This document shows, piece by piece, positions 1-64,000 of a stretch of DNA of 64,000 nt. Under the pieces are notes generated by a model. It saw only the letters and a list, made by a program, of their open reading frames with translations, did not search any database and was not told the DNA's origin. Origin of the DNA: Aminobacter carboxidus. Its GTDB lineage: Bacteria > Pseudomonadota > Alphaproteobacteria > Rhizobiales > Rhizobiaceae. Both the position numbers and the translations under genes were made by a program. The stretch lies in contig NZ_JACZEP010000006.1 in the NCBI RefSeq assembly GCF_014863355.1, forward strand, positions 186,001 to 250,000, written 5' to 3'. Numbering within the stretch: the stretch's first letter is position 1; every line of letters begins with the position of its first letter.

Positions 1-156
1 GTCGAAGGATTTCTTGAAGTAGCCGCCATAGACGCCGATCTTGATCGACTTGTCCTGGGCACGCAGGATCGACGGCATGGCCAGCAGGCTTGCCGACGCG
101 ACTCCGGCGCCGAGAACCGCACGGCGGCTGATCGGATGGTTCAGGATCTTGGTCAT
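1..156 (-). CDS. ABC transporter substrate-binding protein, N-terminal part (cut by window edge)
   Basis: Only the first 52 codons are inside the window; the gene runs off the left edge. The start is the ATG whose complement ends at 156, preceded by a clear AGGAG ribosome site. The visible N-terminus has a twin-arginine-like signal (SRRAVLGAG, residues 10-18), a hydrophobic stretch, and an alanine-rich cleavage region. The mature start IKIGVYGGYFKKSF is typical of periplasmic solute-binding proteins of the polyamine or sulfate type. It lies 70 bp downstream of the amino-acid permease pair on the same strand, so it may begin a second transporter or be a second binding protein. The substrate cannot be told from this fragment. 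Confidence 0.7.
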   Translation of the reverse strand, partial: MTKILNHPISRRAVLGAGVASASLLAMPSILRAQDKSIKIGVYGGYFKKSFD

Positions 157-225
157 TGTCATTCTCCTCATTTATTGCCGGCTTTGTGCCGGCTGTTCCC
201 TTGGATTTTTATGACGGAGTGTCGT

Positions 226-873
226 TCAGCGTGCTGCGGCGCGGGCCTCCAGTGAACGGGCATATTGGGTCAGCGGGTAGCAGAGCACGAAGAAGATCAG
301 TGCCACCAGCCCGTAGACGGTGAACGGTTCGAAGGTCGCGTTGTTGATGGCGTTGGAGGTCCTGAGCAGCTCCTCGAAGCCGATGATCGAGGTCAGTGCG
401 GTTGCCTTGATCAGTTGGACGAGAAAGCCAACGACCGGCGCGCGGGTTATGGCGAAGGCCTGCGGCAGGATGATCAGGCGCAGTTCCTGGATGTAATGCA
501 GGCCAAGGCTGGCGCCGGCATCCCACTGGCCGCGCGGCAAGGCATCGACGCCGCTACGCCAGATCTCGGCGAGATAGGCGCTGGCAAAGAAGGTCAGGCC
601 GAGCACGGCGGCCGTCCACGGCTCGATGCGGAAACCGAGCATCGGCAGGCCGAAGAACATCAAGAACAGCTGCATCAGCAGCGGCGTGCCCTGAAACAGC
701 GCGATGTAGCCGCTGGCGAAGCGGCGTGCCCACTTGGCCTTGGAGATGCGCAGGAACAGGATGGCGATGCCGACGACGCCGCCACCGACAAAAGCCGCGA
801 TCGACAACAGCACGGTCCAGCGCGTCGCGAAGATCAGGTTGCGCAGGATGTCCCAGAAGGTGAACTCGATCAT
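226..873 (-). CDS. Polar amino-acid ABC transporter permease (second of pair)
   Basis: A 215-residue inner-membrane permease of the HisM/GlnP family, which forms half of the channel of a polar amino-acid importer. It has about five hydrophobic segments and the family features near the middle: the FFGLPMLGFRI loop, the AYLAEIWRSGVDALPRGQ coupling helix (EAA loop), and IILPQAFAI. The ATG start overlaps the stop of the upstream permease (ATGA), so the two are translationally coupled. The pair follows its binding protein, giving the order binding protein, permease, permease. No ATP-binding subunit is visible in this window; it may lie beyond the left edge. The substrate is unknown, but the upstream ureohydrolase suggests a guanidino or basic amino compound (inference). 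Confidence 0.9.
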   Translation of the reverse strand: MIEFTFWDILRNLIFATRWTVLLSIAAFVGGGVVGIAILFLRISKAKWARRFASGYIALFQGTPLLMQLFLMFFGLPMLGFRIEPWTAAVLGLTFFASAYLAEIWRSGVDALPRGQWDAGASLGLHYIQELRLIILPQAFAITRAPVVGFLVQLIKATALTSIIGFEELLRTSNAINNATFEPFTVYGLVALIFFVLCYPLTQYARSLEARAAAR

Positions 874-1538
874 GACACACCCGCCGAAAGTGTGCGGCGG
901 CCGACGCCGACGAGAACACGGCGCAATATGATCGACAGGCCGAGATAGATCATCGCCACGACGAAGTAGGTCTCGAACGGACGGAAGGTCCGTGCCTGCA
1001 GCATATCGGCTTCGTAGGTGAGTTCACTCACTGCGATCTGCGACACGACTGAAGACTCGAGCATCATGATCACGATCTGGCTGGTCAGCGCCGGGAAGAT
1101 GACCTTCAACGCCTGCGGCAAGACGATCTTGACGAAGACCTGACGCGGCCGCAAGCCCAAAGCAAAGGCCGCCTCGCGCTGGCCCCTGGGCACCGCGTCG
1201 AGGCCGGCGCCGACGATCTCGGTGGTGTAAGCGGCCATGTTGAGCGTCATCGCCAGGATGGCGGCAACGATCGGGTCGAGCCGGATGCCTAGGCTCGGCA
1301 GGCCGAAGAAGATGAAGAACAGCTGCACCAGGAACGGCGTGTTCCTGATGACCTCGACATAGACCGTGATCGTACGCTTCAGCCATGGCGGGCCGTTGCG
1401 GCGTCCGGCGGCGGCCAGCACCGAGATCACCGTGCCGGCAATCGTCGTGATGACGATCAAGAAGATCGTCATGGCGGCACCGCGGGCAATCGCGCCCGCA
1501 GCCCCTTCAAGCCAGCCGAAGTCGAGGCTGTAGCTCAC
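870..1538 (-). CDS. Polar amino-acid ABC transporter permease (first of pair)
   Basis: A 222-residue integral-membrane permease homologous to its neighbour, with the same hallmarks: FFGLPSLGIRL, an AAYTTEIVGAGLDAVPRGQ coupling loop and IVLPQALKVIFP. The start appears to be GTG at 1538 (GTG AGC TAC), only 3 bp after the binding-protein stop. Together with the following permease it should make a heterodimeric channel for a family-3 binding protein. The EAA loop that contacts the ATPase is intact. Regulation is probably from the promoter of the ureohydrolase or of the binding-protein gene upstream on the same strand. Confidence 0.9.
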   Translation of the reverse strand: MSYSLDFGWLEGAAGAIARGAAMTIFLIVITTIAGTVISVLAAAGRRNGPPWLKRTITVYVEVIRNTPFLVQLFFIFFGLPSLGIRLDPIVAAILAMTLNMAAYTTEIVGAGLDAVPRGQREAAFALGLRPRQVFVKIVLPQALKVIFPALTSQIVIMMLESSVVSQIAVSELTYEADMLQARTFRPFETYFVVAMIYLGLSIILRRVLVGVGRRTLSAGVS

Positions 1539-1541
1539 CGC

Positions 1542-2345
1542 TTAGTCCTTGAGGTTTTCAGGGTTGAGCGGAACCTTCAGCCATGCCTCTGATGACTTGC
1601 TGAGGCGGCCATCAGTGAGCATCGCCGCCACCGTGTCGTTGATGACCTTCTTGAGGCCGTCTTCGCTCTTGTTGAGGCCGATATGCGACGGCGAGGTCAG
1701 GAGCTGGAACTTCTGCTCCGGCTTCAGCGCCTCCTGGCGTGCCAGCACCTGGGCGCCGACGTCGTTGCCGACAACCATCAGCTGGGTCTGGCCGGAAATG
1801 AAGGCCTGGATGACGGCGTTGTAGTTGTCGAAGCGCTTGATGTCGGCGCCGGCAGGGGCCGCCTCGGTCAGCGAGGTGTCTTCCAGCGTGCCGCGGTTGA
1901 CGGCGATCGACTTGTCGGCGAGGTCTTCCTTGCCGGCGACCTTGAGCTCGGCGGGGCCGATCACGGCGATGTAGTAAGGCGCATAGGCGGCGGCGAAGTC
2001 GATGACCTGCTCGCGCTCCTTCGAGTAGCCGACGCTCATCAGCAGGTCGACGCGCTTGTCGGTCAGGTAGGGAATGCGGTTCTGGCCGGTCACCGGCACC
2101 GGGTTGAGCTTGACCTTGAGTGCGTCGGCGATGGCCTGCGCGACATCCATGTCATAGCCCTTGAGGCTCATGTCGGCGCTGGCCGAGGAGAAGGGCGGGA
2201 AATCGGCGAAGACGCCGACATTGATCTGGCCGGCCTTGGCGATGTCTTCGAGCGCGTCGGCATTGGCCGGCTGCACGGCGAAAATGGTAGTGCCGGCGAC
2301 GAGCAGGGCCGCTGCCGTCGTTTGCAGAAGCGTTTTGATGTTCAT
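1542..2345 (-). CDS. Amino-acid ABC transporter substrate-binding protein (family 3)
   Basis: A 267-residue periplasmic binding protein with a classic signal peptide (basic start, LLVAGTTIFAV core, cleavage near AVQPANA). The mature part carries family-3 (SBP_bac_3) signatures: INVGVFADFPPFS, GYDMDVAQAIADAL and a DLLMSVGYSKEREQVIDFA segment around residues 110-128, which is the usual hinge region for polar amino acids. The start ATG has a GAGGG ribosome site. It is followed 3 bp later by two cognate permeases. A short hairpin (2392-2420) lies between it and the upstream ureohydrolase, so it may have reduced or separate expression. The exact amino acid is not predictable. Confidence 0.9.
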   Translation of the reverse strand: MNIKTLLQTTAAALLVAGTTIFAVQPANADALEDIAKAGQINVGVFADFPPFSSASADMSLKGYDMDVAQAIADALKVKLNPVPVTGQNRIPYLTDKRVDLLMSVGYSKEREQVIDFAAAYAPYYIAVIGPAELKVAGKEDLADKSIAVNRGTLEDTSLTEAAPAGADIKRFDNYNAVIQAFISGQTQLMVVGNDVGAQVLARQEALKPEQKFQLLTSPSHIGLNKSEDGLKKVINDTVAAMLTDGRLSKSSEAWLKVPLNPENLKD

Positions 2346-2391
2346 GTCGGTTCCCTCTGGAATGTTTGTTGTTGAACAGTCGCGTTAGCAT

Positions 2392-2420
2392 CTGGCCGCC
2401 GCTTCCCAAACAGCGGCCAG
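2392..2420 (-). other. Intercistronic hairpin between ureohydrolase and binding-protein genes
   Basis: Perfect 8-bp inverted repeat CTGGCCGC ... GCGGCCAG with a 13-nt loop in the 90-bp gap between two minus-strand genes. There is no uridine tract, so it is more likely an RNA-processing or stability stem, or a partial terminator, than a strong terminator. Confidence 0.4.
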
Positions 2421-2435
2421 TCGAATTGCTGTTGG

Positions 2436-3497
2436 CTATGCACCCTTGTTGGTGACGAAGGGGCTGAACAGCATCAGGCTCAGGATTTCGAACAGCATCT
2501 GGGCCCCGGCATGCGCCGTGTTGGTGGTCGAATCATATTGCGGCGCGACCTCGACGACGTCGCCGCCGACAAGGTTGAGGCCCTTGAGGCCGCGCACGAT
2601 CTCCAGCACCTCGCGCGTCGTCAGCCCACCGACCTCAGGCGTGCCGGTGCCGGGCGCGAAGGCGGGGTCGAGGCTGTCGATGTCGAAGGACAGGTAGGTC
2701 GGGCCGTCGCCAACGATCTTCTTCGCCTTGTCGATGACCGCCTGTATGCCCATGCCACTGACCTCTTCGGCGTGGATGATGGTCATGCCGGATTCGTAGG
2801 AGAACTCCCACAGATATTCGGCCGAGCCGCGGATGCCGATCTGGATGACGCGGCTGGGGTCGAGCACGCCGTCGAGCACGGCGTTGCGGAACGGGCCGCC
2901 ATGGTGGAACTTGGTCAGGTCGTAGGCGCCGCCGGTGTCGCAATGGGCGTCGATGTGGATCATGCCGACCGGGCGGTTCTTGCCGACCGCCCTGAGGATC
3001 GGATGGGTGATCGAGTGGTCGCCGCCGACCGACAGCGGCACAACGCCGGCGTCGACGATCTGGCCGATGCGGCGCTCGATGTCCTCATGGCTCAGTTCGA
3101 GCCGGTAGCGGCTGCGGAACGCCACGTCGCCAATGTCGGCGACGCGCAGTTCCTGCACCGGGGCGCAGTCGAGCACATGGTTGTAAGGTCCGATGCGCTC
3201 GATGGTGCGCAGCGCGCGCGGACCGAAGCGCGAGCCCGGGCGGTTGGTGACGCCGAGATCCATCGGCACGCCGATCATCGCCACCTGCAGGTCGCCGAAG
3301 TCCGGGTTGTCGTTGTCGACCTGGAGGTAAGGTGCCGTCAGGAAGGTCGGGATGCCCGAATAGGGCGCAAGCCGGGTGCCGGCCTTGTTGAAAATCTTGT
3401 CGGCGACACGGCGAAACTTCGGGTCGAACAGGTCGCCGCCATGGCCTTCGCCATATTTCTTGCGCAGCTCGTCGAGCTTTTTGACGTCGAAACCCAT
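2436..3497 (-). CDS. speB: Agmatinase-family ureohydrolase (agmatinase or guanidino-acid hydrolase)
   Basis: A 353-residue cytosolic dimanganese hydrolase that splits a guanidino compound into urea and an amine. All metal-binding motifs of the arginase/agmatinase family are present: GGDHS at 158-162 (H161), HIDAHCD at 181-187 (D183, H185, D187) and SFDIDSLDP at 270-278 (D272, D274). The roughly 50-residue N-terminal extension and the GIRGSAEYLW segment near 221 resemble guanidinobutyrase/guanidinopropionase-type members as much as true agmatinases, so the substrate is uncertain. Start: ATG with a strong AGGAGG site. It heads the minus-strand group with an amino-acid importer and is divergent from a LysR regulator, which fits substrate-induced import and hydrolysis. 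Confidence 0.85.
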   Translation of the reverse strand: MGFDVKKLDELRKKYGEGHGGDLFDPKFRRVADKIFNKAGTRLAPYSGIPTFLTAPYLQVDNDNPDFGDLQVAMIGVPMDLGVTNRPGSRFGPRALRTIERIGPYNHVLDCAPVQELRVADIGDVAFRSRYRLELSHEDIERRIGQIVDAGVVPLSVGGDHSITHPILRAVGKNRPVGMIHIDAHCDTGGAYDLTKFHHGGPFRNAVLDGVLDPSRVIQIGIRGSAEYLWEFSYESGMTIIHAEEVSGMGIQAVIDKAKKIVGDGPTYLSFDIDSLDPAFAPGTGTPEVGGLTTREVLEIVRGLKGLNLVGGDVVEVAPQYDSTTNTAHAGAQMLFEILSLMLFSPFVTNKGA

Positions 3498-3660
3498 GGT
3501 GTCCTCCTGTGGTCCGAGATGGCAATGCGGGACAATCGCCTGTGGCCGTCCGCTCCCGGCGGCCAGCCTGATACTCGTGTTCCCCGCATGCTTTTTGGTT
3601 GTTATGGGGCAAGTTTCCGGCAGCGCCGTTGAAATAGCAATTGATAATGTTAAGGTCTGT

Positions 3661-3681
3661 GCTGTGAGAATTTCTCACAGC
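3661..3681. promoter_or_regulatory. Perfect palindrome, probable LysR-type operator (T-N11-A box)
   Basis: Two perfect 10-bp arms, GCTGTGAGAA and TTCTCACAGC, around a single central T. The core TGAGAATTTCTCA is a T-N11-A box, the normal recognition element of LysR regulators. It lies 27-47 bp before the lysR ATG and about 165-185 bp before the divergent ureohydrolase start, which fits autoregulation plus activation of the divergent operon. Confidence 0.7.
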
Positions 3682-3707
3682 CTCGATCTCTCCCAGGCGG
3701 AGTTTCC

Positions 3708-4670
3708 ATGTCCCGGCGCCTGCCCCCGCTCAACCCGCTGCGCGCCTTCGAGGCGACCGCCCGCCATGGCTCGCTGACCAAGGCGGCGGGCGAGCTCAAC
3801 GTCACTCATGGCGCCATCAGCCACCAGATCCGGGCGCTTGAAGCCACGTTGAAGGTCAAGCTGCTGGAACGCAGCGGCTCGCGCCTCAAGCTCACCCCGC
3901 AAGGCGCCGAGCTTTTGCCGGCTGTCACAGGCGCCTTCGAAAGCATTGCTTCCGCCACCGCGCGCATGACGCGGCCGACAAGTTCGGGCAAGCTCACTGT
4001 CAGCTGTGTGCCGGCGCTGCTGTCGTTGTGGCTGGTGCCGCGCATCGGCGGTTTCACAGCGCAATATCCGGGCATCAGCCTTAGCCTCAACGCCTCCAAC
4101 GACCCGCGCGACATCCACGCGCCCGACGTCGATGTCTGCATGCTCTATGGCGACGGCAGCTGGACTGATTGCTGGCTGAAGAAGTGGTCGACGCTGGAGC
4201 TGTTTCCCGTCGTCAGCCCGACGCTGATCAACAACCGGCCGATCCGCAGCGTGCGCGACCTGTCCGACCACATCCTGTTGCACGCCGATGACGGCCGCGA
4301 ATGGCACACCTGGCTCGCCGCCGCCGACGCGCTCGACGTCAAGCCGGTGCAGCAGCACCGCATGTCGGGCGCGAGCCTGACCACCGAAGCGGCGGTCCAC
4401 GGTCATGGGCTGGCGCTCGGTGACAGCGTCACCGCGTCAGGCATGCTCGCCAAAGGCCAGTTGGTCACGCCGTTCAACCTGTCGGTGCCGGCTGTCGATG
4501 CCTTCTACATCGTCTGCCGCAACGAGGTGAAATCGGCCCCCATCGCCCAGGTCTTCATCGACTGGCTGTTTGCCGAGCGCGAGGAGCTTCCCGCCCGCAC
4601 CGAACAGGCCGTGACCGGCCAGATCAGCATCCGCAAGCGCCGCGGCCAGAAGGCGGCGGCGGCCGGCTAG
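3708..4670 (+). CDS. LysR-family transcriptional regulator (GcvA-like)
   Basis: A 320-residue regulator with an N-terminal winged helix-turn-helix (LNPLRAFEATARHGSLTKAA, then LNVTHGAISHQIRALE, about residues 6-45) and a C-terminal substrate-binding co-inducer domain that starts near residue 95 (GKLTVSCVPALLSLWLVPRI). This arrangement and wording are typical of the GcvA/AmpR subgroup. The ATG is preceded by GGAG at a good distance. It is divergent from the agmatinase-family gene across a 210-bp region with a perfect T-N11-A palindrome, so it probably controls the ureohydrolase/ABC genes and itself. A basic tail (IRKRRGQK) ends the protein. Confidence 0.92.
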   Translation: MSRRLPPLNPLRAFEATARHGSLTKAAGELNVTHGAISHQIRALEATLKVKLLERSGSRLKLTPQGAELLPAVTGAFESIASATARMTRPTSSGKLTVSCVPALLSLWLVPRIGGFTAQYPGISLSLNASNDPRDIHAPDVDVCMLYGDGSWTDCWLKKWSTLELFPVVSPTLINNRPIRSVRDLSDHILLHADDGREWHTWLAAADALDVKPVQQHRMSGASLTTEAAVHGHGLALGDSVTASGMLAKGQLVTPFNLSVPAVDAFYIVCRNEVKSAPIAQVFIDWLFAEREELPARTEQAVTGQISIRKRRGQKAAAAG

Positions 4671-4823
4671 TCTTCGCCGGCGCCTAGCTTGTTCAGCCGA
4701 TGCAACCGTAGGGCCAGCGCTGCTTTTTTCGCGTCTTAAGCTTGATCGCCCCGGCGCGATATCCCAATGCTAGCAACGAGGAATGCGTCCGGCAGCGGAT
4801 GCGCCAAGGAGGAATGAAGCGGC

Positions 4824-6128
4824 ATGGCCAGGACCGATATTGCACGCAGGGTGTACAACCACACCTGGAAGCTCGATCCGATCGTGCGCTCGCTGCTCGA
4901 CACGGACTTCTACAAGCTGTTGATGCTGCAGATGATCTGGGGCATGCACCCGAAAGTCGACGCCACCTTTTCGCTGATCAACCGCGCCACTTCGGTCAAG
5001 CTCGCCGAGGAGATCGATGAGGGCGAGTTGCGCGAGCAGCTCGACCATGCGCGTTCGCTGCGCTTCTCCAAGAAGGAAATGATCTGGCTCGGCGGTAACA
5101 ATTTCTATGGCCGCAAGCAGATCTTCGAGCCCGAGTTCCTGGCCTGGCTCGAGAACTTCCAGCTGCCGCCCTATCACCTCGAAAAGCGCGACGGCCAGTA
5201 TGAGCTGACCTTCGCCGGGCCGTGGGTGCTGACCTCGATGTGGGAAATCCCCGCGCTTGCGATCATCAACGAGCTGCGCTCGCGCTCGGCGATGAAAGTA
5301 TTCGGCCCGTTCGCGCTCGACGTGCTCTACGCCCGGGCCAAGGCCAAGATGTGGGACAAGACCGAGCGGCTGAAGATGCTGCCCGACATCAAGATCTCCG
5401 ATTTCGGCACCCGCCGCCGCCACTCTTTCCTGTGGCAGCGCTGGTGCGTCGAAGCACTCAAGGAAGGCATCGGCGAGGCCTTCACCGGCACTTCCAACGT
5501 GCTTCTGGCCATGGACACCGACCTCGAGGCGCTCGGCACCAACGCGCATGAGCTGCCGATGGTCTATGCCGCACTCGCCAACAACGAGGATGAGCTCAAG
5601 CAATCGCCCTACAAGGTGCTGCGCGACTGGCAGCGCTACTATGGCGGCAACCTGCTGATCGTCCTGCCCGACGCCTTCGGCACCGCCGCCTTCCTGCGCG
5701 ACGCGCCCGACTGGGTCGCCGACTGGACCGGCTTCCGCCCCGACAGCGCCCCGCCGATCGAAGGCGGCGAGCGCATCATCGAGTGGTGGCGCAAGAAGGG
5801 CCAGGACCCGCGCTCCAAGCTTTTGATCTTCTCCGACGGCCTCGACGTCGACACCATCATCGAGACCTACCGCCACTTCGAGGGCAAGGTGCGCATGTCG
5901 TTCGGCTGGGGCACCAACCTGACCAACGATTTCGAAGGCTGCGCGCCGGTCGAAACCGACCGCCTCAACGCCATCTCGCTGGTCTGCAAGGTCACCGAAA
6001 CCGACGGCCGCCCAGCGGTCAAGCTGTCGGACAACCCCGCCAAGGCCACCGGCGACAAAAAAGAAATCGCCCGCTACCTCCGCATCTTTGGCGAGAAGGA
6101 CCGGGTGGAGCAATTGGTGAAGGTGTAG
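4824..6128 (+). CDS. pncB: Nicotinate phosphoribosyltransferase
   Basis: A 434-residue cytosolic enzyme of NAD salvage: nicotinate + PRPP + ATP to nicotinate mononucleotide. Seen in the sequence: [15 protein letters not shown] near residue 29 (nicotinate/phosphate site), [12 protein letters not shown] near 195 with the conserved histidine, the [10 protein letters not shown] loop and the [10 protein letters not shown] / [15 protein letters not shown]-binding segments toward the C-terminus. The length matches the PncB family (about 400-435). The ATG at 4824 has AGGAGG about 10 bp upstream. It stands alone but is within 10 kb of nicotinamidase (14468-15067) and of the putative nicotinate-degradation operon, so nicotinate salvage and breakdown genes are neighbours. 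Confidence 0.95.
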
Positions 6129-6488
6129 GGCGGGCTCGACCGGCCCGAGGCAGGCTCGAGCCCGAGCGGGAGCTTGGAATGGTCGCATCCAGCGTGGCGA
6201 GGGGTTTCCACGCTTTGGTGTATTTCCTGTTGAGCGGAAGCCGCGCAGGACTTCTCGCAGCATCTCGTCGATCGCGATCCTGACAATGGCCGGGCGCGAA
6301 AGCGAGCGTGGCAGTGAAGAAATTTGGCTTCTTCTCCCCGTTCACGGGGAGAAAGTCCCGGCAGGGGGATGAGGGGCAGCGCGAACTTTCGGAATTGAGT
6401 GCCGCCCCTCACCCGGTCGCTTCGCGGCCACCCTCTCCCCGTAAACGGGGCGAGGGGTAACCTCACACCCCTTCCCGCAACCCCAGCC
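6129..6488. repeat. 360-bp gene-free stretch with RIME-like palindromic mosaic element
   Basis: No convincing gene. Just after pncB is a 9-bp inverted repeat CGGGCTCGA/TCGAGCCCG (6131-6163) without a T tract. From 6332 to about 6458 is a mosaic palindrome: hairpin TTCTCCCCG-TTCA-CGGGGAGAA (6332-6353), a GAGGGGCAGCGC core (6371-6382), then hairpin CCCTCTCCCCG-TAAA-CGGGGCGAGGG (from 6431). The same modules recur at 59245-59438. This is typical of repeated extragenic palindromes of rhizobia. An open frame extends upstream from the next gene through this element, but that part is unlikely to be coding. Confidence 0.75.
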
Positions 6489-7961
6489 ATGTGGCACATC
6501 GAAACAGTGAGTGGCGGGAACCGAAACATCTGCGGAACCATCCGGCGCGCGGCGGCGACAGTGCTTGCAGCATGCAGCGCAACGGCATGGCAAACACTGC
6601 CCGCTTTCGCCCACGCCTCCGATCGCGGCCATGTCCTGCTGTTGCCGACCGGGCACTACATAGCCGGCGCAGCTTTGGCCGTGGCGGCGAGTTTCCTGGT
6701 GCTCGCCGTCCTGCCTCCCGAACGGCTGGCCTCTCTCTGGCGCACACGTTTGCCGCTCGGTGCGATCCCCGACCTGCGGCTGCCTGTCAGCCTGCTGTCA
6801 TTCGTTGCCTTCGCAGCATTGATCCTCGCCGGTTTCATCGGCTCGCGCGATCCGCTCTCCAACCCGCTGCCGCTGACGATCTGGACGCTGCTCTGGGTCG
6901 GCCTCACCCTCGTCCAGGGCCTGTTCGGCAATCTCTGGGCATGGCTCAACCCATGGTACGGACCTTATCGCCTGGTCGGCCGCACGCTCGGCTCGAAGGC
7001 GGATGGCAACGGCCCGCTACGCCTGCCCGAATGGCTCGGCTACTGGCCCGCCCTTATCCTGTTCCTCGCCTTCGCCTGGTTCGAGCTGATCGACCCGGCA
7101 CCCGACGATCCGGCACGGCTCGCCATCGCTGCCGCCACCTACTGGCTGTTTTCGTTCCTTGCCATGCTGGCCTTCGGCTTCGAGCGCTGGAGTCGGCAAG
7201 GCGAATTCCTGTCTGTCTTCTTCGCCATGATCGGGCGCTTCGGCGTTGTCGATGGCAAGCAGGACGGCACGCGGCTGCGTCTCGCCTGGTGCTGGTCCGG
7301 CGCCAAACTCAACGACGTCGCGCCGCTGCCGCCCTCGGGCGCGCTGTTCCTGCTTGCGACACTCGCCTCGGTGTCGTTCGACGGCTTCTCCAAGACCTTC
7401 TTCTGGCTCGGGCTTAACGGCATCAACCCGCTCGAACTGCCCGGGCGCTCGGCACTCATCGGCACCAACAGCCTCGGCCTGATGGCGGTATTCGCAGCAC
7501 TCGCTGTCGTCGGGCTGTTCGCGGTGCTGATCGGCCAAAGGCTGGTCAACAGCACCGTGCCGCTGTCGAAGGCCGCCGGTCTGTTCGTCTGGTCGATCGT
7601 GCCGATCGCGCTCGCCTATCATTTCTCGCACTACCTGACGGCATTGCTGGTCAACGGCCAATACGCGCTTGTCGCGCTGTCGGACCCGTTCGCGCTGGGC
7701 TGGAACCTGTTCGGCACCGCCCACATGCCGGTCGAGGCCGGCATCGCCATGGGCTCGGAATCCGCCTGGCTGATCTGGAACCTGCAGGCGGCGGCCATTG
7801 TCGCCGGGCACGTGCTGGCGGTGCTCGTCGCCCACCTGCTCGCCTGGCGGCTGCACCCCTCCCCGGCCGGCGCCTCGCTCAGCCAGTTGCCGCTGACATT
7901 GCTGATGATCGGCTACACCGTTTTCGGCCTCTGGCTGCTCTCGACAGCCACGGCGGGATAG
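6489..7961 (+). CDS. Polytopic membrane protein of unknown function
   Basis: A protein of about 490 residues with a signal-like N-terminus (RRAAATVLAAC, cleavage near PAFAHA) followed by about 11 hydrophobic segments, for example HYIAGAALAVAASFLVLAV, LLSFVAFAALILAGFIG, WTLLWVGLTLVQGLFGNLWAW and PLTLLMIGYTVFGLWLL. A histidine-rich membrane stretch (ALAYHFSHYLTALL) and the ASDRGHVLLLPTGHY segment after the signal are striking. The open frame could start at 6399, but that part lies inside the palindromic element; ATG 6489 is preferred and is still not certain. I vaguely recall homologues labelled fenitrothion hydrolase, which I cannot verify. It sits upstream of the Liv-type importer and could be an accessory transporter or an oxidoreductase anchor. 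Confidence 0.75.
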   Translation: MWHIETVSGGNRNICGTIRRAAATVLAACSATAWQTLPAFAHASDRGHVLLLPTGHYIAGAALAVAASFLVLAVLPPERLASLWRTRLPLGAIPDLRLPVSLLSFVAFAALILAGFIGSRDPLSNPLPLTIWTLLWVGLTLVQGLFGNLWAWLNPWYGPYRLVGRTLGSKADGNGPLRLPEWLGYWPALILFLAFAWFELIDPAPDDPARLAIAAATYWLFSFLAMLAFGFERWSRQGEFLSVFFAMIGRFGVVDGKQDGTRLRLAWCWSGAKLNDVAPLPPSGALFLLATLASVSFDGFSKTFFWLGLNGINPLELPGRSALIGTNSLGLMAVFAALAVVGLFAVLIGQRLVNSTVPLSKAAGLFVWSIVPIALAYHFSHYLTALLVNGQYALVALSDPFALGWNLFGTAHMPVEAGIAMGSESAWLIWNLQAAAIVAGHVLAVLVAHLLAWRLHPSPAGASLSQLPLTLLMIGYTVFGLWLLSTATAG

Positions 7962-8023
7962 TGCAAATGCAGCTGGATTTGACCTAGCGGAAGCAACTAT
8001 TGCCACGTCTGGGGATTGGTGAT

Positions 8024-8040
8024 CTAGTTTGTATACATGC
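8024..8040. promoter_or_regulatory. TTTGTATAC motif upstream of the Liv-type operon
   Basis: The sequence TTTGTATACATGCAA (8028-8040 core) is partly palindromic around GTATAC and lies about 90 bp before the binding-protein ATG. The same TTTGTATAC nonamer is present on the opposite strand upstream of hyuA (27051-27064), and a relative is upstream of the nicotinate operon (15230-15242). TTGTATACAA-like sites are common for GntR/FCD regulators, but overlap with a promoter -10 is also possible. Confidence 0.35.
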
Positions 8041-8126
8041 AATTTTTCGCCATTTCTTGAGTTCCGGGCGGAGCAGCCGCCAATCCGCAGCACAGCTGGT
8101 CAAAAGGCACGGCAAGGGGACAGGGC

Positions 8127-9431
8127 ATGACTGACAGCAAACGCTTCTTCGACCTCGGCAAATCAGGCCTCAGCCGCCGTACGGCGCTCAAGGGCCTCGC
8201 CGCCGGCGCCGGCCTGATGGCCGCGCCCGGTTTCGTCCGCTACTCGCAGGCGCAGTCATCGGCGCCGATCAAGATCGGCTTCCAGGCCCACCGCACAGGC
8301 ATCGGCGCTGCCTATGGCCGCTGGTACGAAAAGACCACCAACGCCGCGGTCAAGCTGATCAACGATGCCGGCGGCATCAACGGCCGCCCGGTCGAGATCA
8401 TCGTCGAAGATGACGGTACCGACCCCAAGCGCGGCGCCGAGGTGGTTGCCAAGTTCGCCTCTCAGCACAAGACCGACATCGTCTTCGGCACGCTGTTTTC
8501 GCATGTCGTCGTCGGCTCGGCGCCGACCGCCGGCGAACTCAAGATTCCCTACTACGTCGTCAGCGAAGGCTATCACGTCGCCTCGGGCAAGCTGAACCGC
8601 TGGGTCTTCCAGCCCGGCATTACCGACGTGCGCTCGCAGGTCACTTCGGTCGCCCCTTGGGTCGCCGCCAACCTCGGCAAGAAGGTGACGATGATCTATC
8701 CGGACTACGCCTTCGGCTACGATCACCGCGACTATTTCGCGCCCGCCCTCAAGGCCCAGGGCGGCGAGGTCGTGGCCCAGATTCCGATCCCGCCGACCGA
8801 AAGCTCGTTCACCAAGTATCTGCCGCAGATTCCCGCCGACACCGAGGTGCTGTACCACGTCATGGTCGGCCCCGGCGTTCTGACCTTCGTCAAGGAACTC
8901 GGCGAGTTCTACGGCTCGAATAAGCCGAAGCTGTTCGGCTTCATCGACTCGCTCGAGGCTGTCGACATCAACAGCCCCGGCCTCGAATTCCTCGACGGCA
9001 GCCATTTCTGGGAAGGCTCGCCGCGCTACGCCCAGGCCAATGACAGCGAGGCGCAGAAAGCCTATCGCGCGGCCGTCGGCATCGACGATAATGGCGCATC
9101 GACGACGGATGCCAAGGACGTGTCGACCGCCGCCCACATGTTCGGTTGCTGGGAAACGCTCTACGTCATCAAGAAGGCGATGGAGGATTCAAGCTACAAG
9201 GGCCCCGAGGACCGCGCCAAGCTGGTCGAGGCGACCGAGGCGCTGACCGAGTTCAAGGAAGGCCCCGAGCATCCCCAGGGCGACAAGAAGTTTAACGGCA
9301 AAATCCACCAGGTCTTCGGCCACCAGAACATCTCCAAGGTCGAAGGCGGCAAGCTCAACGTCGTGCACCGGACCTCGATCGAAGACGGCATGTACGAGCC
9401 GGAAGCGGACTACACGACACAGCCGCTGTGA
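8127..9431 (+). CDS. Branched-chain amino-acid-type ABC transporter substrate-binding protein
   Basis: A 434-residue periplasmic binding protein of the LivJ/LivK or amide/urea type (type-I periplasmic fold). It starts with a twin-arginine signal (LSRRTALKGLAAGAG, residues 15-29). The mature region has the family pattern IKIGFQAHRTGIGAAYG, then LINDAGGINGRPVEIIVEDD near 80-98 and the YPDYAFGYDHRDYF hinge segment near 190. It is first of five co-directional genes that form a whole Liv-type importer. The branched-chain family carries very diverse ligands (amides, aromatic acids, urea), and the neighbouring pnc and nicotinate genes make a pyridine or amide ligand possible (inference only). Confidence 0.92.
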   Translation: MTDSKRFFDLGKSGLSRRTALKGLAAGAGLMAAPGFVRYSQAQSSAPIKIGFQAHRTGIGAAYGRWYEKTTNAAVKLINDAGGINGRPVEIIVEDDGTDPKRGAEVVAKFASQHKTDIVFGTLFSHVVVGSAPTAGELKIPYYVVSEGYHVASGKLNRWVFQPGITDVRSQVTSVAPWVAANLGKKVTMIYPDYAFGYDHRDYFAPALKAQGGEVVAQIPIPPTESSFTKYLPQIPADTEVLYHVMVGPGVLTFVKELGEFYGSNKPKLFGFIDSLEAVDINSPGLEFLDGSHFWEGSPRYAQANDSEAQKAYRAAVGIDDNGASTTDAKDVSTAAHMFGCWETLYVIKKAMEDSSYKGPEDRAKLVEATEALTEFKEGPEHPQGDKKFNGKIHQVFGHQNISKVEGGKLNVVHRTSIEDGMYEPEADYTTQPL

Positions 9432-9470
9432 GCAGCTTGCTGGATGCTGCTTAGGTTGAGTGCCTTGCCA

Positions 9471-9623
9471 CCCCCCTCTGTCCTGCCGGCGATCTCCCCC
9501 TCAGAGGGGGAGATCGGCCGTCATCAAGACATACGGCAATCGCCCAGGTCGCAAGACTGGCGCGACGCCACTGCTGCTGATCTCCCCCCTTGCGGGGGAG
9601 ATGTCCGGCAGGACAGAGGGGGG
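9471..9623. repeat. RIME-like nested palindrome with 19-bp terminal inverted repeats
   Basis: Left end CCCCCCTCTGTCCTGCCGG (9471-9489) is perfectly complementary to 9605-9623. Inside are two smaller hairpins, GATCTCCCCCTC/GAGGGGGAGATC (about 9491-9515) and GATCTCCCCC/GGGGGAGAT (about 9580-9602). It fills the gap between the binding-protein and permease genes and could act as an RNA-stability or attenuation structure that lets more binding protein than permease be made. Confidence 0.85.
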
Positions 9624-9655
9624 TGCGACGGAGCGCAACTTGGGTGGGTTCCCTA

Positions 9656-10537
9656 GTGGCCTTTTTCCCGCATCTCCTGCTCGCCACGCTCGAAGGCCTG
9701 GTCACCTCGGCGGTTCTGGCGCTGACGGCACTCGGGCTGTCGCTGGTGTTCGGCGTCATGCGCATCGTCAACGTCGCGCATGGCGAATTCTTCATGCTGG
9801 GTGCCGTACTTGCCTGGGCGATCACCACCACGCTCACTGGCCACCCGGCCCTTGGCTTCGCGATCGCTTTGGTGCTGTCGCCGCTGATCGTCGGCGCCAT
9901 CGCCTGGATCGCCGAGCGGCTGGTGCTGCGCCGCATCGAGTACAATCCCGAAGCGACCATCGTGGCCACCATCGGCCTGCTCTATATCATCCAGCAGTTG
10001 GCGCTGACCTTCTACGGCCCCGAGGCGCGGCCGGTGACGCCGCCGTTCAACTACCGCATCCAGCTGCCATGGTTCGGCTACTCCGGCTACAAGCTGTCGA
10101 TCATCGCGGCCTCCGCACTACTCCTGCTCGCCACCTGGTTCGTGCTGACACGCACCCGCATCGGGCTGATCATGCGGGCAACGCAATATGACCGCGAGAC
10201 AGCCCTTGCCTTCGGCATCCCGGTCGGGCGCGTCTATGGTGCGGTCTTCGCGCTCGGCGCCATGCTCGCGGCCATCGCCGCGGTGCTGATCGTGCCGATC
10301 CAGCAGGCGCATTATCTGATGGGGCTCGACCCGCTGCTGCTGTCGTTCATCGTCGTCATCATCGGTGGGCTCGGCTCGCTGCGTGGTACGGTCATCGCCG
10401 CCCTGCTGATCGGCGTCTCCGACGGCATCATTTCGGTGTTCTTCTCACCGACGCTGGCCAAGATCATCGCCACGCTCGTCGTTGCCATGGTGCTGGTGTT
10501 CCGGCCGCAGGGTCTGTTCGGGACAGCAACGAAATGA
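9656..10537 (+). CDS. LivH-type ABC transporter permease
   Basis: An inner-membrane permease of the LivH family, about 293 residues, with 8 or so hydrophobic segments. Family hallmarks: GLVTSAVLALTALGLSLVFG, then MRIVNVAHGEFFMLGA near the N-terminus, and VVIIGGLGSLRGTVIAALLIG near the C-terminus. The open frame extends to a TTG at 9590, but this part codes for the palindromic element; GTG 9656 gives the normal family length and is preferred (GTG 9644 is an alternative). No strong ribosome site is visible there, so translation may be coupled to the upstream RNA structure. Its stop overlaps the next permease (ATGA). Confidence 0.9.
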   Translation: MAFFPHLLLATLEGLVTSAVLALTALGLSLVFGVMRIVNVAHGEFFMLGAVLAWAITTTLTGHPALGFAIALVLSPLIVGAIAWIAERLVLRRIEYNPEATIVATIGLLYIIQQLALTFYGPEARPVTPPFNYRIQLPWFGYSGYKLSIIAASALLLLATWFVLTRTRIGLIMRATQYDRETALAFGIPVGRVYGAVFALGAMLAAIAAVLIVPIQQAHYLMGLDPLLLSFIVVIIGGLGSLRGTVIAALLIGVSDGIISVFFSPTLAKIIATLVVAMVLVFRPQGLFGTATK

Positions 10538-11499
10538 GCGGCGACGGCACGACAACAAAGGTCTACGCGCTGCATGGGGCCGTCATAGCCGTGCTCGTCG
10601 CGCTGAATTTCGTGCTGCCCGAGTATCATCATGGCGTACTGGCGCGGGTGCTGGTGCTCGCCGTCTTTGCCATGGGCTACAACTTGCTGTTCGGCTATGT
10701 CGGGCTGCTCAGCCTCGGCCATGCCATGTTCTTTTCAGCCGGGCTCTATGGTGCCGGCCTGCCGCTCTACCATCTCGGCTGGGGCGTCGTGCCGGCCTTT
10801 GCCGGAGGCATTGGCGCGGGTTTCACCGTATCGCTGTTCATCGGCCTTTTGGCGCTGCGCACCTCGGGCGTCGCCTTCATGATCGTGACGATGATGTTCG
10901 CCCAGGTGTTCTATCTCACCACGCTCTATTTCGGCGAATGGACCCGCGGCGACGAAGGGCTGGTGCTGCAGCAGCACACGCGGCGGATAGCGCTCGGCAG
11001 CGAAACACTCGACCTGACCAACCCGGCGACGCGCTATCTGATGGCGGTGGCGCTTTTTGCGGCAACACTCTTCGCCACGCTTGCCATCGTCCGCTCGCGC
11101 CATGGCCGCGTCCTCGTCGCGATCCGCGAGAACGAAGAGCGAACGAAGATGCTCGGCTACGACACCTTCGCCAACAAGCTGGCCGCGGTCGTGACCTCGG
11201 GTGTCATTTGCGCCGCGGCGGGTGCAGCCTATGCGCTGTTGTTCGGTTATGTCGGCTCGACCTTCGCCTCGGTGCAATACTCGATCCTGCCGCTGCTCTG
11301 GGTCCTGCTCGGCGGTGCCGCGACAACGCTCGGCCCGCTGCTCGGCACGCTGTTCATGTACTACGTCGTCGACATCACCAGTGGTTACACCTCGGCCTAC
11401 ATGCTGGTCGTCGGCGCCATGCTGATCCTTCTGGTGCTGTGGTTCCGCAAAGGCGTGCTCGGCACGGTGCGCGAGCGCTGGCTCAGGTGGTTGCCATGA
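10534..11499 (+). CDS. LivM-type ABC transporter permease
   Basis: A 321-residue permease of the LivM family, partner of the LivH-type permease with which it overlaps by 4 bp. Characteristic stretches are [20 protein letters not shown] (about residues 48-67), where the GxxSLGHA motif is diagnostic, the [16 protein letters not shown] helix, the [19 protein letters not shown] cytoplasmic loop near residue 200 and the [17 protein letters not shown] coupling region. It has about 9-10 hydrophobic segments. It overlaps the ATPase gene downstream, so the subunits are made in step. Confidence 0.93.
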
Positions 11500-12229
11500 C
11501 GGCACTTTTGACCACCAAGGGCCTGTCGCGCCATTTCGGCGGCCTGCGTGCCGTCGATAATGTCGATTTCTCACTCGAGCCGGGCGAGATCCGAGCGGTG
11601 ATCGGCCCCAATGGCGCTGGCAAGACGACCTTCGTCAGCCTCGTCTGCGGCCGCTACGCGCCAAGTTCTGGCCGCATCGTCTTCGACGGCGAGGACATCA
11701 CCGACATGCCGGCACACCTCAGGGTCCGGCGCGGCATCGCCTATACGTTCCAGATCACCAGCGTATTCGCCAACCTCAGCGCCTACGAGAACGTCGCCCT
11801 GCCGGTGCAGCGCACGCTGACCGACGGGCGTTCGCGCAGGGCGGTGCGGCAAAGCGCGATGGAAGCGCTCGAACGCGTCGGGCTGGCCAGCCGGGCGCAT
11901 GAGCAGGCCGGCGCCTTGGCCTACGGCCACCAACGGCTGCTCGAGGTGGCGATGGGGCTGGCGCTCAAGCCGCGGCTGCTCATCCTCGACGAGCCGACGC
12001 AGGGCCTTTCGGACAGCGAGATCGAAAACTTCATCGCCCTTGTGCGCGAGATAGCCAGCGATGCAACGGTGCTGCTGATCGAACACAACATGCAGGTGGT
12101 GATGGAATTGGCCCGGCGCATCACCGTGTTCGACGCCGGCAAGATCCTGGCTGAAGGCAGCCCGGCTGAGATCCGCGCCAACACTGCGGTGCAGGAAGCC
12201 TATCTCGGCACCGTGCAGGAGGCAGGCGC

Positions 12230-12233
<4 letters not shown>
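11496..12233 (+). CDS. LivG-type ABC transporter ATP-binding protein
   Basis: A 245-residue cytosolic ATPase of the LivG family. The ATG at 11496 overlaps the LivM stop; a longer open frame upstream in this frame is only the shadow of livM. Walker A is GPNGAGKT (about residues 36-43), the signature is the LivG-specific [17 protein letters not shown] form in place of LSGGQ, and Walker B is [11 protein letters not shown]. The [22 protein letters not shown]-loop stretch is also typical. It pairs with the LivF-type ATPase whose start overlaps its stop. Confidence 0.94.
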
Positions 12234-12933
<700 letters not shown>

Positions 12934-12937
<4 letters not shown>

Positions 12938-14361
12938 CCGAAGAACACGAAGCCGGCGATCAGGAAGGTCGGGATCAGCACCGCGCCCGACCACAGCATG
13001 TAGCCGAAGAAACCCGGCATGCTGACCCCGCTCTCCCTGGCGATGGCATAGACCATGAAGTTGGGCGCGTTGCCGATGTAGGTGTTAGCGCCCATGAACA
13101 CGGCGCCTGCCGAGATCGCCACAAGCGTCGGGGCAAGAGTCGTCATCAGCGCCTGCGGGTCGCCGCCGGCCAACTCGAAAAAGACCAGATAGGTCGGCGC
13201 GTTGTCGAGGAAGGACGACAGCGCGCCCGTCAGCCAGAAATAGGCGAGGTTGTCGGGTTCGCCCGCCGGCCCAGTGACCAGCGACACCAGCGGCGCGAAC
13301 GCGCCGTCGAGCCCTGCACGCAGGATGGCGATGACAGGCACGATGCAGATGAAGATGCCGGCGAACAACTTTGCCACCTCTGTTATCGGCCCCCAGGAGA
13401 AGCCGTTGGCGGCGCGGTATTCCTTGCGTGTGACGGCGAGCGACACGAACGCCAGTGCCAGGATGATGGCATCGCGGGCAAGGTTCTGCAGCTCGACATG
13501 GACGCCTTGGATCGAGAACGCGACGCCGGGTTTCCAGAACGCCGACATCAGGATCGCGGCAATAACGCCGGTGAGCAGCGCTATGTTGGCAAGGCCGCGG
13601 ATACGCACCTTGGAATGTGGAGTCGGGTCCTTGATCTTGGGCTGCCCCGCCTCGCGCCTGTGGAAGTGCCAGTCGACGGCGAGGAAGGCCGCCAGCACGA
13701 TGCCGCCGACCAGCAGGGTCTCGCGCCAGAGATGAACCGTCGTCCAGAAGAAATCGACGCCACGCAGGAAGCCAACGAACAACGGCGGATCACCGAGCGG
13801 GGTCAACGATCCCCCGATATTGGACACCAGGAAGATGAAGAAGACGACGACATGGGCGTTGAACGGCCGGTTGTCGTTGGCACGGATCACCGGCCGGATC
13901 ATGATCATCGAGGCGCCCGTGGTGCCGACGACCGAAGCGAGCAGCGCGCCGATGACCAGCATGCCGGCATTGACCAGCGGCGTGCCTTGGATGTTGCCCG
14001 CCACAAGAATGCCGCCCGAAATGGTGAACAGGGCAAACAGCAGGATGATGAATGACATGTATTCGAGCAAAAGCGTGTGCAGCACTGCACCGGCCGAGAC
14101 ATCGAAGCCGAAGGACAACGACATCGGCACCACCACAAGGGCCGCCCAGCCGATCGTGATCTTGCCGTAGTGGTGCTCCCATACATGCGGGTAGAGCAGC
14201 GGCCCGGTGGCGACGGAGAACAGCAACCCCGCGAAGGGCAACGCCCACCACAATGACATCGACGCGCCAGGCAAGCCTTGGTCGGCGGCCAGCGCCGATC
14301 CCGCGCTCACAAGCAGGCCGGCGAGCGCCAGTGACGCTGCCGCAAGACGCGAATTTTTCAT
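12934..14361 (-). CDS. NhaD/citrate-type sodium:proton antiporter
   Basis: A 475-residue inner-membrane protein with a signal-like first segment (LAGLLVSAGSALA) and about 11 further hydrophobic helices. The VSNIGGSLTPLGDPPLFVGF stretch near residue 180-200 is the ion-transporter signature shared by NhaD and related CitT/ArsB superfamily carriers. A second one, ALSSFLDNAPTYLVFFE, followed by ANTYIGNAPNFMVYAIA, is found toward the C-terminus. The ATG has a GAGGGG ribosome site. It is convergent with the Liv-type operon and followed on its strand by nothing related; the next minus-strand gene upstream is pncA. Likely role: Na+/H+ exchange; an organic-anion carrier is possible. Confidence 0.88.
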
Positions 14362-14467
14362 GCTGTCCCCTCAAAGCCGGCGTATGCGCCGGGCATTCTT
14401 TTCGAAGTTCGTCATGGTCGAAATTCGTCATGGCGGCGGCGCAGCCGACGCTGCCGAGGTCGGATAG

Positions 14468-15067
14468 CTAGACGAGCTTCACGCCGGCGTCGCGCATCTT
14501 GCCGATCATCATTTCCAAGGAGCCGCCGAGATCGATGGCCCGGCATGCATCGAGGCGCACCGTGGTGGCAAAACCATGCTTGACCGCGTCGAGCGCCGAA
14601 TAGGCGACGCAAAAATCGGTGGCGAGGCCGACAAGAGTGATCGAAGCGACGTCGCGCTCGCGCAGGTAGCCGGCGAGACCGGTCGGGGTAAAACGATCGT
14701 TCTCGAAGAACGCCGAATAACTGTCGATATGCGGGCGAAAGCCCTTGCGGATGACCAGTTCGGCCTTGGACCAGGCAAGGCCGGAATGGAAGTCGGCGCC
14801 ACGGCTGCCCTGGATGCAATGATCCGGCCACAGGGTCTGTGGGCCATAGGACATGCGCACGCTTTCGAACGGCTGCTTGCCGGTGTGGCTGGAAGCGAAG
14901 CTCGAATGACCGGCCGGATGCCAGTCCTGGGTCAGCATGACGTGCTCGGCGTTGCGGATGAGATCGTTGACCAGCGGAATGATCTCGTCGCCCCCATTCA
15001 CGGCAAGCGCACCGCCAGGGCAGAAGTCGTTTTGCAGATCGACGACGACGAGCGCGTCCGTGGCCAT
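14468..15067 (-). CDS. pncA: Nicotinamidase
   Basis: A 199-residue cysteine hydrolase that converts nicotinamide to nicotinate. Catalytic triad by family alignment: D10 (VVVDLQNDF), K108 (VIRKGFRP) and C153 (VGLATDFCVAYSALDA). Metal ligands D48, H50 and H54 (DWHPAGHSSF) are present. The longer open frame to 15142 is not needed: ATG 15067 with a GGGGG-rich leader gives the usual length. It is divergent from the six-gene operon at 15275-22303 and so would feed nicotinate either to pncB (4824) or to that operon. Together this makes a strong niacin theme. Confidence 0.95.
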   Translation of the reverse strand: MATDALVVVDLQNDFCPGGALAVNGGDEIIPLVNDLIRNAEHVMLTQDWHPAGHSSFASSHTGKQPFESVRMSYGPQTLWPDHCIQGSRGADFHSGLAWSKAELVIRKGFRPHIDSYSAFFENDRFTPTGLAGYLRERDVASITLVGLATDFCVAYSALDAVKHGFATTVRLDACRAIDLGGSLEMMIGKMRDAGVKLV

Positions 15068-15229
15068 GGGGCCCCCATGCTGGTTTCGGTACCGCCTCGC
15101 TGGCGGGCCGCCGAAATTCGTCCAGAAGGCGCCTTGCGTCAACCATCAACTTGGCGAAGCGCGATCCCACCAGGAAGTGATCCGGCGAAGTAAAGCCAGG
15201 CTTTGACAAAAGATCGCGGCAGGTTATCA

Positions 15230-15242
15230 CTTGTGTACGAAT
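15230..15242. promoter_or_regulatory. Candidate operator upstream of the nicotinate operon
   Basis: CTTGTGTACGAA is a degenerate version of the TTTGTATAC element found at 8024-8040 and 27051-27064, about 35-45 bp before the GTG of the flavin-subunit gene and in the 207-bp divergent region shared with pncA. It could be a site for the MarR regulator encoded at the operon end or for a GntR protein. Evidence is only the similarity and position. Confidence 0.25.
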
Positions 15243-15274
15243 GAAAATGTCCGGCACCGGCCCGGAGGCATTGC

Positions 15275-16132
15275 GTGACCCGTTACGCGAAACCCAAGAC
15301 GCTCGACGAAGCGCTGGCGCTGCTCAGCGAGGGTTCGTGGCGAGTTCTGGCGGGCGCAACGGACTTCTACCCCGCCCTGGGCAGCCGGCCGCTGCAACAC
15401 GATGTAATCGATATCAATGGCATCGGCGCGCTGCGGGGCATCGCCGAAAACGGCAGCCATTTCATCATCGGGGCACGTACGAGCTGGGCCGAGATCGACA
15501 AGGCGCCGCTGCCGCCGGCCTTTGAGGCGCTGAAGCAGTCGGCGCGCGAGATCGGATCGATCCAGATTCAGAACGTCGCGTCGGTAGCCGGCAATATATG
15601 CAATGCTTCGCCGGCGGCCGATGGCGTGCCGCCACTGATGGTCCTCGACGCCGAAGTCGAGCTGCAGTCGCGTCACGAGCTGCGAATCCTGCCACTTGGC
15701 GAATTCATCGTCGGCAACCGCCAAACGAGGCTGCGCGCGGACGAACTGGTAACAGCCCTGCGCATCCCAAAGGCCAGCGTTGCCGGGCGTTCGGCCTTCG
15801 TCAAACTGGGTGCCCGGCGCTATCTCGTCATTTCAATCGCCATGGCGGCGGCACGGGTCGTGCTTGACGGCCAAGGGCGGATCGCCAGCGCGGCGATTTC
15901 GGTGGGCTCCTGCTCCGCGGTGGCGCAACGGCTGCGAACCCTGGAAGCTTCGCTCGCCGGGCAAAGGCTGGAAGCTACCGAAGCCGCCGTTTTAGCCGCA
16001 GAGCTGGATGAATTGTCGCCGATCGACGACGTGCGCGGCAGCGCCGGATACAGGCGACGTGCGGCGCGCGAGATCGTGACGCGAGCCTTGTTGCAGGCAG
16101 CCGGCGGTTCGCAGAAACAGGCAGCGGCATGA
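15275..16132 (+). CDS. FAD-binding subunit of a xanthine dehydrogenase-family hydroxylase (putative nicotinate dehydrogenase)
   Basis: A 285-residue medium subunit of a molybdenum hydroxylase that transfers electrons from Fe-S clusters to FAD. It shows the two family FAD motifs: LAGATDFYPALGSR near residues 26-39 and IQNVASVAGNICNASPAADG near 99-118. A CO_deh_flav_C-like region follows (FVKLGARRYLVISIAMAAAR). Start is GTG with GGAGG six bases upstream. The stop overlaps the ATG of the fused Fe-S/molybdopterin gene. In this context the likely reaction is C6 hydroxylation of nicotinate; xanthine or another N-heterocycle remains possible because the subunit does not define substrate. Confidence 0.88.
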   Translation: MTRYAKPKTLDEALALLSEGSWRVLAGATDFYPALGSRPLQHDVIDINGIGALRGIAENGSHFIIGARTSWAEIDKAPLPPAFEALKQSAREIGSIQIQNVASVAGNICNASPAADGVPPLMVLDAEVELQSRHELRILPLGEFIVGNRQTRLRADELVTALRIPKASVAGRSAFVKLGARRYLVISIAMAAARVVLDGQGRIASAAISVGSCSAVAQRLRTLEASLAGQRLEATEAAVLAAELDELSPIDDVRGSAGYRRRAAREIVTRALLQAAGGSQKQAAA

Positions 16133-18891
16133 AGAGCGACCGGGCGCCGATCAGCTTCACAGTGAACGGCGCCCTCACGTCGGTAACCGCCGCGCCGATG
16201 CGGCGGCTGTCGTCGGTGCTGCGTGACGACCTCAGGCTGACTGGGACCAAGGTCGGCTGCGACGCCGGCGACTGCGGCGCCTGCACCGTGCTCATGGACG
16301 GCGAACCGGTCTGCGCTTGCCTGTTGCCGATGGCGTCGGTCGAGGGCGCCTCAATCCGCACGATCGAAGGATTGAGCAATGGCAAGCTGTCGGCGCTGCA
16401 GGCTTCGTTCCTGGCCCATGGCGCAGCACAATGCGGCATCTGCACACCCGGACTGCTGGTGACCGCGACCCCACTGCTGGAACACACGCCACGGCCGAGC
16501 GAACAGCAGGTGCAAGACGCGCTCGGCGGGGTTTTGTGCCGCTGCACCGGCTACCGCAAGATCATTGAAGCGGTGATGGAGGCGTGGAAGCATGTCAGCG
16601 CGACCGACGGACCACTCGACTTACGCCTGCCGCCGGCAGGTGGCGCAATCGGCGCCTCTCCCGTCAGGCTCGACGGCATTCCCAAGGTAACGGGCGCCGA
16701 ACGATTCGGTGGCGATTCATTCCCCGCTGATGCGCTGTCGGTGCTGGTGATCCGCTCACCGCATCACCGCTCCAGCTTCTCCTTCGGCGATCTGGATGCC
16801 TATGTCGCCGACAACACCGGCGTTGTGGCTGTCTTCACCGCCCGGGATATTCCGGGCATCAACAGCTTTGGCGTGATCCCGCCGTTTGCCGACCAGCCGG
16901 CACTGGCCGAGGGCGAGACGCGCTTCCGCGGTGAAGCGGTGGCGCTGGTGGCCTGCGAGAGCTGGGCGGCGCGCGATCTGGATATGGCAGCTTTCCCGGT
17001 CGCATGGCGCGAATTGCCGGCGTCGCTGGAACCGGCCGACGCCCAAGCGGAGGGGGCAGCACTCGTCCATGCCAACCGGGCCGGCAATCTGTTGGTGCGC
17101 GGATTGGTCGAGCGCGGCGAGCCGGAAAGTGCCTTGGCTCAAGCCGTATGCGTAGTCGCGGGCACCATGCAGACATCCTATGTCGAGCACGCTTACATCG
17201 AACCGGAAGCCGGCTATGCATTTGTCGACGGCGATACGCTGACCATCGTCGCCTGCACCCAGGCGCCACACATGGACCGCGACGACACTGCGCGCATCCT
17301 CGGCCTCGCGCCCGAAAAACTGCGCATCGTGCCGACGGCAACCGGCGGCGGTTTCGGCTCGAAGATCGACATCTCGCTGCAGCCGCTGATCGGGCTGGTG
17401 GCGCTGAAGACGGGGCGCCCGGCGGCACTCGCCTACAGCCGCACGGAATCGATGGCCTCGACCACCAAGCGCCATCCGGCATCGATGCAGGCAACGATCG
17501 GCGCCGACGCCGACGGCACCATCCGTGGCATGGTGTTTTCAGGCGAATTCAACACCGGCGCCTATGCCAGTTTTGGACCGACCGTCGCCAACAGGGTGCC
17601 GGTGCATGCCTCGGGCCCTTATGCCACGCCGAACTATCGCGCCATTGCCCGCGCAATCCACACCAACGGACCGGTGTCGGGCGCCTTTCGCGGCTTCGGC
17701 GTGCCGCAGGCGACGCTGATGCAGGAGACGCTGCTCGACGAGCTTGCCGACCAGCTAGGCATCGACCGGTTGCAGATACGCTTACGCAATGCACTTCGGA
17801 ACGGCTCCGAAACAGTGACCGGGCAGCGGCTTGAAAGCGGTGTCGGCATCGGCGAGTGCCTTGAGGCGCTGCGATCACACTGGACCCGCGCGCTGGCCGA
17901 AGCGTACGCCTTCAACGCAACCCATTCCATGACGAAACGCGGCGTCGGCATCGCCTCGTGCTGGTATGGCTGCGGCAACACCTCGCTGCCCAACCCCTCG
18001 ACAATCAAGCTCGGCATCTCGCCCGACGGCAAGTTGGTGCTGCACCAGGGCGCGGTCGACATCGGCCAGGGATCGAACACCGTCATCGCCCAGATCGCCG
18101 CCGACGCGCTTGGCCTGCCGCTCGGCGACTTCGTGCTGCGAAGTGCCGACACCTCGATCACACCCGACGCCGGCAAGACTTCGGCGTCGCGCCAAACCTT
18201 CGTCAGTGGGAAAGCGGCGGAAAAGGCGGCAAGGGCGCTGCGCGACACGGTCCTGCGCTACGCCAATGTCTCAAACGAGGCATCGCTGCAGTTGCTGCAA
18301 GGCGGCCTGCTGCTGGTGTATGAAGGTGGCGAACGGCGGCGCATCGACCTGACGCAGCTTGATGCCGACAAGGACGGCCTCGTCTTCGTTTCAGAGGAAA
18401 GCTACGACCCGCCAACCGCGCCGCTCGATGCCATGGGCCAGGGCAAGCCCTATGCGGTCTATGGCTATGGCGCCCAGATCGCCGAGCTCGAAGTCGACCT
18501 AGCGCTTGGCACGGTGAGGCTGGTCAAGATCACCGCGGCGCACGATGTCGGCAAGGCGATCAATCCGATGCTCGCCGAGGGCCAGATCGAAGGCGGCATT
18601 GCCCAGGGCATCGGCATGGCGCTGATGGAGGAATACATCCCCGGCCGAACCGAGAACCTGCACGACTACCTGATCCCGACCATCGGCGACGTACCGCCGA
18701 TCGAGACGATATTGATCGAAGTTTCGGATCCGGAAGGACCGTTTGGCGCCAAGGGTTTGGGCGAGCACGTGCTGATTCCGACGGCACCGGCGATCCTCAA
18801 CGCCATCCGCCACGCCACCGGCGTAACGATGACCAAGGTGCCGGCGACGCCGTCGCGGGTGCTGGCGGCAATCCAGCAGGCACGTCGATGA
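16129..18891 (+). CDS. Fused [2Fe-2S]/molybdopterin subunit of a molybdenum hydroxylase (putative nicotinate dehydrogenase)
   Basis: A 920-residue fusion of small and large subunits. N-terminal plant-type [2Fe-2S] cysteines are C44, C49, C52 and C64 (GCDAGDCGACTV); the second cluster has C102, C105, C137 and C139 (CGIC ... CRC). From about residue 175 comes the molybdopterin domain, beginning SPVRLDGIPKVTGAERFGGD, with ATGGGFGSKIDIS near 405 and the active-site glutamate E879 in GAKGLGEH. Usual xanthine dehydrogenase-like hydroxylases have these as separate genes or in another order. No XdhC-like maturation gene is nearby. Translationally coupled on both sides. Next to 6-hydroxynicotinate reductase, nicotinate is the best substrate guess (inference). 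Confidence 0.85.
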   Translation: MKSDRAPISFTVNGALTSVTAAPMRRLSSVLRDDLRLTGTKVGCDAGDCGACTVLMDGEPVCACLLPMASVEGASIRTIEGLSNGKLSALQASFLAHGAAQCGICTPGLLVTATPLLEHTPRPSEQQVQDALGGVLCRCTGYRKIIEAVMEAWKHVSATDGPLDLRLPPAGGAIGASPVRLDGIPKVTGAERFGGDSFPADALSVLVIRSPHHRSSFSFGDLDAYVADNTGVVAVFTARDIPGINSFGVIPPFADQPALAEGETRFRGEAVALVACESWAARDLDMAAFPVAWRELPASLEPADAQAEGAALVHANRAGNLLVRGLVERGEPESALAQAVCVVAGTMQTSYVEHAYIEPEAGYAFVDGDTLTIVACTQAPHMDRDDTARILGLAPEKLRIVPTATGGGFGSKIDISLQPLIGLVALKTGRPAALAYSRTESMASTTKRHPASMQATIGADADGTIRGMVFSGEFNTGAYASFGPTVANRVPVHASGPYATPNYRAIARAIHTNGPVSGAFRGFGVPQATLMQETLLDELADQLGIDRLQIRLRNALRNGSETVTGQRLESGVGIGECLEALRSHWTRALAEAYAFNATHSMTKRGVGIASCWYGCGNTSLPNPSTIKLGISPDGKLVLHQGAVDIGQGSNTVIAQIAADALGLPLGDFVLRSADTSITPDAGKTSASRQTFVSGKAAEKAARALRDTVLRYANVSNEASLQLLQGGLLLVYEGGERRRIDLTQLDADKDGLVFVSEESYDPPTAPLDAMGQGKPYAVYGYGAQIAELEVDLALGTVRLVKITAAHDVGKAINPMLAEGQIEGGIAQGIGMALMEEYIPGRTENLHDYLIPTIGDVPPIETILIEVSDPEGPFGAKGLGEHVLIPTAPAILNAIRHATGVTMTKVPATPSRVLAAIQQARR

Positions 18892-20423
18892 ACGAGCTCT
18901 CGGAACGTTTCGAAACGCATGAACCCGGCGACGTGCACGCCGGCGAAAAGCTGCGCTGCGACGCCTGCCCGGTCATGTGCTACATCGCCGAGGGCCGCAC
19001 CGGCGCCTGCGACCGCTACGGCAATTTCGGCGGGCGCATCGTGCGCGCCGATCCCGTCCGCATCCTCGACTATGCGGTCCAAAGCAACGCGGCCTTGGTG
19101 CCATTCGGCGGCGAGGCGTGGGACGGGGAGTTGGTCAACACCGGCCGGCGCTTCGTTACCGCTATCGGCGCCGGCACGACCTATCCCGATTACAAGCCAG
19201 CGCCATTCATCGTCAGCCAGGAGGTCGAGGGCGTCGATCTGGTTACCGTCGTGACCGAAGGCATCTTCTCTTATTGCGGCGTCAAGGTGAAGATCGACAC
19301 CGACCGACACCTTGGTCCCGAGACGGCGACGGTGCGCGCCCAGGGCGAGGCTGTCGGCCATGTGACAACGGGCGAGTACGGCTCGCAGATGCTGTCGCTC
19401 GGCGGCGTGCATCATTTGACCGGAGGCTCCAAGTCGGAAGGCCGAGTAACCTGCGCGGCTCTGCTCGACCTGTGCAACAAGAAGCCGGTGGAACTTAGCA
19501 TCGACGGCGGCGCGACAATCCTGGTCGAGGCCGGCAAGCCGCCGATCATTGACGGCACCGTCGAACATCGCATGCGCGTCGGCTGCGGATCGGCGACCAT
19601 CGGCATGTTCGCCACCCAGTGGCGCGGGCTTGTCGACGAGGTCGTGGTGGTCGACGACCACATCACCGGCGTCGTCTCCGAGCATCAGGCCGGCAAGGTG
19701 CTGGGCTGGCAGGCGACCGGGATCAGGATCCTCGGCCGTCGCTCGACGCCGGGGCGCTATTTCAAGGTATCGGAACCCGGCCTCGGCTGGGGCGGCACCT
19801 CGATTTCCGATCCGCTTGCCATCCTCGGCGAGTGGAACGCCGGCAAGGGCGCGCGGCCCGGCCTGTCGATGTTGATGGTGTCCACCACCGGCGAGCAGTT
19901 CGCCTATTACGAGCTCGACGACGATCTGAAGCCGGTCGAAAAGCCGTTTCCGGAGCGGCTGCGCAAGTCGGTCGGGCTGATCGAGGAAAATTGTGAGCCG
20001 GCTTTGTGTACGGTGTTGTTCGTCGGCGGCGCCGGCGGCAGCCTGCGCGCCGGCGTGACGGAGAACCCGGTCAACCTGACACGTTCGGTGCAAGGCTTGA
20101 GAACCTATGTGACGGTGGGCGGCGCGCCGGTTTATGTCTGGCCCGGCGGCGGCATCACCTTGATGGTCGACGTCACGCGCGTGCCTGACAACGCCTTTGG
20201 CTACGTGCCGACCCCGGCACTGGTGGCGCCGATCGAATTCACGTTGCGGCGCGACGACTATCTGGCGCTGGGCGGCTACGAAAGCGAGATCAGGAGCCTC
20301 GCCGACGTGCTGCAGCGCGGCGGTGAATATTACAACGAGCGGGCGACTGGGTCGGCCGGGACAGACAACCCCTGGCCACCGCTGGCGCAACTGCGCCTGA
20401 TGGCGCCGGGCGGGTTGCCATGA
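18888..20423 (+). CDS. 6-hydroxynicotinate reductase
   Basis: A 511-residue protein that I recognise as the family of 6-hydroxynicotinate reductase, the ferredoxin-dependent enzyme from Eubacterium barkeri that reduces 6-hydroxynicotinate to 1,4,5,6-tetrahydro-6-oxonicotinate. The N-terminus has a C-x2-C-x3-C-x9-C cluster motif at C24, C27, C31 and C41 (LRCDACPVMC ... GACDRYGNF), suited to a [4Fe-4S] centre. Further single cysteines occur in FSYCGVKVKI, VGCGSATIG and ENCEPALCTV. No signal peptide, so cytosolic. It overlaps the hydroxylase gene before it and the UPF0280 gene after it by 4 bp each. The presence of a reductive nicotinate step in an otherwise aerobic-looking genome is notable. 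Family assignment is from memory of sequence features. Confidence 0.78.
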   Translation: MNELSERFETHEPGDVHAGEKLRCDACPVMCYIAEGRTGACDRYGNFGGRIVRADPVRILDYAVQSNAALVPFGGEAWDGELVNTGRRFVTAIGAGTTYPDYKPAPFIVSQEVEGVDLVTVVTEGIFSYCGVKVKIDTDRHLGPETATVRAQGEAVGHVTTGEYGSQMLSLGGVHHLTGGSKSEGRVTCAALLDLCNKKPVELSIDGGATILVEAGKPPIIDGTVEHRMRVGCGSATIGMFATQWRGLVDEVVVVDDHITGVVSEHQAGKVLGWQATGIRILGRRSTPGRYFKVSEPGLGWGGTSISDPLAILGEWNAGKGARPGLSMLMVSTTGEQFAYYELDDDLKPVEKPFPERLRKSVGLIEENCEPALCTVLFVGGAGGSLRAGVTENPVNLTRSVQGLRTYVTVGGAPVYVWPGGGITLMVDVTRVPDNAFGYVPTPALVAPIEFTLRRDDYLALGGYESEIRSLADVLQRGGEYYNERATGSAGTDNPWPPLAQLRLMAPGGLP

Positions 20424-21301
20424 ATGGTCCCGAGATCTCATGGCTGCCGGATCGGCGCCGCCTGCATTTCAACCATGGCCCGATCGACCTGATCGTCGAG
20501 GCATGGGGCGATCCCAAGGAGTTGCAGGCGGCCTACCGGCAAGCCGCCGCGCGTTTCGAAACGATCCTGCCTGAGCTTGTCGGGGAACTCACCGAGTTGC
20601 GCCGCCCGGCTTCGACCACGCCCCGAAACTTCCTTGGGTCGACGGCGCAGCGCATGGAGGCGGCGGTGGCGCCGCTGTCCCGGACATTCATCACACCGAT
20701 GGCCGCTGTCGCCGGTTCTGTCGCCGACGAGATGATGGCGGCGATGGTCGCCGGGCGCAGGCTCGACCGCGCCTATGTCAACAATGGCGGCGATATCGCC
20801 TTGCATATCTCGCCGGGCCAGGAGATTTCGGCAGCGATTGCCGACACCGGCCACGGTCTTGCCGACAGGCTGACCATCCGGGCGGAAGACCCGGTGCGCG
20901 GCATCGCCACCAGCGGCTGGCGCGGGCGCAGCTTTTCGCTCGGCATCGCCGATGCGGTGACGGTGCTAGCTGTCAGCGCTGCGGCGGCCGATGCGGCGGC
21001 AACGCTGATCGCCAATGCCGTCGACCTGCCGGGGCACCGCGCCATCCAGCGCCAGCCCGCGCGCGACCTCGCTCCCGACAACGATCTCGGCGACCGGCTG
21101 GTCACCACAGGCGTCGGCCCGCTTGACGCTGAAGAAATCGAACTGGCGCTCGAAGCGGGACTTTCAATTGCCGAAACCTTGCGGCGGCAAGGGTCGATCC
21201 AGACTGCAGCTCTATACCTAGGAGGCCGAAACCGCATAAGCGGCACGCATGAGCTTGCCGTAGCCGGTAATGTGACAAGGGGGGTTCCTGTCCATGCCTG
21301 A
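20420..21301 (+). CDS. UPF0280 (ApbE-like) family protein
   Basis: A 293-residue cytosolic protein of the uncharacterised UPF0280 family, distantly related to ApbE flavin transferases. Diagnostic stretches: FNHGPIDLIVEAWGDP near the N-terminus, FITPMAAVAGSVADEMMAAM at about 90-110, AYVNNGGDIALHISPGQ near 117 and GIATSGWRGRSFSLGIADAV near 157-176, followed by AAADAAATLIANAVDLPGH. ApbE enzymes attach FMN to proteins, so one idea is maturation of the adjacent reductase; another is a direct catalytic role on the tetrahydro-oxonicotinate ring. Neither is shown by the sequence. It is coupled to the genes on both sides (4- and 8-bp overlaps), which argues strongly for the same pathway. Confidence 0.85.
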   Translation: MNGPEISWLPDRRRLHFNHGPIDLIVEAWGDPKELQAAYRQAAARFETILPELVGELTELRRPASTTPRNFLGSTAQRMEAAVAPLSRTFITPMAAVAGSVADEMMAAMVAGRRLDRAYVNNGGDIALHISPGQEISAAIADTGHGLADRLTIRAEDPVRGIATSGWRGRSFSLGIADAVTVLAVSAAAADAAATLIANAVDLPGHRAIQRQPARDLAPDNDLGDRLVTTGVGPLDAEEIELALEAGLSIAETLRRQGSIQTAALYLGGRNRISGTHELAVAGNVTRGVPVHA

Positions 21302-21878
21302 TTTTCCGATCCGCAAGATTGCCGTGACAGTCGAGGAAATCCTTCACGACGGAGGGCCGCCCGCGCATGTCCCGCGACGACGGGCGGCGGCGCTTGCGGT
21401 GGTGAAGAACCCGTTCGCCGGCCGCTATGTCGAAGAGCTGCAAAGCGCGATGGAGGATCTGAAACCGCTCGGCCTGATGCTTTCCGACCGGCTGATTGCT
21501 TCGCTCGGTGGCGATACGAAGGCTATCGACGGTTATGGCAAGGGCGCCATCGTCGGCTCGGCCGGCGAGTTGGAACATGGCGCGCTATGGCATGTGCCCG
21601 GCGGCTACGCCATGCGCGATCGCCTCGGCGAAGCCAAGGCGATCGTGCCCTCCGCCAAGAAGCTCGGCGCCTTCGGTGCGCGGCTCGACGTGCCGATCGG
21701 CCATGTCAATGCCGCTTATGTACGTAGCCATTTCGACGCCATGGAAGTGGGCATGCCCGACGGGCCGCGCGCCGACGAAATCGTCTTTGCGCTGGTCATG
21801 ACCTGCGGCCCGCGCATTCACGACCGCATGGGTGGATTGAAGGCCTCCGACATCAAGGCCTGGGATGGCTTGCGATGA
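21294..21878 (+). CDS. DUF1185 (AA_synth) family protein
   Basis: A 194-residue protein of the family listed as amino acid synthesis protein (DUF1185), whose real reaction is not known to me. Conserved stretches are KIAVTVEEILHDGGPP at the start, AALAVVKNPFAGRYVEEL at 35-52, YGKGAIVGSAGELEHGALWH at 80-99, GYAMRDRLG and SHFDAMEVGMPDGPRADEI near 145-163. Several invariant charged and histidine residues (E93, H95, H99 by my count of that stretch) look catalytic. Overlaps UPF0280 by 8 bp and the MarR gene by 4 bp. As enamidase of the clostridial pathway is missing here, this small protein is a candidate for the ring-opening hydrolysis (inference). Confidence 0.85.
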   Translation: MPDFPIRKIAVTVEEILHDGGPPAHVPRRRAAALAVVKNPFAGRYVEELQSAMEDLKPLGLMLSDRLIASLGGDTKAIDGYGKGAIVGSAGELEHGALWHVPGGYAMRDRLGEAKAIVPSAKKLGAFGARLDVPIGHVNAAYVRSHFDAMEVGMPDGPRADEIVFALVMTCGPRIHDRMGGLKASDIKAWDGLR

Positions 21879-22303
21879 GCCCTGAAACCACCGAAGGCGG
21901 CTATCAGGTCCAGGGACAGATCGGTTTTGTGCTGCGCAAGGCCAACCAGCGTCATGTCGCGATCTTCGCGACACATATTGCGGACCTGACGCCACCGCAG
22001 TTCGCCGCGCTCGCCAAACTGCGCGATGTCGGCGAAACCTCGCAGAACCAGCTTGGCGGCCTGATCGCCATGGATGCAGCGACCGTCAAGGGCGTCATCG
22101 ACCGGCTAGCGGCACGCGGGCTGGTGCGACTGGCCAAGCATGAGGTCGACAAAAGGCGCCTGATGGTAACGCTGACCGACGAGGGCCACCGCCTCGTCGT
22201 CGAGCTTCTGCCGCAGGCGCGGACGATCACCGAAGAGACGTTGTCGCCGCTGTCGGCGAAGGATGCCGAAACGCTGCTGCAACTGCTGACGAAGATAAGT
22301 TAG
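21875..22303 (+). CDS. MarR-family transcriptional regulator (NicR-like candidate)
   Basis: A 142-residue winged-helix regulator. The DNA-binding core is visible as LTPPQFAALAKLRDVGETSQ, then LGGLIAMDAATVKGVIDRLA (recognition helix region, about residues 70-89) and the wing VDKRRLMVTLTDEGHRLV. It closes the operon, overlapping DUF1185 by 4 bp. In Pseudomonas putida nicotinate genes are controlled by a MarR-family repressor, NicR, which supports (but does not prove) the idea that this protein senses a nicotinate-pathway metabolite and represses the operon and perhaps pncA. Its stop codon runs into a G-rich repeated sequence. Confidence 0.9.
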   Translation: MSPETTEGGYQVQGQIGFVLRKANQRHVAIFATHIADLTPPQFAALAKLRDVGETSQNQLGGLIAMDAATVKGVIDRLAARGLVRLAKHEVDKRRLMVTLTDEGHRLVVELLPQARTITEETLSPLSAKDAETLLQLLTKIS

Positions 22304-22396
22304 GGGAATAGGGGAATAGGGGAGTAAGGGAATAGAGCAGTACGAAACCATACTGACTTGCTCCTTTACTTCCCTACTGCCCTACTCACTTATTCC
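22303..22396. repeat. G-rich octamer repeat and imperfect inverted repeat between convergent genes
   Basis: Directly after the MarR stop are G runs spaced as GGGG-AATA-GGGG-AATA-GGGG-AGTAA-GGG (22303-22330), which satisfy the usual G-quadruplex rule. The right half (22360-22399) is a degenerate reverse complement of the left (TTCCCTACTGCCCTACTCAC and TATTCCCTA), so the 95-bp gap could also form a long imperfect hairpin. It separates convergent MarR and ALDH16 genes and may work as a bidirectional terminator. Confidence 0.65.
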
Positions 22397-24766
22397 CTAG
22401 TCGCCATATGGGACCCAGACGTTCTTCACTTCCACGGCGCGGCGAAGGAAGGCTTCGCCTTGGGCGGTTGGCCAGTCGAGGCTGCGGCCGTGGCCGGTCC
22501 AGACGCGTTTGAGATTGCCTGTCGATTCAGCTTCGGCCCTGGCGCAGATGTCGGCCTCGGCGACGACCCACAGGCCGTCGACGTCGTCGTGCTTGGCAAG
22601 CACGGCTGCGAGTTCGGCGGTATGGCCGGTGACGATGTTGATCGCGCCTGCCGGCACGTCGGAATATTCGATCACCTGGTAGAGGTCGGTGGCGACCAGC
22701 GGGGCGGTGGTCGAGGGCACAACGACCGTGGTGTTGCCCATGGCCAGTGCCGGGGCGATCAGCGAGATCAGTCCGAGCAGCGGGGCCTCGTCAGGGGCGA
22801 CGATGCCGATGACGCCGACGGGTTCGTGCAGCGCAAGGGTGACCGTGCGTGCCGGCGGCTGGTGGACGCGACCCTCGAACTTGTCGGCCATGCCGGCATA
22901 ATAGAACAGCCGTTCGATCGAGGCTTCGACCTCGGCTTTCGCGGCCTTGTGGCTGGCACCGGTCAGCTCGACGATGCGGGCGGCGAACTCTTCGGTGCGG
23001 CCGGACAGGTTTTCGGCGAGATAATACAGCACCTGGGAACGATTGTAGGCGGTGGCTTCCGGCCAGGCCTTGCAGGCCCGTGCCGCCGAGACCGCGTCGC
23101 GGATGTCCTTGCGGCTGCCGAGACCGATCTCGCCTGCCAGCCTGCCCTTGGATGTCAGAACGGGGAGTGAATAGTTGCCGTCGGGGCGGACCTGCTTGCC
23201 TGAGATGAACAGCTTTGCGGTGCGGTCGATGCCGTGGCTTTCGCCATTGTCGCGGGCGGCTGCCTTGGGTGCCGAAGCCTGTTTGATGACGGGGCCATGC
23301 GGTTCGCTTGGTGCCAGATATTCCTCCAGCCCCTCACGCCCGCCCTCACGGCCGAAGCCGCTCTCGCGATAGCCGCCGAAGCCGCAGGCTGCGTCGAACA
23401 TGTTGGTACCGTTGACCCAGACCACGCCGGCCTTGAGCTGCGGGGCGACATGCAGCGCCAGGTTGACGTTTTCGCTCCACACCGAAGCGGCAAGGCCGTA
23501 ACGGGTGTTGTTGGCAAGCTCGACCGCCTCTTCGGTGTTGCGGAAGCTCATGGTGGCAAGCACCGGGCCGAAGACTTCTTCCTGCGCAAGGATGTTGGCA
23601 GGCGCGACACCTGTCGCCAGCGTCGGCAGGTGGTAATAGCCGGTCGCAGGCACGTCCTGGTCGGGCTGCCAGCAGACCGCCCCTTGCCTGGCGCCTTCCT
23701 CGACCAGGCGTTTGACCCTGTCGAGCTGGGTCTTGTCGACCAGCGGGCCGATGTCGGTGTTCTTGTCGAGCGGGGAACCGACGCGCAGACGGCTCATGCG
23801 TGTCTTGACCTTGGCGATGAAGGCCTCGGCAACACTCTCCTGCACCAAAAGACGAGAACCAGCACAGCAGACCTGGCCCTGGTTGAACCAGATGCCGTCG
23901 ACAAGCCCTTCAACAGCACTGTCGAGATCGGCGTCCTCAAAGACGATGAAGGCCGACTTGCCGCCGAGCTCCAGCGACAGCTTCTTGCCCGAGCCGGCTG
24001 TTGCCTTGCGAATGATCTTGCCGACCTCGGACGAGCCGGTAAAGGCGATCTTGTCGATGCCGGGATGATTGACGATCGCAGCGCCCGCCTCGGGGCCACC
24101 CTGGACGATGTTGACCACGCCCTTGGGCACGCCGGCGCGCTCGCAGATCTCGGCAAACAGGATTGCCGTCAGCGGCGTGAACTCGGCCGGCTTCAGCACC
24201 ACCGTGCAACCGGTGGCAAGAGCGGGGGCGATCTTCCAGGCCAGCATCAAAAGCGGAAAATTCCACGGGATGATCTGGCCGACGACGCCGGCAGCCTTGC
24301 GGCCGGGGAACTCGCTCGCCAACGACTGGGCCCAGCCGGCATGGTGGATGAAGTGGCGGATCGCCAGCGGCACGTCGATGTCGCGGCTTTCGCGGATCGG
24401 CTTGCCGTTGTCGAGGCTTTCCAGCACGGCAAACAGGCGCTGGTGGCGCTGCATGGCGCGGCCGATGGCATAAAGCACTTTTGCGCGCTCATAGCCTGAC
24501 GTGGCACTCCACTTGGGCAGCACCTTGCGCGCTGCTGCCACCGCCGTCTCGATGTCGGCGGCGGAGGCATCGGAGACCTTGGCCAGAAGCTTGCCGGTCG
24601 AGGGATCTTCGGTGTCGAAGCTCTTGCCGTCGATGCCGGCGCGCCAGTCGCCTGCGATGAACAGCGACTTCGAGAAATCGCGGGCACCAAGCCAGGCATC
24701 GGCCTCGCTGCGGGCCTCGGGGGCTGGGGCATAATCCATGGCGTGGTATCGTTCGAGGATGTTCAT
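22397..24766 (-). CDS. Two-domain aldehyde dehydrogenase of the ALDH16 type
   Basis: A 789-residue protein made of two ALDH domains. The first (about 30-490) is complete: PWNFPLLMLAWKIAPAL near 168, FTGSSEVGK near 242, base E266 in LELGGKSAF, and nucleophile C300 in NQGQVCCAGSR. The second (about 503-785) has the same fold markers (LFISGKQ, GVIGIVAPDEAPLLGLISL, GAINIVTGH) but lacks the active-site cysteine region and is shorter. This composition matches bacterial ALDH16. Start ATG has GGAG at good spacing. It follows deoC with an 87-bp gap on the same strand, so a likely job is oxidation of the acetaldehyde that DeoC releases; other aldehydes are possible. Confidence 0.9.
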   Translation of the reverse strand: MNILERYHAMDYAPAPEARSEADAWLGARDFSKSLFIAGDWRAGIDGKSFDTEDPSTGKLLAKVSDASAADIETAVAAARKVLPKWSATSGYERAKVLYAIGRAMQRHQRLFAVLESLDNGKPIRESRDIDVPLAIRHFIHHAGWAQSLASEFPGRKAAGVVGQIIPWNFPLLMLAWKIAPALATGCTVVLKPAEFTPLTAILFAEICERAGVPKGVVNIVQGGPEAGAAIVNHPGIDKIAFTGSSEVGKIIRKATAGSGKKLSLELGGKSAFIVFEDADLDSAVEGLVDGIWFNQGQVCCAGSRLLVQESVAEAFIAKVKTRMSRLRVGSPLDKNTDIGPLVDKTQLDRVKRLVEEGARQGAVCWQPDQDVPATGYYHLPTLATGVAPANILAQEEVFGPVLATMSFRNTEEAVELANNTRYGLAASVWSENVNLALHVAPQLKAGVVWVNGTNMFDAACGFGGYRESGFGREGGREGLEEYLAPSEPHGPVIKQASAPKAAARDNGESHGIDRTAKLFISGKQVRPDGNYSLPVLTSKGRLAGEIGLGSRKDIRDAVSAARACKAWPEATAYNRSQVLYYLAENLSGRTEEFAARIVELTGASHKAAKAEVEASIERLFYYAGMADKFEGRVHQPPARTVTLALHEPVGVIGIVAPDEAPLLGLISLIAPALAMGNTTVVVPSTTAPLVATDLYQVIEYSDVPAGAINIVTGHTAELAAVLAKHDDVDGLWVVAEADICARAEAESTGNLKRVWTGHGRSLDWPTAQGEAFLRRAVEVKNVWVPYGD

Positions 24767-24853
24767 GAGAGGCTCCGGACTGTGCGGGGCGAAGATAGGG
24801 TTCGGCGTTCGCGAGCTTTCACACGAAACTCCACTGTCATTGCTTTCGCACCC

Positions 24854-25903
24854 TCACGCCATGGCGTGGCGGTGGTTGGCCGAGTAGCGGCCACTGACAT
24901 GGTGCTCGAGTTGGCGTTCGATATCGGTCAAAAGGCTCGATGCGCCGAAGCGGAACAGTTCGGGCTCGAGCCACTCCCGGCCGAGCTCTTCTTTCATCAG
25001 CACCAGCCAGTCGAGCGAGACCTTTGCCGTCGAGATGCCGCCGGCCGGCTTGAAGCCGATGAGATAGCCGGTCTGCTCGTGATAGGCGCGGATGGCGCGG
25101 ACCATGGCGAGGCCGACCGGCAGCGTCGCGTTGACGCTTTCCTTGCCGGTCGAGGTCTTGATGAAGTCGGCGCCAGCCATCATCGCCACCATCGAGGCGA
25201 GCGTGACATTGCGCAAAGTCGCGAGATCGCCGGTGCCCAAAATGACCTTGAGATGGGCCTCACCGCAAGCAGCGCGAAACGCCTTGATCTCGTCATAGAG
25301 CTCCTGCCACTTCGCCCCGAACACCAGCCCGCGCGGAATGACGACGTCGATCTCGTCGGCACCATCGGCGACCGACGCCTCGATCTCGGCGATGCGCGTC
25401 GACAAGGGTGCCAAGCCATGCGGAAAGGCCGTCGACACCGCGGCAACATGGATGCCGGTGCCCTTGACCGCTTCGACCGCGGTGGCGACAAACGGATGGT
25501 AGACGCAGACCGCAGCCGGGCGGATCACCGTCTCGCCGAGCCCGAGCGCTTCGGTCAGATCACGCCGCAGCGGGTTCACCGCCTTGGCGCAGAGCCGGCG
25601 CACGCGCTCGTCGGTGTCGTTGGAGTTGAGCGTCGTCAGGTCCATCAGCGAGATCGACCTGAGCAGCCAGGCCGCCTGGTTGTCGGCCTTGATCGAGCGC
25701 CTTTTGGTCAGCGTGCCGACCCGGCGCTCGAGTGCCGAACGGTTGACGCTGCGCATCGATTCGACAAAACCCAGATCCAGCGCCATCCCGGGATTGCGCA
25801 CCACACCATGGCCACCCTCCGCCGCATTCGCAGCCAGCCGCGAAGGCAAAGGCATAACAGTGGCTGAGGGGTGGATTTCGGCTTCGCGCAGCTTGCCGCT
25901 CAT
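24854..25903 (-). CDS. deoC: Deoxyribose-phosphate aldolase
   Basis: A 349-residue class I aldolase: 2-deoxyribose 5-phosphate to acetaldehyde and glyceraldehyde 3-phosphate. Key residues by comparison with E. coli DeoC: D89 in LMDLTTLNSNDTDE, Schiff-base lysine K249 in DFIKTSTGKES, and K285 in GFKPAGGI. It is about 90 residues longer than the E. coli enzyme; the N-terminal 75 residues (PSRLAANAAEGGHGVV...) are an extension seen in longer DeoC proteins. ATG has AAAGG and GGAGG upstream. Forms a probable operon with the ALDH16 gene downstream, a deoxynucleoside-sugar breakdown pair. No nucleoside transporter or phosphorylase is adjacent. Confidence 0.93.
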   Translation of the reverse strand: MSGKLREAEIHPSATVMPLPSRLAANAAEGGHGVVRNPGMALDLGFVESMRSVNRSALERRVGTLTKRRSIKADNQAAWLLRSISLMDLTTLNSNDTDERVRRLCAKAVNPLRRDLTEALGLGETVIRPAAVCVYHPFVATAVEAVKGTGIHVAAVSTAFPHGLAPLSTRIAEIEASVADGADEIDVVIPRGLVFGAKWQELYDEIKAFRAACGEAHLKVILGTGDLATLRNVTLASMVAMMAGADFIKTSTGKESVNATLPVGLAMVRAIRAYHEQTGYLIGFKPAGGISTAKVSLDWLVLMKEELGREWLEPELFRFGASSLLTDIERQLEHHVSGRYSANHRHAMA

Positions 25904-26071
25904 CTGACTGCCTTTCCTCCGGACGCCTTGTGTCGGCGCGATATCTCAGGAGCCGTCGAGGAAAAGCAGGTGCGCTTTCACCACGGCACAAACAAGAATA
26001 GCCCGTGGCGCGATGCTCCACGAGTCCCCGGGGGCGGAAGATAGACGAAAAAGCTGAACGGTGCAGCGATA

Positions 26072-26116
26072 TTTTGACCGGATGGTCAAAACGCCGGACC
26101 GATGGGCGATCCGGCG
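26072..26116 (-). terminator. Tandem hairpins downstream of fpr
   Basis: Read on the minus strand, stem CGCCGGA/TCCGGCG (26092-26116) is followed at once by TTTTG, as in an intrinsic terminator for fpr, whose stop is at 26131. Next is a second perfect palindrome TTTTGACC-GGAT-GGTCAAAA (26072-26091). The second one could instead be an operator of TetR type for the deoC operon, 170 bp downstream. Confidence 0.55.
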
Positions 26117-26130
26117 CAATCAGGGAAGCG

Positions 26131-26958
26131 TCAGCCGACGAAGGCGCGCTCGACGACGAAGGTGCCCGGCTCGTGCAGCGAGCCTTCGACGAAGCCGAGG
26201 CTCTCGGCCAGTTCCTTGACGTCTTTCAGCATATGCATCGAGCCGCAGATCATGATGCGGTCGGTTTCCGGATCGAGCTTGTCGATGCCGAGATCGCTGA
26301 AGAACTTGCCCGACGAAATGAGCGCGGTGATGCGGCCCATACGCTCAGATTCCTCACGCGTCGTCGAATTGTAGAGCGTGACGCGGCCATGGGTCAGCTC
26401 GCCGATCAGCGGGTCGCTTTCCAGATTGGCGACCAGTTCCTGGCCGTAGGTCAACTCGGCGACGTCGCGGCAGGTGTGGGTGAGGAAGACGTGTTCGTAG
26501 CGCTCATAGGTATCAGGATCGCGCAGCAGGCTGGCGAAAGGCGCGATGCCGGTGCCGGTCGAGATCATGAACAGGCGCTTGCCGGGGGTCAGCGCGTCGA
26601 GCACCAGCGTGCCGGTCGACTTCTGGCGCATCAGCACGGTGTCGCCGGGAACGATCTTCTGCAGCTCGGAGGTCAGCGGACCATCCGGCACCTTGATCGA
26701 GAAGAACTCGACTTCGTCGTCCCAGGACGGGCTCGCCACCGAATAGGCGCGGTAAACAGGCTTTTCGGCATTGGGTAGGCCGATCATGACGAACTCGCCC
26801 GAACGGAAGCGCAGCGACTGCGGCCGGGTGATGCGGAAGGCAAAGAGGCGATCCGTGTAATGCTTCACCGAAACCACAGTTTCGGCGTAGACATTGGCAG
26901 GGATTGGGAACTGAAGCGGCTTGGCTTCGGCCGTCTTCAGCGCTGCTGCGGTGTTCAT
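26131..26958 (-). CDS. fpr: Ferredoxin-NADP+ reductase
   Basis: A 275-residue FAD enzyme that exchanges electrons between NADPH and ferredoxin or flavodoxin. FAD-binding motif RAYSVASP at about 82-89, nucleotide-binding GTGIAPFASLLRD near 140, and the C-terminal CGSMHMLKDVKELAESLGF, with the tail VVERAFVG typical of the bacterial short Fpr class. Start ATG at 26958 with GAGAGG. It stands alone, divergent from hyuA, with its own terminator-like hairpin. Low-potential reductant from such an enzyme could support the ferredoxin-dependent 6-hydroxynicotinate reductase elsewhere in the window (inference), but it is also a general housekeeping and oxidative stress gene. Confidence 0.94.
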   Translation of the reverse strand: MNTAAALKTAEAKPLQFPIPANVYAETVVSVKHYTDRLFAFRITRPQSLRFRSGEFVMIGLPNAEKPVYRAYSVASPSWDDEVEFFSIKVPDGPLTSELQKIVPGDTVLMRQKSTGTLVLDALTPGKRLFMISTGTGIAPFASLLRDPDTYERYEHVFLTHTCRDVAELTYGQELVANLESDPLIGELTHGRVTLYNSTTREESERMGRITALISSGKFFSDLGIDKLDPETDRIMICGSMHMLKDVKELAESLGFVEGSLHEPGTFVVERAFVG

Positions 26959-27050
26959 CGATCAAACCTCTCGCCCGGCGCGGCCACGTTTCCAAACCCG
27001 GCGCGCAGCGGAAATACAGGCAAATAATGGGACCTTGTTCGGGTTATTAA

Positions 27051-27064
27051 TTAGTATACAAATG
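27051..27064. promoter_or_regulatory. GTATAC-centred motif upstream of hyuA
   Basis: AATTAGTATACAAATG contains, on the minus strand, TTTGTATAC, the nonamer also seen upstream of the Liv-type operon. It lies 80-95 bp before the hyuA ATG in the divergent fpr-hyuA region, in a locally AT-rich stretch where promoters of both genes are expected. Confidence 0.35.
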
Positions 27065-27144
27065 ATATCAGCGTCAAGATTGTGGCATAAAACGCCTTTC
27101 TAAACTGGCACAGGAATGTAGTCCGGGCTTTTCGGGATTAGTCC

Positions 27145-29217
27145 ATGGACGAGAATATTCCCGCACAGGCGGGAAATGTCGTTGCAGGAATCGATGTCGG
27201 CGGGACCTTCACCGACCTGCTGCTGATCGACGGCGCAAATGGCGGGGCGGTCCGCATCGCCAAAACGCCAACGACGGTCGAAAACCAGGCCCATGGCGTG
27301 ATCGCAGCGCTCGCTGCAACCGGCTTCCCCATCCCTGCCATCGACCTCATCGTCCATGGTACGACGACCACCACCAATGCCGTGCTGGAGCGGCGGCTGG
27401 CCAAGACAGGCATGATCACCACGCTCGGCTTTCGCGACGTGATCGAGCTTGGGCGGCGGACAAGGCCGCAGCCCTATGGCATGACGGGGGTGTTCGTACC
27501 GGTCATTCCGCGCAATCTCAGGCTGGAAGTCAGCGAGCGCGTCGAGGCGTCGGGGCGGGTGCGCGAGCCACTCGACGAGGACGGCATGCGGTCGGCGGTG
27601 GCCGAGCTTGTCGCGGCCGGCTGCGAGGCGCTGGTCATCCATTTCCTGCATTCCTACGCCAATCCGTCGCATGAGAAGCGCGCTGCCGAGATCGCCGCCG
27701 AGATCTGGCCGAACAGCCACATCACCACGGGGCATTCGCTGTTGTCGGAAGCGCGCGAGTTCGAACGCGGTGTGACCGCCTCGGTCAACGCGGCAGTACA
27801 GCCGATCCTCGAACGCTATGTGGCACGGCTGCGCGATGAACTCAGCCAGCGCGGCTACCGCAGCGACTTCCTGATCATGAACGGCAATGGCGGCATGATA
27901 TCGGCCCGCTTCGTCACCCGCGAGGCGGCAAAGACCGTCATGTCCGGCCCGGCCTCGGGAGTCATCGCCGCTGCCTATACCGGGCGGCGCGCCGGCTTCG
28001 ACAACCTCGTCACCTATGACATGGGCGGCACCTCGACCGACGTGGCGCTGATCCTCAATGCGGAACCTGCGGTGTCGAACGAGATCGAGATCGAATATGC
28101 GATGCCGATCCATGTGCCGATGGTCGCGGTGCATACCGTGGGTGCCGGCGGCGGCTCGATAGCGCGTGTCGATGCTTCCGGGCTGATCCAGGTCGGGCCG
28201 GAGAGTGCTGGGGCCAATCCCGGGCCGATCTGCTACGGCCGCGGCGGCACCGAGCCGACGATCACCGACGCCAATCTGGTGCTCGGGCGCCTTGACCCCA
28301 GGAAACTGCTCGCGGTCGACAATCCGGTAACCGTCGAGGCGGTACGGAAAATCTTCGCAGACAGGATCGGCAAGGCGACTGGGCTGGACGGCGTGGCAGC
28401 GGCAGGTGCGGTGCTCAGGCTCGGCAACATCAGGATGGCGGGCGCCATCCGCATGGTCTCGGTGTCGCGCGGCCATGACCCGCGCGACTTCACGCTGTTT
28501 GCCTTCGGTGGTGCGGGACCGCTGCATGCCTCGGCACTTGCCCGCGAACTCGGCCTGCCCCGCGTGCTGGTGCCGGCGCGGCCAGGCATTACCAATGCGC
28601 TCGGCTGCGTCGTCGCCGATTTGCGCCACGACTTCGTCAACACGCTCAACCAGCCAGTGGCGATGCTCGACGAAAAGCGCGTCCACGAGGTGCTGGCGCG
28701 CCACCGGGCTGAGGGCGAGGCGCTGATCGCCAAGGAGGCGGTCCGGCCCCAGAGCATCCGCGTCAGCCATTCTGCCGACATGCAGTTTGTCGGGCAGACC
28801 CATCTCATCAACGTGCCGCTGCCTTCAGCGCATGTCGACCGCGAGACGCTGCAAGGGCTGTTCGAAACAGCCTATTTCGCCCGCTTCAAGGTCGAGCTGC
28901 CGGAAATCCGCGCCAACCTCGTCAATCTCAACACCTCGGTGACGGGCGTGCGCCCCGACATCGACCTCGGCAGCCTGATCGATCCGGCCGGGCGTGTGGC
29001 AACGCTGGAAGGAGCGCTGCGCGAAGTGAGGCCGGTGTGGTTCGACAGCGGCTGGCGCGATACGCCGGTGTATCTCAGGGAGAAATTGCCGCTCGATGCC
29101 GCCATCGAAGGCCCGGCGATCCTCGAGCAGATGGACGCGACGACGGTGCTGGAGCCCGGCGACCGGGCGCGGTCGGACCGGGATGGAAACATTATCGTCG
29201 AGGTGGGAGCACCATGA
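27145..29217 (+). CDS. Hydantoinase/oxoprolinase family protein, HyuA-type subunit
   Basis: A 690-residue ATP-dependent amidohydrolase subunit of the N-methylhydantoinase A / 5-oxoprolinase type. The actin-like ATPase part is clear: AGIDVGGTFTDLLLIDG near residue 15, HGTTTTTNAVLERR near 71, and YDMGGTSTDVALI near 291. A C-terminal domain (about 500-690) ends with ATTVLEPGDRARSDRDG, typical of HyuA. It overlaps hyuB by 4 bp; both subunits are needed for activity. Possible substrates are hydantoins, N-methylhydantoin (creatinine route), 5-oxoproline or caprolactam-like rings, and acetone carboxylase is a distant relative. Choice cannot be made from the sequence. Confidence 0.92.
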   Translation: MDENIPAQAGNVVAGIDVGGTFTDLLLIDGANGGAVRIAKTPTTVENQAHGVIAALAATGFPIPAIDLIVHGTTTTTNAVLERRLAKTGMITTLGFRDVIELGRRTRPQPYGMTGVFVPVIPRNLRLEVSERVEASGRVREPLDEDGMRSAVAELVAAGCEALVIHFLHSYANPSHEKRAAEIAAEIWPNSHITTGHSLLSEAREFERGVTASVNAAVQPILERYVARLRDELSQRGYRSDFLIMNGNGGMISARFVTREAAKTVMSGPASGVIAAAYTGRRAGFDNLVTYDMGGTSTDVALILNAEPAVSNEIEIEYAMPIHVPMVAVHTVGAGGGSIARVDASGLIQVGPESAGANPGPICYGRGGTEPTITDANLVLGRLDPRKLLAVDNPVTVEAVRKIFADRIGKATGLDGVAAAGAVLRLGNIRMAGAIRMVSVSRGHDPRDFTLFAFGGAGPLHASALARELGLPRVLVPARPGITNALGCVVADLRHDFVNTLNQPVAMLDEKRVHEVLARHRAEGEALIAKEAVRPQSIRVSHSADMQFVGQTHLINVPLPSAHVDRETLQGLFETAYFARFKVELPEIRANLVNLNTSVTGVRPDIDLGSLIDPAGRVATLEGALREVRPVWFDSGWRDTPVYLREKLPLDAAIEGPAILEQMDATTVLEPGDRARSDRDGNIIVEVGAP

Positions 29218-30947
29218 CCCTCGACGCCATCACGCTTTCCGTCATCCAGGCAGCGCTACAGCAGACCTGCGACGAGATGGACCTGACGTTTTCGCGGGCG
29301 GCGTTTTCGCCGGTCATCGCCGAGGCCAACGACCGTTCCGATGGCATCTATTCCGCAGTTGACGGCGCGCTGATCGCACAGGGGTCGCAAGGGCTGCCGG
29401 TGTTCGTCGGCGTGATGCAGCACTCGACCAGGACCATCATCGAGATGATTTCGGACGGGCGTGTCCTGCCACCCGAACCCGGCGACATCTATGTCGTCAA
29501 CGACCCCTATCTCGGCGGCACGCATCTGATGGACGTGCGTTTCGCCATGCCTTTATGGCGCGCGGGAAATATCTTCTGCTGGCTGTCCAACACTGGCCAC
29601 TGGCCCGACATCGGCGGCGCGGTGCCGGGCGGCTTTTCAGCCTCAGCCACTGCGGTCGAGCAGGAAGGTCTGCGCCTGCCGCCGGTCAAGCTGTTCAAAA
29701 AGGGGGTGATGGACCCCGAGATCTACGCCATCATCTGCTCCAACATCCGCGTCGCCGACCAGCGCATCGGCGACATCAGGGCGCAGGCGGCAGCACTTCA
29801 TGTCGGGCAAGACAGGCTGTTTGCGATCCTCGACCGTTACGGCGACGAAACCGTTGTCGAAGCGATCGCCGAATTGCGCCGGCGCGCCGCCGAACAGATG
29901 CGGGCGCATATCGCGGCCCTGCCTGACGGCACCTATCGATCCAAAGCGTTCGTCGATTCCGACGGCGTCGTCGACGCGCCACTGACTATCGCGCTGTCGG
30001 TCGAGAAAGCTGGCAGCACGCTGACCTTCGACTTTTCCGGCTCGTCGGCGCCTTGCGCCGGGCCGATGAACAGCGTGCTGGCAACGACGCTGTCGTCGGT
30101 CTATCTCGCCATGCGCCATATCTTCCCCGACGTCCCGATCAGCGCCGGCGCCTTTGAGCCGCTGATGATCAAACGACCGGAAGGCACGTTCCTCGACGCA
30201 CGCTACCCGCGCCCCGTTTCAGGCTGCGCGGCGGAGGTGTCTCAGCGCATCGCCGAGGCGGTGTTCGCGGCCATGGTGCAGGCCGCACCCGACAAGGTGA
30301 CGGCGTCGCCGGCCGGATCGAGCGGCAATTTCGCGCTTGGCGGCAACGACCCGGCGCGCGGTCGCGACTATGTCATGTACCAGATCTCGGGCGGCGGCTA
30401 TGGCGGCAACTCAGGCCATGACGGGCTGTCGAATGGCTGCTCGACCATCGGCATCTCCAAATCGCCGCCGGTCGAGATCATGGAGCAGGCCTATCCGGTG
30501 CTGTACCGGCAATACGCCCTGCGCGAAGGGTCCGGCGGTGCGGGCAAACAGCGCGGCGGCTTCGGCCTCGCCTACGAGATCGAGCTGTTGCGGGGTGAGG
30601 CGCGAGCTTCCTTCGTCATGGACCATGGCCGCTTCGGGCCGCAGGGCGCGCTGGGCGGCAGGGACGGCGCGGTGAACACGGTCACCGTGTTTCGCGACGG
30701 GCAGCCGCATGTGCCGCCGCATTTGTCGAAAGAGCAGGATATTGCGCTGAAAGCCGGCGACCGGGTGTTGGTCGGCACGCCGGGTGGCGGCGGTTATGGC
30801 GACCCGCTGGAGCGCGATCCGGAACTGGTGCTGCGCGATGTCGGGCTTGGCTACTACACGCGCGAGCAGGCAGCGGAGATGTTCGGGGTAGTGGTTGGGA
30901 ATGGCAGTGTGGATGCTGCGGAGACGGAGCGGTTGAGGCGGCGGTAG
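29214..30947 (+). CDS. Hydantoinase/oxoprolinase family protein, HyuB-type subunit
   Basis: A 577-residue HyuB-family protein. The start is ATG 29214, overlapping the hyuA stop; the frame is open further upstream only as a shadow of hyuA. Typical sequence: TLSVIQAALQQTCDEMDLTF near the start, GDIYVVNDPYLGGTHLMDV near 92-110 with conserved aspartate/histidine, NTGHWPDIGGAVPGG near 125, and the C-terminal GGGGYGDPLERDPELVLRDV. Works with HyuA in ATP-dependent ring opening in the cytosol. The operon is followed by a long perfect-looking palindrome that probably ends transcription. Confidence 0.92.
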   Translation: MTLDAITLSVIQAALQQTCDEMDLTFSRAAFSPVIAEANDRSDGIYSAVDGALIAQGSQGLPVFVGVMQHSTRTIIEMISDGRVLPPEPGDIYVVNDPYLGGTHLMDVRFAMPLWRAGNIFCWLSNTGHWPDIGGAVPGGFSASATAVEQEGLRLPPVKLFKKGVMDPEIYAIICSNIRVADQRIGDIRAQAAALHVGQDRLFAILDRYGDETVVEAIAELRRRAAEQMRAHIAALPDGTYRSKAFVDSDGVVDAPLTIALSVEKAGSTLTFDFSGSSAPCAGPMNSVLATTLSSVYLAMRHIFPDVPISAGAFEPLMIKRPEGTFLDARYPRPVSGCAAEVSQRIAEAVFAAMVQAAPDKVTASPAGSSGNFALGGNDPARGRDYVMYQISGGGYGGNSGHDGLSNGCSTIGISKSPPVEIMEQAYPVLYRQYALREGSGGAGKQRGGFGLAYEIELLRGEARASFVMDHGRFGPQGALGGRDGAVNTVTVFRDGQPHVPPHLSKEQDIALKAGDRVLVGTPGGGGYGDPLERDPELVLRDVGLGYYTREQAAEMFGVVVGNGSVDAAETERLRRR

Positions 30948-30959
30948 CGGCTTCGCCGT

Positions 30960-31062
30960 GCCACCTCTCCCCCATTTCATGGGGGGCGAGGAAACGCCAA
31001 CTTCGAAGGGCACAACCTGCCAGAACTCGGTTCCTCGCCCCCATGAAATGGGGAGATGTGGC
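30960..31062. repeat. Large inverted repeat between convergent hyuB and ABC-transporter operons
   Basis: Segment 30960-30993 is nearly the exact reverse complement of 31031-31062 (32-34 bp arms, GCCACCTCTCCCCCATTTCA ... TGAAATGGGGAGATGTGGC with one extra base or two), enclosing a 37-bp loop. Inside each arm is a small CCCCATTTCATGGGG hairpin. It belongs to the same RIME-like class as the elements at 6332, 9471 and 59245, and may terminate both operons. Confidence 0.8.
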
Positions 31063-31117
31063 GAGCGAAGCGAGCCGGAGAGGGGGTAACTGCCTTCCCG
31101 CATCACAACATCAATCG

Positions 31118-32116
31118 TCAGCCCAGAACCTTGCCGTCCTCGCCGAAGCGATAGGTCCGTGCCGCGTCGGGCGTGGCATAGAGTGTGGCGCCCGGGCCGG
31201 TCTGGTACTCGCCGAACAGGCGGATGGTGATGAGGCCGGCCTTTTCGGTTTCGAGGAAAACATTGGTGTCGGCGCCGAGATGCTCGGCATGGATGACAGT
31301 GCCCTTCCACGCGCCCTCGGTCTGGCTGACCGCGATGTGCTCGGGACGGACGCCAACGGTCTTGGCCGTCTCGCCGAGGCGGGCGCCGTCGACGAAGTTC
31401 ATCTTGGGCGAGCCGATGAAGCCGGCGACGAACAGATTTGCCGGCTTGTTGTAGAGCTCCATCGGTGCACCGACCTGCTCGATACGGCCGGCATTGAGCA
31501 CGACGATGCGGTCGGCCAACGTCATTGCCTCGACCTGGTCGTGGGTGACGTAGACCATCGTCGCCTTGAGGCGGTTGTGCAGCTGGGCGATCTCGAGGCG
31601 AGTGTTGACGCGAAGCGCGGCGTCGAGGTTCGACAGCGGCTCGTCGAACAGGAACAGCTTGGGTTCGCGCACCAAAGCGCGGCCGATGGCGACGCGCTGG
31701 CGCTGGCCACCCGAAAGCTCGGCCGGGCGGCGCTTGAGGTAGGGTTCCAGCGAAAGCATCGACGACGACGCAGTGATGCGCTTGTCGATCTCGTCAGCCG
31801 GCGTTCCCGCCTGCTTGAGGCCGAGCGCCATGTTGTCGCGCACCGTCAAGTGCGGATAGAGCGCGTAGGTCTGGAACACCATGGCGATGCCGCGCTTCGA
31901 CGGCGGGGCGTTGGTGACCCTGGCGCCGTCGATCAGCACATTGCCCGCGCTCGCATCTTCGAGGCCGGCGATGATGCGCAGCAACGTCGACTTTCCGCAG
32001 CCCGACGGGCCGACGAACACAACAAACTCACCGTCCTTGACGTCGAGGTCGATGCCTTTCAGCACTTCGACCGGGCCAAAGGACTTCTTGACGTTTTCGA
32101 TCTTGAGAGATCCCAC
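31118..32116 (-). CDS. Carbohydrate ABC transporter ATP-binding protein (UgpC/MalK type)
   Basis: A 332-residue cytosolic ATPase. Walker [12 protein letters not shown] near 37-47, signature [15 protein letters not shown] near 134, Walker [17 protein letters not shown] and switch histidine in [11 protein letters not shown]-terminal TOBE-like domain after about residue 235 ([20 protein letters not shown]) marks the MalK/UgpC class that powers sugar importers. The start is GTG at 32116 with AGAGGA upstream. It is the last gene of the minus-strand operon that holds two permeases and a binding protein. Together with the amino-sugar enzymes nearby, the sugar is probably GlcNAc or a muropeptide sugar (inference). 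Confidence 0.93.
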
Positions 32117-32185
32117 AGGCTATTCCTCTCGTTTTCCTGACGCATGAACCCGACCGAAAAGCGCTGAGCTTTTCGGGGGCATGGC

Positions 32186-33250
32186 TTAAAGCTTGACGGC
32201 GAGGCCAGTGCGGACGCTTTCGTCCGCGGCAAGGCATACGCGCAGTGATTTGACGGCGTCCGCCATGTGGCGGGTGAGGTCGATGTCCTCGCGGATGGCC
32301 TTCAGCACGAAGGCCTGCTCGCGGTCGCACAGGCCCTGGTGGCCGGGTTCGTCCTTCATCGACAGGTCTTCGTCGGCATGAAGGAAGTTTCCATCGGTGC
32401 CGAGGTCGGCACGGTGGACGCGGATCATGCTGGTCTTGGTGTGCGAATCGACGTCGTCGGACTTGGTCGTCGCTTCGTTGACGACGATCGAGACGCTGCC
32501 CTTGGGCGAGATGACGTCCTTCACGAAGAACGCCGTCTCCGACATCATCGGACCCCAGCCGGCCTCGTACCAGCCGACCGAACCGTCGGCGAACAGCACC
32601 TGCAGATGGCCGTAATTGTACATCGCCGGATCGATCTCATCGGTCATACGCAGACCCATGCCGCGGACCTCGACCGGGTCGGCATCGGTGATCTGGCACA
32701 TGACGTCGAGATAATGCACACCGCAGTCGACGATCGGCGACGTCGTCTTCATCAGTTGCTTGTGGGTGTCCCACTTGTGGGCCGATGACTGTTGGTTGAG
32801 GTTCATGCGGAACACGTAGGGACCGCCCAGCGCCCGCGCCTCGCCGATCAGCCGCATCCACGACGGGTGGTGGCGCAGGATGTAGCCGATCACCAGCTTT
32901 CGGCCATTGGCCTTGGCAGCGGCAACGACCCGCTCGGCATCGGCCACGGTGGTGGCCAGCGGCTTTTCGAGGAAGACGTGGCAGCCGGCTTCCAGCGCCA
33001 TCACCGCATAATCGGCGTGGCTGTCCGAGTAGGTGTTGATCGAGGCGACGTCGGGCTTCAGTTCGCGCAGCGCGCCTTCGAAGGAACGCTGGATGCCGTA
33101 GCCTTCCATGCCCTCAGGCAGCGGCACGTCGGAGCGGTTGACGAGGGCCGCGATCTCGAAGCCCGGGTTGTTGTGATAGGCGAGCGCGTGGCTGCGGCCC
33201 ATATTGCCGAGGCCAGCGACGACGACGCGAAGAGGCTTTTCAGTTGTCAC
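32186..33250 (-). CDS. Gfo/Idh/MocA family NAD(P)-dependent oxidoreductase
   Basis: A 354-residue sugar dehydrogenase-like protein. Rossmann start VVVAGLGNMGRSHALAYHNN (residues 9-28), conserved lysine in FLEKPLATTVADAERVV near 95, and catalytic-type DCGVHYLDVMCQI near 172 (D and H in the H-x3-D type region). Starts with GTG at 33250, overlapping the permease stop (GTGA). Its position inside the ABC operon, between permease and ATPase, indicates it acts on the imported sugar. None of the standard GlcNAc or MurNAc steps needs such an enzyme, so the substrate may be a modified amino sugar. Confidence 0.88.
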   Translation of the reverse strand: MTTEKPLRVVVAGLGNMGRSHALAYHNNPGFEIAALVNRSDVPLPEGMEGYGIQRSFEGALRELKPDVASINTYSDSHADYAVMALEAGCHVFLEKPLATTVADAERVVAAAKANGRKLVIGYILRHHPSWMRLIGEARALGGPYVFRMNLNQQSSAHKWDTHKQLMKTTSPIVDCGVHYLDVMCQITDADPVEVRGMGLRMTDEIDPAMYNYGHLQVLFADGSVGWYEAGWGPMMSETAFFVKDVISPKGSVSIVVNEATTKSDDVDSHTKTSMIRVHRADLGTDGNFLHADEDLSMKDEPGHQGLCDREQAFVLKAIREDIDLTRHMADAVKSLRVCLAADESVRTGLAVKL

Positions 33251-34086
33251 TTGACGGCTCCGGAAGTGATGCCGCGGATCAGCTGCCGCGAGAAGAAGAA
33301 GTAAAGGATCAGCACCGGCAAGATGGCGAGCGAGAGTGCGGCCAAAACGGCGTTCCAGTTGGTGACGAACTGGCCGATGAACACCTGGGCGCCGAGCGTC
33401 ACGGTCTTAGTCGCTTCCGACGGCGCCAGGATCAGCGGGAACCACAGATCGTTCCAGATCGGGATCATGGTGAAGACGGCGACCGTTGCCATGGCCGGAC
33501 GGACCAGTGGCAGGACGAGGCGGAAGAAGATGCGGTATTCCGAGAGCCCGTCGATGCGGCCGGCATTCTTCAGATCGTCCGACACCTGCTTCATGAATTC
33601 GGACAGGATGAAGACGGCGAGCGGCAGGCCTTGCGCGGTGTAGACCAGGATCAGCGCGGTCAGCGTGTTGACCAGGCCCGACGCCACCATCAGCTGCAGG
33701 ATCGCGACCGTGCCGAGGCGGATCGGGATCATGATGCCAAGCGCCAAATAGAGGCCCATCATGGTGTTGCCCTTGAAGCGGTACTCCGACAGAGCGAAGG
33801 CGGCCATGGCGCCGAACAAAAGCACGAAGAACAGTGAGGCGACGGTAACGATCAGGCTGTTCTGGAAGTAGAGAAAGAAGTCGCCCTGCGCCATCACGGT
33901 CGTGTAGCCGATCAGGTCGAAGGTCTCGGCGGTCGGCAGCGACAAGGGCGAACGGAAGATGGCGTTGCGCGACTTGAACGAGTTGACGACGATGACGAGC
34001 ACCGGAAACAGCGCGATTGCGGTGTAGGTCAAAAGCACCGCATGGGCGCCGATGGTGCGTGGCAGGGAAGTGGCAGCCTTGCTCAT
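33247..34086 (-). CDS. Carbohydrate ABC transporter permease (MalG type)
   Basis: A 279-residue inner-membrane permease with six hydrophobic segments. The MalG-type coupling motif is visible as LKNAGRIDGLSEYRIFFRLVLPLVRPA (EAA loop: residues of AGRIDG...P) in the second half, and the usual NSFKSRNAIF periplasmic start near residue 34. It is preceded by its MalF-type partner with a 7-bp gap and overlaps the oxidoreductase gene by 4 bp. The pair would form the channel of a CUT1-class sugar importer. Confidence 0.93.
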   Translation of the reverse strand: MSKAATSLPRTIGAHAVLLTYTAIALFPVLVIVVNSFKSRNAIFRSPLSLPTAETFDLIGYTTVMAQGDFFLYFQNSLIVTVASLFFVLLFGAMAAFALSEYRFKGNTMMGLYLALGIMIPIRLGTVAILQLMVASGLVNTLTALILVYTAQGLPLAVFILSEFMKQVSDDLKNAGRIDGLSEYRIFFRLVLPLVRPAMATVAVFTMIPIWNDLWFPLILAPSEATKTVTLGAQVFIGQFVTNWNAVLAALSLAILPVLILYFFFSRQLIRGITSGAVK

Positions 34087-34093
34087 GACGCCC

Positions 34094-35035
34094 TCAGAAC
34101 TGGTAGCGGCGCAGCCGCGTCTGGATAAGGAACAGGTACAGGCACACGCCGGCGAGGATGATGAAGAACATCATTGAGGCAATGGTGGCGCCCATGTTCT
34201 TGTCGCCGATCTGCAGCTGGAAGCCGAAGAAGGTGCGGTAAAGGAACGTACCCAGGATGTCGGTGGCATAATTCGGACCGGCAAGTGCGCCCTGCGCCGA
34301 ATAGATCAGGTCGAAGGCGTTGAAGTTGCCGACAAAGGTCAGGATCGAGATGATACCGATGGAGGGCAGGATCAGCGGCAGCTGGATTTTCCAGAACTGC
34401 GAGAAGCCGGTGACGCCGTCGCATTCGGCAGCCTCGATGACTTCGTCGGGGATCGACAGCATCGCGGCGTAGATCAGCATCATCGGGATACCGACGAACT
34501 GCCACACCGAGATCAGGCTGAGCGTGGTCAGCGCGTACTCTTCCTTGCCGAGCCACGGCACGAACAGGCTCTTGAGACCAACGAGGTCGAGCAGGTTGGG
34601 TGCCACGCCCCAGAGCGGGCTCAGGATCAGCTTCCAGGCAAAGCCGACGATGACAAAGGACAGGATCGTGGGGATGAAGATCGCCGTGCGGTAGAAGGCC
34701 GAGAAACGTAGCTTGGGGCTCGACAGCAGGGCAGCGAGGACGACGCCGATCGGGTTCTGCACCAGCATATGGATGATGAAGAACCAGGTGTTATTGCCAA
34801 GCGCGTTCCAGAACGAGGCCGACCAGCGCGGATCGCCAAACAGGGTGCGGAAATTGTCGAAGCCTGCGAACACCTGGGCGTTGTCGACGTTGCGGAACAA
34901 CGACAGCTGCAAGGTGCCGAACAGCGGCAGGATCATTACCGCAGTGTAGACCAATAGCGCAGGCGCCAGGAATACGGCGATGTGCCAGCGCGTCGGTCGT
35001 CTGTCTTGGCTATGCTCTAGGCTTTGCTGCGACAT
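34094..35035 (-). CDS. Carbohydrate ABC transporter permease (MalF type)
   Basis: An inner-membrane permease of about 313 residues with six hydrophobic helices, first RWHIAVFLAPALLVYTAVMI and an EAA loop near the C-terminus: VIEAAECDGVTGFSQFWKIQLPL. The open frame reaches 35113; ATG 35035 (MSQQSLEHSQ) is preferred because the earlier part is poorly conserved-looking and this ATG has GGGA upstream, but ATG 35077 is also possible. The binding-protein gene lies upstream with a 218-bp gap, as is common for CUT1 importers in which the binding protein is made in excess. Confidence 0.9.
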   Translation of the reverse strand: MSQQSLEHSQDRRPTRWHIAVFLAPALLVYTAVMILPLFGTLQLSLFRNVDNAQVFAGFDNFRTLFGDPRWSASFWNALGNNTWFFIIHMLVQNPIGVVLAALLSSPKLRFSAFYRTAIFIPTILSFVIVGFAWKLILSPLWGVAPNLLDLVGLKSLFVPWLGKEEYALTTLSLISVWQFVGIPMMLIYAAMLSIPDEVIEAAECDGVTGFSQFWKIQLPLILPSIGIISILTFVGNFNAFDLIYSAQGALAGPNYATDILGTFLYRTFFGFQLQIGDKNMGATIASMMFFIILAGVCLYLFLIQTRLRRYQF

Positions 35036-35253
35036 CTCAAAATCCCTGGGTCCGGCCGCGAGGGGGCCGTTGTTCATCGTAGCGAGGATGGACCTCTGCG
35101 GGCTTCCCGCCAATGGCCTGGGAAGCAGTAGCGCATCTTTGTGCGCCAGCGTTCAACCCCTCTTGCCGATTCCGCGAGGTTCGAATTCGCCGAGGGGATG
35201 GAGAGCGCCGCTTATGCGGCGCTCTCCAAAGCGAGCATCAAGCCCGCCGCATC

Positions 35254-36513
35254 TTACTTAGCCGGCTTGTACCAGCTGTCGAGGCCCTTCTGCAGTTCGG
35301 CAGAAGCAGCTTCCGGGGTCTCGGTGCCGTTGATGACATTGGCCGACTTGACCCAGGTCTCGTTTTCGAGGTTCGGCGTACCGCGCGACAGGACCTGATA
35401 GGTCGAGCGGATCGTCGGCTTGCACTTATCGCGCCAGGAGACGAATTCCTGGGCCAGCGGATCTTCCATCTTCACAGCAGCCGAGTTGAGGCTGAAGAAG
35501 CCCGGCAGCGCGTTGGCATAGATGGTCGCGAATTCAGGCGAGGCCACCCAGGTCAGGAAGGTCTTGGCGGCATCGGCGTTCGCGCTCTTGGGGTTGAGGC
35601 CAATGCCGATGTCGTTGTGGTCGGAGATGTAGCAGGTGTCGCCAGCCTTCTGGACCGGCGGCGCGAAGGCACCCATCTTGAACTGAGCCTGGGTGTTGAA
35701 GGTCGAAATCTCCCACGAACCGGCCGGATAGATGGCGGCGCGGCCGAGCGTGAAGAGGTTCTGGCTGTCCGGATAGGTCTGGGCTTCGAAACCATCGCCG
35801 AGATAAGGCTTCCACTTGGCCAGCGTCGCATAAGGTGCAACCCAGTCGGCGTCGGTCAGCTTCTGTTCGCCCTTGATCAGCGCCAGACGGCCTTCTTCGC
35901 CTTTCCAGTAGTTCGGGCCGATGTTCTGGTAGCCCATGGTCGCGGCTTCCCAGAGATCCTTGGTGCCCATCGCCATCGGGATGAAGGTGCCGTCGGCCTT
36001 GATCTTTTCAAGCGCTGCGAAGAACTCTTCCTCGGTCGCCGGCACGGCGATGCCGAGCTTCTCGAAGGCATCCTTGTTGTAGATGAAGCCGTGGATGACG
36101 GAGGCCATCGGCACGCAGAAGCTGGCCTTGCCGTCGTCGGTCTGCCAGGCGGACTTGGCGACGTCGGAGAAGTTCTCCATGCCGGCAAGGCCGGTCAGGT
36201 CGGCGAGGTGACCCTTCTTGAACAGTTCGAGCGAGGCGTCGAACGGACGGCAGGTGATCAGGTCACCAGCAGAGCCAGCGTCGAGCTTGGCGTTGAGGGC
36301 GGCGTTGTACTCGGTCGGAGCCGACGGCGAGAAGGTGACCTTGATACCCGGATTGGCCTTCTCGAAGGCCGGGATCAGCTTTTCCTGCCAGATGGCGAGA
36401 TCGTCATTGCGCCAGCTTTCGATCGTCAGCGTCTTGTCCTGGGCGAGCGCGATCCCGGCTGTGCCGAGAATGCTGGACGCCATCAGAAGTCCAGTAAGCA
36501 ACCTGTTCGTCAT
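35254..36513 (-). CDS. Sugar ABC transporter substrate-binding protein (family 1)
   Basis: A protein of about 419 residues, exported by a signal peptide (RLLTGLLMASSILGTAGIALAQ). The mature part has the family-1 pattern TLTIESWRNDDLAIWQEKLIPAFEKANPGI, with hinge segments such as GFIYNKDAFEKLGI near 165 and FPAGSWEIS-like YPAGSWEISTFN near 260. Two ATGs exist 6 bp apart; the second (36513) has AGGGAG at the better distance. It is first of the transporter genes and follows murQ by 35 bp, so transcription likely begins upstream of murQ at the phased TGGTATT sites. Confidence 0.92.
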   Translation of the reverse strand: MTNRLLTGLLMASSILGTAGIALAQDKTLTIESWRNDDLAIWQEKLIPAFEKANPGIKVTFSPSAPTEYNAALNAKLDAGSAGDLITCRPFDASLELFKKGHLADLTGLAGMENFSDVAKSAWQTDDGKASFCVPMASVIHGFIYNKDAFEKLGIAVPATEEEFFAALEKIKADGTFIPMAMGTKDLWEAATMGYQNIGPNYWKGEEGRLALIKGEQKLTDADWVAPYATLAKWKPYLGDGFEAQTYPDSQNLFTLGRAAIYPAGSWEISTFNTQAQFKMGAFAPPVQKAGDTCYISDHNDIGIGLNPKSANADAAKTFLTWVASPEFATIYANALPGFFSLNSAAVKMEDPLAQEFVSWRDKCKPTIRSTYQVLSRGTPNLENETWVKSANVINGTETPEAASAELQKGLDSWYKPAK

Positions 36514-36548
36514 TTCCATTCTCCCTGTTTGTACTTTCTCTCGGGCCT

Positions 36549-37463
36549 CTACTGATGAGAGCCTCTGCTCCCCTCGAGCTTCGAAAGTGCGGGCCTGAGC
36601 CGTTGGTCCGCACCTTCAAGAAGTTGGTTTGCCGCTTCCGGGCTCGATGCGCCGGAGGCCAAAAGGATGGCGAGCTTGACCGAACCGCCGCTCTTTTCGA
36701 GCAGGGCTTCGGCAGTCGCGGTGTCGCAGCCTGAAATCGCCGAAACGATGCGCGCGGCACGCTCGTGCAGCTTGATGTTGTCGGCGTGCAGATTGACCAT
36801 GTAACCGTCATGGACATGGCCGAGATGAATGGCGGCCAGCGTCGACATCATGTTGAGTGCGATCTTCTGCGCCGTGCCGGCACCCATGCGGGTCGAGCCG
36901 GCGACGACTTCCGGCGGCGTTGCCAGCAGCACCGAAACATCGGCGAGGTCGAACATCGGCGCGCCCGAGTTATTGGCAAAAGCGATGGTCGCGGCACCGC
37001 GGCGGCGCGCTTCTTCGAGCGCGCTCATTGCATAAGGCGTCGAGCCGCTGGCCGAGTTGGCGACAAGGCAATCGCCCGCCTCAAGGCCGGTCGCGGCGAC
37101 ATCACTGGCTGCCTGGCCGGCATCGTCCTCGGGACCGCCGGCGAGATTGACCAGCGCCTCGCGGCCGCCGGCAAGAAGGATGAACACACGCTCGCGCGGG
37201 ATGCCGAAGGTACCGGGAAGCTCCAGCGCATCGGCCAGCGCCATCAAGCCTGAACTACCAGCTGCGGCATAAACCAGGCGGCCGCCGCCAGCGAGGCAGG
37301 CCGCAACCTTTTCGGCAGCTTGGGCAATGGCGGGGATGGCTGAGTGGACAGCACGCGCAGCTTCGATCTGCGCATCGGCAAGCAGGCGAAGAACGGAATC
37401 GGGCGCCTGGGCATCAATGCCCCCAGCATCCTTGTGCACCGCTTCTGTACGCCTTGGCGCCAT
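36549..37463 (-). CDS. murQ: N-acetylmuramic acid 6-phosphate etherase (divergent MurQ)
   Basis: A 304-residue SIS-domain lyase that removes D-lactate from MurNAc 6-phosphate to give GlcNAc 6-phosphate. The two catalytic glutamates of the family are kept: E81 (ALELPGTFG) and E112 (GGPEDDA). The N-terminal RTE motif is only partly conserved, and the usual GTSGR phosphate loop reads GSSGL (about residues 69-73), with the arginine missing. This divergence suggests a subfamily with a related substrate. ATG 37463 with GGGAGAG is preferred over the in-frame ATG at 37493. It is first of the minus-strand arm and its product would be handled by NagA and the SIS deaminase in the plus arm. Confidence 0.85.
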   Translation of the reverse strand: MAPRRTEAVHKDAGGIDAQAPDSVLRLLADAQIEAARAVHSAIPAIAQAAEKVAACLAGGGRLVYAAAGSSGLMALADALELPGTFGIPRERVFILLAGGREALVNLAGGPEDDAGQAASDVAATGLEAGDCLVANSASGSTPYAMSALEEARRRGAATIAFANNSGAPMFDLADVSVLLATPPEVVAGSTRMGAGTAQKIALNMMSTLAAIHLGHVHDGYMVNLHADNIKLHERAARIVSAISGCDTATAEALLEKSGGSVKLAILLASGASSPEAANQLLEGADQRLRPALSKLEGSRGSHQ

Positions 37464-37485
37464 TCTGTCTCTCCCTTTCATCGAC

Positions 37486-37503
37486 AATACCAAAAAAATA
37501 CCA
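37486..37503 (-). promoter_or_regulatory. Phased TGGTATT pair, murQ side
   Basis: Two copies of AATACCA (minus-strand TGGTATT) start 11 bp apart, at 37486 and 37497, just 23 bp before the murQ start. TGGTAT resembles the half-site recognised by NagR/YvoA-type GntR regulators of amino-sugar genes, and a GntR gene is at 38535. One helical turn spacing would place two proteins on the same DNA face. Confidence 0.55.
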
Positions 37504-37617
37504 CTTGTCCAGCGCCGTTAACAAATTCCTTTGCTGCAGCGCAAGGCAATTCAAAAACTCTATAAAATTCAACCAAATGAACATCTGGTTCCGCCATCCG
37601 GAATTTAACACTTGGCT

Positions 37618-37637
37618 ATTGGTATTTTATTGGTATT
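37618..37637 (+). promoter_or_regulatory. Phased ATTGGTATT pair, kinase side
   Basis: Two identical copies of ATTGGTATT begin at 37618 and 37629, 11 bp apart, 24-43 bp before the GTG of the kinase gene. The same half-site in the same spacing is found on the other side, facing murQ. Together these probably let the GntR regulator repress both arms of the amino-sugar locus. Confidence 0.6.
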
Positions 37638-37660
37638 ATCACGCTTGAGGAGAAAACACC

Positions 37661-38542
37661 GTGGATCTTGTGCTCGGGATAGATGGTGGCGGCACTGGCT
37701 GCCGGGCCGCTCTGGCCAATGCAAGTGGCGACATTCTCGGCCGCGGGCGTGGCGGGCCGGCCAATATCCGCACCGACCTTGCCGGTGCGTGCCACAACAT
37801 CGTCGAGGCCGCCCGCCAGGCATTGGTGGATGCCGGCCAGGACCCGGCATCGATCGCCACTGTCGATGCCGTCCTCGGGCTCGCGGGCGCCAATGTCGGT
37901 GACTACAAGCAGCGGCTCGAAGACATGCTGCCGTTTCGAAACAGTTCCGTCGAAAACGACTCGCTGATCTCGCTGGAAGGCGCGCTTGGCGACCATGATG
38001 GCGCCATCGCAGCGCTCGGCACCGGAACCGTCTATCTCGGCCGCAGGGCCGGCCAGTTCCAGCCGCTCGGCGGCTGGGGCTTCCAGATCGGCGACCTCGG
38101 CAGCGGCGCGCGCATCGGCCGCGACCTCTTGCAGGAGACCCTGCTGGTCTACGACAGGATCCATGCCGGCTCGGCGCTGACCGACATCATGCTGGAGCGT
38201 TTCAACGGCAACCCCAGCGACATCGTCGAGTTCACTACCAACGCCAAGCCCGGAGACTACGGCCAGTTCGCGCCGATGGTGTTCGAGCACGCAGCGAAGG
38301 GCGACGCGGTCGGGCAGAAGCTCGTCGACCGCGCCGTCGCCGATGTCGAGGAAACGCTTGCCGTCTTCGATCTCACGCCGAGCGAGCGGCTCTGCCTTCT
38401 CGGCGGGCTCGCTGGCCTCTATGCGCCGCTGCTGTCGAAACGCTACCGCGCGATCATGCACCCGCCACTGCAGGACGCGCTGGGCGGAGCGGTGCAGATG
38501 GCGGTGAAGAAATACGCCAAGGCGGGAGGCGGCCATGGATGA
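37661..38542 (+). CDS. BadF/BadG/BcrA/BcrD-family sugar kinase (GlcNAc/MurNAc kinase candidate)
   Basis: A 293-residue ATPase of the acetate/sugar kinase-like fold. Phosphate motifs: LGIDGGGTGCRAALAN (residues 4-19), AALGTGTVYLG near 119 and GLGGGWGFQIGDLGSG-like LGGWGFQIGDLGSGARIGRD near 134. Many enzymes of this family phosphorylate N-acetylglucosamine, and clostridial MurK members phosphorylate MurNAc as well, which would fit the MurQ next door. Start GTG with GAGGAG. First gene of the plus-strand arm; overlaps the GntR gene by 8 bp. Confidence 0.88.
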   Translation: MDLVLGIDGGGTGCRAALANASGDILGRGRGGPANIRTDLAGACHNIVEAARQALVDAGQDPASIATVDAVLGLAGANVGDYKQRLEDMLPFRNSSVENDSLISLEGALGDHDGAIAALGTGTVYLGRRAGQFQPLGGWGFQIGDLGSGARIGRDLLQETLLVYDRIHAGSALTDIMLERFNGNPSDIVEFTTNAKPGDYGQFAPMVFEHAAKGDAVGQKLVDRAVADVEETLAVFDLTPSERLCLLGGLAGLYAPLLSKRYRAIMHPPLQDALGGAVQMAVKKYAKAGGGHG

Positions 38543-39323
38543 TGCCGCCGAACGCATTTTCGCCGCCCTGCGCGACGTCAGCCAGTCTGGTGCGCCGCTC
38601 TATCTCCAGCTCAAGAAGAACATCGAAGAAGCGGTCAAGCGCGGCCTGATCGGCCCCGGCGACGCCCTGCCTTCGGAGCGCGACATCGCCGCAGAGGCCG
38701 ACATTTCGCGTGTCACAGTGCGCAAGGCGGTACAGGACCTGGTCAAGTCGGGCGTGCTGGTGCAGCGCCACGGCTCCGGCACCTTCGTTGCCCCGCGCAT
38801 GGAACGCGTCGAACAGTCGCTGTCGCGGCTGACCTCGTTCACCGAAGACATGGCACGGCGCGGCATGGCCGCGCGTTCGCAGTGGCTCGACCGCGGCATC
38901 TACACCGCCTCGCCTGACGAGATGATGGTGCTGGGCCTTTCCGCCAGCGAGCTGGTGTCCAGGCTCAGCCGCCTGCGAATTGCCGACGAGACGCCGCTTG
39001 CCATCGAGCGCGCAACAATTTCGGCTTCGGTGCTGCCAGACCCTCACGAAGTGACATCTTCGCTCTATATGGCTCTTGGCAAGACCGGCCATCGCCCGGT
39101 CCGGGCCGTGCAGCGCATCTCCGCCGTCAATCTCGGCGAGGCCGAGGCACAGCTCCTGGCCGTGCCCATGGGCTCGGCCTGCCTGCAGATCGAGCGCATT
39201 TCATACCTTGCCAGCGGCAAGGTGATCGAGTTCACCAAGTCGATCTATCGCGGCGACGCCTACGACTTCGTCGCGGAACTGAGATTGCCCGGCCCGGATG
39301 GGCAAGAAGGAGAAGGTACTTGA
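38535..39323 (+). CDS. GntR-family transcriptional regulator (HutC/NagR type)
   Basis: A 262-residue regulator. N-terminal winged helix (APLYLQLKKNIEEAVKRGLI, then LPSERDIAAEADISRVTVRKAVQDLV, about residues 17-68) followed by VLVQRHGSGTFVAPRM, the usual end of the DNA-binding domain. The C-terminal UTRA domain (about 85-255) binds a small ligand; in NagR-type members this is a GlcNAc phosphate. It lies inside the amino-sugar operon and would repress its own arm and the divergent murQ-transporter arm through the phased TGGTATT sites. Overlaps the SIS-protein gene. Confidence 0.92.
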   Translation: MDDAAERIFAALRDVSQSGAPLYLQLKKNIEEAVKRGLIGPGDALPSERDIAAEADISRVTVRKAVQDLVKSGVLVQRHGSGTFVAPRMERVEQSLSRLTSFTEDMARRGMAARSQWLDRGIYTASPDEMMVLGLSASELVSRLSRLRIADETPLAIERATISASVLPDPHEVTSSLYMALGKTGHRPVRAVQRISAVNLGEAEAQLLAVPMGSACLQIERISYLASGKVIEFTKSIYRGDAYDFVAELRLPGPDGQEGEGT

Positions 39324-40348
39324 ACGCGACTACCCATATGCGGCGCGAAATCGCCGAAATCCCCGAAGCGACAGCCCGCCTGCTCGAAGGATCGGCCAAG
39401 GAACTGGCCGAGACCGGCCTGCACCTGAAGCGCGCCCAGCCCCGCTTCGTCACGACGGTCGCTCGCGGTTCCTCCGACCACGCCGCGTCCTTCCTCAAAT
39501 ATGCCATCGAGCTCAATGCCGGCCTGCCCGTGGCCTCCATCGGCCCGTCGATCTCGTCGATCTACGGCGCACGTCTGAAGCTTGCCGATTCCGCCTGCCT
39601 CGCCATCTCGCAGTCGGGCAAGAGCCCCGACATCGTCGCCATGGCCGAGGGTGCCCGCGCCGGTGGCGCGCTGACGATTGCGCTCACCAACACCGCCGGC
39701 TCGCCGCTGGCCGAGGCGTCCGACCACGCCATCGACATCCGCGCCGGCGTCGAAAAGAGCGTCGCGGCGACCAAGACCTTCGTCAATTCGGCGGTCGCCG
39801 GCCTTGCCGTGCTCGCCCACTGGACCGGCGACGACAAGCTGCTCGCAGCTCTCGATGCCCTGCCCGAGCATTTTGCCAAGGCTGTCGACTGCGACTGGAT
39901 GGGCATTGCCGGCGAACTGACCGAAGGCAATTCGCTGTTCATCCTCGGCCGCGGCCCGTCCTTTGCCATCGCCAACGAGGCGGCGCTGAAGTTCAAGGAA
40001 ACCTGCGCCATGCACGCCGAGTCCTACAGCGCGGCTGAAGTGATGCACGGCCCGCTGGCGCTGGTGCGCCCCGGCTTCCCGGTGCTGGCGCTGGCTGCCC
40101 GCGACGCCTCGGAGCCGTCGATTGCGGACGCCGCCGACGGCCTCGCCGATCGCGGTGCTGCGATCCACATCACCTCGTCGCTGGCAAAGAAGGCCAAGGT
40201 GCTGGAGCATGTCGCCACCGGCCACCCGCTGACCGATCCGCTGATGCTAATCGCCTCGTTCTACGGCTTCGTCGAGGCCTTCGCCCGCCACCGCGGCCTC
40301 AACCCCGACGCCCCGCCCAACCTTCGGAAAGTGACCGAAACGATATGA
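39320..40348 (+). CDS. SIS-domain protein, GlmS-isomerase-like (glucosamine-6-phosphate deaminase NagB-II candidate)
   Basis: A 342-residue protein with two SIS domains similar to the isomerase half of glucosamine-6-phosphate synthase, but without the glutaminase domain. Motifs: FVTTVARGSSDHAASFLKYA near 42, CLAISQSGKSPDIVAMAEGA near 93 and LKFKETCAMHAESYSAAEVMHGP near 227-249, typical of GlmS. Such proteins act as GlcN6P deaminases (NagB-II) in Shewanella-like pathways. The start may be TTG 39320, which overlaps the GntR stop (TTGA) and has AAGGAG upstream; ATG 39338 is the alternative. Overlaps nagA by 4 bp. It completes the GlcNAc 6-P to fructose 6-P route. Confidence 0.87.
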   Translation: MNATTHMRREIAEIPEATARLLEGSAKELAETGLHLKRAQPRFVTTVARGSSDHAASFLKYAIELNAGLPVASIGPSISSIYGARLKLADSACLAISQSGKSPDIVAMAEGARAGGALTIALTNTAGSPLAEASDHAIDIRAGVEKSVAATKTFVNSAVAGLAVLAHWTGDDKLLAALDALPEHFAKAVDCDWMGIAGELTEGNSLFILGRGPSFAIANEAALKFKETCAMHAESYSAAEVMHGPLALVRPGFPVLALAARDASEPSIADAADGLADRGAAIHITSSLAKKAKVLEHVATGHPLTDPLMLIASFYGFVEAFARHRGLNPDAPPNLRKVTETI

Positions 40349-41502
40349 GCGAACGTCTTGCCATTGCTGCCGGGCGCATCTTCGACGGTGACGCCTGGCA
40401 CCAGGATGCCGCGCTGCTTGTAGTGGACGGGCTGGTCGAGGGCATCGTCGCGCGCCGTGACATTCCCGCTGGCGTGACGGTGACGGAGGCCGGCGCCATG
40501 CTCGTCCCCGGCTTCATCGACCTGCAGGTCAATGGCGGCGGCGGGTTGATGCTCAACGACAAGCCGGACGTCGACACGCTCGAAGTCATCTGCAAGGCGC
40601 AGATGCCCTTCGGCACGACGGCGGTGCTGCCGACGCTGATCACCGACACACGCGAGATCACCCGATCGACAATTGCGGCCGGCGTCGAAGCGGCCAGGCG
40701 CAAGATGCCGGGCTTCCTCGGCCTGCATCTTGAAGGTCCGCATCTGTCGCTCAGCCGGAAGGGTGCGCACGATCCCCAGCTGATCCGCCCGATGGATGCC
40801 GACGACGAGGCAGCTTTGATCGCCGCGCGTCCGTCGATGCCCGTGCTGCTCACCACCGTCGCGCCGGAATCGGTCAAGGCTGAGCAGGTCAAGGCGCTGG
40901 CCGATGCCGGCATCGTCGTCAGCCTCGGCCACACCGATACCAGCTACCGCACGGCCAAGGAATATGGCGAGGCGGGCGCTTCGATGGCGACACACCTGTT
41001 CAACGCCATGAGCCAGATCGGCAACCGCGAGCCGGGTCTCGCCGGCGCCGCCGTCGAGATATCAAGCTTCTCGGCTGGCCTGATCGCCGACGGCATCCAT
41101 GTCGACCCGGCAACGATGAAGATCGCACTCAAGGCCAAGAACGGCCCTGCCCGCATCTTCCTCGTCACCGACGCCATGGCAACCATCGGCACCGACCTCA
41201 AGTCGTTCGAGCTCAACGGCCGCACCATCAAGCGTGAGAACGGACGGCTGACGCTGGAGAACGGCACGCTGGCCGGCGCCGACCTCGACATGATCTCGGC
41301 AATCCGCTTCATGCACCAGACGATCGGCTACGAGTTCGGCGAGGCGATCCGCATGGCCTCGCTCTATCCGGCGGAAGCCGTCGGCCAGGAAAAGCGCCTC
41401 GGCCGCCTGGCCAAGGGCTATCAGGCGAACGCCGTGCAGCTGACCGAGGAGCTCGACGTGTCGGGCACCTGGATCGATGGCAAGAGGGTATTTGGCGCCT
41501 AA
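40345..41502 (+). CDS. nagA: N-acetylglucosamine-6-phosphate deacetylase
   Basis: A 385-residue amidohydrolase that converts GlcNAc 6-phosphate to glucosamine 6-phosphate and acetate. Recognised by LVPGFIDLQVNGGGGLMLND near 51, HLEGPHLSLSRKGAHDP near 130 (catalytic metal glutamate), SLGHTDTSY near 193, THLFNAMSQIGNREPGLAGA near 214 and FLVTDAMATIG near 272 with the catalytic aspartate. Last gene of the plus arm; a strong intrinsic hairpin follows at 41527. Sits between SIS deaminase and rpe. Confidence 0.95.
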   Translation: MSERLAIAAGRIFDGDAWHQDAALLVVDGLVEGIVARRDIPAGVTVTEAGAMLVPGFIDLQVNGGGGLMLNDKPDVDTLEVICKAQMPFGTTAVLPTLITDTREITRSTIAAGVEAARRKMPGFLGLHLEGPHLSLSRKGAHDPQLIRPMDADDEAALIAARPSMPVLLTTVAPESVKAEQVKALADAGIVVSLGHTDTSYRTAKEYGEAGASMATHLFNAMSQIGNREPGLAGAAVEISSFSAGLIADGIHVDPATMKIALKAKNGPARIFLVTDAMATIGTDLKSFELNGRTIKRENGRLTLENGTLAGADLDMISAIRFMHQTIGYEFGEAIRMASLYPAEAVGQEKRLGRLAKGYQANAVQLTEELDVSGTWIDGKRVFGA

Positions 41503-41526
41503 GCGCCTCGGCCGGGCACGGTCAGT

Positions 41527-41545
41527 AGCCCCCGAGGGGGCTTTG
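41527..41545 (+). terminator. Intrinsic terminator after nagA
   Basis: AGCCCCC-GA-GGGGGCT followed by TTT, 25 bp after the nagA stop and before the end of convergent rpe. The stem is GC-rich and the T run short; it may serve both strands. Confidence 0.65.
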
Positions 41546-41562
41546 CCCATTCAGCCTCCAGG

Positions 41563-42237
41563 TCAGATCGCCGCCTTGTCCGCCGCAGCCCGGATCGCCT
41601 CGATGTTCGCGGCATAAGCCGCAGGCCCGCCCTTGAACACAGCGTTGCCGGCGACCAGCACATTGGCACCGGCGGCGGTGACCAGCGGCGCGGTTTCGGG
41701 CGTGACGCCGCCGTCGATCTCGATGTCGATCGGACGGTTGCCGATCATCGCCTTGACGCGCTTGACCTTGTCGATGACCGCCGGGATGAAAGCCTGGCCG
41801 CCGAAGCCCGGATTGACCGTCATCAACAGCACCAGATCGAGGCGGTCGAGCACATATTCAATTACCGATTCCGGCGTCGACGGGTTGAGCGACACGCCGG
41901 CCTTCTTGCCGAGATTGCGGATCGTCTGCAGCGAGCGGTCGAGATGCGGGCCGGCCTCGGCGTGAACCGTGATGATGTCGCAGCCGGCATCGGCAAAGGC
42001 CGCCAGATACGGATCGGTCGGCGCAATCATCAGATGGCAGTCGAATACCTTGTCGGTGCGGTCGCGGATCGCCTTGATGACCGGCGGGCCGAAGGTAATG
42101 TTGGGGACGAAATGGCCGTCCATGACATCGAGGTGAATCCAGTCGGCGCCAGCGGCGACGATGGCCTCGACCTCTTCGCCGAGCCTGGAGAAGTCGGACG
42201 ACAGCACCGAGGGCGCGATCAGGGTCTTGTTGCTCAC
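41563..42237 (-). CDS. rpe: Ribulose-phosphate 3-epimerase
   Basis: A 224-residue TIM-barrel enzyme of the pentose phosphate and Calvin pathways interconverting ribulose 5-phosphate and xylulose 5-phosphate. Clear motifs: [19 protein letters not shown] at the start, [19 protein letters not shown] near 32-50 with metal-binding histidine/aspartate, [13 protein letters not shown] near 138 and [13 protein letters not shown] near 173. The longer open frame to 42390 covers a terminator and is rejected; GTG 42237 with AAGG upstream gives family length. Lies convergent to nagA and downstream of a terminator of the secreted-protein operon. Confidence 0.94.
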
Positions 42238-42340
42238 GTTCAGGCCTTTCGAAAGGGGCAGAGGCGGTTTTCCCGACTGCCTAATCTCCGGCGCACGGCT
42301 TGTCGAGCCGAGAATCCCGCCATATCGCCGCAAAATCCTG

Positions 42341-42377
42341 AAAAAGCGGAACCCCGCCGGCAAGCCGGCGGGGTTCC
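42341..42377 (-). terminator. Strong intrinsic terminator of the secreted-protein operon
   Basis: Read on the minus strand, a perfect 13-bp stem (GGAACCCCGCCGG arms at 42348-42360 and 42365-42377, 4-nt loop) is followed by GCTTTTT. It begins 31 bp after the stop of the 1091-residue gene and insulates rpe. Confidence 0.85.
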
Positions 42378-42407
42378 ATTGCGTTGGCATCGATCACAGC
42401 AAGCCGA

Positions 42408-45400
42408 TCACTGCGGAATGATGTTGTTGTTGCTCGGGCGCTGCGGCTGCTGTTGCCTCTGCGGGATCAGCCCACGCAACACATCCGGGTTGATCGGCAT
42501 GATCTCGAGCGTCGGACGCTGGCGCGGGCGGCAGTTCGGATACTGGCCGACCGTGCCGCGCGGGCACTCACGCTCGATGGTCATGCACTGGCCGTTGATC
42601 AGCACCTCGCCACGGCGGCAGACGGTGTCCTGCCGGTCAGGCACGCAGCGGCCACGCACCAGCGACGTGCCTTCGGGGCACTGCGTCGTCGGCGCCTTGC
42701 GGCATGCGCCCCTGATCAACTGGGTGCCACGCGGGCAGATGCAACGGCCATCCTGCGTCCGGATCTGGCCGGGCAGCAGCGTGCACTGGCGCACCGGAGG
42801 CTGATCCTTGACGCAGCGACCGTTCCTCAACTCGGTGCCGCGCGGGCAGATGCAACGGCCATCCTGCGTCCGGATCTGGCCGGGCAGCAGCGTGCATTGG
42901 CGCACCGGGGGCTGATCCTTGACGCAGCGACCGTTCCTCAGCTCGGTGCCACGCGGGCAGATGCAGCTTCCGTCCTGCGTGCGGATCTGACCAGGCAGCA
43001 GCTTGCACTGGCGTTCAGGAGGTTGTTCCGGACGCACGCACTTGCCGTTCTTAAGGTCCGTGCCGCGCGGGCAGATGCAGCGCCCGTCATTGGTGCGGAT
43101 CTGCCCAGGCAAGAGCACGCACTGGCGCACAACCGGCGGAACCGGCGTCACCGTGCCACCACCCTGGACGCACTGGCCGTTGCGGAACGTCGTACCCTCG
43201 GGGCAGACGCAGCGGCCTGCCTGGTTGAGCACGAAGCCTTCCGAACACTGCTGCTTTTCCTCATGGTCGATCAGGAAGCGGTGGCAGGCATAGGGGCTGC
43301 CGCCAACACCACCCGGAACCGCAGTAGCGCCAGCCAGATCGAGCCCGCGAACCGGCGTGTCCGGCGGAAGCACGGCAACGCAGTTCTGGGCCGGCACCGG
43401 CCGGGGAAGATTGGCGAGACGGCCGTCGTTAGGGATCACCACCGTCACCCTGTGGACGCGGCTTTCGCCAGCGCCAAGGCTGATGTTGGTGACGCAGGAC
43501 AGCGGCAGAGTCGCCGGTTCAGGCGAACAGCCGAAGGGCGGCTCGATCGAGCTGATCGCAACGCCATCCAGCCGGCCGAGGCCATCCACGCCGATCGCAT
43601 CGCCGATACGGACCGAGCCATTGAACGGGCCGGTGCCACTGTTGGTGATGGTGATCTCGAACGTGCAGGGCTGGCCGGTCTCGCACTGGCGGTCGCCAGT
43701 CTTGGCAACCGTCAGGCGTGGCCGTCCCGGGTGCGGGATGCGCATCGTGGCGCAGGCCTTGTTATTGGCCAGCACCGTCTCGCCGGGGATCGCCCGGACC
43801 TCGCCGCAGTTGCGGATCATGTCGGACTGGTAGTCCGCCGGCACGATGGCAACGACGGAAAGCGGCACCGACGCACCCGGCACCAGTGCTACTCCAGGAT
43901 GGTCGCAGCGGAACTGACCGGGACCGGCCGGACCGCAAGCCCAGGGCGGGCTCGGGCCGAAAGTCGAGGACGACGGCGCTCCCGTGGGATAGTCGTCGAT
44001 GACGGTCAGCGGGCCGACATAGTTTTGCGTGCCGTTGTTGTAGACCCGGATCAGGAAGCTGCAGACGCCAACGGCGCTGCAGGAAGCCGAACGCGGGTCC
44101 TTGGTGATGCGCAGGTCGACCTTCTTTTCCACCGGCGGACGGCAATCGGGATCGCCGCGCTTGCAGATCGGAATGGTGGCGCACGCCTTGTCGTTGTCGG
44201 TACGGCCGAACACCTCGGGCTTTTCGCTCGCCGTGTAGTCGTACTCGGCGCAGTTGCGGATGAAGCGTGCCTCCCAGCCGGGTCCGGGCTTGAAGCCGAT
44301 CTTGAGATCGACAAACTCGCCGGGATTGAGCGTGGTGGCAGGATGCTCGCAGCTCATAGGGCTGGTTGCCGGCAGACAGGTCCAGGGCGCGTTGGGCCCG
44401 GAATCTATCGTTGCGTTGCCGGGCAAGGTCACCTCGTCGAGCACGATCTTGCCGTTATAGGGGCCGTCGCCGACATTGCTGACGCGGATGGTGAAGTTGC
44501 AACCGCCTTCCAGCGTGCAACGGGCGACGTCGGCACGCTTCTCCACCTTGATGTCCGGTTCCTTGTCGGGCGGGCACCTGAGGTCGGGCGGAATGACGAT
44601 GTCGACCGTCTGGGTGCAGCACAGGCCGACGCCCTCTTCCGGTCCGGCATAGGTCTCGATGCCGGTGACGATCAGATGGACGACGTCGCCGGGGCCCGCG
44701 CCCTCGATCTCCCAGTGCAGCACGCCGCCGCCGGGCGGAACGAGTTGCAGCGGCGGATCGATGGTGATGCCGGGCGTGGTGGTGCGAAGCTGCACCCAGC
44801 GGCCGGCCATCTCGGGCCCGACGGGCATGTTGTAGATGTAGGCGCCGCCGCCGGGCACGCAGTCGACATCGCCACGTTCGACTTTGAAGCACGGCTCGCT
44901 GCCCGGAGGTGGTGGCGGAGGCGGCTCGCAGTCGGTCACGTCGATGCGGATCTGGGTCTTTTCGCCGGTGCGGAAATCGCCGTCGTCAGGCTTGGACGGA
45001 TCGTGCGAGGGAATCTCGAGCGAGCCGGGACCTGCCGACAACTTGACGAAGCCCTGGTTGTCGACGACCGCGGGTGCCGGGAAGGCAGCGTGGTCGATGA
45101 GGGCGGTGATGCGGATGTCGATGTAGCGCTCGTTGGGTGCGCCAGCACCGTCGAGATCGGTCGCCGACAGTCGGAAGTCGGAAATGCCAGCGGTGTCGTT
45201 GGGGTTCGCCGTGGTACCGATGGCGGCTGCCGGCAGCGGACCGCCGACGGCATCAGTGCCATCGCCGGATGCCTGGACATTGACGATCGTCAGGCCTGCG
45301 GCGACCTGGTCGCGGAAATCCATCCGCAACGTCTTGAGGCCGTTGGCGAAGGCCGGATCGAAGAACTTCTCCGGATTGCCGCGGGCACCGAAGCGCAGGT

Positions 45401-45683
45401 TGTAGACGACATAGTCGCAATTGCGCTGGGCACCCTTCTTGGTGAAGAACGGCACGACGTCGTCATGGCCGGGATGCGGGATGACGCGGTCGAGCCTCAG
45501 TTCAGGCACGACCTCGGGCAACGGCTGGGCTGTTGCCGGCGACAGGGGCATGGCGGCGAGCGCGATCCCTGCCGCCATCAGCCAGCGCGCGCCGCGCCTG
45601 GCGAATGACAGGGGTTTCATGATCGTCTCCATGACGGTTGGGTTGCTCTGCGTGGCGAGCGGGGCGGAAGCGTGGATGTTCAT
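42408..45683 (-). CDS. Large secreted protein with DUF11-like domains and C-terminal Cys-rich tandem repeats
   Basis: About 1091 residues. ATG 45683 is chosen because GAGGGAGGGAGAG lies directly upstream; a signal peptide follows after a 25-residue leader (LMAAGIALAAMPLSPATAQ). Order: unique N-domain (about 55-260), a Cys domain (about 265-370) that is also at the C-terminus of the upstream gene product, then three DUF11-like beta domains of about 130 residues each (IKVEKRADVARCTLEGGC, LRITKDPRSASCSAVGVC, LTVAKTGDRQCETGQPC), then from about 807 five CxCPxGT...GxCV repeats and a Pro/Gln/Asn-rich tail. No LPxTG or membrane anchor. Role unknown: surface adhesion or matrix is a reasonable guess. 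Co-transcribed with the upstream gene (11-bp gap). Confidence 0.85.
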   Translation of the reverse strand: MNIHASAPLATQSNPTVMETIMKPLSFARRGARWLMAAGIALAAMPLSPATAQPLPEVVPELRLDRVIPHPGHDDVVPFFTKKGAQRNCDYVVYNLRFGARGNPEKFFDPAFANGLKTLRMDFRDQVAAGLTIVNVQASGDGTDAVGGPLPAAAIGTTANPNDTAGISDFRLSATDLDGAGAPNERYIDIRITALIDHAAFPAPAVVDNQGFVKLSAGPGSLEIPSHDPSKPDDGDFRTGEKTQIRIDVTDCEPPPPPPPGSEPCFKVERGDVDCVPGGGAYIYNMPVGPEMAGRWVQLRTTTPGITIDPPLQLVPPGGGVLHWEIEGAGPGDVVHLIVTGIETYAGPEEGVGLCCTQTVDIVIPPDLRCPPDKEPDIKVEKRADVARCTLEGGCNFTIRVSNVGDGPYNGKIVLDEVTLPGNATIDSGPNAPWTCLPATSPMSCEHPATTLNPGEFVDLKIGFKPGPGWEARFIRNCAEYDYTASEKPEVFGRTDNDKACATIPICKRGDPDCRPPVEKKVDLRITKDPRSASCSAVGVCSFLIRVYNNGTQNYVGPLTVIDDYPTGAPSSSTFGPSPPWACGPAGPGQFRCDHPGVALVPGASVPLSVVAIVPADYQSDMIRNCGEVRAIPGETVLANNKACATMRIPHPGRPRLTVAKTGDRQCETGQPCTFEITITNSGTGPFNGSVRIGDAIGVDGLGRLDGVAISSIEPPFGCSPEPATLPLSCVTNISLGAGESRVHRVTVVIPNDGRLANLPRPVPAQNCVAVLPPDTPVRGLDLAGATAVPGGVGGSPYACHRFLIDHEEKQQCSEGFVLNQAGRCVCPEGTTFRNGQCVQGGGTVTPVPPVVRQCVLLPGQIRTNDGRCICPRGTDLKNGKCVRPEQPPERQCKLLPGQIRTQDGSCICPRGTELRNGRCVKDQPPVRQCTLLPGQIRTQDGRCICPRGTELRNGRCVKDQPPVRQCTLLPGQIRTQDGRCICPRGTQLIRGACRKAPTTQCPEGTSLVRGRCVPDRQDTVCRRGEVLINGQCMTIERECPRGTVGQYPNCRPRQRPTLEIMPINPDVLRGLIPQRQQQPQRPSNNNIIPQ
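42733..43200 (-). repeat. Tandem 111-bp coding repeats (Cys-rich 37-residue units)
   Basis: GGGCAGATGCA-starting units recur at 42733, 42844, 42955 and 43069 (spacings 111, 111, 114), with a degenerate member at about 43201. Each codes for LLPGQIRTQDGRCICPRGTE followed by LRNGRCVKDQPPVRQC. Neighbouring units differ at only a few bases, a sign of recent duplication or gene conversion. In-frame spacing shows selection on the protein. Confidence 0.9.
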
Positions 45684-45694
45684 CTCTCCCTCCC

Positions 45695-47680
45695 TCACGG
45701 TTCGCAGCTGACTTGGGGCGTGGCAAGCGGCACCACTACTTTGCAGCACGGGTAGTAGCCGCCCTTGTCGGCGTCGGACTGCTTGTAGAAACACAGGCCG
45801 ACATTGACGGTGTCGCCGGGGAAGTGGCCGGTCACCCCGATGGTGAACGGCGCACCCGCCGGCTTGCTCTGCTGAAGCGGTGAAATGCCAACGCCCGGCG
45901 TCCTGGAATCGGCCTTGACGGAATCGCCGCCAATGCCTGCAACGTCACGGACATAGAGATCGGCCTCGAGCCCGGCCGGGGTGCAGAAGTACTCGACCGC
46001 CTCGATGTCGAGGCAGGGCGGAATGTTGCCGGGCGGCGGGAAATCCGGCGGCCACAGCGGCGTCGGATAGTCGCCCGGATAGGGGATCTGCTCGTAATAG
46101 CCGGCGCGGCCTTCGCAAGGACGCCAGATCTCGACGTCGCCGACATGGCCCTCGACCTCAGGGTCTTCATAAAAGCTGTCGAAGTCGACGAACCACGAGC
46201 CGAAAGGCGGAACGTTCGCCGGCTTGACCAGCGAGGTCGAGGTGATCTGCACCCCATGGACGGCGAGCGGGCCACCCGCGGCAAGCTGCTCGGCCAGCGC
46301 CGGGTTGTCCCTCAGCTTGTCGCCTGTCTTGACGATGGTGTCGGTGCAGGCATTGGGGTTGATGAAGCCCTGTGCGTCATAGCCATATTGCAGGTCGATG
46401 CCACCAGCCGACTGGCGATTGGCTTCGGGGAAGCCGACGGCATATTCCTGCGGCACCGGCACCCAGATGCTTTCCGTCGCCGGATCATCGGGACTTTCGC
46501 GCCAGTAGCGGATGACCTCGCCATCGCCTGTATCGGCAAACTGGCTGTAGTCGTAGCGGTTCTCGATCTCTCCGCGCTGGGCCAGATACATGAAGCCCTT
46601 GTTGTCGAAGGCAATATCGGTGACCGGCAGGTCCTTGTCGGCCTCGACCGTCAGCTCCCAGCGCGGGTCGCCGGCGAATTTGCCGTCACGAGCGATGCCG
46701 ACCGACCAGATCTCGGCCTTGTCGCCGACCGCGTAGTAGACGCGGCCGCCGTGGAAGGCTGTGCCCCAGACACGGCGTTCGTCCTGAGTGTAGCCCCAGG
46801 TGCCAGGGTCGTCGCTGTCGAAGGCGGCACCGGCGATGTCCATGACAGCGCCGTCGTCGGCAGTTGGCGCCAAGCCGCGCACCGGCCGCCCTGTGACACC
46901 GTGATCGAAGGTGTCGATCAAAGCGCCCGTGGCGTCGATGCGATGGATCAGGCCGGTGTCGAGATCGGAGGCGAAGAACTGGCGATGCGCCTTGTCGAAG
47001 GCGACGTCGCCAATGCCGGGACCACTGTTGGTGTCGATGTCGGCGAACTTGCTGACGGCACCGGAGATGCCGTCGATCCGCCAGATCGTGCCGGGACCGC
47101 CGCCATTTTCCTCGCCGAACTGGCCGGCCATGAAGGTGGCGCCGGCCTTGCCGCGACGCTCACGCTCGGGACGTCCATCGTCGTCGGCATCAGGCGTGAC
47201 GATGCGGATGCCGTGCAGCGAGGTCGCGCCCGCGTAGAGATCGGGCACATCAGAGGGCGTACCGTCGCGGACGCCGTCGTCATAGGTCAGCGCGAAGACC
47301 TGGCCGATCTGGCTGGCCAGGACCTCGAAGGGCAACGGCGTGTTGACGAGCTGGCCGGTCGGCGGACCACCGAGGGCCGAAACGTCAAAAACGCGCAAAG
47401 TTGCGCGCTCGGTGTCGATGAAGGTTTCGTCGACCGGATCGACCCAGGGCACCAGGCCCTCGTCTATGCCGGGGATGATGGTGCCGGAAAAGCCGGTGAC
47501 CGCCATCGATCCGGGATTGATGATCTGGGTTTCCTGGGCTTGTGCCGGCGGTGCGAGCCAGGGACTTGCGGCAAGCGCCAGTGCCATCATGCCGGCGTTG
47601 AGCGCGAGTGCTCTCAGGCGGGCGCCTGACGGTTCGGCTGGTTGCGCGAGCGCACCGGAACCACCACGAAAGCACGGCAT
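45695..47680 (-). CDS. Secreted beta-propeller-like protein with C-terminal Cys domain
   Basis: About 661 residues. ATG 47680 with GGGAGAGG is preferred; the frame open to 47983 has no sign of being coding. A signal peptide (ALALNAGMMALALAASPWL, cleavage near PAQAQ, about residue 47) is followed by repeated propeller-type blades: FALTYDDGVRDG, GTIWRIDGISGAVSKFADID, RQFFASDLDTGLIHRIDATG, DIAFDNKGFMYLAQRGEIEN. The last 106 residues (45698-46015) match in spacing a domain of the next gene product, with TPGVGISP, HFPGDTVNVGL and PCCKVVVP. First gene of a two-gene operon. I do not recognise a family function; the two proteins may bind each other through the shared domain. Confidence 0.82.
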   Translation of the reverse strand: MPCFRGGSGALAQPAEPSGARLRALALNAGMMALALAASPWLAPPAQAQETQIINPGSMAVTGFSGTIIPGIDEGLVPWVDPVDETFIDTERATLRVFDVSALGGPPTGQLVNTPLPFEVLASQIGQVFALTYDDGVRDGTPSDVPDLYAGATSLHGIRIVTPDADDDGRPERERRGKAGATFMAGQFGEENGGGPGTIWRIDGISGAVSKFADIDTNSGPGIGDVAFDKAHRQFFASDLDTGLIHRIDATGALIDTFDHGVTGRPVRGLAPTADDGAVMDIAGAAFDSDDPGTWGYTQDERRVWGTAFHGGRVYYAVGDKAEIWSVGIARDGKFAGDPRWELTVEADKDLPVTDIAFDNKGFMYLAQRGEIENRYDYSQFADTGDGEVIRYWRESPDDPATESIWVPVPQEYAVGFPEANRQSAGGIDLQYGYDAQGFINPNACTDTIVKTGDKLRDNPALAEQLAAGGPLAVHGVQITSTSLVKPANVPPFGSWFVDFDSFYEDPEVEGHVGDVEIWRPCEGRAGYYEQIPYPGDYPTPLWPPDFPPPGNIPPCLDIEAVEYFCTPAGLEADLYVRDVAGIGGDSVKADSRTPGVGISPLQQSKPAGAPFTIGVTGHFPGDTVNVGLCFYKQSDADKGGYYPCCKVVVPLATPQVSCEP

Positions 47681-48133
47681 GACACCTCTCCCGAGTTGTG
47701 TGGAAGAAGGTGCTGGAGCGCAAGCAAGAGCAAAGCGCTGATACCCGGCACTTTCCTCCCTTGCATTCCTGCTATTGTCCCTCGGCGCGACGATACGCCG
47801 GGGCTTACCCAGGGTCAATGCAACAAGCCCGAAGCCCAACGCGCCCACCCTCTCTCTGAGGCGGTGGTCGCGCCGTGCTCCGGGTGCTCGCGGTGACCCG
47901 CAACACCTGGTGTTTGTGGTCATTGGGTTTTTCCTTTGCTGACACCGCGCTATGCGGGGCCTGGACGTTGGTCGCTCCGACACGGGGAAAGGTTCACCAC
48001 GGCGGGCATCTCGGCGGCCGCACCCCGAAACGCGCCGTGGTGTCGAAAATCCCGTGAAAATGCCAATTGAAATCGATTACATTTTCGGCTTATGATCCCC
48101 TGCAGTAGTTTTTCTGTGCATCGGGAGGAGTTC
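47681..48133. other. 453-bp divergent regulatory region between secreted-protein and sugar-importer operons
   Basis: No gene supported. It has the ribosome site of the minus-strand gene, an inverted repeat CACCACGGCG (47995-48004) / CGCCGTGGTG (48033-48042) with a 28-nt loop, and the near-palindromic LacI-type operator at 48068-48081. An open frame 47875-48057 lacks a ribosome site and family features. The inverted repeat may be part of an untranslated leader. Confidence 0.6.
48068..48081. promoter_or_regulatory. LacI-type operator upstream of the ribose-type operon
   Basis: TGAAATCGATTACA is a CG-centred palindrome with one mismatch, as bound by LacI/GalR proteins. It lies 53-66 bp before the binding-protein ATG; a LacI-family regulator is the fifth gene of the operon (52710). 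Confidence 0.65.
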
Positions 48134-49159
48134 ATGAGGAAATTTTCAGTACTGGCGCTCACCACCGTCGCGGCGCTGGCCGTGTCCGCGTTCTCGACCC
48201 AGGCGGCCGACTACAAGATCGGCCTGTCCAATGGCTGGGTCGGCTCGGAATGGCGCACGCAAATGATCGAAGAGGCCCAGGCAGCGGCAGCCGCCTGGAA
48301 GGAAAAGGGCGTCAATGTCGAGGTCGTGGTGCAGAGCGCCAATGTCGACGTGCCCGGCCAGATCGCGCATGTCCGCAACTTCATCAGCGAGGGCGTCAAC
48401 GCCATCATCATCAACCCGAACAGCCCGACGGCGTTCGATCCGGTCTTCGCCCAGGCCAAGGAAGCCGGCATCCTGGTGATCTCGACCGACGCCGAAGTGT
48501 CGTCGCCTGACGCCACCTATGTCGGCATCGACCAGAAGGCATGGGGTGCGGCAGGCGCCAAGTGGCTCGCCGAAACGCTCGGCGGCAAGGGCAATGTCGT
48601 TGCCATCAACGGCGTCGCCGGCCACCCGGCCAACGAGATGCGCGTCGCCGGCTACAAGGAAGTGTTCGGCCAGTATCCCGACATCAAGATCGTCAACGAA
48701 GTGAATGCCAACTGGGATCAGGCCCAGGGCCAGCAGGCGATGCAGAACCTGCTCGCCACTTACCCCGACATCAACGGCGTGTGGGTACAGGACGGCATGG
48801 CGGCGGGCGCCTGGAAGTCGATCATCGACGCCAAGAAGGAATCGTCGATCGCCGCCACCGGCGAGATCCGAAAGGACTTCATCGACATCTGGACCAAGGA
48901 CAAGCTGAACTCCGGTGCCTCGGTGAACCCGCCCGGCGTCATGGCTTCGGCACTCAACGTTGCCGTGCTGATGCTGCAGGGCAAGGAACTGAAGGAGCCG
49001 GCAACGGCTGGCCAGTACAAGAACGCCATGTACCTGCCGATCCCCTTCATCGACAGCAAGAACCTCGCTGACGCAGCCAAGGCCGTCAACGGCAAGCCTG
49101 GCTACTACTCGTACACCAGCCAGCTTTCGATCGCTGACGCCGAGGCGCTGTTCAAGTAA
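48134..49159 (+). CDS. Ribose-type sugar ABC transporter substrate-binding protein
   Basis: A 341-residue periplasmic protein of the RbsB-like class (type I fold). ATG 48134 has GGGAGGAG; an upstream ATG at 48092 is rejected. Signal peptide LALTTVAALAVSAFSTQA, then mature DYKIGLSNGWVGSEWRTQMI. Conserved hinge stretches IINPNSPTAFDPVFAQAKEA near 97 and VISTDAEVSSPDATYVGIDQ near 118, GQYPDIKIVNEVNANWDQAQ near 188. First of six genes. Ligand uncertain: a pentose, hexose, or inositol-like cyclitol, given the dehydrogenase at the end of the operon. Confidence 0.93.
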   Translation: MRKFSVLALTTVAALAVSAFSTQAADYKIGLSNGWVGSEWRTQMIEEAQAAAAAWKEKGVNVEVVVQSANVDVPGQIAHVRNFISEGVNAIIINPNSPTAFDPVFAQAKEAGILVISTDAEVSSPDATYVGIDQKAWGAAGAKWLAETLGGKGNVVAINGVAGHPANEMRVAGYKEVFGQYPDIKIVNEVNANWDQAQGQQAMQNLLATYPDINGVWVQDGMAAGAWKSIIDAKKESSIAATGEIRKDFIDIWTKDKLNSGASVNPPGVMASALNVAVLMLQGKELKEPATAGQYKNAMYLPIPFIDSKNLADAAKAVNGKPGYYSYTSQLSIADAEALFK

Positions 49160-49241
49160 GCTTCCTCCCAAGACGGGGACGCGGCACCTGCCCAGCAGGC
49201 CCGCGTCCCCGCGACCGACGAAGCTCCGGGAAGCCACCACC

Positions 49242-50741
49242 ATGTCGAAACTCATCATGCGCGGCGTAAGCAAGGCTTACGGCGCCACCCTTGCCTTGCG
49301 CCGCGGCGACCTCACCGTCGAAGCCGGCGAAGTGCATGTGCTGATCGGCTCGAACGGTTCGGGCAAGAGCACCTTGTGCAAGGTGCTGGCCGGCAGTGTG
49401 CGCCCAGACAACGGCGAAATCCTCATCGACGGCAAGCCGGTCACCATCAGCGGCCCGCATGCGGCACGCGCATCCGGCATCGGCATCTTCTACCAGGAGC
49501 TTAGCCTCGCCGGACATCGCACGGTGGCTGAAAACATCTGCCTGCCCGACATGCCGGGCGGCATCTTCGTCGACCGCGCCGCGCTGGAGAACCGGGCACA
49601 GCGCTACATCGCCCTGTTCGACACCGTTTCCGGCGAAGGCTTTGCGGCTGAAGCAGTGGTCGAGAACCTGCGTGCCGACCAGCGCCAGCTGGTCGAAATC
49701 ATGAAGGCGCTGGCGACCGAGGCGCCGATCACCATCTTCGACGAACCGACCTCGGCGCTCGACCGAGCACAGGTCGACCGCTTCTTCGAAATCCTGCGCG
49801 ACCTGAAGGCCGAAGGACGCAGCATCATCTTCATCTCGCACCGCATGGACGAGATCTTCGCCATCGGCGACCGCGTCACCGTCATCCGCGATGGCGAGAC
49901 GGTTGGTACCGAAAACATCGCCGACACCAACCCTGGCGCGGTGATCCGGTTGATGGTCGGCGGGCAGGACGAGCTTGCGCCCGGTGCCAGTGCGCCGCCT
50001 GCCACGGCTGCGACACGCAATGGCGCGGTGCTGACCGTCGCCAACTTCTCCGGCAAGGGCTTTGCCAATGTCGGCTTCGAAGTCGCCAAGGGCGAGATCC
50101 TCGGCTTCGGCGGCCTGCATGGCCAGGGCCAGTCAGCGGTGCTGCGCGCCATCTTCGGCGCCAACCCCTCCAGCGGCGGCGCCCTTGCATTGTCCGGCTC
50201 GGCCTTCGTGCCATCCGATCCGCGCGCAGCAATCCGGCGCGGCCTGGCCTATGTCTCCGGCGACCGCAGCCGCGACGGCGTCATCTCGGGCCGGCCGATC
50301 CTCGAGAACGTGACGCCGATCCACTATCTCAAGCAGAAGCTCTTCCTCGCGCGTCCGTCAGCCCTGGCAGAACGGGTCAAGCCGGCGCTCGAGGCGCTGC
50401 ACACCAAGTTCGCCGGGCTCGGCCACCCGATCAACTCGCTGTCGGGCGGCAACCAGCAGAAGATCGTGATCGCGCGCTGGCTGATCGACCGGCCCGACGT
50501 GCTGTTGCTCGACGACCCGACCAAGGGCATCGACCTGTCGGCGAAGGCAGACCTGTTTGCGCTGATCCGCAAGCTCGCCGCCGAGGGCATGGGCATCGTG
50601 CTCTATTCCTCCGAAGACGCCGAGTTGCTCAACAATGCCGACCGCATCCTCGTCTTCAACGGCGGCCAGGTGCGGCGCGAACTCACCGGCGCGGACAGAA
50701 CGCGCTACAATCTCTACCAGGCAGCTTACGAGGCCGCGTGA
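49242..50741 (+). CDS. Sugar ABC transporter ATP-binding protein, two ATPase domains (RbsA/MglA type)
   Basis: A 499-residue double ATPase. N-domain: Walker A GSNGSGKST at 36-44, Q-loop GIFYQELSLAGHRTVAEN and Walker B ITIFDEPTSALDRAQ. C-domain (from about 260): degenerate Walker A GGLHGQGQSAVLRAIFG, a canonical signature LSGGNQQKIVIARWL near 403, and Walker B LLLDDPTKGID. This asymmetry is normal in RbsA-like proteins. The stop TGA overlaps the ATG of the first permease. Located 82 bp after the binding-protein gene. Confidence 0.94.
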   Translation: MSKLIMRGVSKAYGATLALRRGDLTVEAGEVHVLIGSNGSGKSTLCKVLAGSVRPDNGEILIDGKPVTISGPHAARASGIGIFYQELSLAGHRTVAENICLPDMPGGIFVDRAALENRAQRYIALFDTVSGEGFAAEAVVENLRADQRQLVEIMKALATEAPITIFDEPTSALDRAQVDRFFEILRDLKAEGRSIIFISHRMDEIFAIGDRVTVIRDGETVGTENIADTNPGAVIRLMVGGQDELAPGASAPPATAATRNGAVLTVANFSGKGFANVGFEVAKGEILGFGGLHGQGQSAVLRAIFGANPSSGGALALSGSAFVPSDPRAAIRRGLAYVSGDRSRDGVISGRPILENVTPIHYLKQKLFLARPSALAERVKPALEALHTKFAGLGHPINSLSGGNQQKIVIARWLIDRPDVLLLDDPTKGIDLSAKADLFALIRKLAAEGMGIVLYSSEDAELLNNADRILVFNGGQVRRELTGADRTRYNLYQAAYEAA

Positions 50742-51727
50742 TGACGACCGCGACCCTATCCACCCCAAAGCCTGGCGGCCTGAAGCGCCTCATTGAGCGC
50801 TATCCATTCCTGCCTGCGCTGCTGATCGCGCTCGTGCTGCTTGGCCTCAACGGCCTCTACCAACCGCGCAGTGTCAGCTTCATCGGCATCACCGGGCTGG
50901 TGAAGACCTACCTGGCGCTGATCATGCTCGCCATCGCCCAGACCTACGTCGTCTATGCCGGCGACATCGACCTGTCGGTCGGCGCCATCGTGTCGCTGGT
51001 CAATGTCGTCATCGTCGTGATGATGGAAAAGATGGGCGGCACCGGCTTCTCGGTGGTGGCAGCACTTGGAATGGGCCTGCTCGTCGGCCTCGCCTGCGGC
51101 ATCGTCAACGGCATCGTCGTCGCCGCACTGCGACTGCAGGCGATCGTTGCGACCTTCGCCACCAGCATTTTCTTCACCGGCCTGGCGCTCTATGTCATGC
51201 CGGTTGCCGGAACACCGGCGCCGGCCACCTTCTGGCGCACCTATGGCGGCCGCTTCTTCGAAATTCCGTTCGTCTTCTATGCGGCAGTGTTGCTCGCCAT
51301 CGTGATCTACGTGCTCGCCCGCACGCGACTTGCAACGCAACTGCTCGCCGTTGGCGACGACGCGCAGGCGGCCTTTCAGAGCGGCCTGCCGGTGACGAAG
51401 ATCCGCATCCAGGGCTACGCGCTGTGCGGATTGTTCGCAGCCCTCGCCGCCTTCTGCATCACCGGTGACACGGCAAGCGGCGACCCGCTTGTCGGCGGCA
51501 AGATGACCCTGTTTTCGGTGGCTGCGGTGGTGCTCGGCGGCAGCGCGCTGTCGGGCGGCTTCGGCACCGTCGTCGGCTCGATTGTCGGGGCGCTGATCAT
51601 CGGTCTGATCAACTCGTTGGTGTTCTTCGTCGGTACCCCGTCCGAATGGCAGAACCTGGTCCAGGGCCTCGCCATCCTTGTCGCGCTTATGGCCGGCATC
51701 CTTGTGGGACGGAGGGCACGGGCATGA
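50741..51727 (+). CDS. Ribose-type sugar ABC transporter permease 1
   Basis: A 328-residue permease of the RbsC/BPD_transp_2 family with about 8-9 hydrophobic segments. The diagnostic AGDIDLSVGAIVSLVNVVIV is at about 67-86, and GSALSGGFGTVVGSIVGALIIG at about 263-284. ATG 50741 (TGATG junction with the ATPase) is preferred over GTG 50738. Overlaps the second permease by 4 bp, so two different permeases make the channel; many ribose systems have just one, but xylose/inositol-type operons with two exist. Confidence 0.92.
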   Translation: MTTATLSTPKPGGLKRLIERYPFLPALLIALVLLGLNGLYQPRSVSFIGITGLVKTYLALIMLAIAQTYVVYAGDIDLSVGAIVSLVNVVIVVMMEKMGGTGFSVVAALGMGLLVGLACGIVNGIVVAALRLQAIVATFATSIFFTGLALYVMPVAGTPAPATFWRTYGGRFFEIPFVFYAAVLLAIVIYVLARTRLATQLLAVGDDAQAAFQSGLPVTKIRIQGYALCGLFAALAAFCITGDTASGDPLVGGKMTLFSVAAVVLGGSALSGGFGTVVGSIVGALIIGLINSLVFFVGTPSEWQNLVQGLAILVALMAGILVGRRARA

Positions 51728-52713
51728 CCACGACCACGCAAACACAGGCAGCGGCGCCCTCGCCGGTGTTGACCTTCCTCAAGAAGCCACTGCTGGTGGC
51801 GCTGATCCTGATCGCCGCCCTGCTGCTGCTCGGCGAGGCGCTGTCACCGGGCTTCGCCTCGGGCCAGCAGATCCTCAGGCTGCTCATCGTCGCAGCACTT
51901 CTCGGCATCGTCGCCGCCGGCCAGAACCTGGTCATCCTTGGTGGCCGCGAAGGCATCGACCTGTCCGTCGGCGGCGTCGTTTCGCTCAGCGCCATCATCG
52001 GCGGCAACCTGATGAACGGCGCTGACGCCGGTATCCTGCCCGCGATCCTCGGCTGCATTGCCGCCGGTGCTGTGATCGGCCTGTTCAACGGCCTCGGCGT
52101 GACGCTGCTGCGCATCCCGCCGCTGGTGATGACGCTCGGCATGCTCGGCGTGTTGCAGGGCCTGCTGGTGGTGATCCGCAACGGCATCCCTTCGGGACGG
52201 GCGGCACCCGGGCTGTCGCAGTTCGTCACCCAGCCCTTCCTGCTCGGCCTGCCCGGCATTATCTGGCTGTGGGTGGCGATCGGGCTGCTGCTGGCCTTCA
52301 TGCTGGGCCGCACCGTGTTCGGCCATCGCATCTATGCCATCGGCTCAAACGAGCAGGCGGCGTTCATGGCAGGCGTGCCGGTCAAGCGAACGCGCATCGC
52401 CCTGTTCATGCTGTCGGGTGCCTTCGCCGCTGTCGCCGGCATGTGCCTGATCGGCTATTCCGGCTCATCCTTCGCCAATGTCGGGGAACAATACATGCTG
52501 CCCTCGATCATCGCCGTGGTGTTCGGCGGCACGCCTTTGTCGGGCGGCAAGGGCGGCTATACCGGCACCATGGCAGGTGCGGTGCTGCTGGTCGTTTTGC
52601 AGAGCATCCTGACCACGGTGCATATCGACGAATCCGGACGGCAGATGGTGTTCGGCGCGACATTGCTGATCCTGATGCTGTTCTATGGCCGAGGCAGGGC
52701 GATGCGCGCATGA
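51724..52713 (+). CDS. Ribose-type sugar ABC transporter permease 2
   Basis: A 329-residue permease of the same family as its neighbour, with about eight hydrophobic helices, the signature GGREGIDLSVGGVVSLSAII near 74-93 and GGTPLSGGKGGYTGTMAGAVL near 270-290. The correct start is ATG 51724, overlapping the previous stop; the frame is open 78 bp further upstream as a shadow. The stop overlaps the LacI-regulator ATG by 4 bp. Confidence 0.92.
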   Translation: MTTTTQTQAAAPSPVLTFLKKPLLVALILIAALLLLGEALSPGFASGQQILRLLIVAALLGIVAAGQNLVILGGREGIDLSVGGVVSLSAIIGGNLMNGADAGILPAILGCIAAGAVIGLFNGLGVTLLRIPPLVMTLGMLGVLQGLLVVIRNGIPSGRAAPGLSQFVTQPFLLGLPGIIWLWVAIGLLLAFMLGRTVFGHRIYAIGSNEQAAFMAGVPVKRTRIALFMLSGAFAAVAGMCLIGYSGSSFANVGEQYMLPSIIAVVFGGTPLSGGKGGYTGTMAGAVLLVVLQSILTTVHIDESGRQMVFGATLLILMLFYGRGRAMRA

Positions 52714-53726
52714 ACGAGCGACCGAAGATCAAGGACATCGCCGAGCGGCTGGGCGTTTCCGCAGCCACCGTGTCGCGCGCGCTCTCTGACAGCGGCCTCG
52801 TCGCCGAGCCGACGCTGAGCCGCATCCGCGAGGTGGCGCGTGAGATGAACTACCGGCCCAATGTCAGCGCCCGCAACCTGCGCACGCAAAAGGCGATGGC
52901 GGTGCTGATGGTCGTCCGCGACGTTGGCAACCCGTTCTATCTCGAAATTCTGAAAGGCGTCGAAGCCACCGCCCGCGCCGCCGGCTACTCGGTGCTGATG
53001 GGCAACACCGAAAACGACTCCGATCGCGAAGTCGAGTATTTCGACATGCTGCGCGACGGCCATGCCGACGGCATGATCCTGATGACCGGCAAGCTGCCGG
53101 AGCGCGAGGGCTTCCTCGCCTCGGTCGAGGGCGGCGCGCCGATCGTTGTCGCGCTGGAGGAGATCCAGAACGCCGACTTCCCGCATGTGATGGTCGACAA
53201 CGAGGCCGCTGCGCGCAACGCGGTCGAGCACCTGATCGGCCTCGGCCATGTCAGGATCGCCCATGTCTCCGGGCCGGTGCCCGAAATCATGAGCGTCGAC
53301 CGCCGCGATGGCTACCGCTCGGCCATGCAGGCCGCGGGCCTCGCCATTGCCGACGGCTACGAGCAGCGCGGCGATTATCTGCTGCACACCGGCCAGCGCC
53401 TGTGCCGGGCGCTGTTCGAGCTGCCCGACCCGCCGACGGCAATCTTCGTCGCCAACGACGAAATGGCCTTCGGCGTGATCCACGAATTGCGCAAGCTCGG
53501 CCTCGACGTGCCCGGCCAGGTCTCGGTCGTCGGCTTCGACGACCTGTTCCTCAGCGAGGCCTTCTACCCGCCGCTGACCACCGTCAGCCAGCCGCGCACC
53601 GACATCGGCCGCGCCGCCATGACCATGCTGCTCGACCTGCTGTCGGGCGGACTTACGCCGCGCAAGCCGGTGATGCTGCCGACCACGCTCAAGGTTCGCG
53701 GCACCACAGCACCTGCGCCGAAATGA
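52710..53726 (+). CDS. LacI-family transcriptional regulator
   Basis: A 338-residue repressor. N-terminal helix-turn-helix KIKDIAERLGVSAATVSRAL (about 6-25) with hinge MNYRPNVSARNLRTQ near 47-61, followed by a periplasmic-binding-like ligand domain: VVRDVGNPFYLEILKGVEAT and the FVANDEMAFGVIHELRKLGL, VVGFDDLFLSEAF pair near 245-285. ATG 52710 overlaps the permease stop. Encoded inside the operon it probably controls through the CG-centred site at 48068, with the imported sugar as inducer. Confidence 0.93.
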   Translation: MNERPKIKDIAERLGVSAATVSRALSDSGLVAEPTLSRIREVAREMNYRPNVSARNLRTQKAMAVLMVVRDVGNPFYLEILKGVEATARAAGYSVLMGNTENDSDREVEYFDMLRDGHADGMILMTGKLPEREGFLASVEGGAPIVVALEEIQNADFPHVMVDNEAAARNAVEHLIGLGHVRIAHVSGPVPEIMSVDRRDGYRSAMQAAGLAIADGYEQRGDYLLHTGQRLCRALFELPDPPTAIFVANDEMAFGVIHELRKLGLDVPGQVSVVGFDDLFLSEAFYPPLTTVSQPRTDIGRAAMTMLLDLLSGGLTPRKPVMLPTTLKVRGTTAPAPK

Positions 53727-53747
53727 TTACAGTCTAGGGGACCATAC

Positions 53748-54992
53748 ATGACCGGATTGCCCAAACAGCGGCTGCGCGTCGGCTTCGTCGGAAGCGGCTT
53801 TATCGCGGACTTCCACCTCAAGGGCATGCTCGGCGTGCGCAATGTCGACGTCACCGGCGTGTTCAGCCGCAAGGCGGAAAACCGGGCCCGCTTCGCCAAC
53901 CGCGTTGCCGAACTCGGCCTCGGCGAATGCACCAGCCACGACAGCTTGGAATCGCTTGTTAACGCCGACAATGTCGATGCGATCTGGATCCTGTCGCCTA
54001 ACTACACCCGCCTCGACGTGATGCGCACGCTACATGCCGAGGTGAAGGCCGGCCGCAGCAAGGTCATCGCTGTCGCCTGCGAAAAGCCGCTGGCCCGCAC
54101 CATCGCCGAGGCGCGCGAGATGCTGCGCCTGGCCGAAGACGCCGGCCTCAACCACGGCTATCTCGAAAACCAGGTGTTCTGCACACCGGTCATTCGCGGC
54201 AAGGATATCATCTGGCGCCGTGCCGCCTCGGCTACCGGCCGGCCCTATCTGGCGCGTGCCGCGGAAGAGCATTCCGGCCCGCACGAGCCGTGGTTCTGGC
54301 AGGGCGACAAGCAGGGCGGCGGGGTGTTGTCCGACATGATGTGCCACAGCGTCGAGGTCGCCCGCCACCTGCTGACCAAGCCGGGTGCTCAGCGCAAGTC
54401 GCTGACCATCAAGCAGGTCAGCGGCACCGTCGCCAATCTCAAATGGACGCGGCCCAACTATGCCGACCAGCTGCGCAAGCGCTTTGGCAATGATGTCGAC
54501 TACCGCAACCGCCCGTCGGAGGATTTCGCCCGCGGCACCATCCTGCTCGAGGACGAGGACGGCAACGAACTGGTCATCGAGGCGACGACCTCCTGGGCCT
54601 ATGTCGGGGCCGGCCTGCGCATCCAGCTCGAACTGCTCGGGCCCGAATATGCGATGGAGTTCAACTCGCTCAACACCGGGCTCAAGATCTTCATGTCGCG
54701 CGAGGTCAAGGGCGAGGAAGGCGAGGACTTGGTCGAGAAGCAGAATGCCGAACAGGGCCTGATGCCGGTGCTCGAAGACGAGGCCGGCGTCTATGGCTAC
54801 ACCGATGAGAACCGCCACATGGTCGAGTGCTTCCGCAAGGGCGAAACGCCGATGGAAACCTTCCATGACGGCCTCGCCGTCGTCGAGATCCTGATGGGAC
54901 TGTATCGCTCGGCCGAAATCAGCGGCTCGGTCAGCTTCCCGGCGCCGGAGCTCGAAAACTATGTGCCGGTGGTCGCCCGCACGGGCGCCTGA
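53748..54992 (+). CDS. Gfo/Idh/MocA family oxidoreductase
   Basis: A 414-residue NAD(P)-dependent sugar or cyclitol dehydrogenase. Rossmann start RLRVGFVGSGFIADFHLKGM (residues 8-27), catalytic lysine in ACEKPLARTIAEAREML near 108 and DMMCHSVEVARHLL near 196. It is longer than common members (350-400). Follows the LacI gene by 21 bp and is last in the ribose-type operon, so it presumably catalyses the first step on the imported compound. Unlike the family member at 32186 it shows little similarity beyond the domain level. Confidence 0.9.
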   Translation: MTGLPKQRLRVGFVGSGFIADFHLKGMLGVRNVDVTGVFSRKAENRARFANRVAELGLGECTSHDSLESLVNADNVDAIWILSPNYTRLDVMRTLHAEVKAGRSKVIAVACEKPLARTIAEAREMLRLAEDAGLNHGYLENQVFCTPVIRGKDIIWRRAASATGRPYLARAAEEHSGPHEPWFWQGDKQGGGVLSDMMCHSVEVARHLLTKPGAQRKSLTIKQVSGTVANLKWTRPNYADQLRKRFGNDVDYRNRPSEDFARGTILLEDEDGNELVIEATTSWAYVGAGLRIQLELLGPEYAMEFNSLNTGLKIFMSREVKGEEGEDLVEKQNAEQGLMPVLEDEAGVYGYTDENRHMVECFRKGETPMETFHDGLAVVEILMGLYRSAEISGSVSFPAPELENYVPVVARTGA

Positions 54993-55043
54993 GCGGATCA
55001 TCCGACGGCCGGATCATGGAGCGCCGCTCCGGTCGGCTGGCGA

Positions 55044-55077
55044 CGGGCAAGGCCACTGTGTCAAATGACCTTGCCCG
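55044..55077 (+). terminator. Hairpin after the ribose-type operon
   Basis: CGGGCAAGG ... CCTTGCCCG, a 9-bp perfect stem with a 16-nt loop, 50 bp after the oxidoreductase stop. No T tract follows, so its role as terminator is tentative. The remainder of the 219-bp gap to 55212 shows an AT-rich patch (55100-55135) that may hold the promoter of the next gene. Confidence 0.45.
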
Positions 55078-55211
55078 AGCCCCAGAGACACGTTGGGCAG
55101 GGTCGTCAAATCATTCGAAACACGTTATGATTTGCCCAGGTGAAGGTCGCGGTTTGGCGTGACCACTCTTGCCAAGCGCGAGCCGCGACCCACCCCAACG
55201 GAGGAGTGGTC

Positions 55212-56084
55212 ATGGCAAGTTTCCATGTGTACGCAGGCGCCACCAATACGATCGTGCATCCCGCGATCCGCCGCATAACGGTCGCGGATGTGTTTGACGC
55301 GCTGCGACGTGGCTTCGACGACTTTTGGGACAAGCCTTCGCATTACGTTTTCCTGTGCCTGATCTACCCGGTCGTCGGGGTGTTCCTGATCACATGGACT
55401 TCTGGCGGCAACGCCCTGCAGCTCATTTTCCCGCTGATGTCCGGCTTTGCCTTGCTCGGCCCATTTTTCGGAATAGGCCTGTACGAGATCAGCCGAAGGC
55501 GCGAGCAAAACCTCGACACGTCCTGGAAGCATGCCTTCGATGTCAGGCATTCGCCGGCCATTCCTGCAATGCTGGCCATCGGCATCATGCTGCTCGTGCT
55601 TTTCGTCGCGTGGCTGCTGGTCGCGCAGGGGCTCTACACCTGGCTTTACGGGGCCGGCGCACCGCAGTCGATGGCAGCTTTCTTCGGCGATCTCTTCACC
55701 ACCCAGCGCGGCTGGACGCTGATTATCCTGGGCAATCTGATCGGTTTCCTGTTCGCCCTGGCAGTGCTCTGCACCACCGTCGTCGCCTTGCCGTTGCTGC
55801 TCGACTGCGATGTCGGTGCCTATGCCGCGATCGAAACCTCGGCACGGGCGGTGCGGGCCAATCCGCTGCCAATGCTGCTATGGGGCCTGATCGTCGCTGT
55901 CGCGCTGCTGATCGGGTCGCTGCCGTTCCTGGCGGGCCTTGCCATCGTCATCCCGGTGCTCGGCCACGCGACGTGGCACCTCTATCGCAAGGTCGTGGAA
56001 GTCCCGGCCGACAAGAAGACGCCCCTGCCACCTACTCCCGACAAGGGGGAAGATGGACACTTCCCATACTGGCTTCGCGGGTAA
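55212..56084 (+). CDS. DUF2189 domain-containing membrane protein
   Basis: A 290-residue inner-membrane protein of the DUF2189 family, function unknown. ATG 55212 has GGAGGAG; the earlier in-frame start at 55140 is rejected. After VADVFDALRRGFDDFWDKPS (about 25-45) come about six hydrophobic helices: HYVFLCLIYPVVGVFLI, IFPLMSGFALLGPFFGIGLY, MLAIGIMLLVLFVAWLLVA, LIILGNLIGFLFALAVLCTT, LLLDCDVGAYAAIETSARAV (loop) and MLLWGLIVAVALLIGSLPFL. It stands alone and is convergent with the ECF sigma gene (8-bp gap). Confidence 0.88.
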   Translation: MASFHVYAGATNTIVHPAIRRITVADVFDALRRGFDDFWDKPSHYVFLCLIYPVVGVFLITWTSGGNALQLIFPLMSGFALLGPFFGIGLYEISRRREQNLDTSWKHAFDVRHSPAIPAMLAIGIMLLVLFVAWLLVAQGLYTWLYGAGAPQSMAAFFGDLFTTQRGWTLIILGNLIGFLFALAVLCTTVVALPLLLDCDVGAYAAIETSARAVRANPLPMLLWGLIVAVALLIGSLPFLAGLAIVIPVLGHATWHLYRKVVEVPADKKTPLPPTPDKGEDGHFPYWLRG

Positions 56085-56092
56085 TCGCGCCG

Positions 56093-57385
56093 CTACTGCA
56101 GCTGACGGCTTGGCGCCTTGGCGGGTGCCTTCACCGGTGTTGGTGAAGGCACCGAAAGCCGATCGAGATGCATGCGGATATGGGCGGCCTCGGCTGCGGT
56201 GTTGGCCAGCGCGATCGCCCGGTCGAAAGCTTCGCGCGCCTCGTCGGTGCGGCCGAGCTGCATCAGCAAGCCGCCCTTGACGCCGAAGAAATGGAAATAG
56301 CCTGACAGTTTCGGCGCCAGCGGCTCGATCAGCTTCAGCGCCGCCTCCGGCCCGCGCAATTTAGCGAAGGCAACGGCGCGGTTGAGCGTGACGACCGGCG
56401 ACGGCGTCATCGATTCCAGCACCGAATAGAGCAGGTCGATCTCGGCCCAGTCGGTGTCCTCTGGCTTTGCCGCGCGGGCATGCAGTGCCGCGATCGCCGA
56501 CTGGATCTGGTAGGGGCCGGGACGGCGGTGGCGCATGGCCTTGTCGATCAGCGCAAGACCCTCGTCGATCAGCGCCTTGTTCCACAGCGTGCGGTCCTGA
56601 TCGTCCATCAGCACCAGTTCGCCATTGGCATCGAAACGGGCGGCGGCGCGGGCATGCTGGAGCAGCAGCAGCGCTGTCAGGCCCATCACCTCCGGCTCGG
56701 TTTGGAACAGGCGCAGCAACAGCCGCGCCAGCCTTATCGCCTCCTCGCATAGCGGCGCGCGGTTGGCGATCTCGGTGGCGCCGGCGGAATAGCCTTCGTT
56801 GAAGACGAGATAAACCATCGCCAGCACGGCGGCGACGCGTTCGGAGCGCTCGACCGGGCCGGGCGCCTCGAACGGCACGTCGGCGTTGGCGATGCGCGCC
56901 TTGGCGCGGGTGATGCGCTGTTCCATAGCGCTTTCGCCGACAAGGAAGGCGCGCGCGATCTGCTTGACCGACAGGCCCGAGACGATGCGCAAGGCCAGTG
57001 CCACCTGCTGCGTCGCCGGCAGGTCGGGATGGCAGCAGATGAACAGCAGGCGCAAAATGTCGTCGCGGTAGTGCTGGCCGTCGAGCCGCTCGGCGATATT
57101 GGCTTCGGCATCCTCGAGATCTGACACCAGTTCCTCTGCCGGCAGCGGCGCCTGCTTGCTCTGGCGGCGGGCGGCGTCGATGCCGGAATTGCGGCCGACG
57201 AAAATCAGCCAGGCGGCCGGATCACGCGGCGGTCCCTTCTCCGGCCAACTGCGCAAGGCACGCAGGCAGGCCTCCTGGAACGCTTCTTCTGCGGTATCGA
57301 GATTGCGGAAGTAGCGCAGCAGGGCTGCCACGGCCTGCGGCCGGGCGGAAGAAAGTGCCGTGTTGATCCAGGCCGGGTCGGTCAT
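56093..57385 (-). CDS. ECF sigma factor with C-terminal TPR-like extension (ECF42 type)
   Basis: A 430-residue sigma factor. Region 2 at about 15-75 (ALLRYFRNLDTAEEAFQEAC, PAAWLIFVGRNSGIDAARR), region 4 near 135-170 (LRIVSGLSVKQIARAFLVGE, AMEQRITRAKARI), then a 250-residue C-terminal domain with the VYLVFNEGYSAG motif and helical repeats. This structure and the adjacent YCII gene identify the ECF42 group, in which no anti-sigma factor is present and the C-terminal domain is needed for activity. ATG 57385 overlaps the YCII stop. Just before the stop codon a perfect 12-bp hairpin is coded (56124-56153). Confidence 0.92.
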   Translation of the reverse strand: MTDPAWINTALSSARPQAVAALLRYFRNLDTAEEAFQEACLRALRSWPEKGPPRDPAAWLIFVGRNSGIDAARRQSKQAPLPAEELVSDLEDAEANIAERLDGQHYRDDILRLLFICCHPDLPATQQVALALRIVSGLSVKQIARAFLVGESAMEQRITRAKARIANADVPFEAPGPVERSERVAAVLAMVYLVFNEGYSAGATEIANRAPLCEEAIRLARLLLRLFQTEPEVMGLTALLLLQHARAAARFDANGELVLMDDQDRTLWNKALIDEGLALIDKAMRHRRPGPYQIQSAIAALHARAAKPEDTDWAEIDLLYSVLESMTPSPVVTLNRAVAFAKLRGPEAALKLIEPLAPKLSGYFHFFGVKGGLLMQLGRTDEAREAFDRAIALANTAAEAAHIRMHLDRLSVPSPTPVKAPAKAPSRQLQ

Positions 57386-57756
57386 GCTGCCTCTTTTCCG
57401 GGGAAAAATGCGCCGATCGGGCGCAGTTCGTAAGAGCCGCCGCCAGGATTGGCATCGGCCAGTTCTCGGGCGACATCGACGGCATCGTCGAGCGACGCGC
57501 AATCGACGACGTAGAAGCCGAGGAACTGTTCCTTGGTTTCAGCGAACGGTCCGTCGATGACCAGCGGTTCATCGTTGGTCTTGCGCAACGTGGTGGCGGC
57601 CGTCGTCGGCATCAGGCGCGCAACAGGCCCGAGCCTGCCCTGGTCGCGGAGCTTGCCGGTCACGACCTGAAGACGGGCCATCACCTCGTCGTCCTGCTCC
57701 TTGGACCAGGCGCAGACGACGTCTTCGTTGTTGTAGCAGAGGATGGCGTAGAGCAT
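57382..57756 (-). CDS. YCII-related (DGPF) protein
   Basis: A 124-residue small protein of the YCII/DGPF superfamily, with MLYAILCYNNEDVVCAWSKE at the start and the namesake VIDGPFAETKEQFLGFYVVD near 67-86. Such proteins are nearly always next to ECF42 sigma factors and are likely members of the regulon. ATG 57756 has AAGGA upstream; the frame open to 58002 is not convincing. The stop overlaps the sigma gene start (ATGA), so the YCII protein is made first. Confidence 0.92.
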   Translation of the reverse strand: MLYAILCYNNEDVVCAWSKEQDDEVMARLQVVTGKLRDQGRLGPVARLMPTTAATTLRKTNDEPLVIDGPFAETKEQFLGFYVVDCASLDDAVDVARELADANPGGGSYELRPIGAFFPGKEAA

Positions 57757-57943
57757 CTTTTCAGTTCCTTCATGACTAGGACGCGCGAGTATGCGCAAAT
57801 CCGACAGGGCTTCAGCAATTTTTTCGTCGTTCGCGAGGACCAATGCCTTCGGCCATCGTGATGGCTTGTGAAAAGCCGGGAGAGGTGCAGATATGGCGCC
57901 GGTTTGGCGCCTGCAAGGTGCCGGCGAGGTTGGAGGATCACCG

Positions 57944-59221
57944 ATGAAAAACGCCGAAATTTCACAACGCAAGATGCAGACCATCGCCCGCGGCGTCGGC
58001 ATGACGACGCAGGTCTATGCCGACCGCGCCGAGAACTCCGAGATCTGGGATGTTGAAGGCCGCCGCTACATCGACTTCTCCTCCGGCATCGCCGTGGTCA
58101 ACACCGGCCACCGCCACCCGCGCGTCATCGAAGCGGTGAAAGCGCAGCTCGACCGCTTCACCCACACCTGCCACCAGGTCGTGCCTTATGAGAGCTATGT
58201 CCGGCTCGGCGAAAGGCTGAACGCGATCGCCCCGATGAAGGGCGACAAGCGCACCGTCTTCGTCACCACGGGTGCCGAAGCCGTGGAGAACGCCATCAAG
58301 ATCGCCCGCAACGCCACCGGACGCCAGGCCGTCATCGCCTTTGCCGGCGGCTTCCACGGCCGCACCTTCATGGGCATGGCGCTGACCGGCAAGGTGCAGC
58401 CCTACAAGGCAGGCTTTGGCGCCATGCCGGGCGACGTCTTCCACGCGCCGTTCCCTGTGCCGCTGCATGGCGTGACGACGGCCGATGCGCTCGCAGCGCT
58501 CGACCGGCTGTTCAAGGCCGATGTCGACCCGGCGCGAGTCGCTGCCATCATCATCGAGCCGGTGCAGGGCGAAGGCGGCTTCTACGAGGTGCCGCGCGAC
58601 TTCATGACCGCGCTACGCAAGGTCTGCGACCAGCATGGCATGCTCTTGATCACTGATGAGGTGCAGACCGGTTTCGCCCGCACCGGCAAGATGTTTGCGA
58701 TGGACCATCACGATGTCGCGCCCGACCTTATGACCATGGCCAAGAGCCTCGCCGGCGGCTTCCCGCTCGCCGCCGTCACCGGCCGGGCCGAACTGATGGA
58801 CGCGCCCAATCCCGGCGGCCTCGGCGGCACCTATGGCGGCAGCCCGATCGGCGTCGCTGCGGCACACGCCGTGCTCGACGTCATCGAGGATGAGAAACTG
58901 TGCGACCGCGCCAACCAGCTCGGCGCGCGGCTCAAGCAGCGGCTGGAATCGTTGCGCGACGACGTGCCCGAAATCGTCGACATCCGCGGCCCCGGCTTCA
59001 TGAACGCGGTCGAGTTCAACGACGTGAAGACCAGGCTGCCTTCGGCCGACTTCGCCAATGCGGTGCGGCTCAAGGCGCTGGAAAAAGGCCTGATCCTGTT
59101 GACCTGCGGCGTCCACGGCAACGTCATCCGCTTCCTGGCGCCAATCACCATCCAGGACGAGGTGCTGACCGAGGCGCTCGACATCCTCGAGGCGTCGATC
59201 CGGGAAAGCCGGACGGCCTGA
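57944..59221 (+). CDS. gabT: 4-aminobutyrate aminotransferase
   Basis: A 425-residue class-III PLP aminotransferase, 4-aminobutyrate + 2-oxoglutarate to succinate semialdehyde + glutamate. PLP lysine K267 in MTMAKSLAGGFPLAAVTG, the preceding LLITDEVQTGFARTGKMFAM with the invariant aspartate, and VTTGAEAVENAIKIARNATG near 105. Starts MKNAEISQRK at ATG 57944, with GGAGG about 8 bp upstream; this is typical of GabT. Alone, without a gabD neighbour. Close relatives act on 5-aminovalerate too. Confidence 0.92.
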   Translation: MKNAEISQRKMQTIARGVGMTTQVYADRAENSEIWDVEGRRYIDFSSGIAVVNTGHRHPRVIEAVKAQLDRFTHTCHQVVPYESYVRLGERLNAIAPMKGDKRTVFVTTGAEAVENAIKIARNATGRQAVIAFAGGFHGRTFMGMALTGKVQPYKAGFGAMPGDVFHAPFPVPLHGVTTADALAALDRLFKADVDPARVAAIIIEPVQGEGGFYEVPRDFMTALRKVCDQHGMLLITDEVQTGFARTGKMFAMDHHDVAPDLMTMAKSLAGGFPLAAVTGRAELMDAPNPGGLGGTYGGSPIGVAAAHAVLDVIEDEKLCDRANQLGARLKQRLESLRDDVPEIVDIRGPGFMNAVEFNDVKTRLPSADFANAVRLKALEKGLILLTCGVHGNVIRFLAPITIQDEVLTEALDILEASIRESRTA

Positions 59222-59244
59222 CACTGCCCTCTCCGTAGGTTAAT

Positions 59245-59438
59245 GCCGCCCCTCACCCTTACCCTCTCCCTGTGAAGAACGGGGAGAGGGAGCGTCAACG
59301 TTGCGGCCAGCCTTCTTTTCGGAAACCGCGGCCGCCTTATCTTTGGCAACTAAAAGCAGCATGGCGCAGGCGGAGAAGCTTCGTCCTTCTCCCCGTCATT
59401 ACGGGGAGAAGGACCGGCAGGGGATGAGGGGCAGCGCC
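59245..59438. repeat. RIME-like palindromic mosaic element
   Basis: Two modules: GCCGCCCCTCACCC plus CCCTCTCCC...GGGGAGAGGG (59245-59290), then 12-bp stem TCCTTCTCCCCG / CGGGGAGAAGGA (59384-59413) followed by GGCAGGGGATGAGGGGCAGC (from 59416). The same modules in another order are at 6332-6458. Sits between convergent gabT and the flavoprotein gene. Confidence 0.8.
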
Positions 59439-59450
59439 AAGTTGGCGGAA

Positions 59451-60683
59451 TTATTCCGCCGGCAGCGCAGCCAGCGCTGCCTTCAGCACGTCCGTACCGC
59501 CTGCGACCTGCTCCGGCGTCGGCGAGAAGCCGAGGCCGAGCATCTTGCGGCCGAGCATGTGGTCGGCGGGGCGGTTGACGGATTCGATGGCGGTCAGACG
59601 GTCGACGGCGAAGTGGAACACCGAAAAGCGGTTCTCCGCCGGATCGCCCGACAGGATCTGGCGGTCGCTGCCCGCGGTCAGGCCGACCATCTGCAGCTTC
59701 ATGTCGCCGATGTCGGACCAGAACCACGGCACGGCAGTGTAGTCGCTGGGGCGGCCGACGATGGTGCGCGCGGCGAGTTTGGCCTGATCGGTGGCGTTCT
59801 GCACCGATTCCAGGCGCACATCGCCCCCGGTCTGCCAGTGGCGGTAGCTCGCATTGTCGCCGATGGCGAGGATGCCAGGCACCGAACTGCGCATCGCGCT
59901 GTCGATGCGAATGCCATTGGCGATCGTCAGGCCGGCCGTCTCGGCGAGCTCGACATTGGGCACGACGCCGATGCCGGTGATCACCATCTTCGCCGGCAAA
60001 TGTTCGCCCGAAGGGGTCAGCACGCCCGAGACGTGGCCGCCCTCGCCCTCGATGCGGTCGATGGTGGTCTTGAGCAGGATGCGAATGCCCACAGCCTCCA
60101 GCCGCTTGCGCACATGCTCGGCAATCAGCGGGGCCACGGCGCGGCCAAGCAGGCGGTCGAGCGCCTCGATCACCGTCACCTTACGGCCGCCGGCGGCCAA
60201 GGTCGCTGCGATCTCGAGGCCAATGAAGCCGCCGCCGATGACGACGACCTCCTCGCAGGCAGCGCTCTGGTCGCGGATCAGCCGGGCATCGGCCACCGAG
60301 CGCAGCGACAGCACGCCGGCGAGGTCGGCGCCCGGCAGCGGCAGGACGCGCGGACGCGAACCGGTGGCGAGGATCAGGTGGTCATAGGCAAGGTTGCCGC
60401 CGCCAGCGAGTTCGAGCCGGCGCGCGCCGGCATCAAGCCGTTCGACCAGCGTTCCGGGGCGCAATTCGATGGTATGGCCGGTGTAGAAGGCCTCGCCGCG
60501 CAAGGGCTGCGGCTGGGCTGCGGCATCCTTGATGAAGGTCTTAGACAGCGGCGGCTTGTGATAGGGCAGTTCCGTCTCGTCGCCGACCAGCAGAACCGGG
60601 CCGTCATAACCCTCTTCGCGCAGGCTGGCGGCCGCCTGGACCCCGGCATGGCCTGAACCGACAATGACGACACCGTTCTTCAT
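59451..60683 (-). CDS. FAD-dependent ferredoxin-reductase-like oxidoreductase
   Basis: A 410-residue flavoprotein of the rhodocoxin/putidaredoxin reductase family. FAD site GVVIVGSGHAGVQAAASLRE (residues 4-23), second Rossmann motif VVVIGGGFIGLEIAATLAAG near 145 for NAD(P)H, and a third FAD contact GILAIGDNASYRH near 268. ATG 60683 with GAGGCGGG; the extension to 60749 is rejected. The C-terminal reductase domain ends at an amphipathic helix (EQVAGGTDVLKAALAAL). No partner oxygenase or ferredoxin is adjacent, so the physiological electron acceptor is not known. Confidence 0.9.
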   Translation of the reverse strand: MKNGVVIVGSGHAGVQAAASLREEGYDGPVLLVGDETELPYHKPPLSKTFIKDAAAQPQPLRGEAFYTGHTIELRPGTLVERLDAGARRLELAGGGNLAYDHLILATGSRPRVLPLPGADLAGVLSLRSVADARLIRDQSAACEEVVVIGGGFIGLEIAATLAAGGRKVTVIEALDRLLGRAVAPLIAEHVRKRLEAVGIRILLKTTIDRIEGEGGHVSGVLTPSGEHLPAKMVITGIGVVPNVELAETAGLTIANGIRIDSAMRSSVPGILAIGDNASYRHWQTGGDVRLESVQNATDQAKLAARTIVGRPSDYTAVPWFWSDIGDMKLQMVGLTAGSDRQILSGDPAENRFSVFHFAVDRLTAIESVNRPADHMLGRKMLGLGFSPTPEQVAGGTDVLKAALAALPAE

Positions 60684-61300
60684 GCCCGCCTCGCTGTTGG
60701 GGATCAACCGGGGAAATGGCCGTTGGTCCACCTTGCTGCAAGGGGCCATGGACAGGTTTTGGGGTGACAGCCGTATGCTGGCCTGTCAAGCGCGCCGGCG
60801 CGTATTTTAGCCTGTTGTGAAGCAGCAAGCGCGCCGCTACGCGATGTCGCAGGCCGCGCGCGGCTGCCCGCCTCGCTCCGGACAGGCCCCTCGACAAATC
60901 AACGGCTTGGCTGTTCCGCCCGGCCACAAACTGGACAAAAGTAGTTTAGAATCATTCCAAACTATTGATCCCGCTCGTCTTTTTGGCCGAAATTGCGTTG
61001 ACTTTTGATGCCACTCCGCTTTTATGAAGACGTGCTTTACAGCGCCTGTCTTTGATGTCTGGGCCTTTAACCCTTTCGATTGGAGCTATTCGGGTGCCTG
61101 CCTTCGTCGAACCGCGCCATGGTGCGGGTGCTTGCAGCATGGTCGCGCTGCGCCCTGTCAGGGCCTCGAACCACGCGCATGTCCGAAGCGGGATGACCCT
61201 TGAGCTTTCATTCGAGTCCATGCCGCCGCTGCAGCAAAATGTTGCCGGCACACGATTTTTCGGCGCTTGTCTACGCCACTTGGTTCACTGAGGAGAGACC
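60684..61300. other. 617-bp gene-free region upstream of the iron locus
   Basis: Between divergent flavoprotein and imelysin genes. Holds the ICE operator (60945-60961), then a TTGACT (60998) and TATGAA (61023) pair that could be a weakly spaced promoter, and a leader of about 270 nt before the imelysin ATG. A short open frame 61055-61291 overlaps this leader but has no ribosome site or recognised family. I see no known riboswitch. Confidence 0.6.
60945..60961. promoter_or_regulatory. Iron-control element (ICE box), probable Irr operator
   Basis: TTTAGAATCATTCCAAA matches the alphaproteobacterial Irr consensus (TTTAGAA-TNA-TTCTAAA) at all but one position. Irr represses or activates iron genes according to heme status. 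It lies 340 bp before imelysin and at a similar distance from the divergent flavoprotein gene (262 bp); iron storage genes follow. Confidence 0.75.
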
Positions 61301-62605
61301 ATGCCTGCATCCATCTCGCGCAACCGTCACTACGGCAGGCTCGCCGCCATTGCCGCGACGACAGCGCTGACCGCTGCGATCTTCGTACTGCCGGCAAAGG
61401 CCGCGACCGACGCCAAGGCGGTTCTCACCACCTATTCCGACATAGCACTCGCCAAGTACGAAGACTCGCTGACATCAGCCAAGGCGCTCGACGTTGCCAT
61501 CGAGGCGCTGATCGCCAAGCCGTCGGATGAGACACTGAAGGCGGCGCGCGAGGCCTGGAAGGCAGCCCGCATCCCCTACCAGCAGACCGAAGTCTACCGT
61601 TTCGGCAATGCGATCGTCGACGACTGGGAAGGCCGCGTGAACGCATGGCCGCTCGACGAAGGCCTGATCGACTATGTCGACAAGAGCTACGGCACCGAAT
61701 CCGACGAGAACAAGCTCTACACCGCCAATGTGATCGCCAATCCGTCGATCGAGATCAACGGCCAGAAGGTCGACGCCTCGAAGATCACGCCCGAGTTCCT
61801 CTCCGGCACGCTGCAGGAAGCCGGCGATATCGAGGCCAACGTGGCCAGCGGCTACCATGCCATCGAATTCCTGCTCTGGGGCCAGGATCTCAACGGCACC
61901 GCAGCAGGCGCTGGCAACCGCCCCTTCACCGATTATGACACCACCAACTGCACCGGCGGCAATTGCGACCGTCGCGGCCAGTATCTCAATGCGGCATCCG
62001 ACCTGCTCGTCGCCGATCTCGAAGAGATGGTCGGCAACTGGAAGGCAGACGGTGCGGCCCGCAAGGCGCTGCTCGACGGCGACGCCAAGGCCGGCATCGC
62101 CACCATCCTGACCGGCATGGGCTCGCTGTCCTACGGCGAACTGGCCGGCGAGCGCATGAAGCTCGGCCTTCTGCTGCACGATCCGGAAGAGGAGCATGAC
62201 TGCTTCTCCGACAACACCCACATCTCGCACCTCTACGACGCCGTCGGCATCCGCAACGCCTATCACGGCAGCTACAAGCGCATCGACGGCTCGACCGTCG
62301 AGGGCCCTTCGGTCTCCGACATGGTCAAGGAAGCGGACGCTGCCCTCGACACCGAGCTTTCGGGCAAGCTGGACACCACCGTCACCAAGATGGAAGCGAT
62401 CCAGGCGCGCGCGGTTGGCGGCGAGGCCTATGACCAGCAGATCGGCGAAGGCAATACCGAGGGCAACGCCACGGTGCAGGCCGCCATCGACGCCCTGGTC
62501 GACCAGACCAAGTCGATCGAGCGCGCTGTCGCCGCCCTCAAGCTCGACGCCATCGCCTTTGAAGGCTCGGACAGCCTGGATTCGCCAGACAAGGTCTTCC
62601 AGTGA
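61301..62605 (+). CDS. Imelysin-family iron-regulated protein (EfeO/IrpA-like M75 peptidase family)
   Basis: A 434-residue secreted or periplasmic protein with a long signal peptide (YGRLAAIAATTALTAAIFVL, cleavage near PAKAA). The imelysin GxHxxE motif is at G184-H186-E189 (SGYHAIEFLLWG). A second feature is the DTTNCTGGNCDRRGQYL loop, cysteine-containing and typical of family members near DUF1111 cytochromes. Imelysins are linked to iron uptake or binding, not proven peptidases. ATG has GAGGAGA just upstream. First gene of the iron locus, with bfd and bfr following. Confidence 0.92.
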   Translation: MPASISRNRHYGRLAAIAATTALTAAIFVLPAKAATDAKAVLTTYSDIALAKYEDSLTSAKALDVAIEALIAKPSDETLKAAREAWKAARIPYQQTEVYRFGNAIVDDWEGRVNAWPLDEGLIDYVDKSYGTESDENKLYTANVIANPSIEINGQKVDASKITPEFLSGTLQEAGDIEANVASGYHAIEFLLWGQDLNGTAAGAGNRPFTDYDTTNCTGGNCDRRGQYLNAASDLLVADLEEMVGNWKADGAARKALLDGDAKAGIATILTGMGSLSYGELAGERMKLGLLLHDPEEEHDCFSDNTHISHLYDAVGIRNAYHGSYKRIDGSTVEGPSVSDMVKEADAALDTELSGKLDTTVTKMEAIQARAVGGEAYDQQIGEGNTEGNATVQAAIDALVDQTKSIERAVAALKLDAIAFEGSDSLDSPDKVFQ

Positions 62606-62636
62606 GGACCTACGACGCCTAAATTTCTCTAGCCAA

Positions 62637-62661
62637 ACGGCGCGCCAAGGGAGCGCGCCGT
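62637..62661 (+). other. Hairpin between imelysin and bfd
   Basis: ACGGCGCGC-CAAGGGA-GCGCGCCGT, a 9-bp GC-rich stem in the 77-bp gap. There is no T tract, so it is perhaps an mRNA-stability or partial-termination structure that sets the ratio of imelysin to bfd/bfr. Confidence 0.5.
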
Positions 62662-62682
62662 CAGCCACGGTCATTCGAAATC

Positions 62683-62994
62683 ATGCTCATCTGCCATTGC
62701 AATCTCATCACCCAGAAGGAGATCGAAGACACAATCGTCGAACTTTTGGACAGGGACCCGTGGACACTGATCGTGCCCGCGAAGGTTTATCATACGCTGC
62801 AAAAACGAGGTCGTTGTTGCGGCTGCTTCCCAAATGTGGTCGAAACGATAATTCGGGTCACCGAAGCTTATCACGCTCGTTCTGAAGCGGGCGAGATGGA
62901 CATCGTTTCACACCTGGACCGCGTCAGAGAGTTGCGCGTTCAATTTGGGAGCAAGGCCAATGAAGGGCGAAAAACAGGTCATCGAGCGGCTTAA
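62683..62994 (+). CDS. bfd: Bacterioferritin-associated ferredoxin
   Basis: A 103-residue [2Fe-2S] protein that reduces bacterioferritin heme and releases stored iron. Cluster cysteines follow the Bfd pattern: C4 and C6 (MLICHCN), then C45/C46 and C48 in the GRCCGCFPN stretch. The C-terminal half ([18 protein letters not shown]) is an extension beyond the usual 65 or so residues and overlaps the bacterioferritin start by 35 bp, an unusual depth of overlap. Located directly before bfr, which is the classic arrangement. Confidence 0.92.
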
Positions 62995-63445
62995 CGAAGC
63001 GCTTTTCCTCGAACTCGGCGCCGTCAACCAGTATTGGGTGCACTTCCGCCTGCTTGAGGATTGGGGCTACGGCAAGCTCGCCAAGAAAGAGCGTGCGGAA
63101 TCGATCGAGGAGATGCACCACGCCGACAAGCTGGTGGCGCGCATTATCTTCCTCGAAGGCCACCCTAACCTGCAGTCGGTGTCGCCGCTGCGCATCGGCC
63201 AGAACGTCAAGGAAGTGCTCGAGAGCGATCTCGCCGGCGAGTATGACGCCCGCACCTCCTACAAAAAATCGCGGGACATCTGCTCCCAGCATGGCGACTA
63301 CGTATCGATGAAGCTCTTCGAGGAGCTGCTCGCCGACGAGGAAGGTCACATCGACTTCCTTGAGACGCAGTTGCAGTTGCTCGCCGAGATCGGCGAAGAG
63401 AAGTACGGCCAGCTCAACGCCGAGACAGCTGACAAGGCCGAATAG
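62960..63445 (+). CDS. bfr: Bacterioferritin
   Basis: A 161-residue four-helix iron storage protein. All diiron ferroxidase ligands are in register with E. coli Bfr when ATG 62960 is used: E18, E51, H54, E94, E127 and H130; heme-ligand M52 lies in [10 protein letters not shown]. Forms a 24-mer shell with interfacial heme, in the cytosol. The ATG is inside the bfd gene (35-bp overlap); an in-frame earlier start at 62945 is less likely. With the ICE box upstream, Irr control is plausible. Confidence 0.96.
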
Positions 63446-63456
63446 GACATGCCGGA

Positions 63457-64000
63457 ATGCGGCGCACTTTTCTGACCACGCGCCGCGCTGATACCGGCAA
63501 GTTTCCCAACAGCCCCTTGCAACCACCGCGAAGCGCGAAAGCGCTTCGCGCATTGCTGTTGACCACTCTGGTCCTTGGCCTGCCGTCGACGGCGGCCATT
63601 TCGGGCGAGCCCACGGGCCTTGCCACCGAACGCACCGACCTGATCCCCAAGGACAAGGCGCGCGTCGAAAAGATCGTCAAGCCGACCACCGACTTCAGCA
63701 AGCCCGAGCAGTTCGAGCGCATGCAGGGCGGCGCGGGAACGTCGGAAAAGCGCGTCAACCAGGATGCGTTCTCGCATTCGTCCGCCAACATCACCTTCGA
63801 GGAAGAAGGCACCTTCAAGCTCGGCAACGGCATGTTCCGCAAGCTGTGGGTGTCGTCGCCGTCCTCGACCCAGGCGTCCGACGGGCTCGGGCCGCTGTTC
63901 AACGCCCGCGCCTGCCAGAGCTGCCACCTCAAGGATGGCCGCGGCCATCCGCCGGAAGGCAACAGCGATGCCACCTCGATGTTTCTCAGGCTTGCCCGCA
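63457..64000 (+). CDS. DUF1111 di-heme thiol oxidoreductase-like cytochrome (cut by window edge)
   Basis: The first 181 codons are visible. ATG 63457 follows AGGA; a nearby ATG at 63449 stops at once. After an unusual long basic leader comes a signal-type hydrophobic core (LRALLLTTLVLGLPSTAA, about residues 30-47). The heme-c motif CQSCH lies about residue 155 in LFNARACQSCHLKDGRGHPP, which is the DUF1111 hallmark. Such cytochromes usually neighbour imelysins in alphaproteobacteria, so it likely belongs to the same periplasmic iron system. The gene continues outside the window. Confidence 0.9.
   Translation, partial: MRRTFLTTRRADTGKFPNSPLQPPRSAKALRALLLTTLVLGLPSTAAISGEPTGLATERTDLIPKDKARVEKIVKPTTDFSKPEQFERMQGGAGTSEKRVNQDAFSHSSANITFEEEGTFKLGNGMFRKLWVSSPSSTQASDGLGPLFNARACQSCHLKDGRGHPPEGNSDATSMFLRLAR

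Follow-up and report, generated by a model that had tools for sequence, protein, structure and literature searches.

A reductive nicotinate degradation locus in Aminobacter carboxidus with a probable ATP-dependent HyuAB ring opener and UPF0280 as a probable partner of 6-hydroxynicotinate reductase

We describe here a locus within a 64,000-nucleotide stretch of the Aminobacter carboxidus genome (the window) that on balance appears, from its sequence and from its relatives, to encode nicotinate degradation of the reductive type through 1,4,5,6-tetrahydro-6-oxonicotinate (THON), in a variant form that includes HyuAB, with UPF0280 as a helper of 6-hydroxynicotinate reductase (Hnr) and DUF1185 acting at a later step. 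Clusters of this kind are already known, and what is new here is probably an ATP-driven HyuAB ring opener in place of the usual enzyme. The pathway is known by its metabolites, and co-occurrence data make each of its unassigned genes directly testable.

Organization of the locus

Six open reading frames lie on the same strand at 15275-22303, with successive overlaps of 4, 4, 4, 8, and 4 bases. These and the surrounding features are as follows.

4824..6128, + strand: pncB, nicotinate phosphoribosyltransferase of NAD salvage (NF003704, 518 bits versus 379; TIGR01514, 292 versus 270)
8127..12937, + strand: ABC transporter of the branched-chain-amino-acid/urea type, with a binding protein, two permeases, and two ATPases (from open reading frames)
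14468..15067, - strand: pncA, nicotinamidase (NF008623, 211 bits versus a cut-off of 174)
15203..15243, + strand: conserved promoter-like block (TTGACA at 15203-15208, TATCAC at 15225-15230)
15275..16132, + strand: gene 1, putative nicotinate hydroxylase FAD subunit (FAD_binding_5/CO_deh_flav_C; PF00941, PF03450)
16129..18891, + strand: gene 2, putative nicotinate hydroxylase, fused 2Fe-2S/molybdopterin subunit (Fer2_2 plus MoCoBD_1/2; PF01799, PF02738, PF20256)
18888..20423, + strand: gene 3, Hnr, named through its plasmid relatives
20420..21301, + strand: gene 4, UPF0280 (NF003322, 391 bits versus a cut-off of 290)
21294..21878, + strand: gene 5, DUF1185/AA_synth protein (PF06684, 233 bits versus a gathering score of 27)
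21875..22303, + strand: gene 6, MarR-family protein that likely regulates the operon (PF01047)
26131..26958, - strand: ferredoxin-NADP reductase-like protein, divergent from hyuA (NF008178, 135 bits, under the cut-off of 390)
27145..29217, + strand: HyuA, hydantoinase A/oxoprolinase subunit, candidate ATP subunit of a THON lactamase (PF01968, 300 bits; PF05378)
29214..30947, + strand: HyuB, hydantoinase B/oxoprolinase subunit (PF02538, 521 bits), overlapping hyuA by 4 bases

An initial annotation had described six genes overlapping by 4-8 bp throughout and a divergent nicotinamidase, and both descriptions hold, as do its family assignments for genes 1, 2, 4, 5, and 6, which agree with the profile matches. 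Gene 3 matches nothing in Pfam or NCBIfam at an E value of 0.001, and its identification as Hnr is upheld through its plasmid relatives, 17 of 26 of which (60-73% identity) are annotated '6-hydroxynicotinate reductase'. These relatives and the neighboring pncB, pncA, and ABC transporter genes make the proposed reductive nicotinate pathway a well supported assignment at the level of sequence.

In the pathway that we propose, nicotinate would enter via the ABC transporter or arise from nicotinamide by the action of PncA. The Mo/FeS/FAD hydroxylase would hydroxylate it at C6 and Hnr would reduce 6-hydroxynicotinate to THON, both steps being predicted from relatives, with UPF0280 assisting Hnr, most probably with regard to the flavin, and not acting downstream. 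The HyuAB pair encoded 4.8 kb downstream, predicted to be ATP-dependent, would probably open THON, a six-membered lactam, as a substitute for enamidase in a subset of genomes, and DUF1185 may then carry the ring-opened enamine or 2-formyl acid toward glutarate semialdehyde. The MarR protein would control the operon.

The nicotinate fermentation of Eubacterium barkeri was reportedly described by Alhapel in 2006, and the window resembles that system in its types of putative nicotinate dehydrogenase and Hnr, with the enamidase family represented elsewhere in the genome; it differs in that the hydroxylase subunits are fused otherwise, and no later clostridial mutase or isomerase genes were noticed among the window genes. 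Closer counterparts appear in excerpts of a 2012 paper (PMC3511419), which draw this cluster type for Azorhizobium, Bradyrhizobium, Rhodopseudomonas, and strain SG-6C, tie it to nicotinate via THON in strain SG-6C, and list two of its conserved genes as unknown. There, the cluster of Azorhizobium caulinodans and the Bradyrhizobiaceae strain SG-6C represents a route via THON and glutarate and is credited with the first three steps (PMC3511419, in part), whereas the window has no enamidase that we could find and has HyuAB downstream instead.

HyuAB as a probable ring opener

The interval considered initially (15275-22303) ends before the relevant HyuAB pair at 27145-30947. The initial annotation saw no enamidase, which is correct for the 64-kb window and incorrect for the genome, where one enamidase (Ena) match at an E value of 1e-60 or better is found on another contig (G000:C4:92960-94111). 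Its proposal that the two DUF families substitute for enamidase can be discarded, given HyuAB in the window, Ena on contig C4, and a UPF0280 that tracks the reductase; the broader idea that they carry the downstream route is probably wrong for UPF0280, which follows Hnr and has an ApbE-type predicted fold, and survives for DUF1185 as a later-step candidate.

The window HyuA is 85% identical to an Hnr-near copy in genome G229. We surveyed 297 genomes of the same order, 74 of them Hnr-positive, and a HyuA of at least 59% identity is present in 31, of which 30 are Hnr-positive and the other (G185) is UPF0280-positive; the next group, at 48-50% identity, comprises four Hnr-positive and three Hnr-negative genomes. 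HyuA flanks Hnr in 25 of 80 named Hnr loci and Ena does so in 2 of 80, and in Fuscovulum ytuae HyuAB continues the operon. Ena alone is present in 39 of the 74 Hnr-positive genomes and HyuA alone in 26, while four have both and five have neither (Fisher 5e-11), with identity cut-offs of 59% for HyuA and 60% for Ena that were chosen after the matches were seen. This exclusion follows phylogeny: six independent pairs on supported branches gave means of 2.0 opposite, 0.0 same, and 4.0 with no difference (median p 0.5). Of the 74 genomes with Hnr, 55 are represented in the Hnr tree, 47 of them by 10-20-kb loci, seven by short loci, and one by the window; locus L056 (G160), where the Hnr reading frame was not recognized, is omitted.

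The residues expected of an ATP-dependent lactam hydrolase are conserved. The ATP-site aspartates of HyuA, equated with those of CapA by motif, are D17 (38 of 39 rows, with one gap) and D292 (39 of 39), and alignment of HyuB to CapB (6yra_B) shows the metal-site residues D40, H104, D107, and H129 in all 31 rows. These features, and the HyuA/HyuB Pfam families, are shared with the caprolactamase CapAB and the oxoprolinase OplAB as presented in excerpts of PMC8453981 and PMC11033972, the latter of which has the related OplAB opening delta-valerolactam. The window pair departs from CapAB in falling under the caprolactamase NCBIfam equivalog cut-offs (497 and 326 bits versus 1000), and from both systems in its substrate, presumed to be THON. 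In the literature searched we found no name for whichever enzyme opens the ring in enamidase-less genomes, and no paper pairing hydroxynicotinate with hydantoinase. A THON lactamase, if this is correct, would be an added natural substrate assignment for the ATP-dependent lactam hydrolases.

Because the window genome also has Ena, HyuAB need not be its ring opener. The pathway could be the ordinary one of Azorhizobium and SG-6C, with the C4 Ena opening THON and HyuAB serving another lactam or a hydantoin, although we think this unlikely. That Ena shares 68% identity with the Ena linked to Hnr in G247, which is a clear relative of the E. barkeri enamidase (2vun, E=2e-109), and Ena at 60% identity or more occurs in 43 of the 74 Hnr genomes, as well as in six Hnr-negative ones. 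However, it sits among genes for a nucleoside-type transporter and nucleoside hydrolases, and HyuA is present in all eight sampled Hnr genomes of the window's family, five of which (G069, G105, G136, G229, and G265) have weak Ena matches, none at 1e-60; the confinement in the sample of the closer HyuA group to genomes with Hnr or UPF0280 also argues against it. We retain HyuAB as probably an alternative ring opener.

UPF0280 as a probable partner of Hnr

Two alignments of Hnr, of 13 and 29 rows, share eight cysteines without exception; a ninth, C196, is present in all 29 rows of the larger alignment and in 10 rows of the smaller. Comparison of Hnr with PDB sequences gave nothing believable; its AlphaFold2 model is poor (pLDDT 63), and a Foldseek search with the model returned nothing at 0.001 or better. 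The Hnr of E. barkeri carries a covalently bound flavin. The sequence GSAT (residues 234-237) was considered as an ApbE-type flavin site and rejected, T237 being alanine in two of 13 rows, and no flavinylation target motif was confirmed in Hnr.

Hnr neighborhoods were compared, as had been suggested initially as a check. An Hnr reading frame was recognized in 127 of the 128 loci inspected, and in 119 of these UPF0280 lies on the same strand and no more than 700 bases from Hnr, an arrangement that is not due to chance. The same is seen at the genome level, where 72 of the 297 genomes have both genes, two Hnr only, two UPF0280 only, and 221 neither (Fisher 5e-64), the 72 including G224, where the UPF0280 match scores 27 bits and is a fragment lying at the start of a contig. 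Four genomes (G208, G135, G181, and G068) contain both genes even though these are unlinked, on separate contigs or 229 kb apart. All 26 Hnr plasmids, 12 of them from Sulfitobacter, are among the 27 plasmids with UPF0280. Two methanogen control genomes contain UPF0280 relatives that score under the family cut-off.

The AlphaFold2 model of UPF0280 has a pLDDT of 90, and Foldseek places 2o34 first, followed by ApbE/FmnB, with ranks 3-41 all being ApbE/FmnB/Ftp flavin transferases (probability 0.99-1.00, E values of 1e-5 to 1.5e-3); as modeled, UPF0280 has the ApbE/FMN-transferase fold. The ATSG serine, the AD aspartate, and an NGGD motif are retained and presumably correspond to the ApbE motifs. 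UPF0280 differs from ApbE/FmnB in that there is no catalytic His between S165 and D191, no signal peptide is seen by eye, and the Pfam ApbE score is 10.3 bits against a cut-off of 25.6. R170 is invariant in all 27 rows, and 2o34 has His there in a pairwise alignment; the catalytic Ser-His-Asp of Vibrio cholerae ApbE is S241-H257-D285 in the excerpt of PMC12052999. We propose that UPF0280 probably matures or serves Hnr, the predicted fold and the near one-to-one occurrence suggesting that it is most likely a dedicated helper for the Hnr flavin. Our literature search found no paper naming UPF0280. A His-less flavin transfer of this kind, if true, would bring an iron-sulfur reductase that is presumably cytosolic within the range of protein flavinylation.

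The lack of the ApbE His could also be taken to indicate that UPF0280 is no helper at all and is instead a pathway enzyme acting on THON or on the ring-opened product. An obligate next step would give the same one-to-one occurrence with Hnr, and in four of four genomes with unlinked Hnr, UPF0280 adjoins the DUF1185 pair and not Hnr. Nonetheless, we consider such an enzyme improbable, since Hnr-less modules of Ena and DUF1185 are without UPF0280 (at the C4 locus of the window genome, and with none anywhere in five g81 genomes), G032, G064, and G159 (the G032 assembly being fragmented) have Hnr and UPF0280 but no DUF1185 match, and the predicted fold is that of a cofactor transferase.

DUF1185 as a later-step candidate

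The window DUF1185 is a clear sequence relative of BB2672 (3byq, E=4e-53) and SPO0826 (2qtp, E=7e-46), which have a chorismate-mutase-like fold according to excerpts of PMC2954203. A role in amino acid metabolism is proposed there from branched-chain-amino-acid-type transporter neighbors, with function not shown in those excerpts (PMC2954203); in the window, the transporter of this type is that of the nicotinate cluster. In a tree of 108 of 130 rows, from which close Mesorhizobium rows (L089-L111) were dropped, the window protein is of the type present singly at the loci of HyuAB genomes.

DUF1185 is absent from four of the 74 Hnr genomes, and it also occurs without Hnr, beside Ena or beside a flavin reductase/luciferase/aldehyde dehydrogenase set. 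Neither Hnr nor UPF0280 lies within 5 kb of DUF1185 in 20 further loci, eight of which have it adjoining an alpha/beta-hydrolase and flavin-reductase set (six of them also with a luciferase-like monooxygenase and aldehyde dehydrogenase), and another eight of which have Ena less than 5 kb away. We take the loci with flavin reductase, luciferase, and aldehyde dehydrogenase to be of the trigonelline type. Such clusters combine DUF1185 with alpha/beta hydrolase, flavin reductase, luciferase-like monooxygenase, and aldehyde dehydrogenase, and their ring opening is oxidative, unlike the reductive route of the window. The excerpt of PMC7913881 gives TgnF as a homologue of HcdD, which is a DUF1185 protein. 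Because DUF1185 is found with both openers, HyuAB and Ena, it is a candidate for a later step and not for ring opening, and it probably acts on the ring-opened product, which is the weakest step of our proposal.

A wider model can be put forward tentatively, in which a His-less UPF0280 installs or tends the Hnr flavin, a HyuAB THON lactamase has replaced enamidase several times, and nicotinate and trigonelline-type pathways share DUF1185 as the enzyme that makes semialdehydes from ring-opened 2-(aminomethylene)- or 2-formyl-dicarboxylates. Were all three parts to hold, UPF0280, HyuAB, and DUF1185, three enzymes without assigned function, would become assignable.

The hydroxylase and its substrate

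The fused subunit encoded at 16129..18891 has matches to 3hrd_A/B, the large and medium subunits of nicotinate dehydrogenase from E. barkeri, and aldehyde oxidoreductase 1dgj and others outscore 3hrd against it; the domain set is correct, and the family level cannot tell the substrate. The hydroxylase slot beside Hnr is occupied in another lineage by a molybdenum and cytochrome c protein of 1184 residues, which we take to be the architecture of Pseudomonas NicB. That the hydroxylase and reductase use another azaheterocycle, the nicotinate label being inherited annotation, is suggested by the top score of 1dgj above 3hrd, but is very improbable given the proximity of pncA and pncB, the NicB-like protein in the hydroxylase slot of another lineage, and the link of the conserved cluster to nicotinate in SG-6C (in excerpts of PMC3511419).

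Flanking genes and regulation

Copies of pncB at 71% are also found near Hnr in two other loci (L068 and L071). The NCBIfam matches of the binding protein and first permease of the ABC transporter are below cut-off, and transporters of this type adjoin Hnr in many loci. Nicotinate uptake is its likely role, and a similar transporter in the published cluster is termed a putative nicotinate ABC transporter in the excerpts of PMC3511419.

The start of pncA was set at an internal ATG (15067), where the family match begins and which is the likely start; this leaves 207 bases between pncA and the operon. The promoter-like block within this interval consists of columns on which 80% or more of 39 aligned intergenic regions agree; these regions include the window, and many are close kin. 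An inverted repeat of the CATT-N8-AATG type overlaps this block at 15228-15243; it is imperfect in the window and is a candidate operator to which the MarR protein may bind. Relatives of the ferredoxin-NADP reductase-like protein flank Hnr in 23 of the 80 named loci and in 14 of the remaining 48, and the protein is a possible electron supply for Hnr.

The operon and its nicotinate context

The six overlapping genes at 15275-22303 (+) are arranged as the initial annotation described, with open reading frame calls in the window bearing out the gene order, the shared strand and overlaps of 4-8 bases. Domain searches (Pfam, NCBIfam) recover the named functions except that of gene 3, which has no match in either collection at E 0.001, and its name, 6-hydroxynicotinate reductase (Hnr), is given because its relatives are so annotated. 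The closest named Hnr among the matches listed is that of Aminobacter niigataensis (90%), and of 26 plasmid records with relatives at 60-73% identity, 17 carry this annotation, three are hypothetical and six have no gene listed. Eight cysteines never vary in the two Hnr alignments, of 13 and 29 rows, and a ninth is kept in 29/29 rows of one and 10/13 of the other; the Eubacterium barkeri enzyme was reportedly found in 2006 by Alhapel to carry covalently bound flavin and iron-sulfur clusters. The Hnr matches of two sampled genomes (G274 and G065) contain single in-frame TGA codons.

Upstream of the operon lie:

4824-6128, nicotinate phosphoribosyltransferase, pncB (NF003704, 518 bits over 379)
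8127-12937, branched-chain/urea-type ABC transporter
12934-14361, minus strand, CitMHS_2 family transporter, between the ABC transporter and the nicotinamidase gene pncA

Together with the divergent pncA these genes support nicotinate as the substrate, and copies of the CitMHS_2 transporter at 73-84% occur in 27/80 named Hnr loci. In one lineage a different hydroxylase adjoins Hnr, as in locus L068 (10326-14863), comprising a 1184-residue molybdopterin protein with cytochrome c domains and a 2Fe-2S protein, the architecture of Pseudomonas NicAB; L071, L081 and L083 have a similar replacement, with domains scanned in L068 only. Of 39 intergenic regions in an alignment, at least 80% conserve a block upstream of the operon made up of TTGACA followed by a CATT..AATG inverted repeat; kinship partly explains this, as many of the regions are from close Mesorhizobium.

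The reductive nicotinate pathway proposed for the operon is supported. The same cluster type is described for A. caulinodans, B. japonicum and Rhodopseudomonas in PMC3511419, so that neither the pathway nor the presence of the two unknown genes is new. As far as the literature searched shows, the near-perfect pairing of Hnr with UPF0280, the ApbE fold of UPF0280, and HyuAB as a likely alternative to enamidase are new.

UPF0280 accompanies Hnr

Hnr and UPF0280 each occur in 74 of the 297 sampled genomes of the order (UPF0280 over its family cut-off in 72), and 72 genomes share both (Fisher 5e-64), including G224, whose UPF0280 is a 27-bit fragment at a contig start. Hnr alone is seen in G120, near a contig end, and as a fragment in G183; UPF0280 alone is seen in G072, as a 24-bit fragment, and in G185. 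Both genes are present even where unlinked, on different contigs in G208, G135 and G181 and 229 kb apart in G068. In the recommended neighborhood comparison, run on 128 fetched loci, UPF0280 has the same orientation as Hnr and lies no more than 700 bases from it in 119 of the 127 loci with a recognized Hnr reading frame. Of the loci where it does not, L038, L126 and L139 have a contig end close behind Hnr (the latter two retain partial UPF0280); L042, L044 and L049 come from the unlinked genomes, and the others are L166 and L043 (UPF0280 8.2 kb away). Among 72,556 plasmids, all 26 with Hnr, 12 of them from Sulfitobacter, are among the 27 with UPF0280. The exception is Hydrogenophaga plasmid pBPS33-1, which has UPF0280 at four places without a listed Hnr; there it belongs to a repeated array that also carries IS1071 transposases and genes for Rieske and PDR/VanB-type oxygenases.

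The AlphaFold2 model of UPF0280 (27 rows, pLDDT 90) retrieves 2o34 (DVU1097) at ranks 1-2, followed by 39 ApbE/FmnB/Ftp chains at ranks 3-41. ApbE uses conserved Ser, His and Asp residues (PMC12052999). In UPF0280 the Ser (S165) and Asp (D191) are retained, but the stretch from one to the other contains no His; R170, where DVU1097 has His, is invariant in 27 rows, and the sole invariant His is H16. The simplest reading is that UPF0280 is a cofactor helper of Hnr, and the downstream role first suggested for it is probably wrong, although its position beside a DUF1185 pair in the four unlinked genomes counts against the helper reading. UPF0280 relatives below the family cut-off are present in the methanogen controls Methanocaldococcus jannaschii and Methanosarcina acetivorans, and the wider family may thus have another role.

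Two candidate ring-opening enzymes

In E. barkeri, 1,4,5,6-tetrahydro-6-oxonicotinate (THON) is converted by a bifunctional enamidase (Ena) to 2-formylglutarate (PMC9304392). The initial annotation found no enamidase and placed the downstream route elsewhere or made it different. The 6.29 Mb genome does contain an enamidase-family gene on another contig (C4:92960-94111), 68% identical to the G247 query, for which 2vun, the enamidase of E. barkeri, is a match at E=2e-109; a different route has a candidate within the window, a hydantoinase pair of the oxoprolinase type:

27145-29217, HyuA (Pfam hydantoinase A domain)
29214-30947, HyuB (Pfam hydantoinase B domain)

Metal ligands of CapB, essential in caprolactamase (PMC8453981, where one is D101 in the abstract and D102 in the table; our alignment fits 102), are conserved in 31/31 HyuB rows, and of the HyuA ATP-site Asp pair one is kept in 38/39 rows (one gap) and the other in 39/39. 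The related pair OplAB hydrolyses delta-valerolactam (PMC11033972), a six-membered lactam like THON.

With identity cut-offs picked after the hit lists were seen, HyuA (at least 59%) occurs in 31/297 genomes, and Ena (at least 60%) in 43 Hnr-positive and six Hnr-negative genomes. Of the 31 genomes with HyuA, 30 carry Hnr; the last, the fragmented assembly G185, has UPF0280 but yielded no Hnr. HyuA at 48-50% is found in seven more genomes, four of them Hnr-positive. The 74 Hnr genomes divide into 39 with Ena only, 26 with HyuA only, four with both (A. carboxidus, G209, G248 and G098) and five with neither (G032, G064, G159, G245 and G246, three of which have HyuA at 48-50%); by genus the numbers are 21, 8, 3 and 1. 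This exclusion gives Fisher 5e-11 with kinship ignored. A tree built from 55 Hnr proteins shows nine changes in Ena and five in HyuA, and six independent pairs across supported branches give means of 2.0 opposite, 0.0 the same way and 4.0 equal in HyuA (median p 0.5); the direction is consistent and independent events are few. Within flanks of roughly 10 kb, or less where a contig ends, HyuA is found at 25/80 named Hnr loci and 14/48 others, and Ena at 2/80 and 10/48. In Fuscovulum ytuae HyuAB directly follows transporter genes in one run. We conclude that HyuAB is a likely alternative to enamidase. Single in-frame TGA codons occur in the HyuA matches of G294, G207 and G245.

DUF1185 and the later steps

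The suggestion that the second uncharacterized family acts downstream holds in part. DUF1185 is present in 70/74 Hnr genomes and 31/223 others. Among the 48 unnamed Hnr loci, 24 have the C4b type, one clade in a quick tree of 108 rows (22 in Ena-only and two in HyuA genomes), 15 have other types only (all HyuA genomes, three also with Ena), and nine have no DUF1185 in the flanks. Ena with a tandem DUF1185 pair, and neither Hnr nor UPF0280 in the genome, is seen in five g81 genomes, and a stretch of the A. carboxidus contig C4 has the same arrangement without Hnr or UPF0280. In 20 further DUF1185 loci, eight of them picked from genomes in which both genes were already known, Ena lies within 5 kb of DUF1185 in eight, an alpha/beta-hydrolase and flavin-reductase set in eight, and neither in four; six of the hydrolase/flavin-reductase loci also have a luciferase-like monooxygenase and an aldehyde dehydrogenase (ALDH), one ALDH only, and one neither.

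The nicotinate and trigonelline-type routes both proceed via a formyl- or aminomethylene-dicarboxylate before the semialdehyde, so DUF1185 would most likely act at this common stage, which is the least certain step. The DUF1185 homologue TgnF is described as stimulating semialdehyde oxidation by TgnE, an effect that the same source could not show for its own DUF1185 protein HcdD (PMC7913881).

The second module on C4 (L055, 80000-99900) comprises tandem DUF1185, Ena, MarR and a RutB-like isochorismatase, adjoins an ABC transporter of the nucleoside/BMP type and two genes resembling ribonucleoside hydrolases, and may take a ribosylated ring compound.
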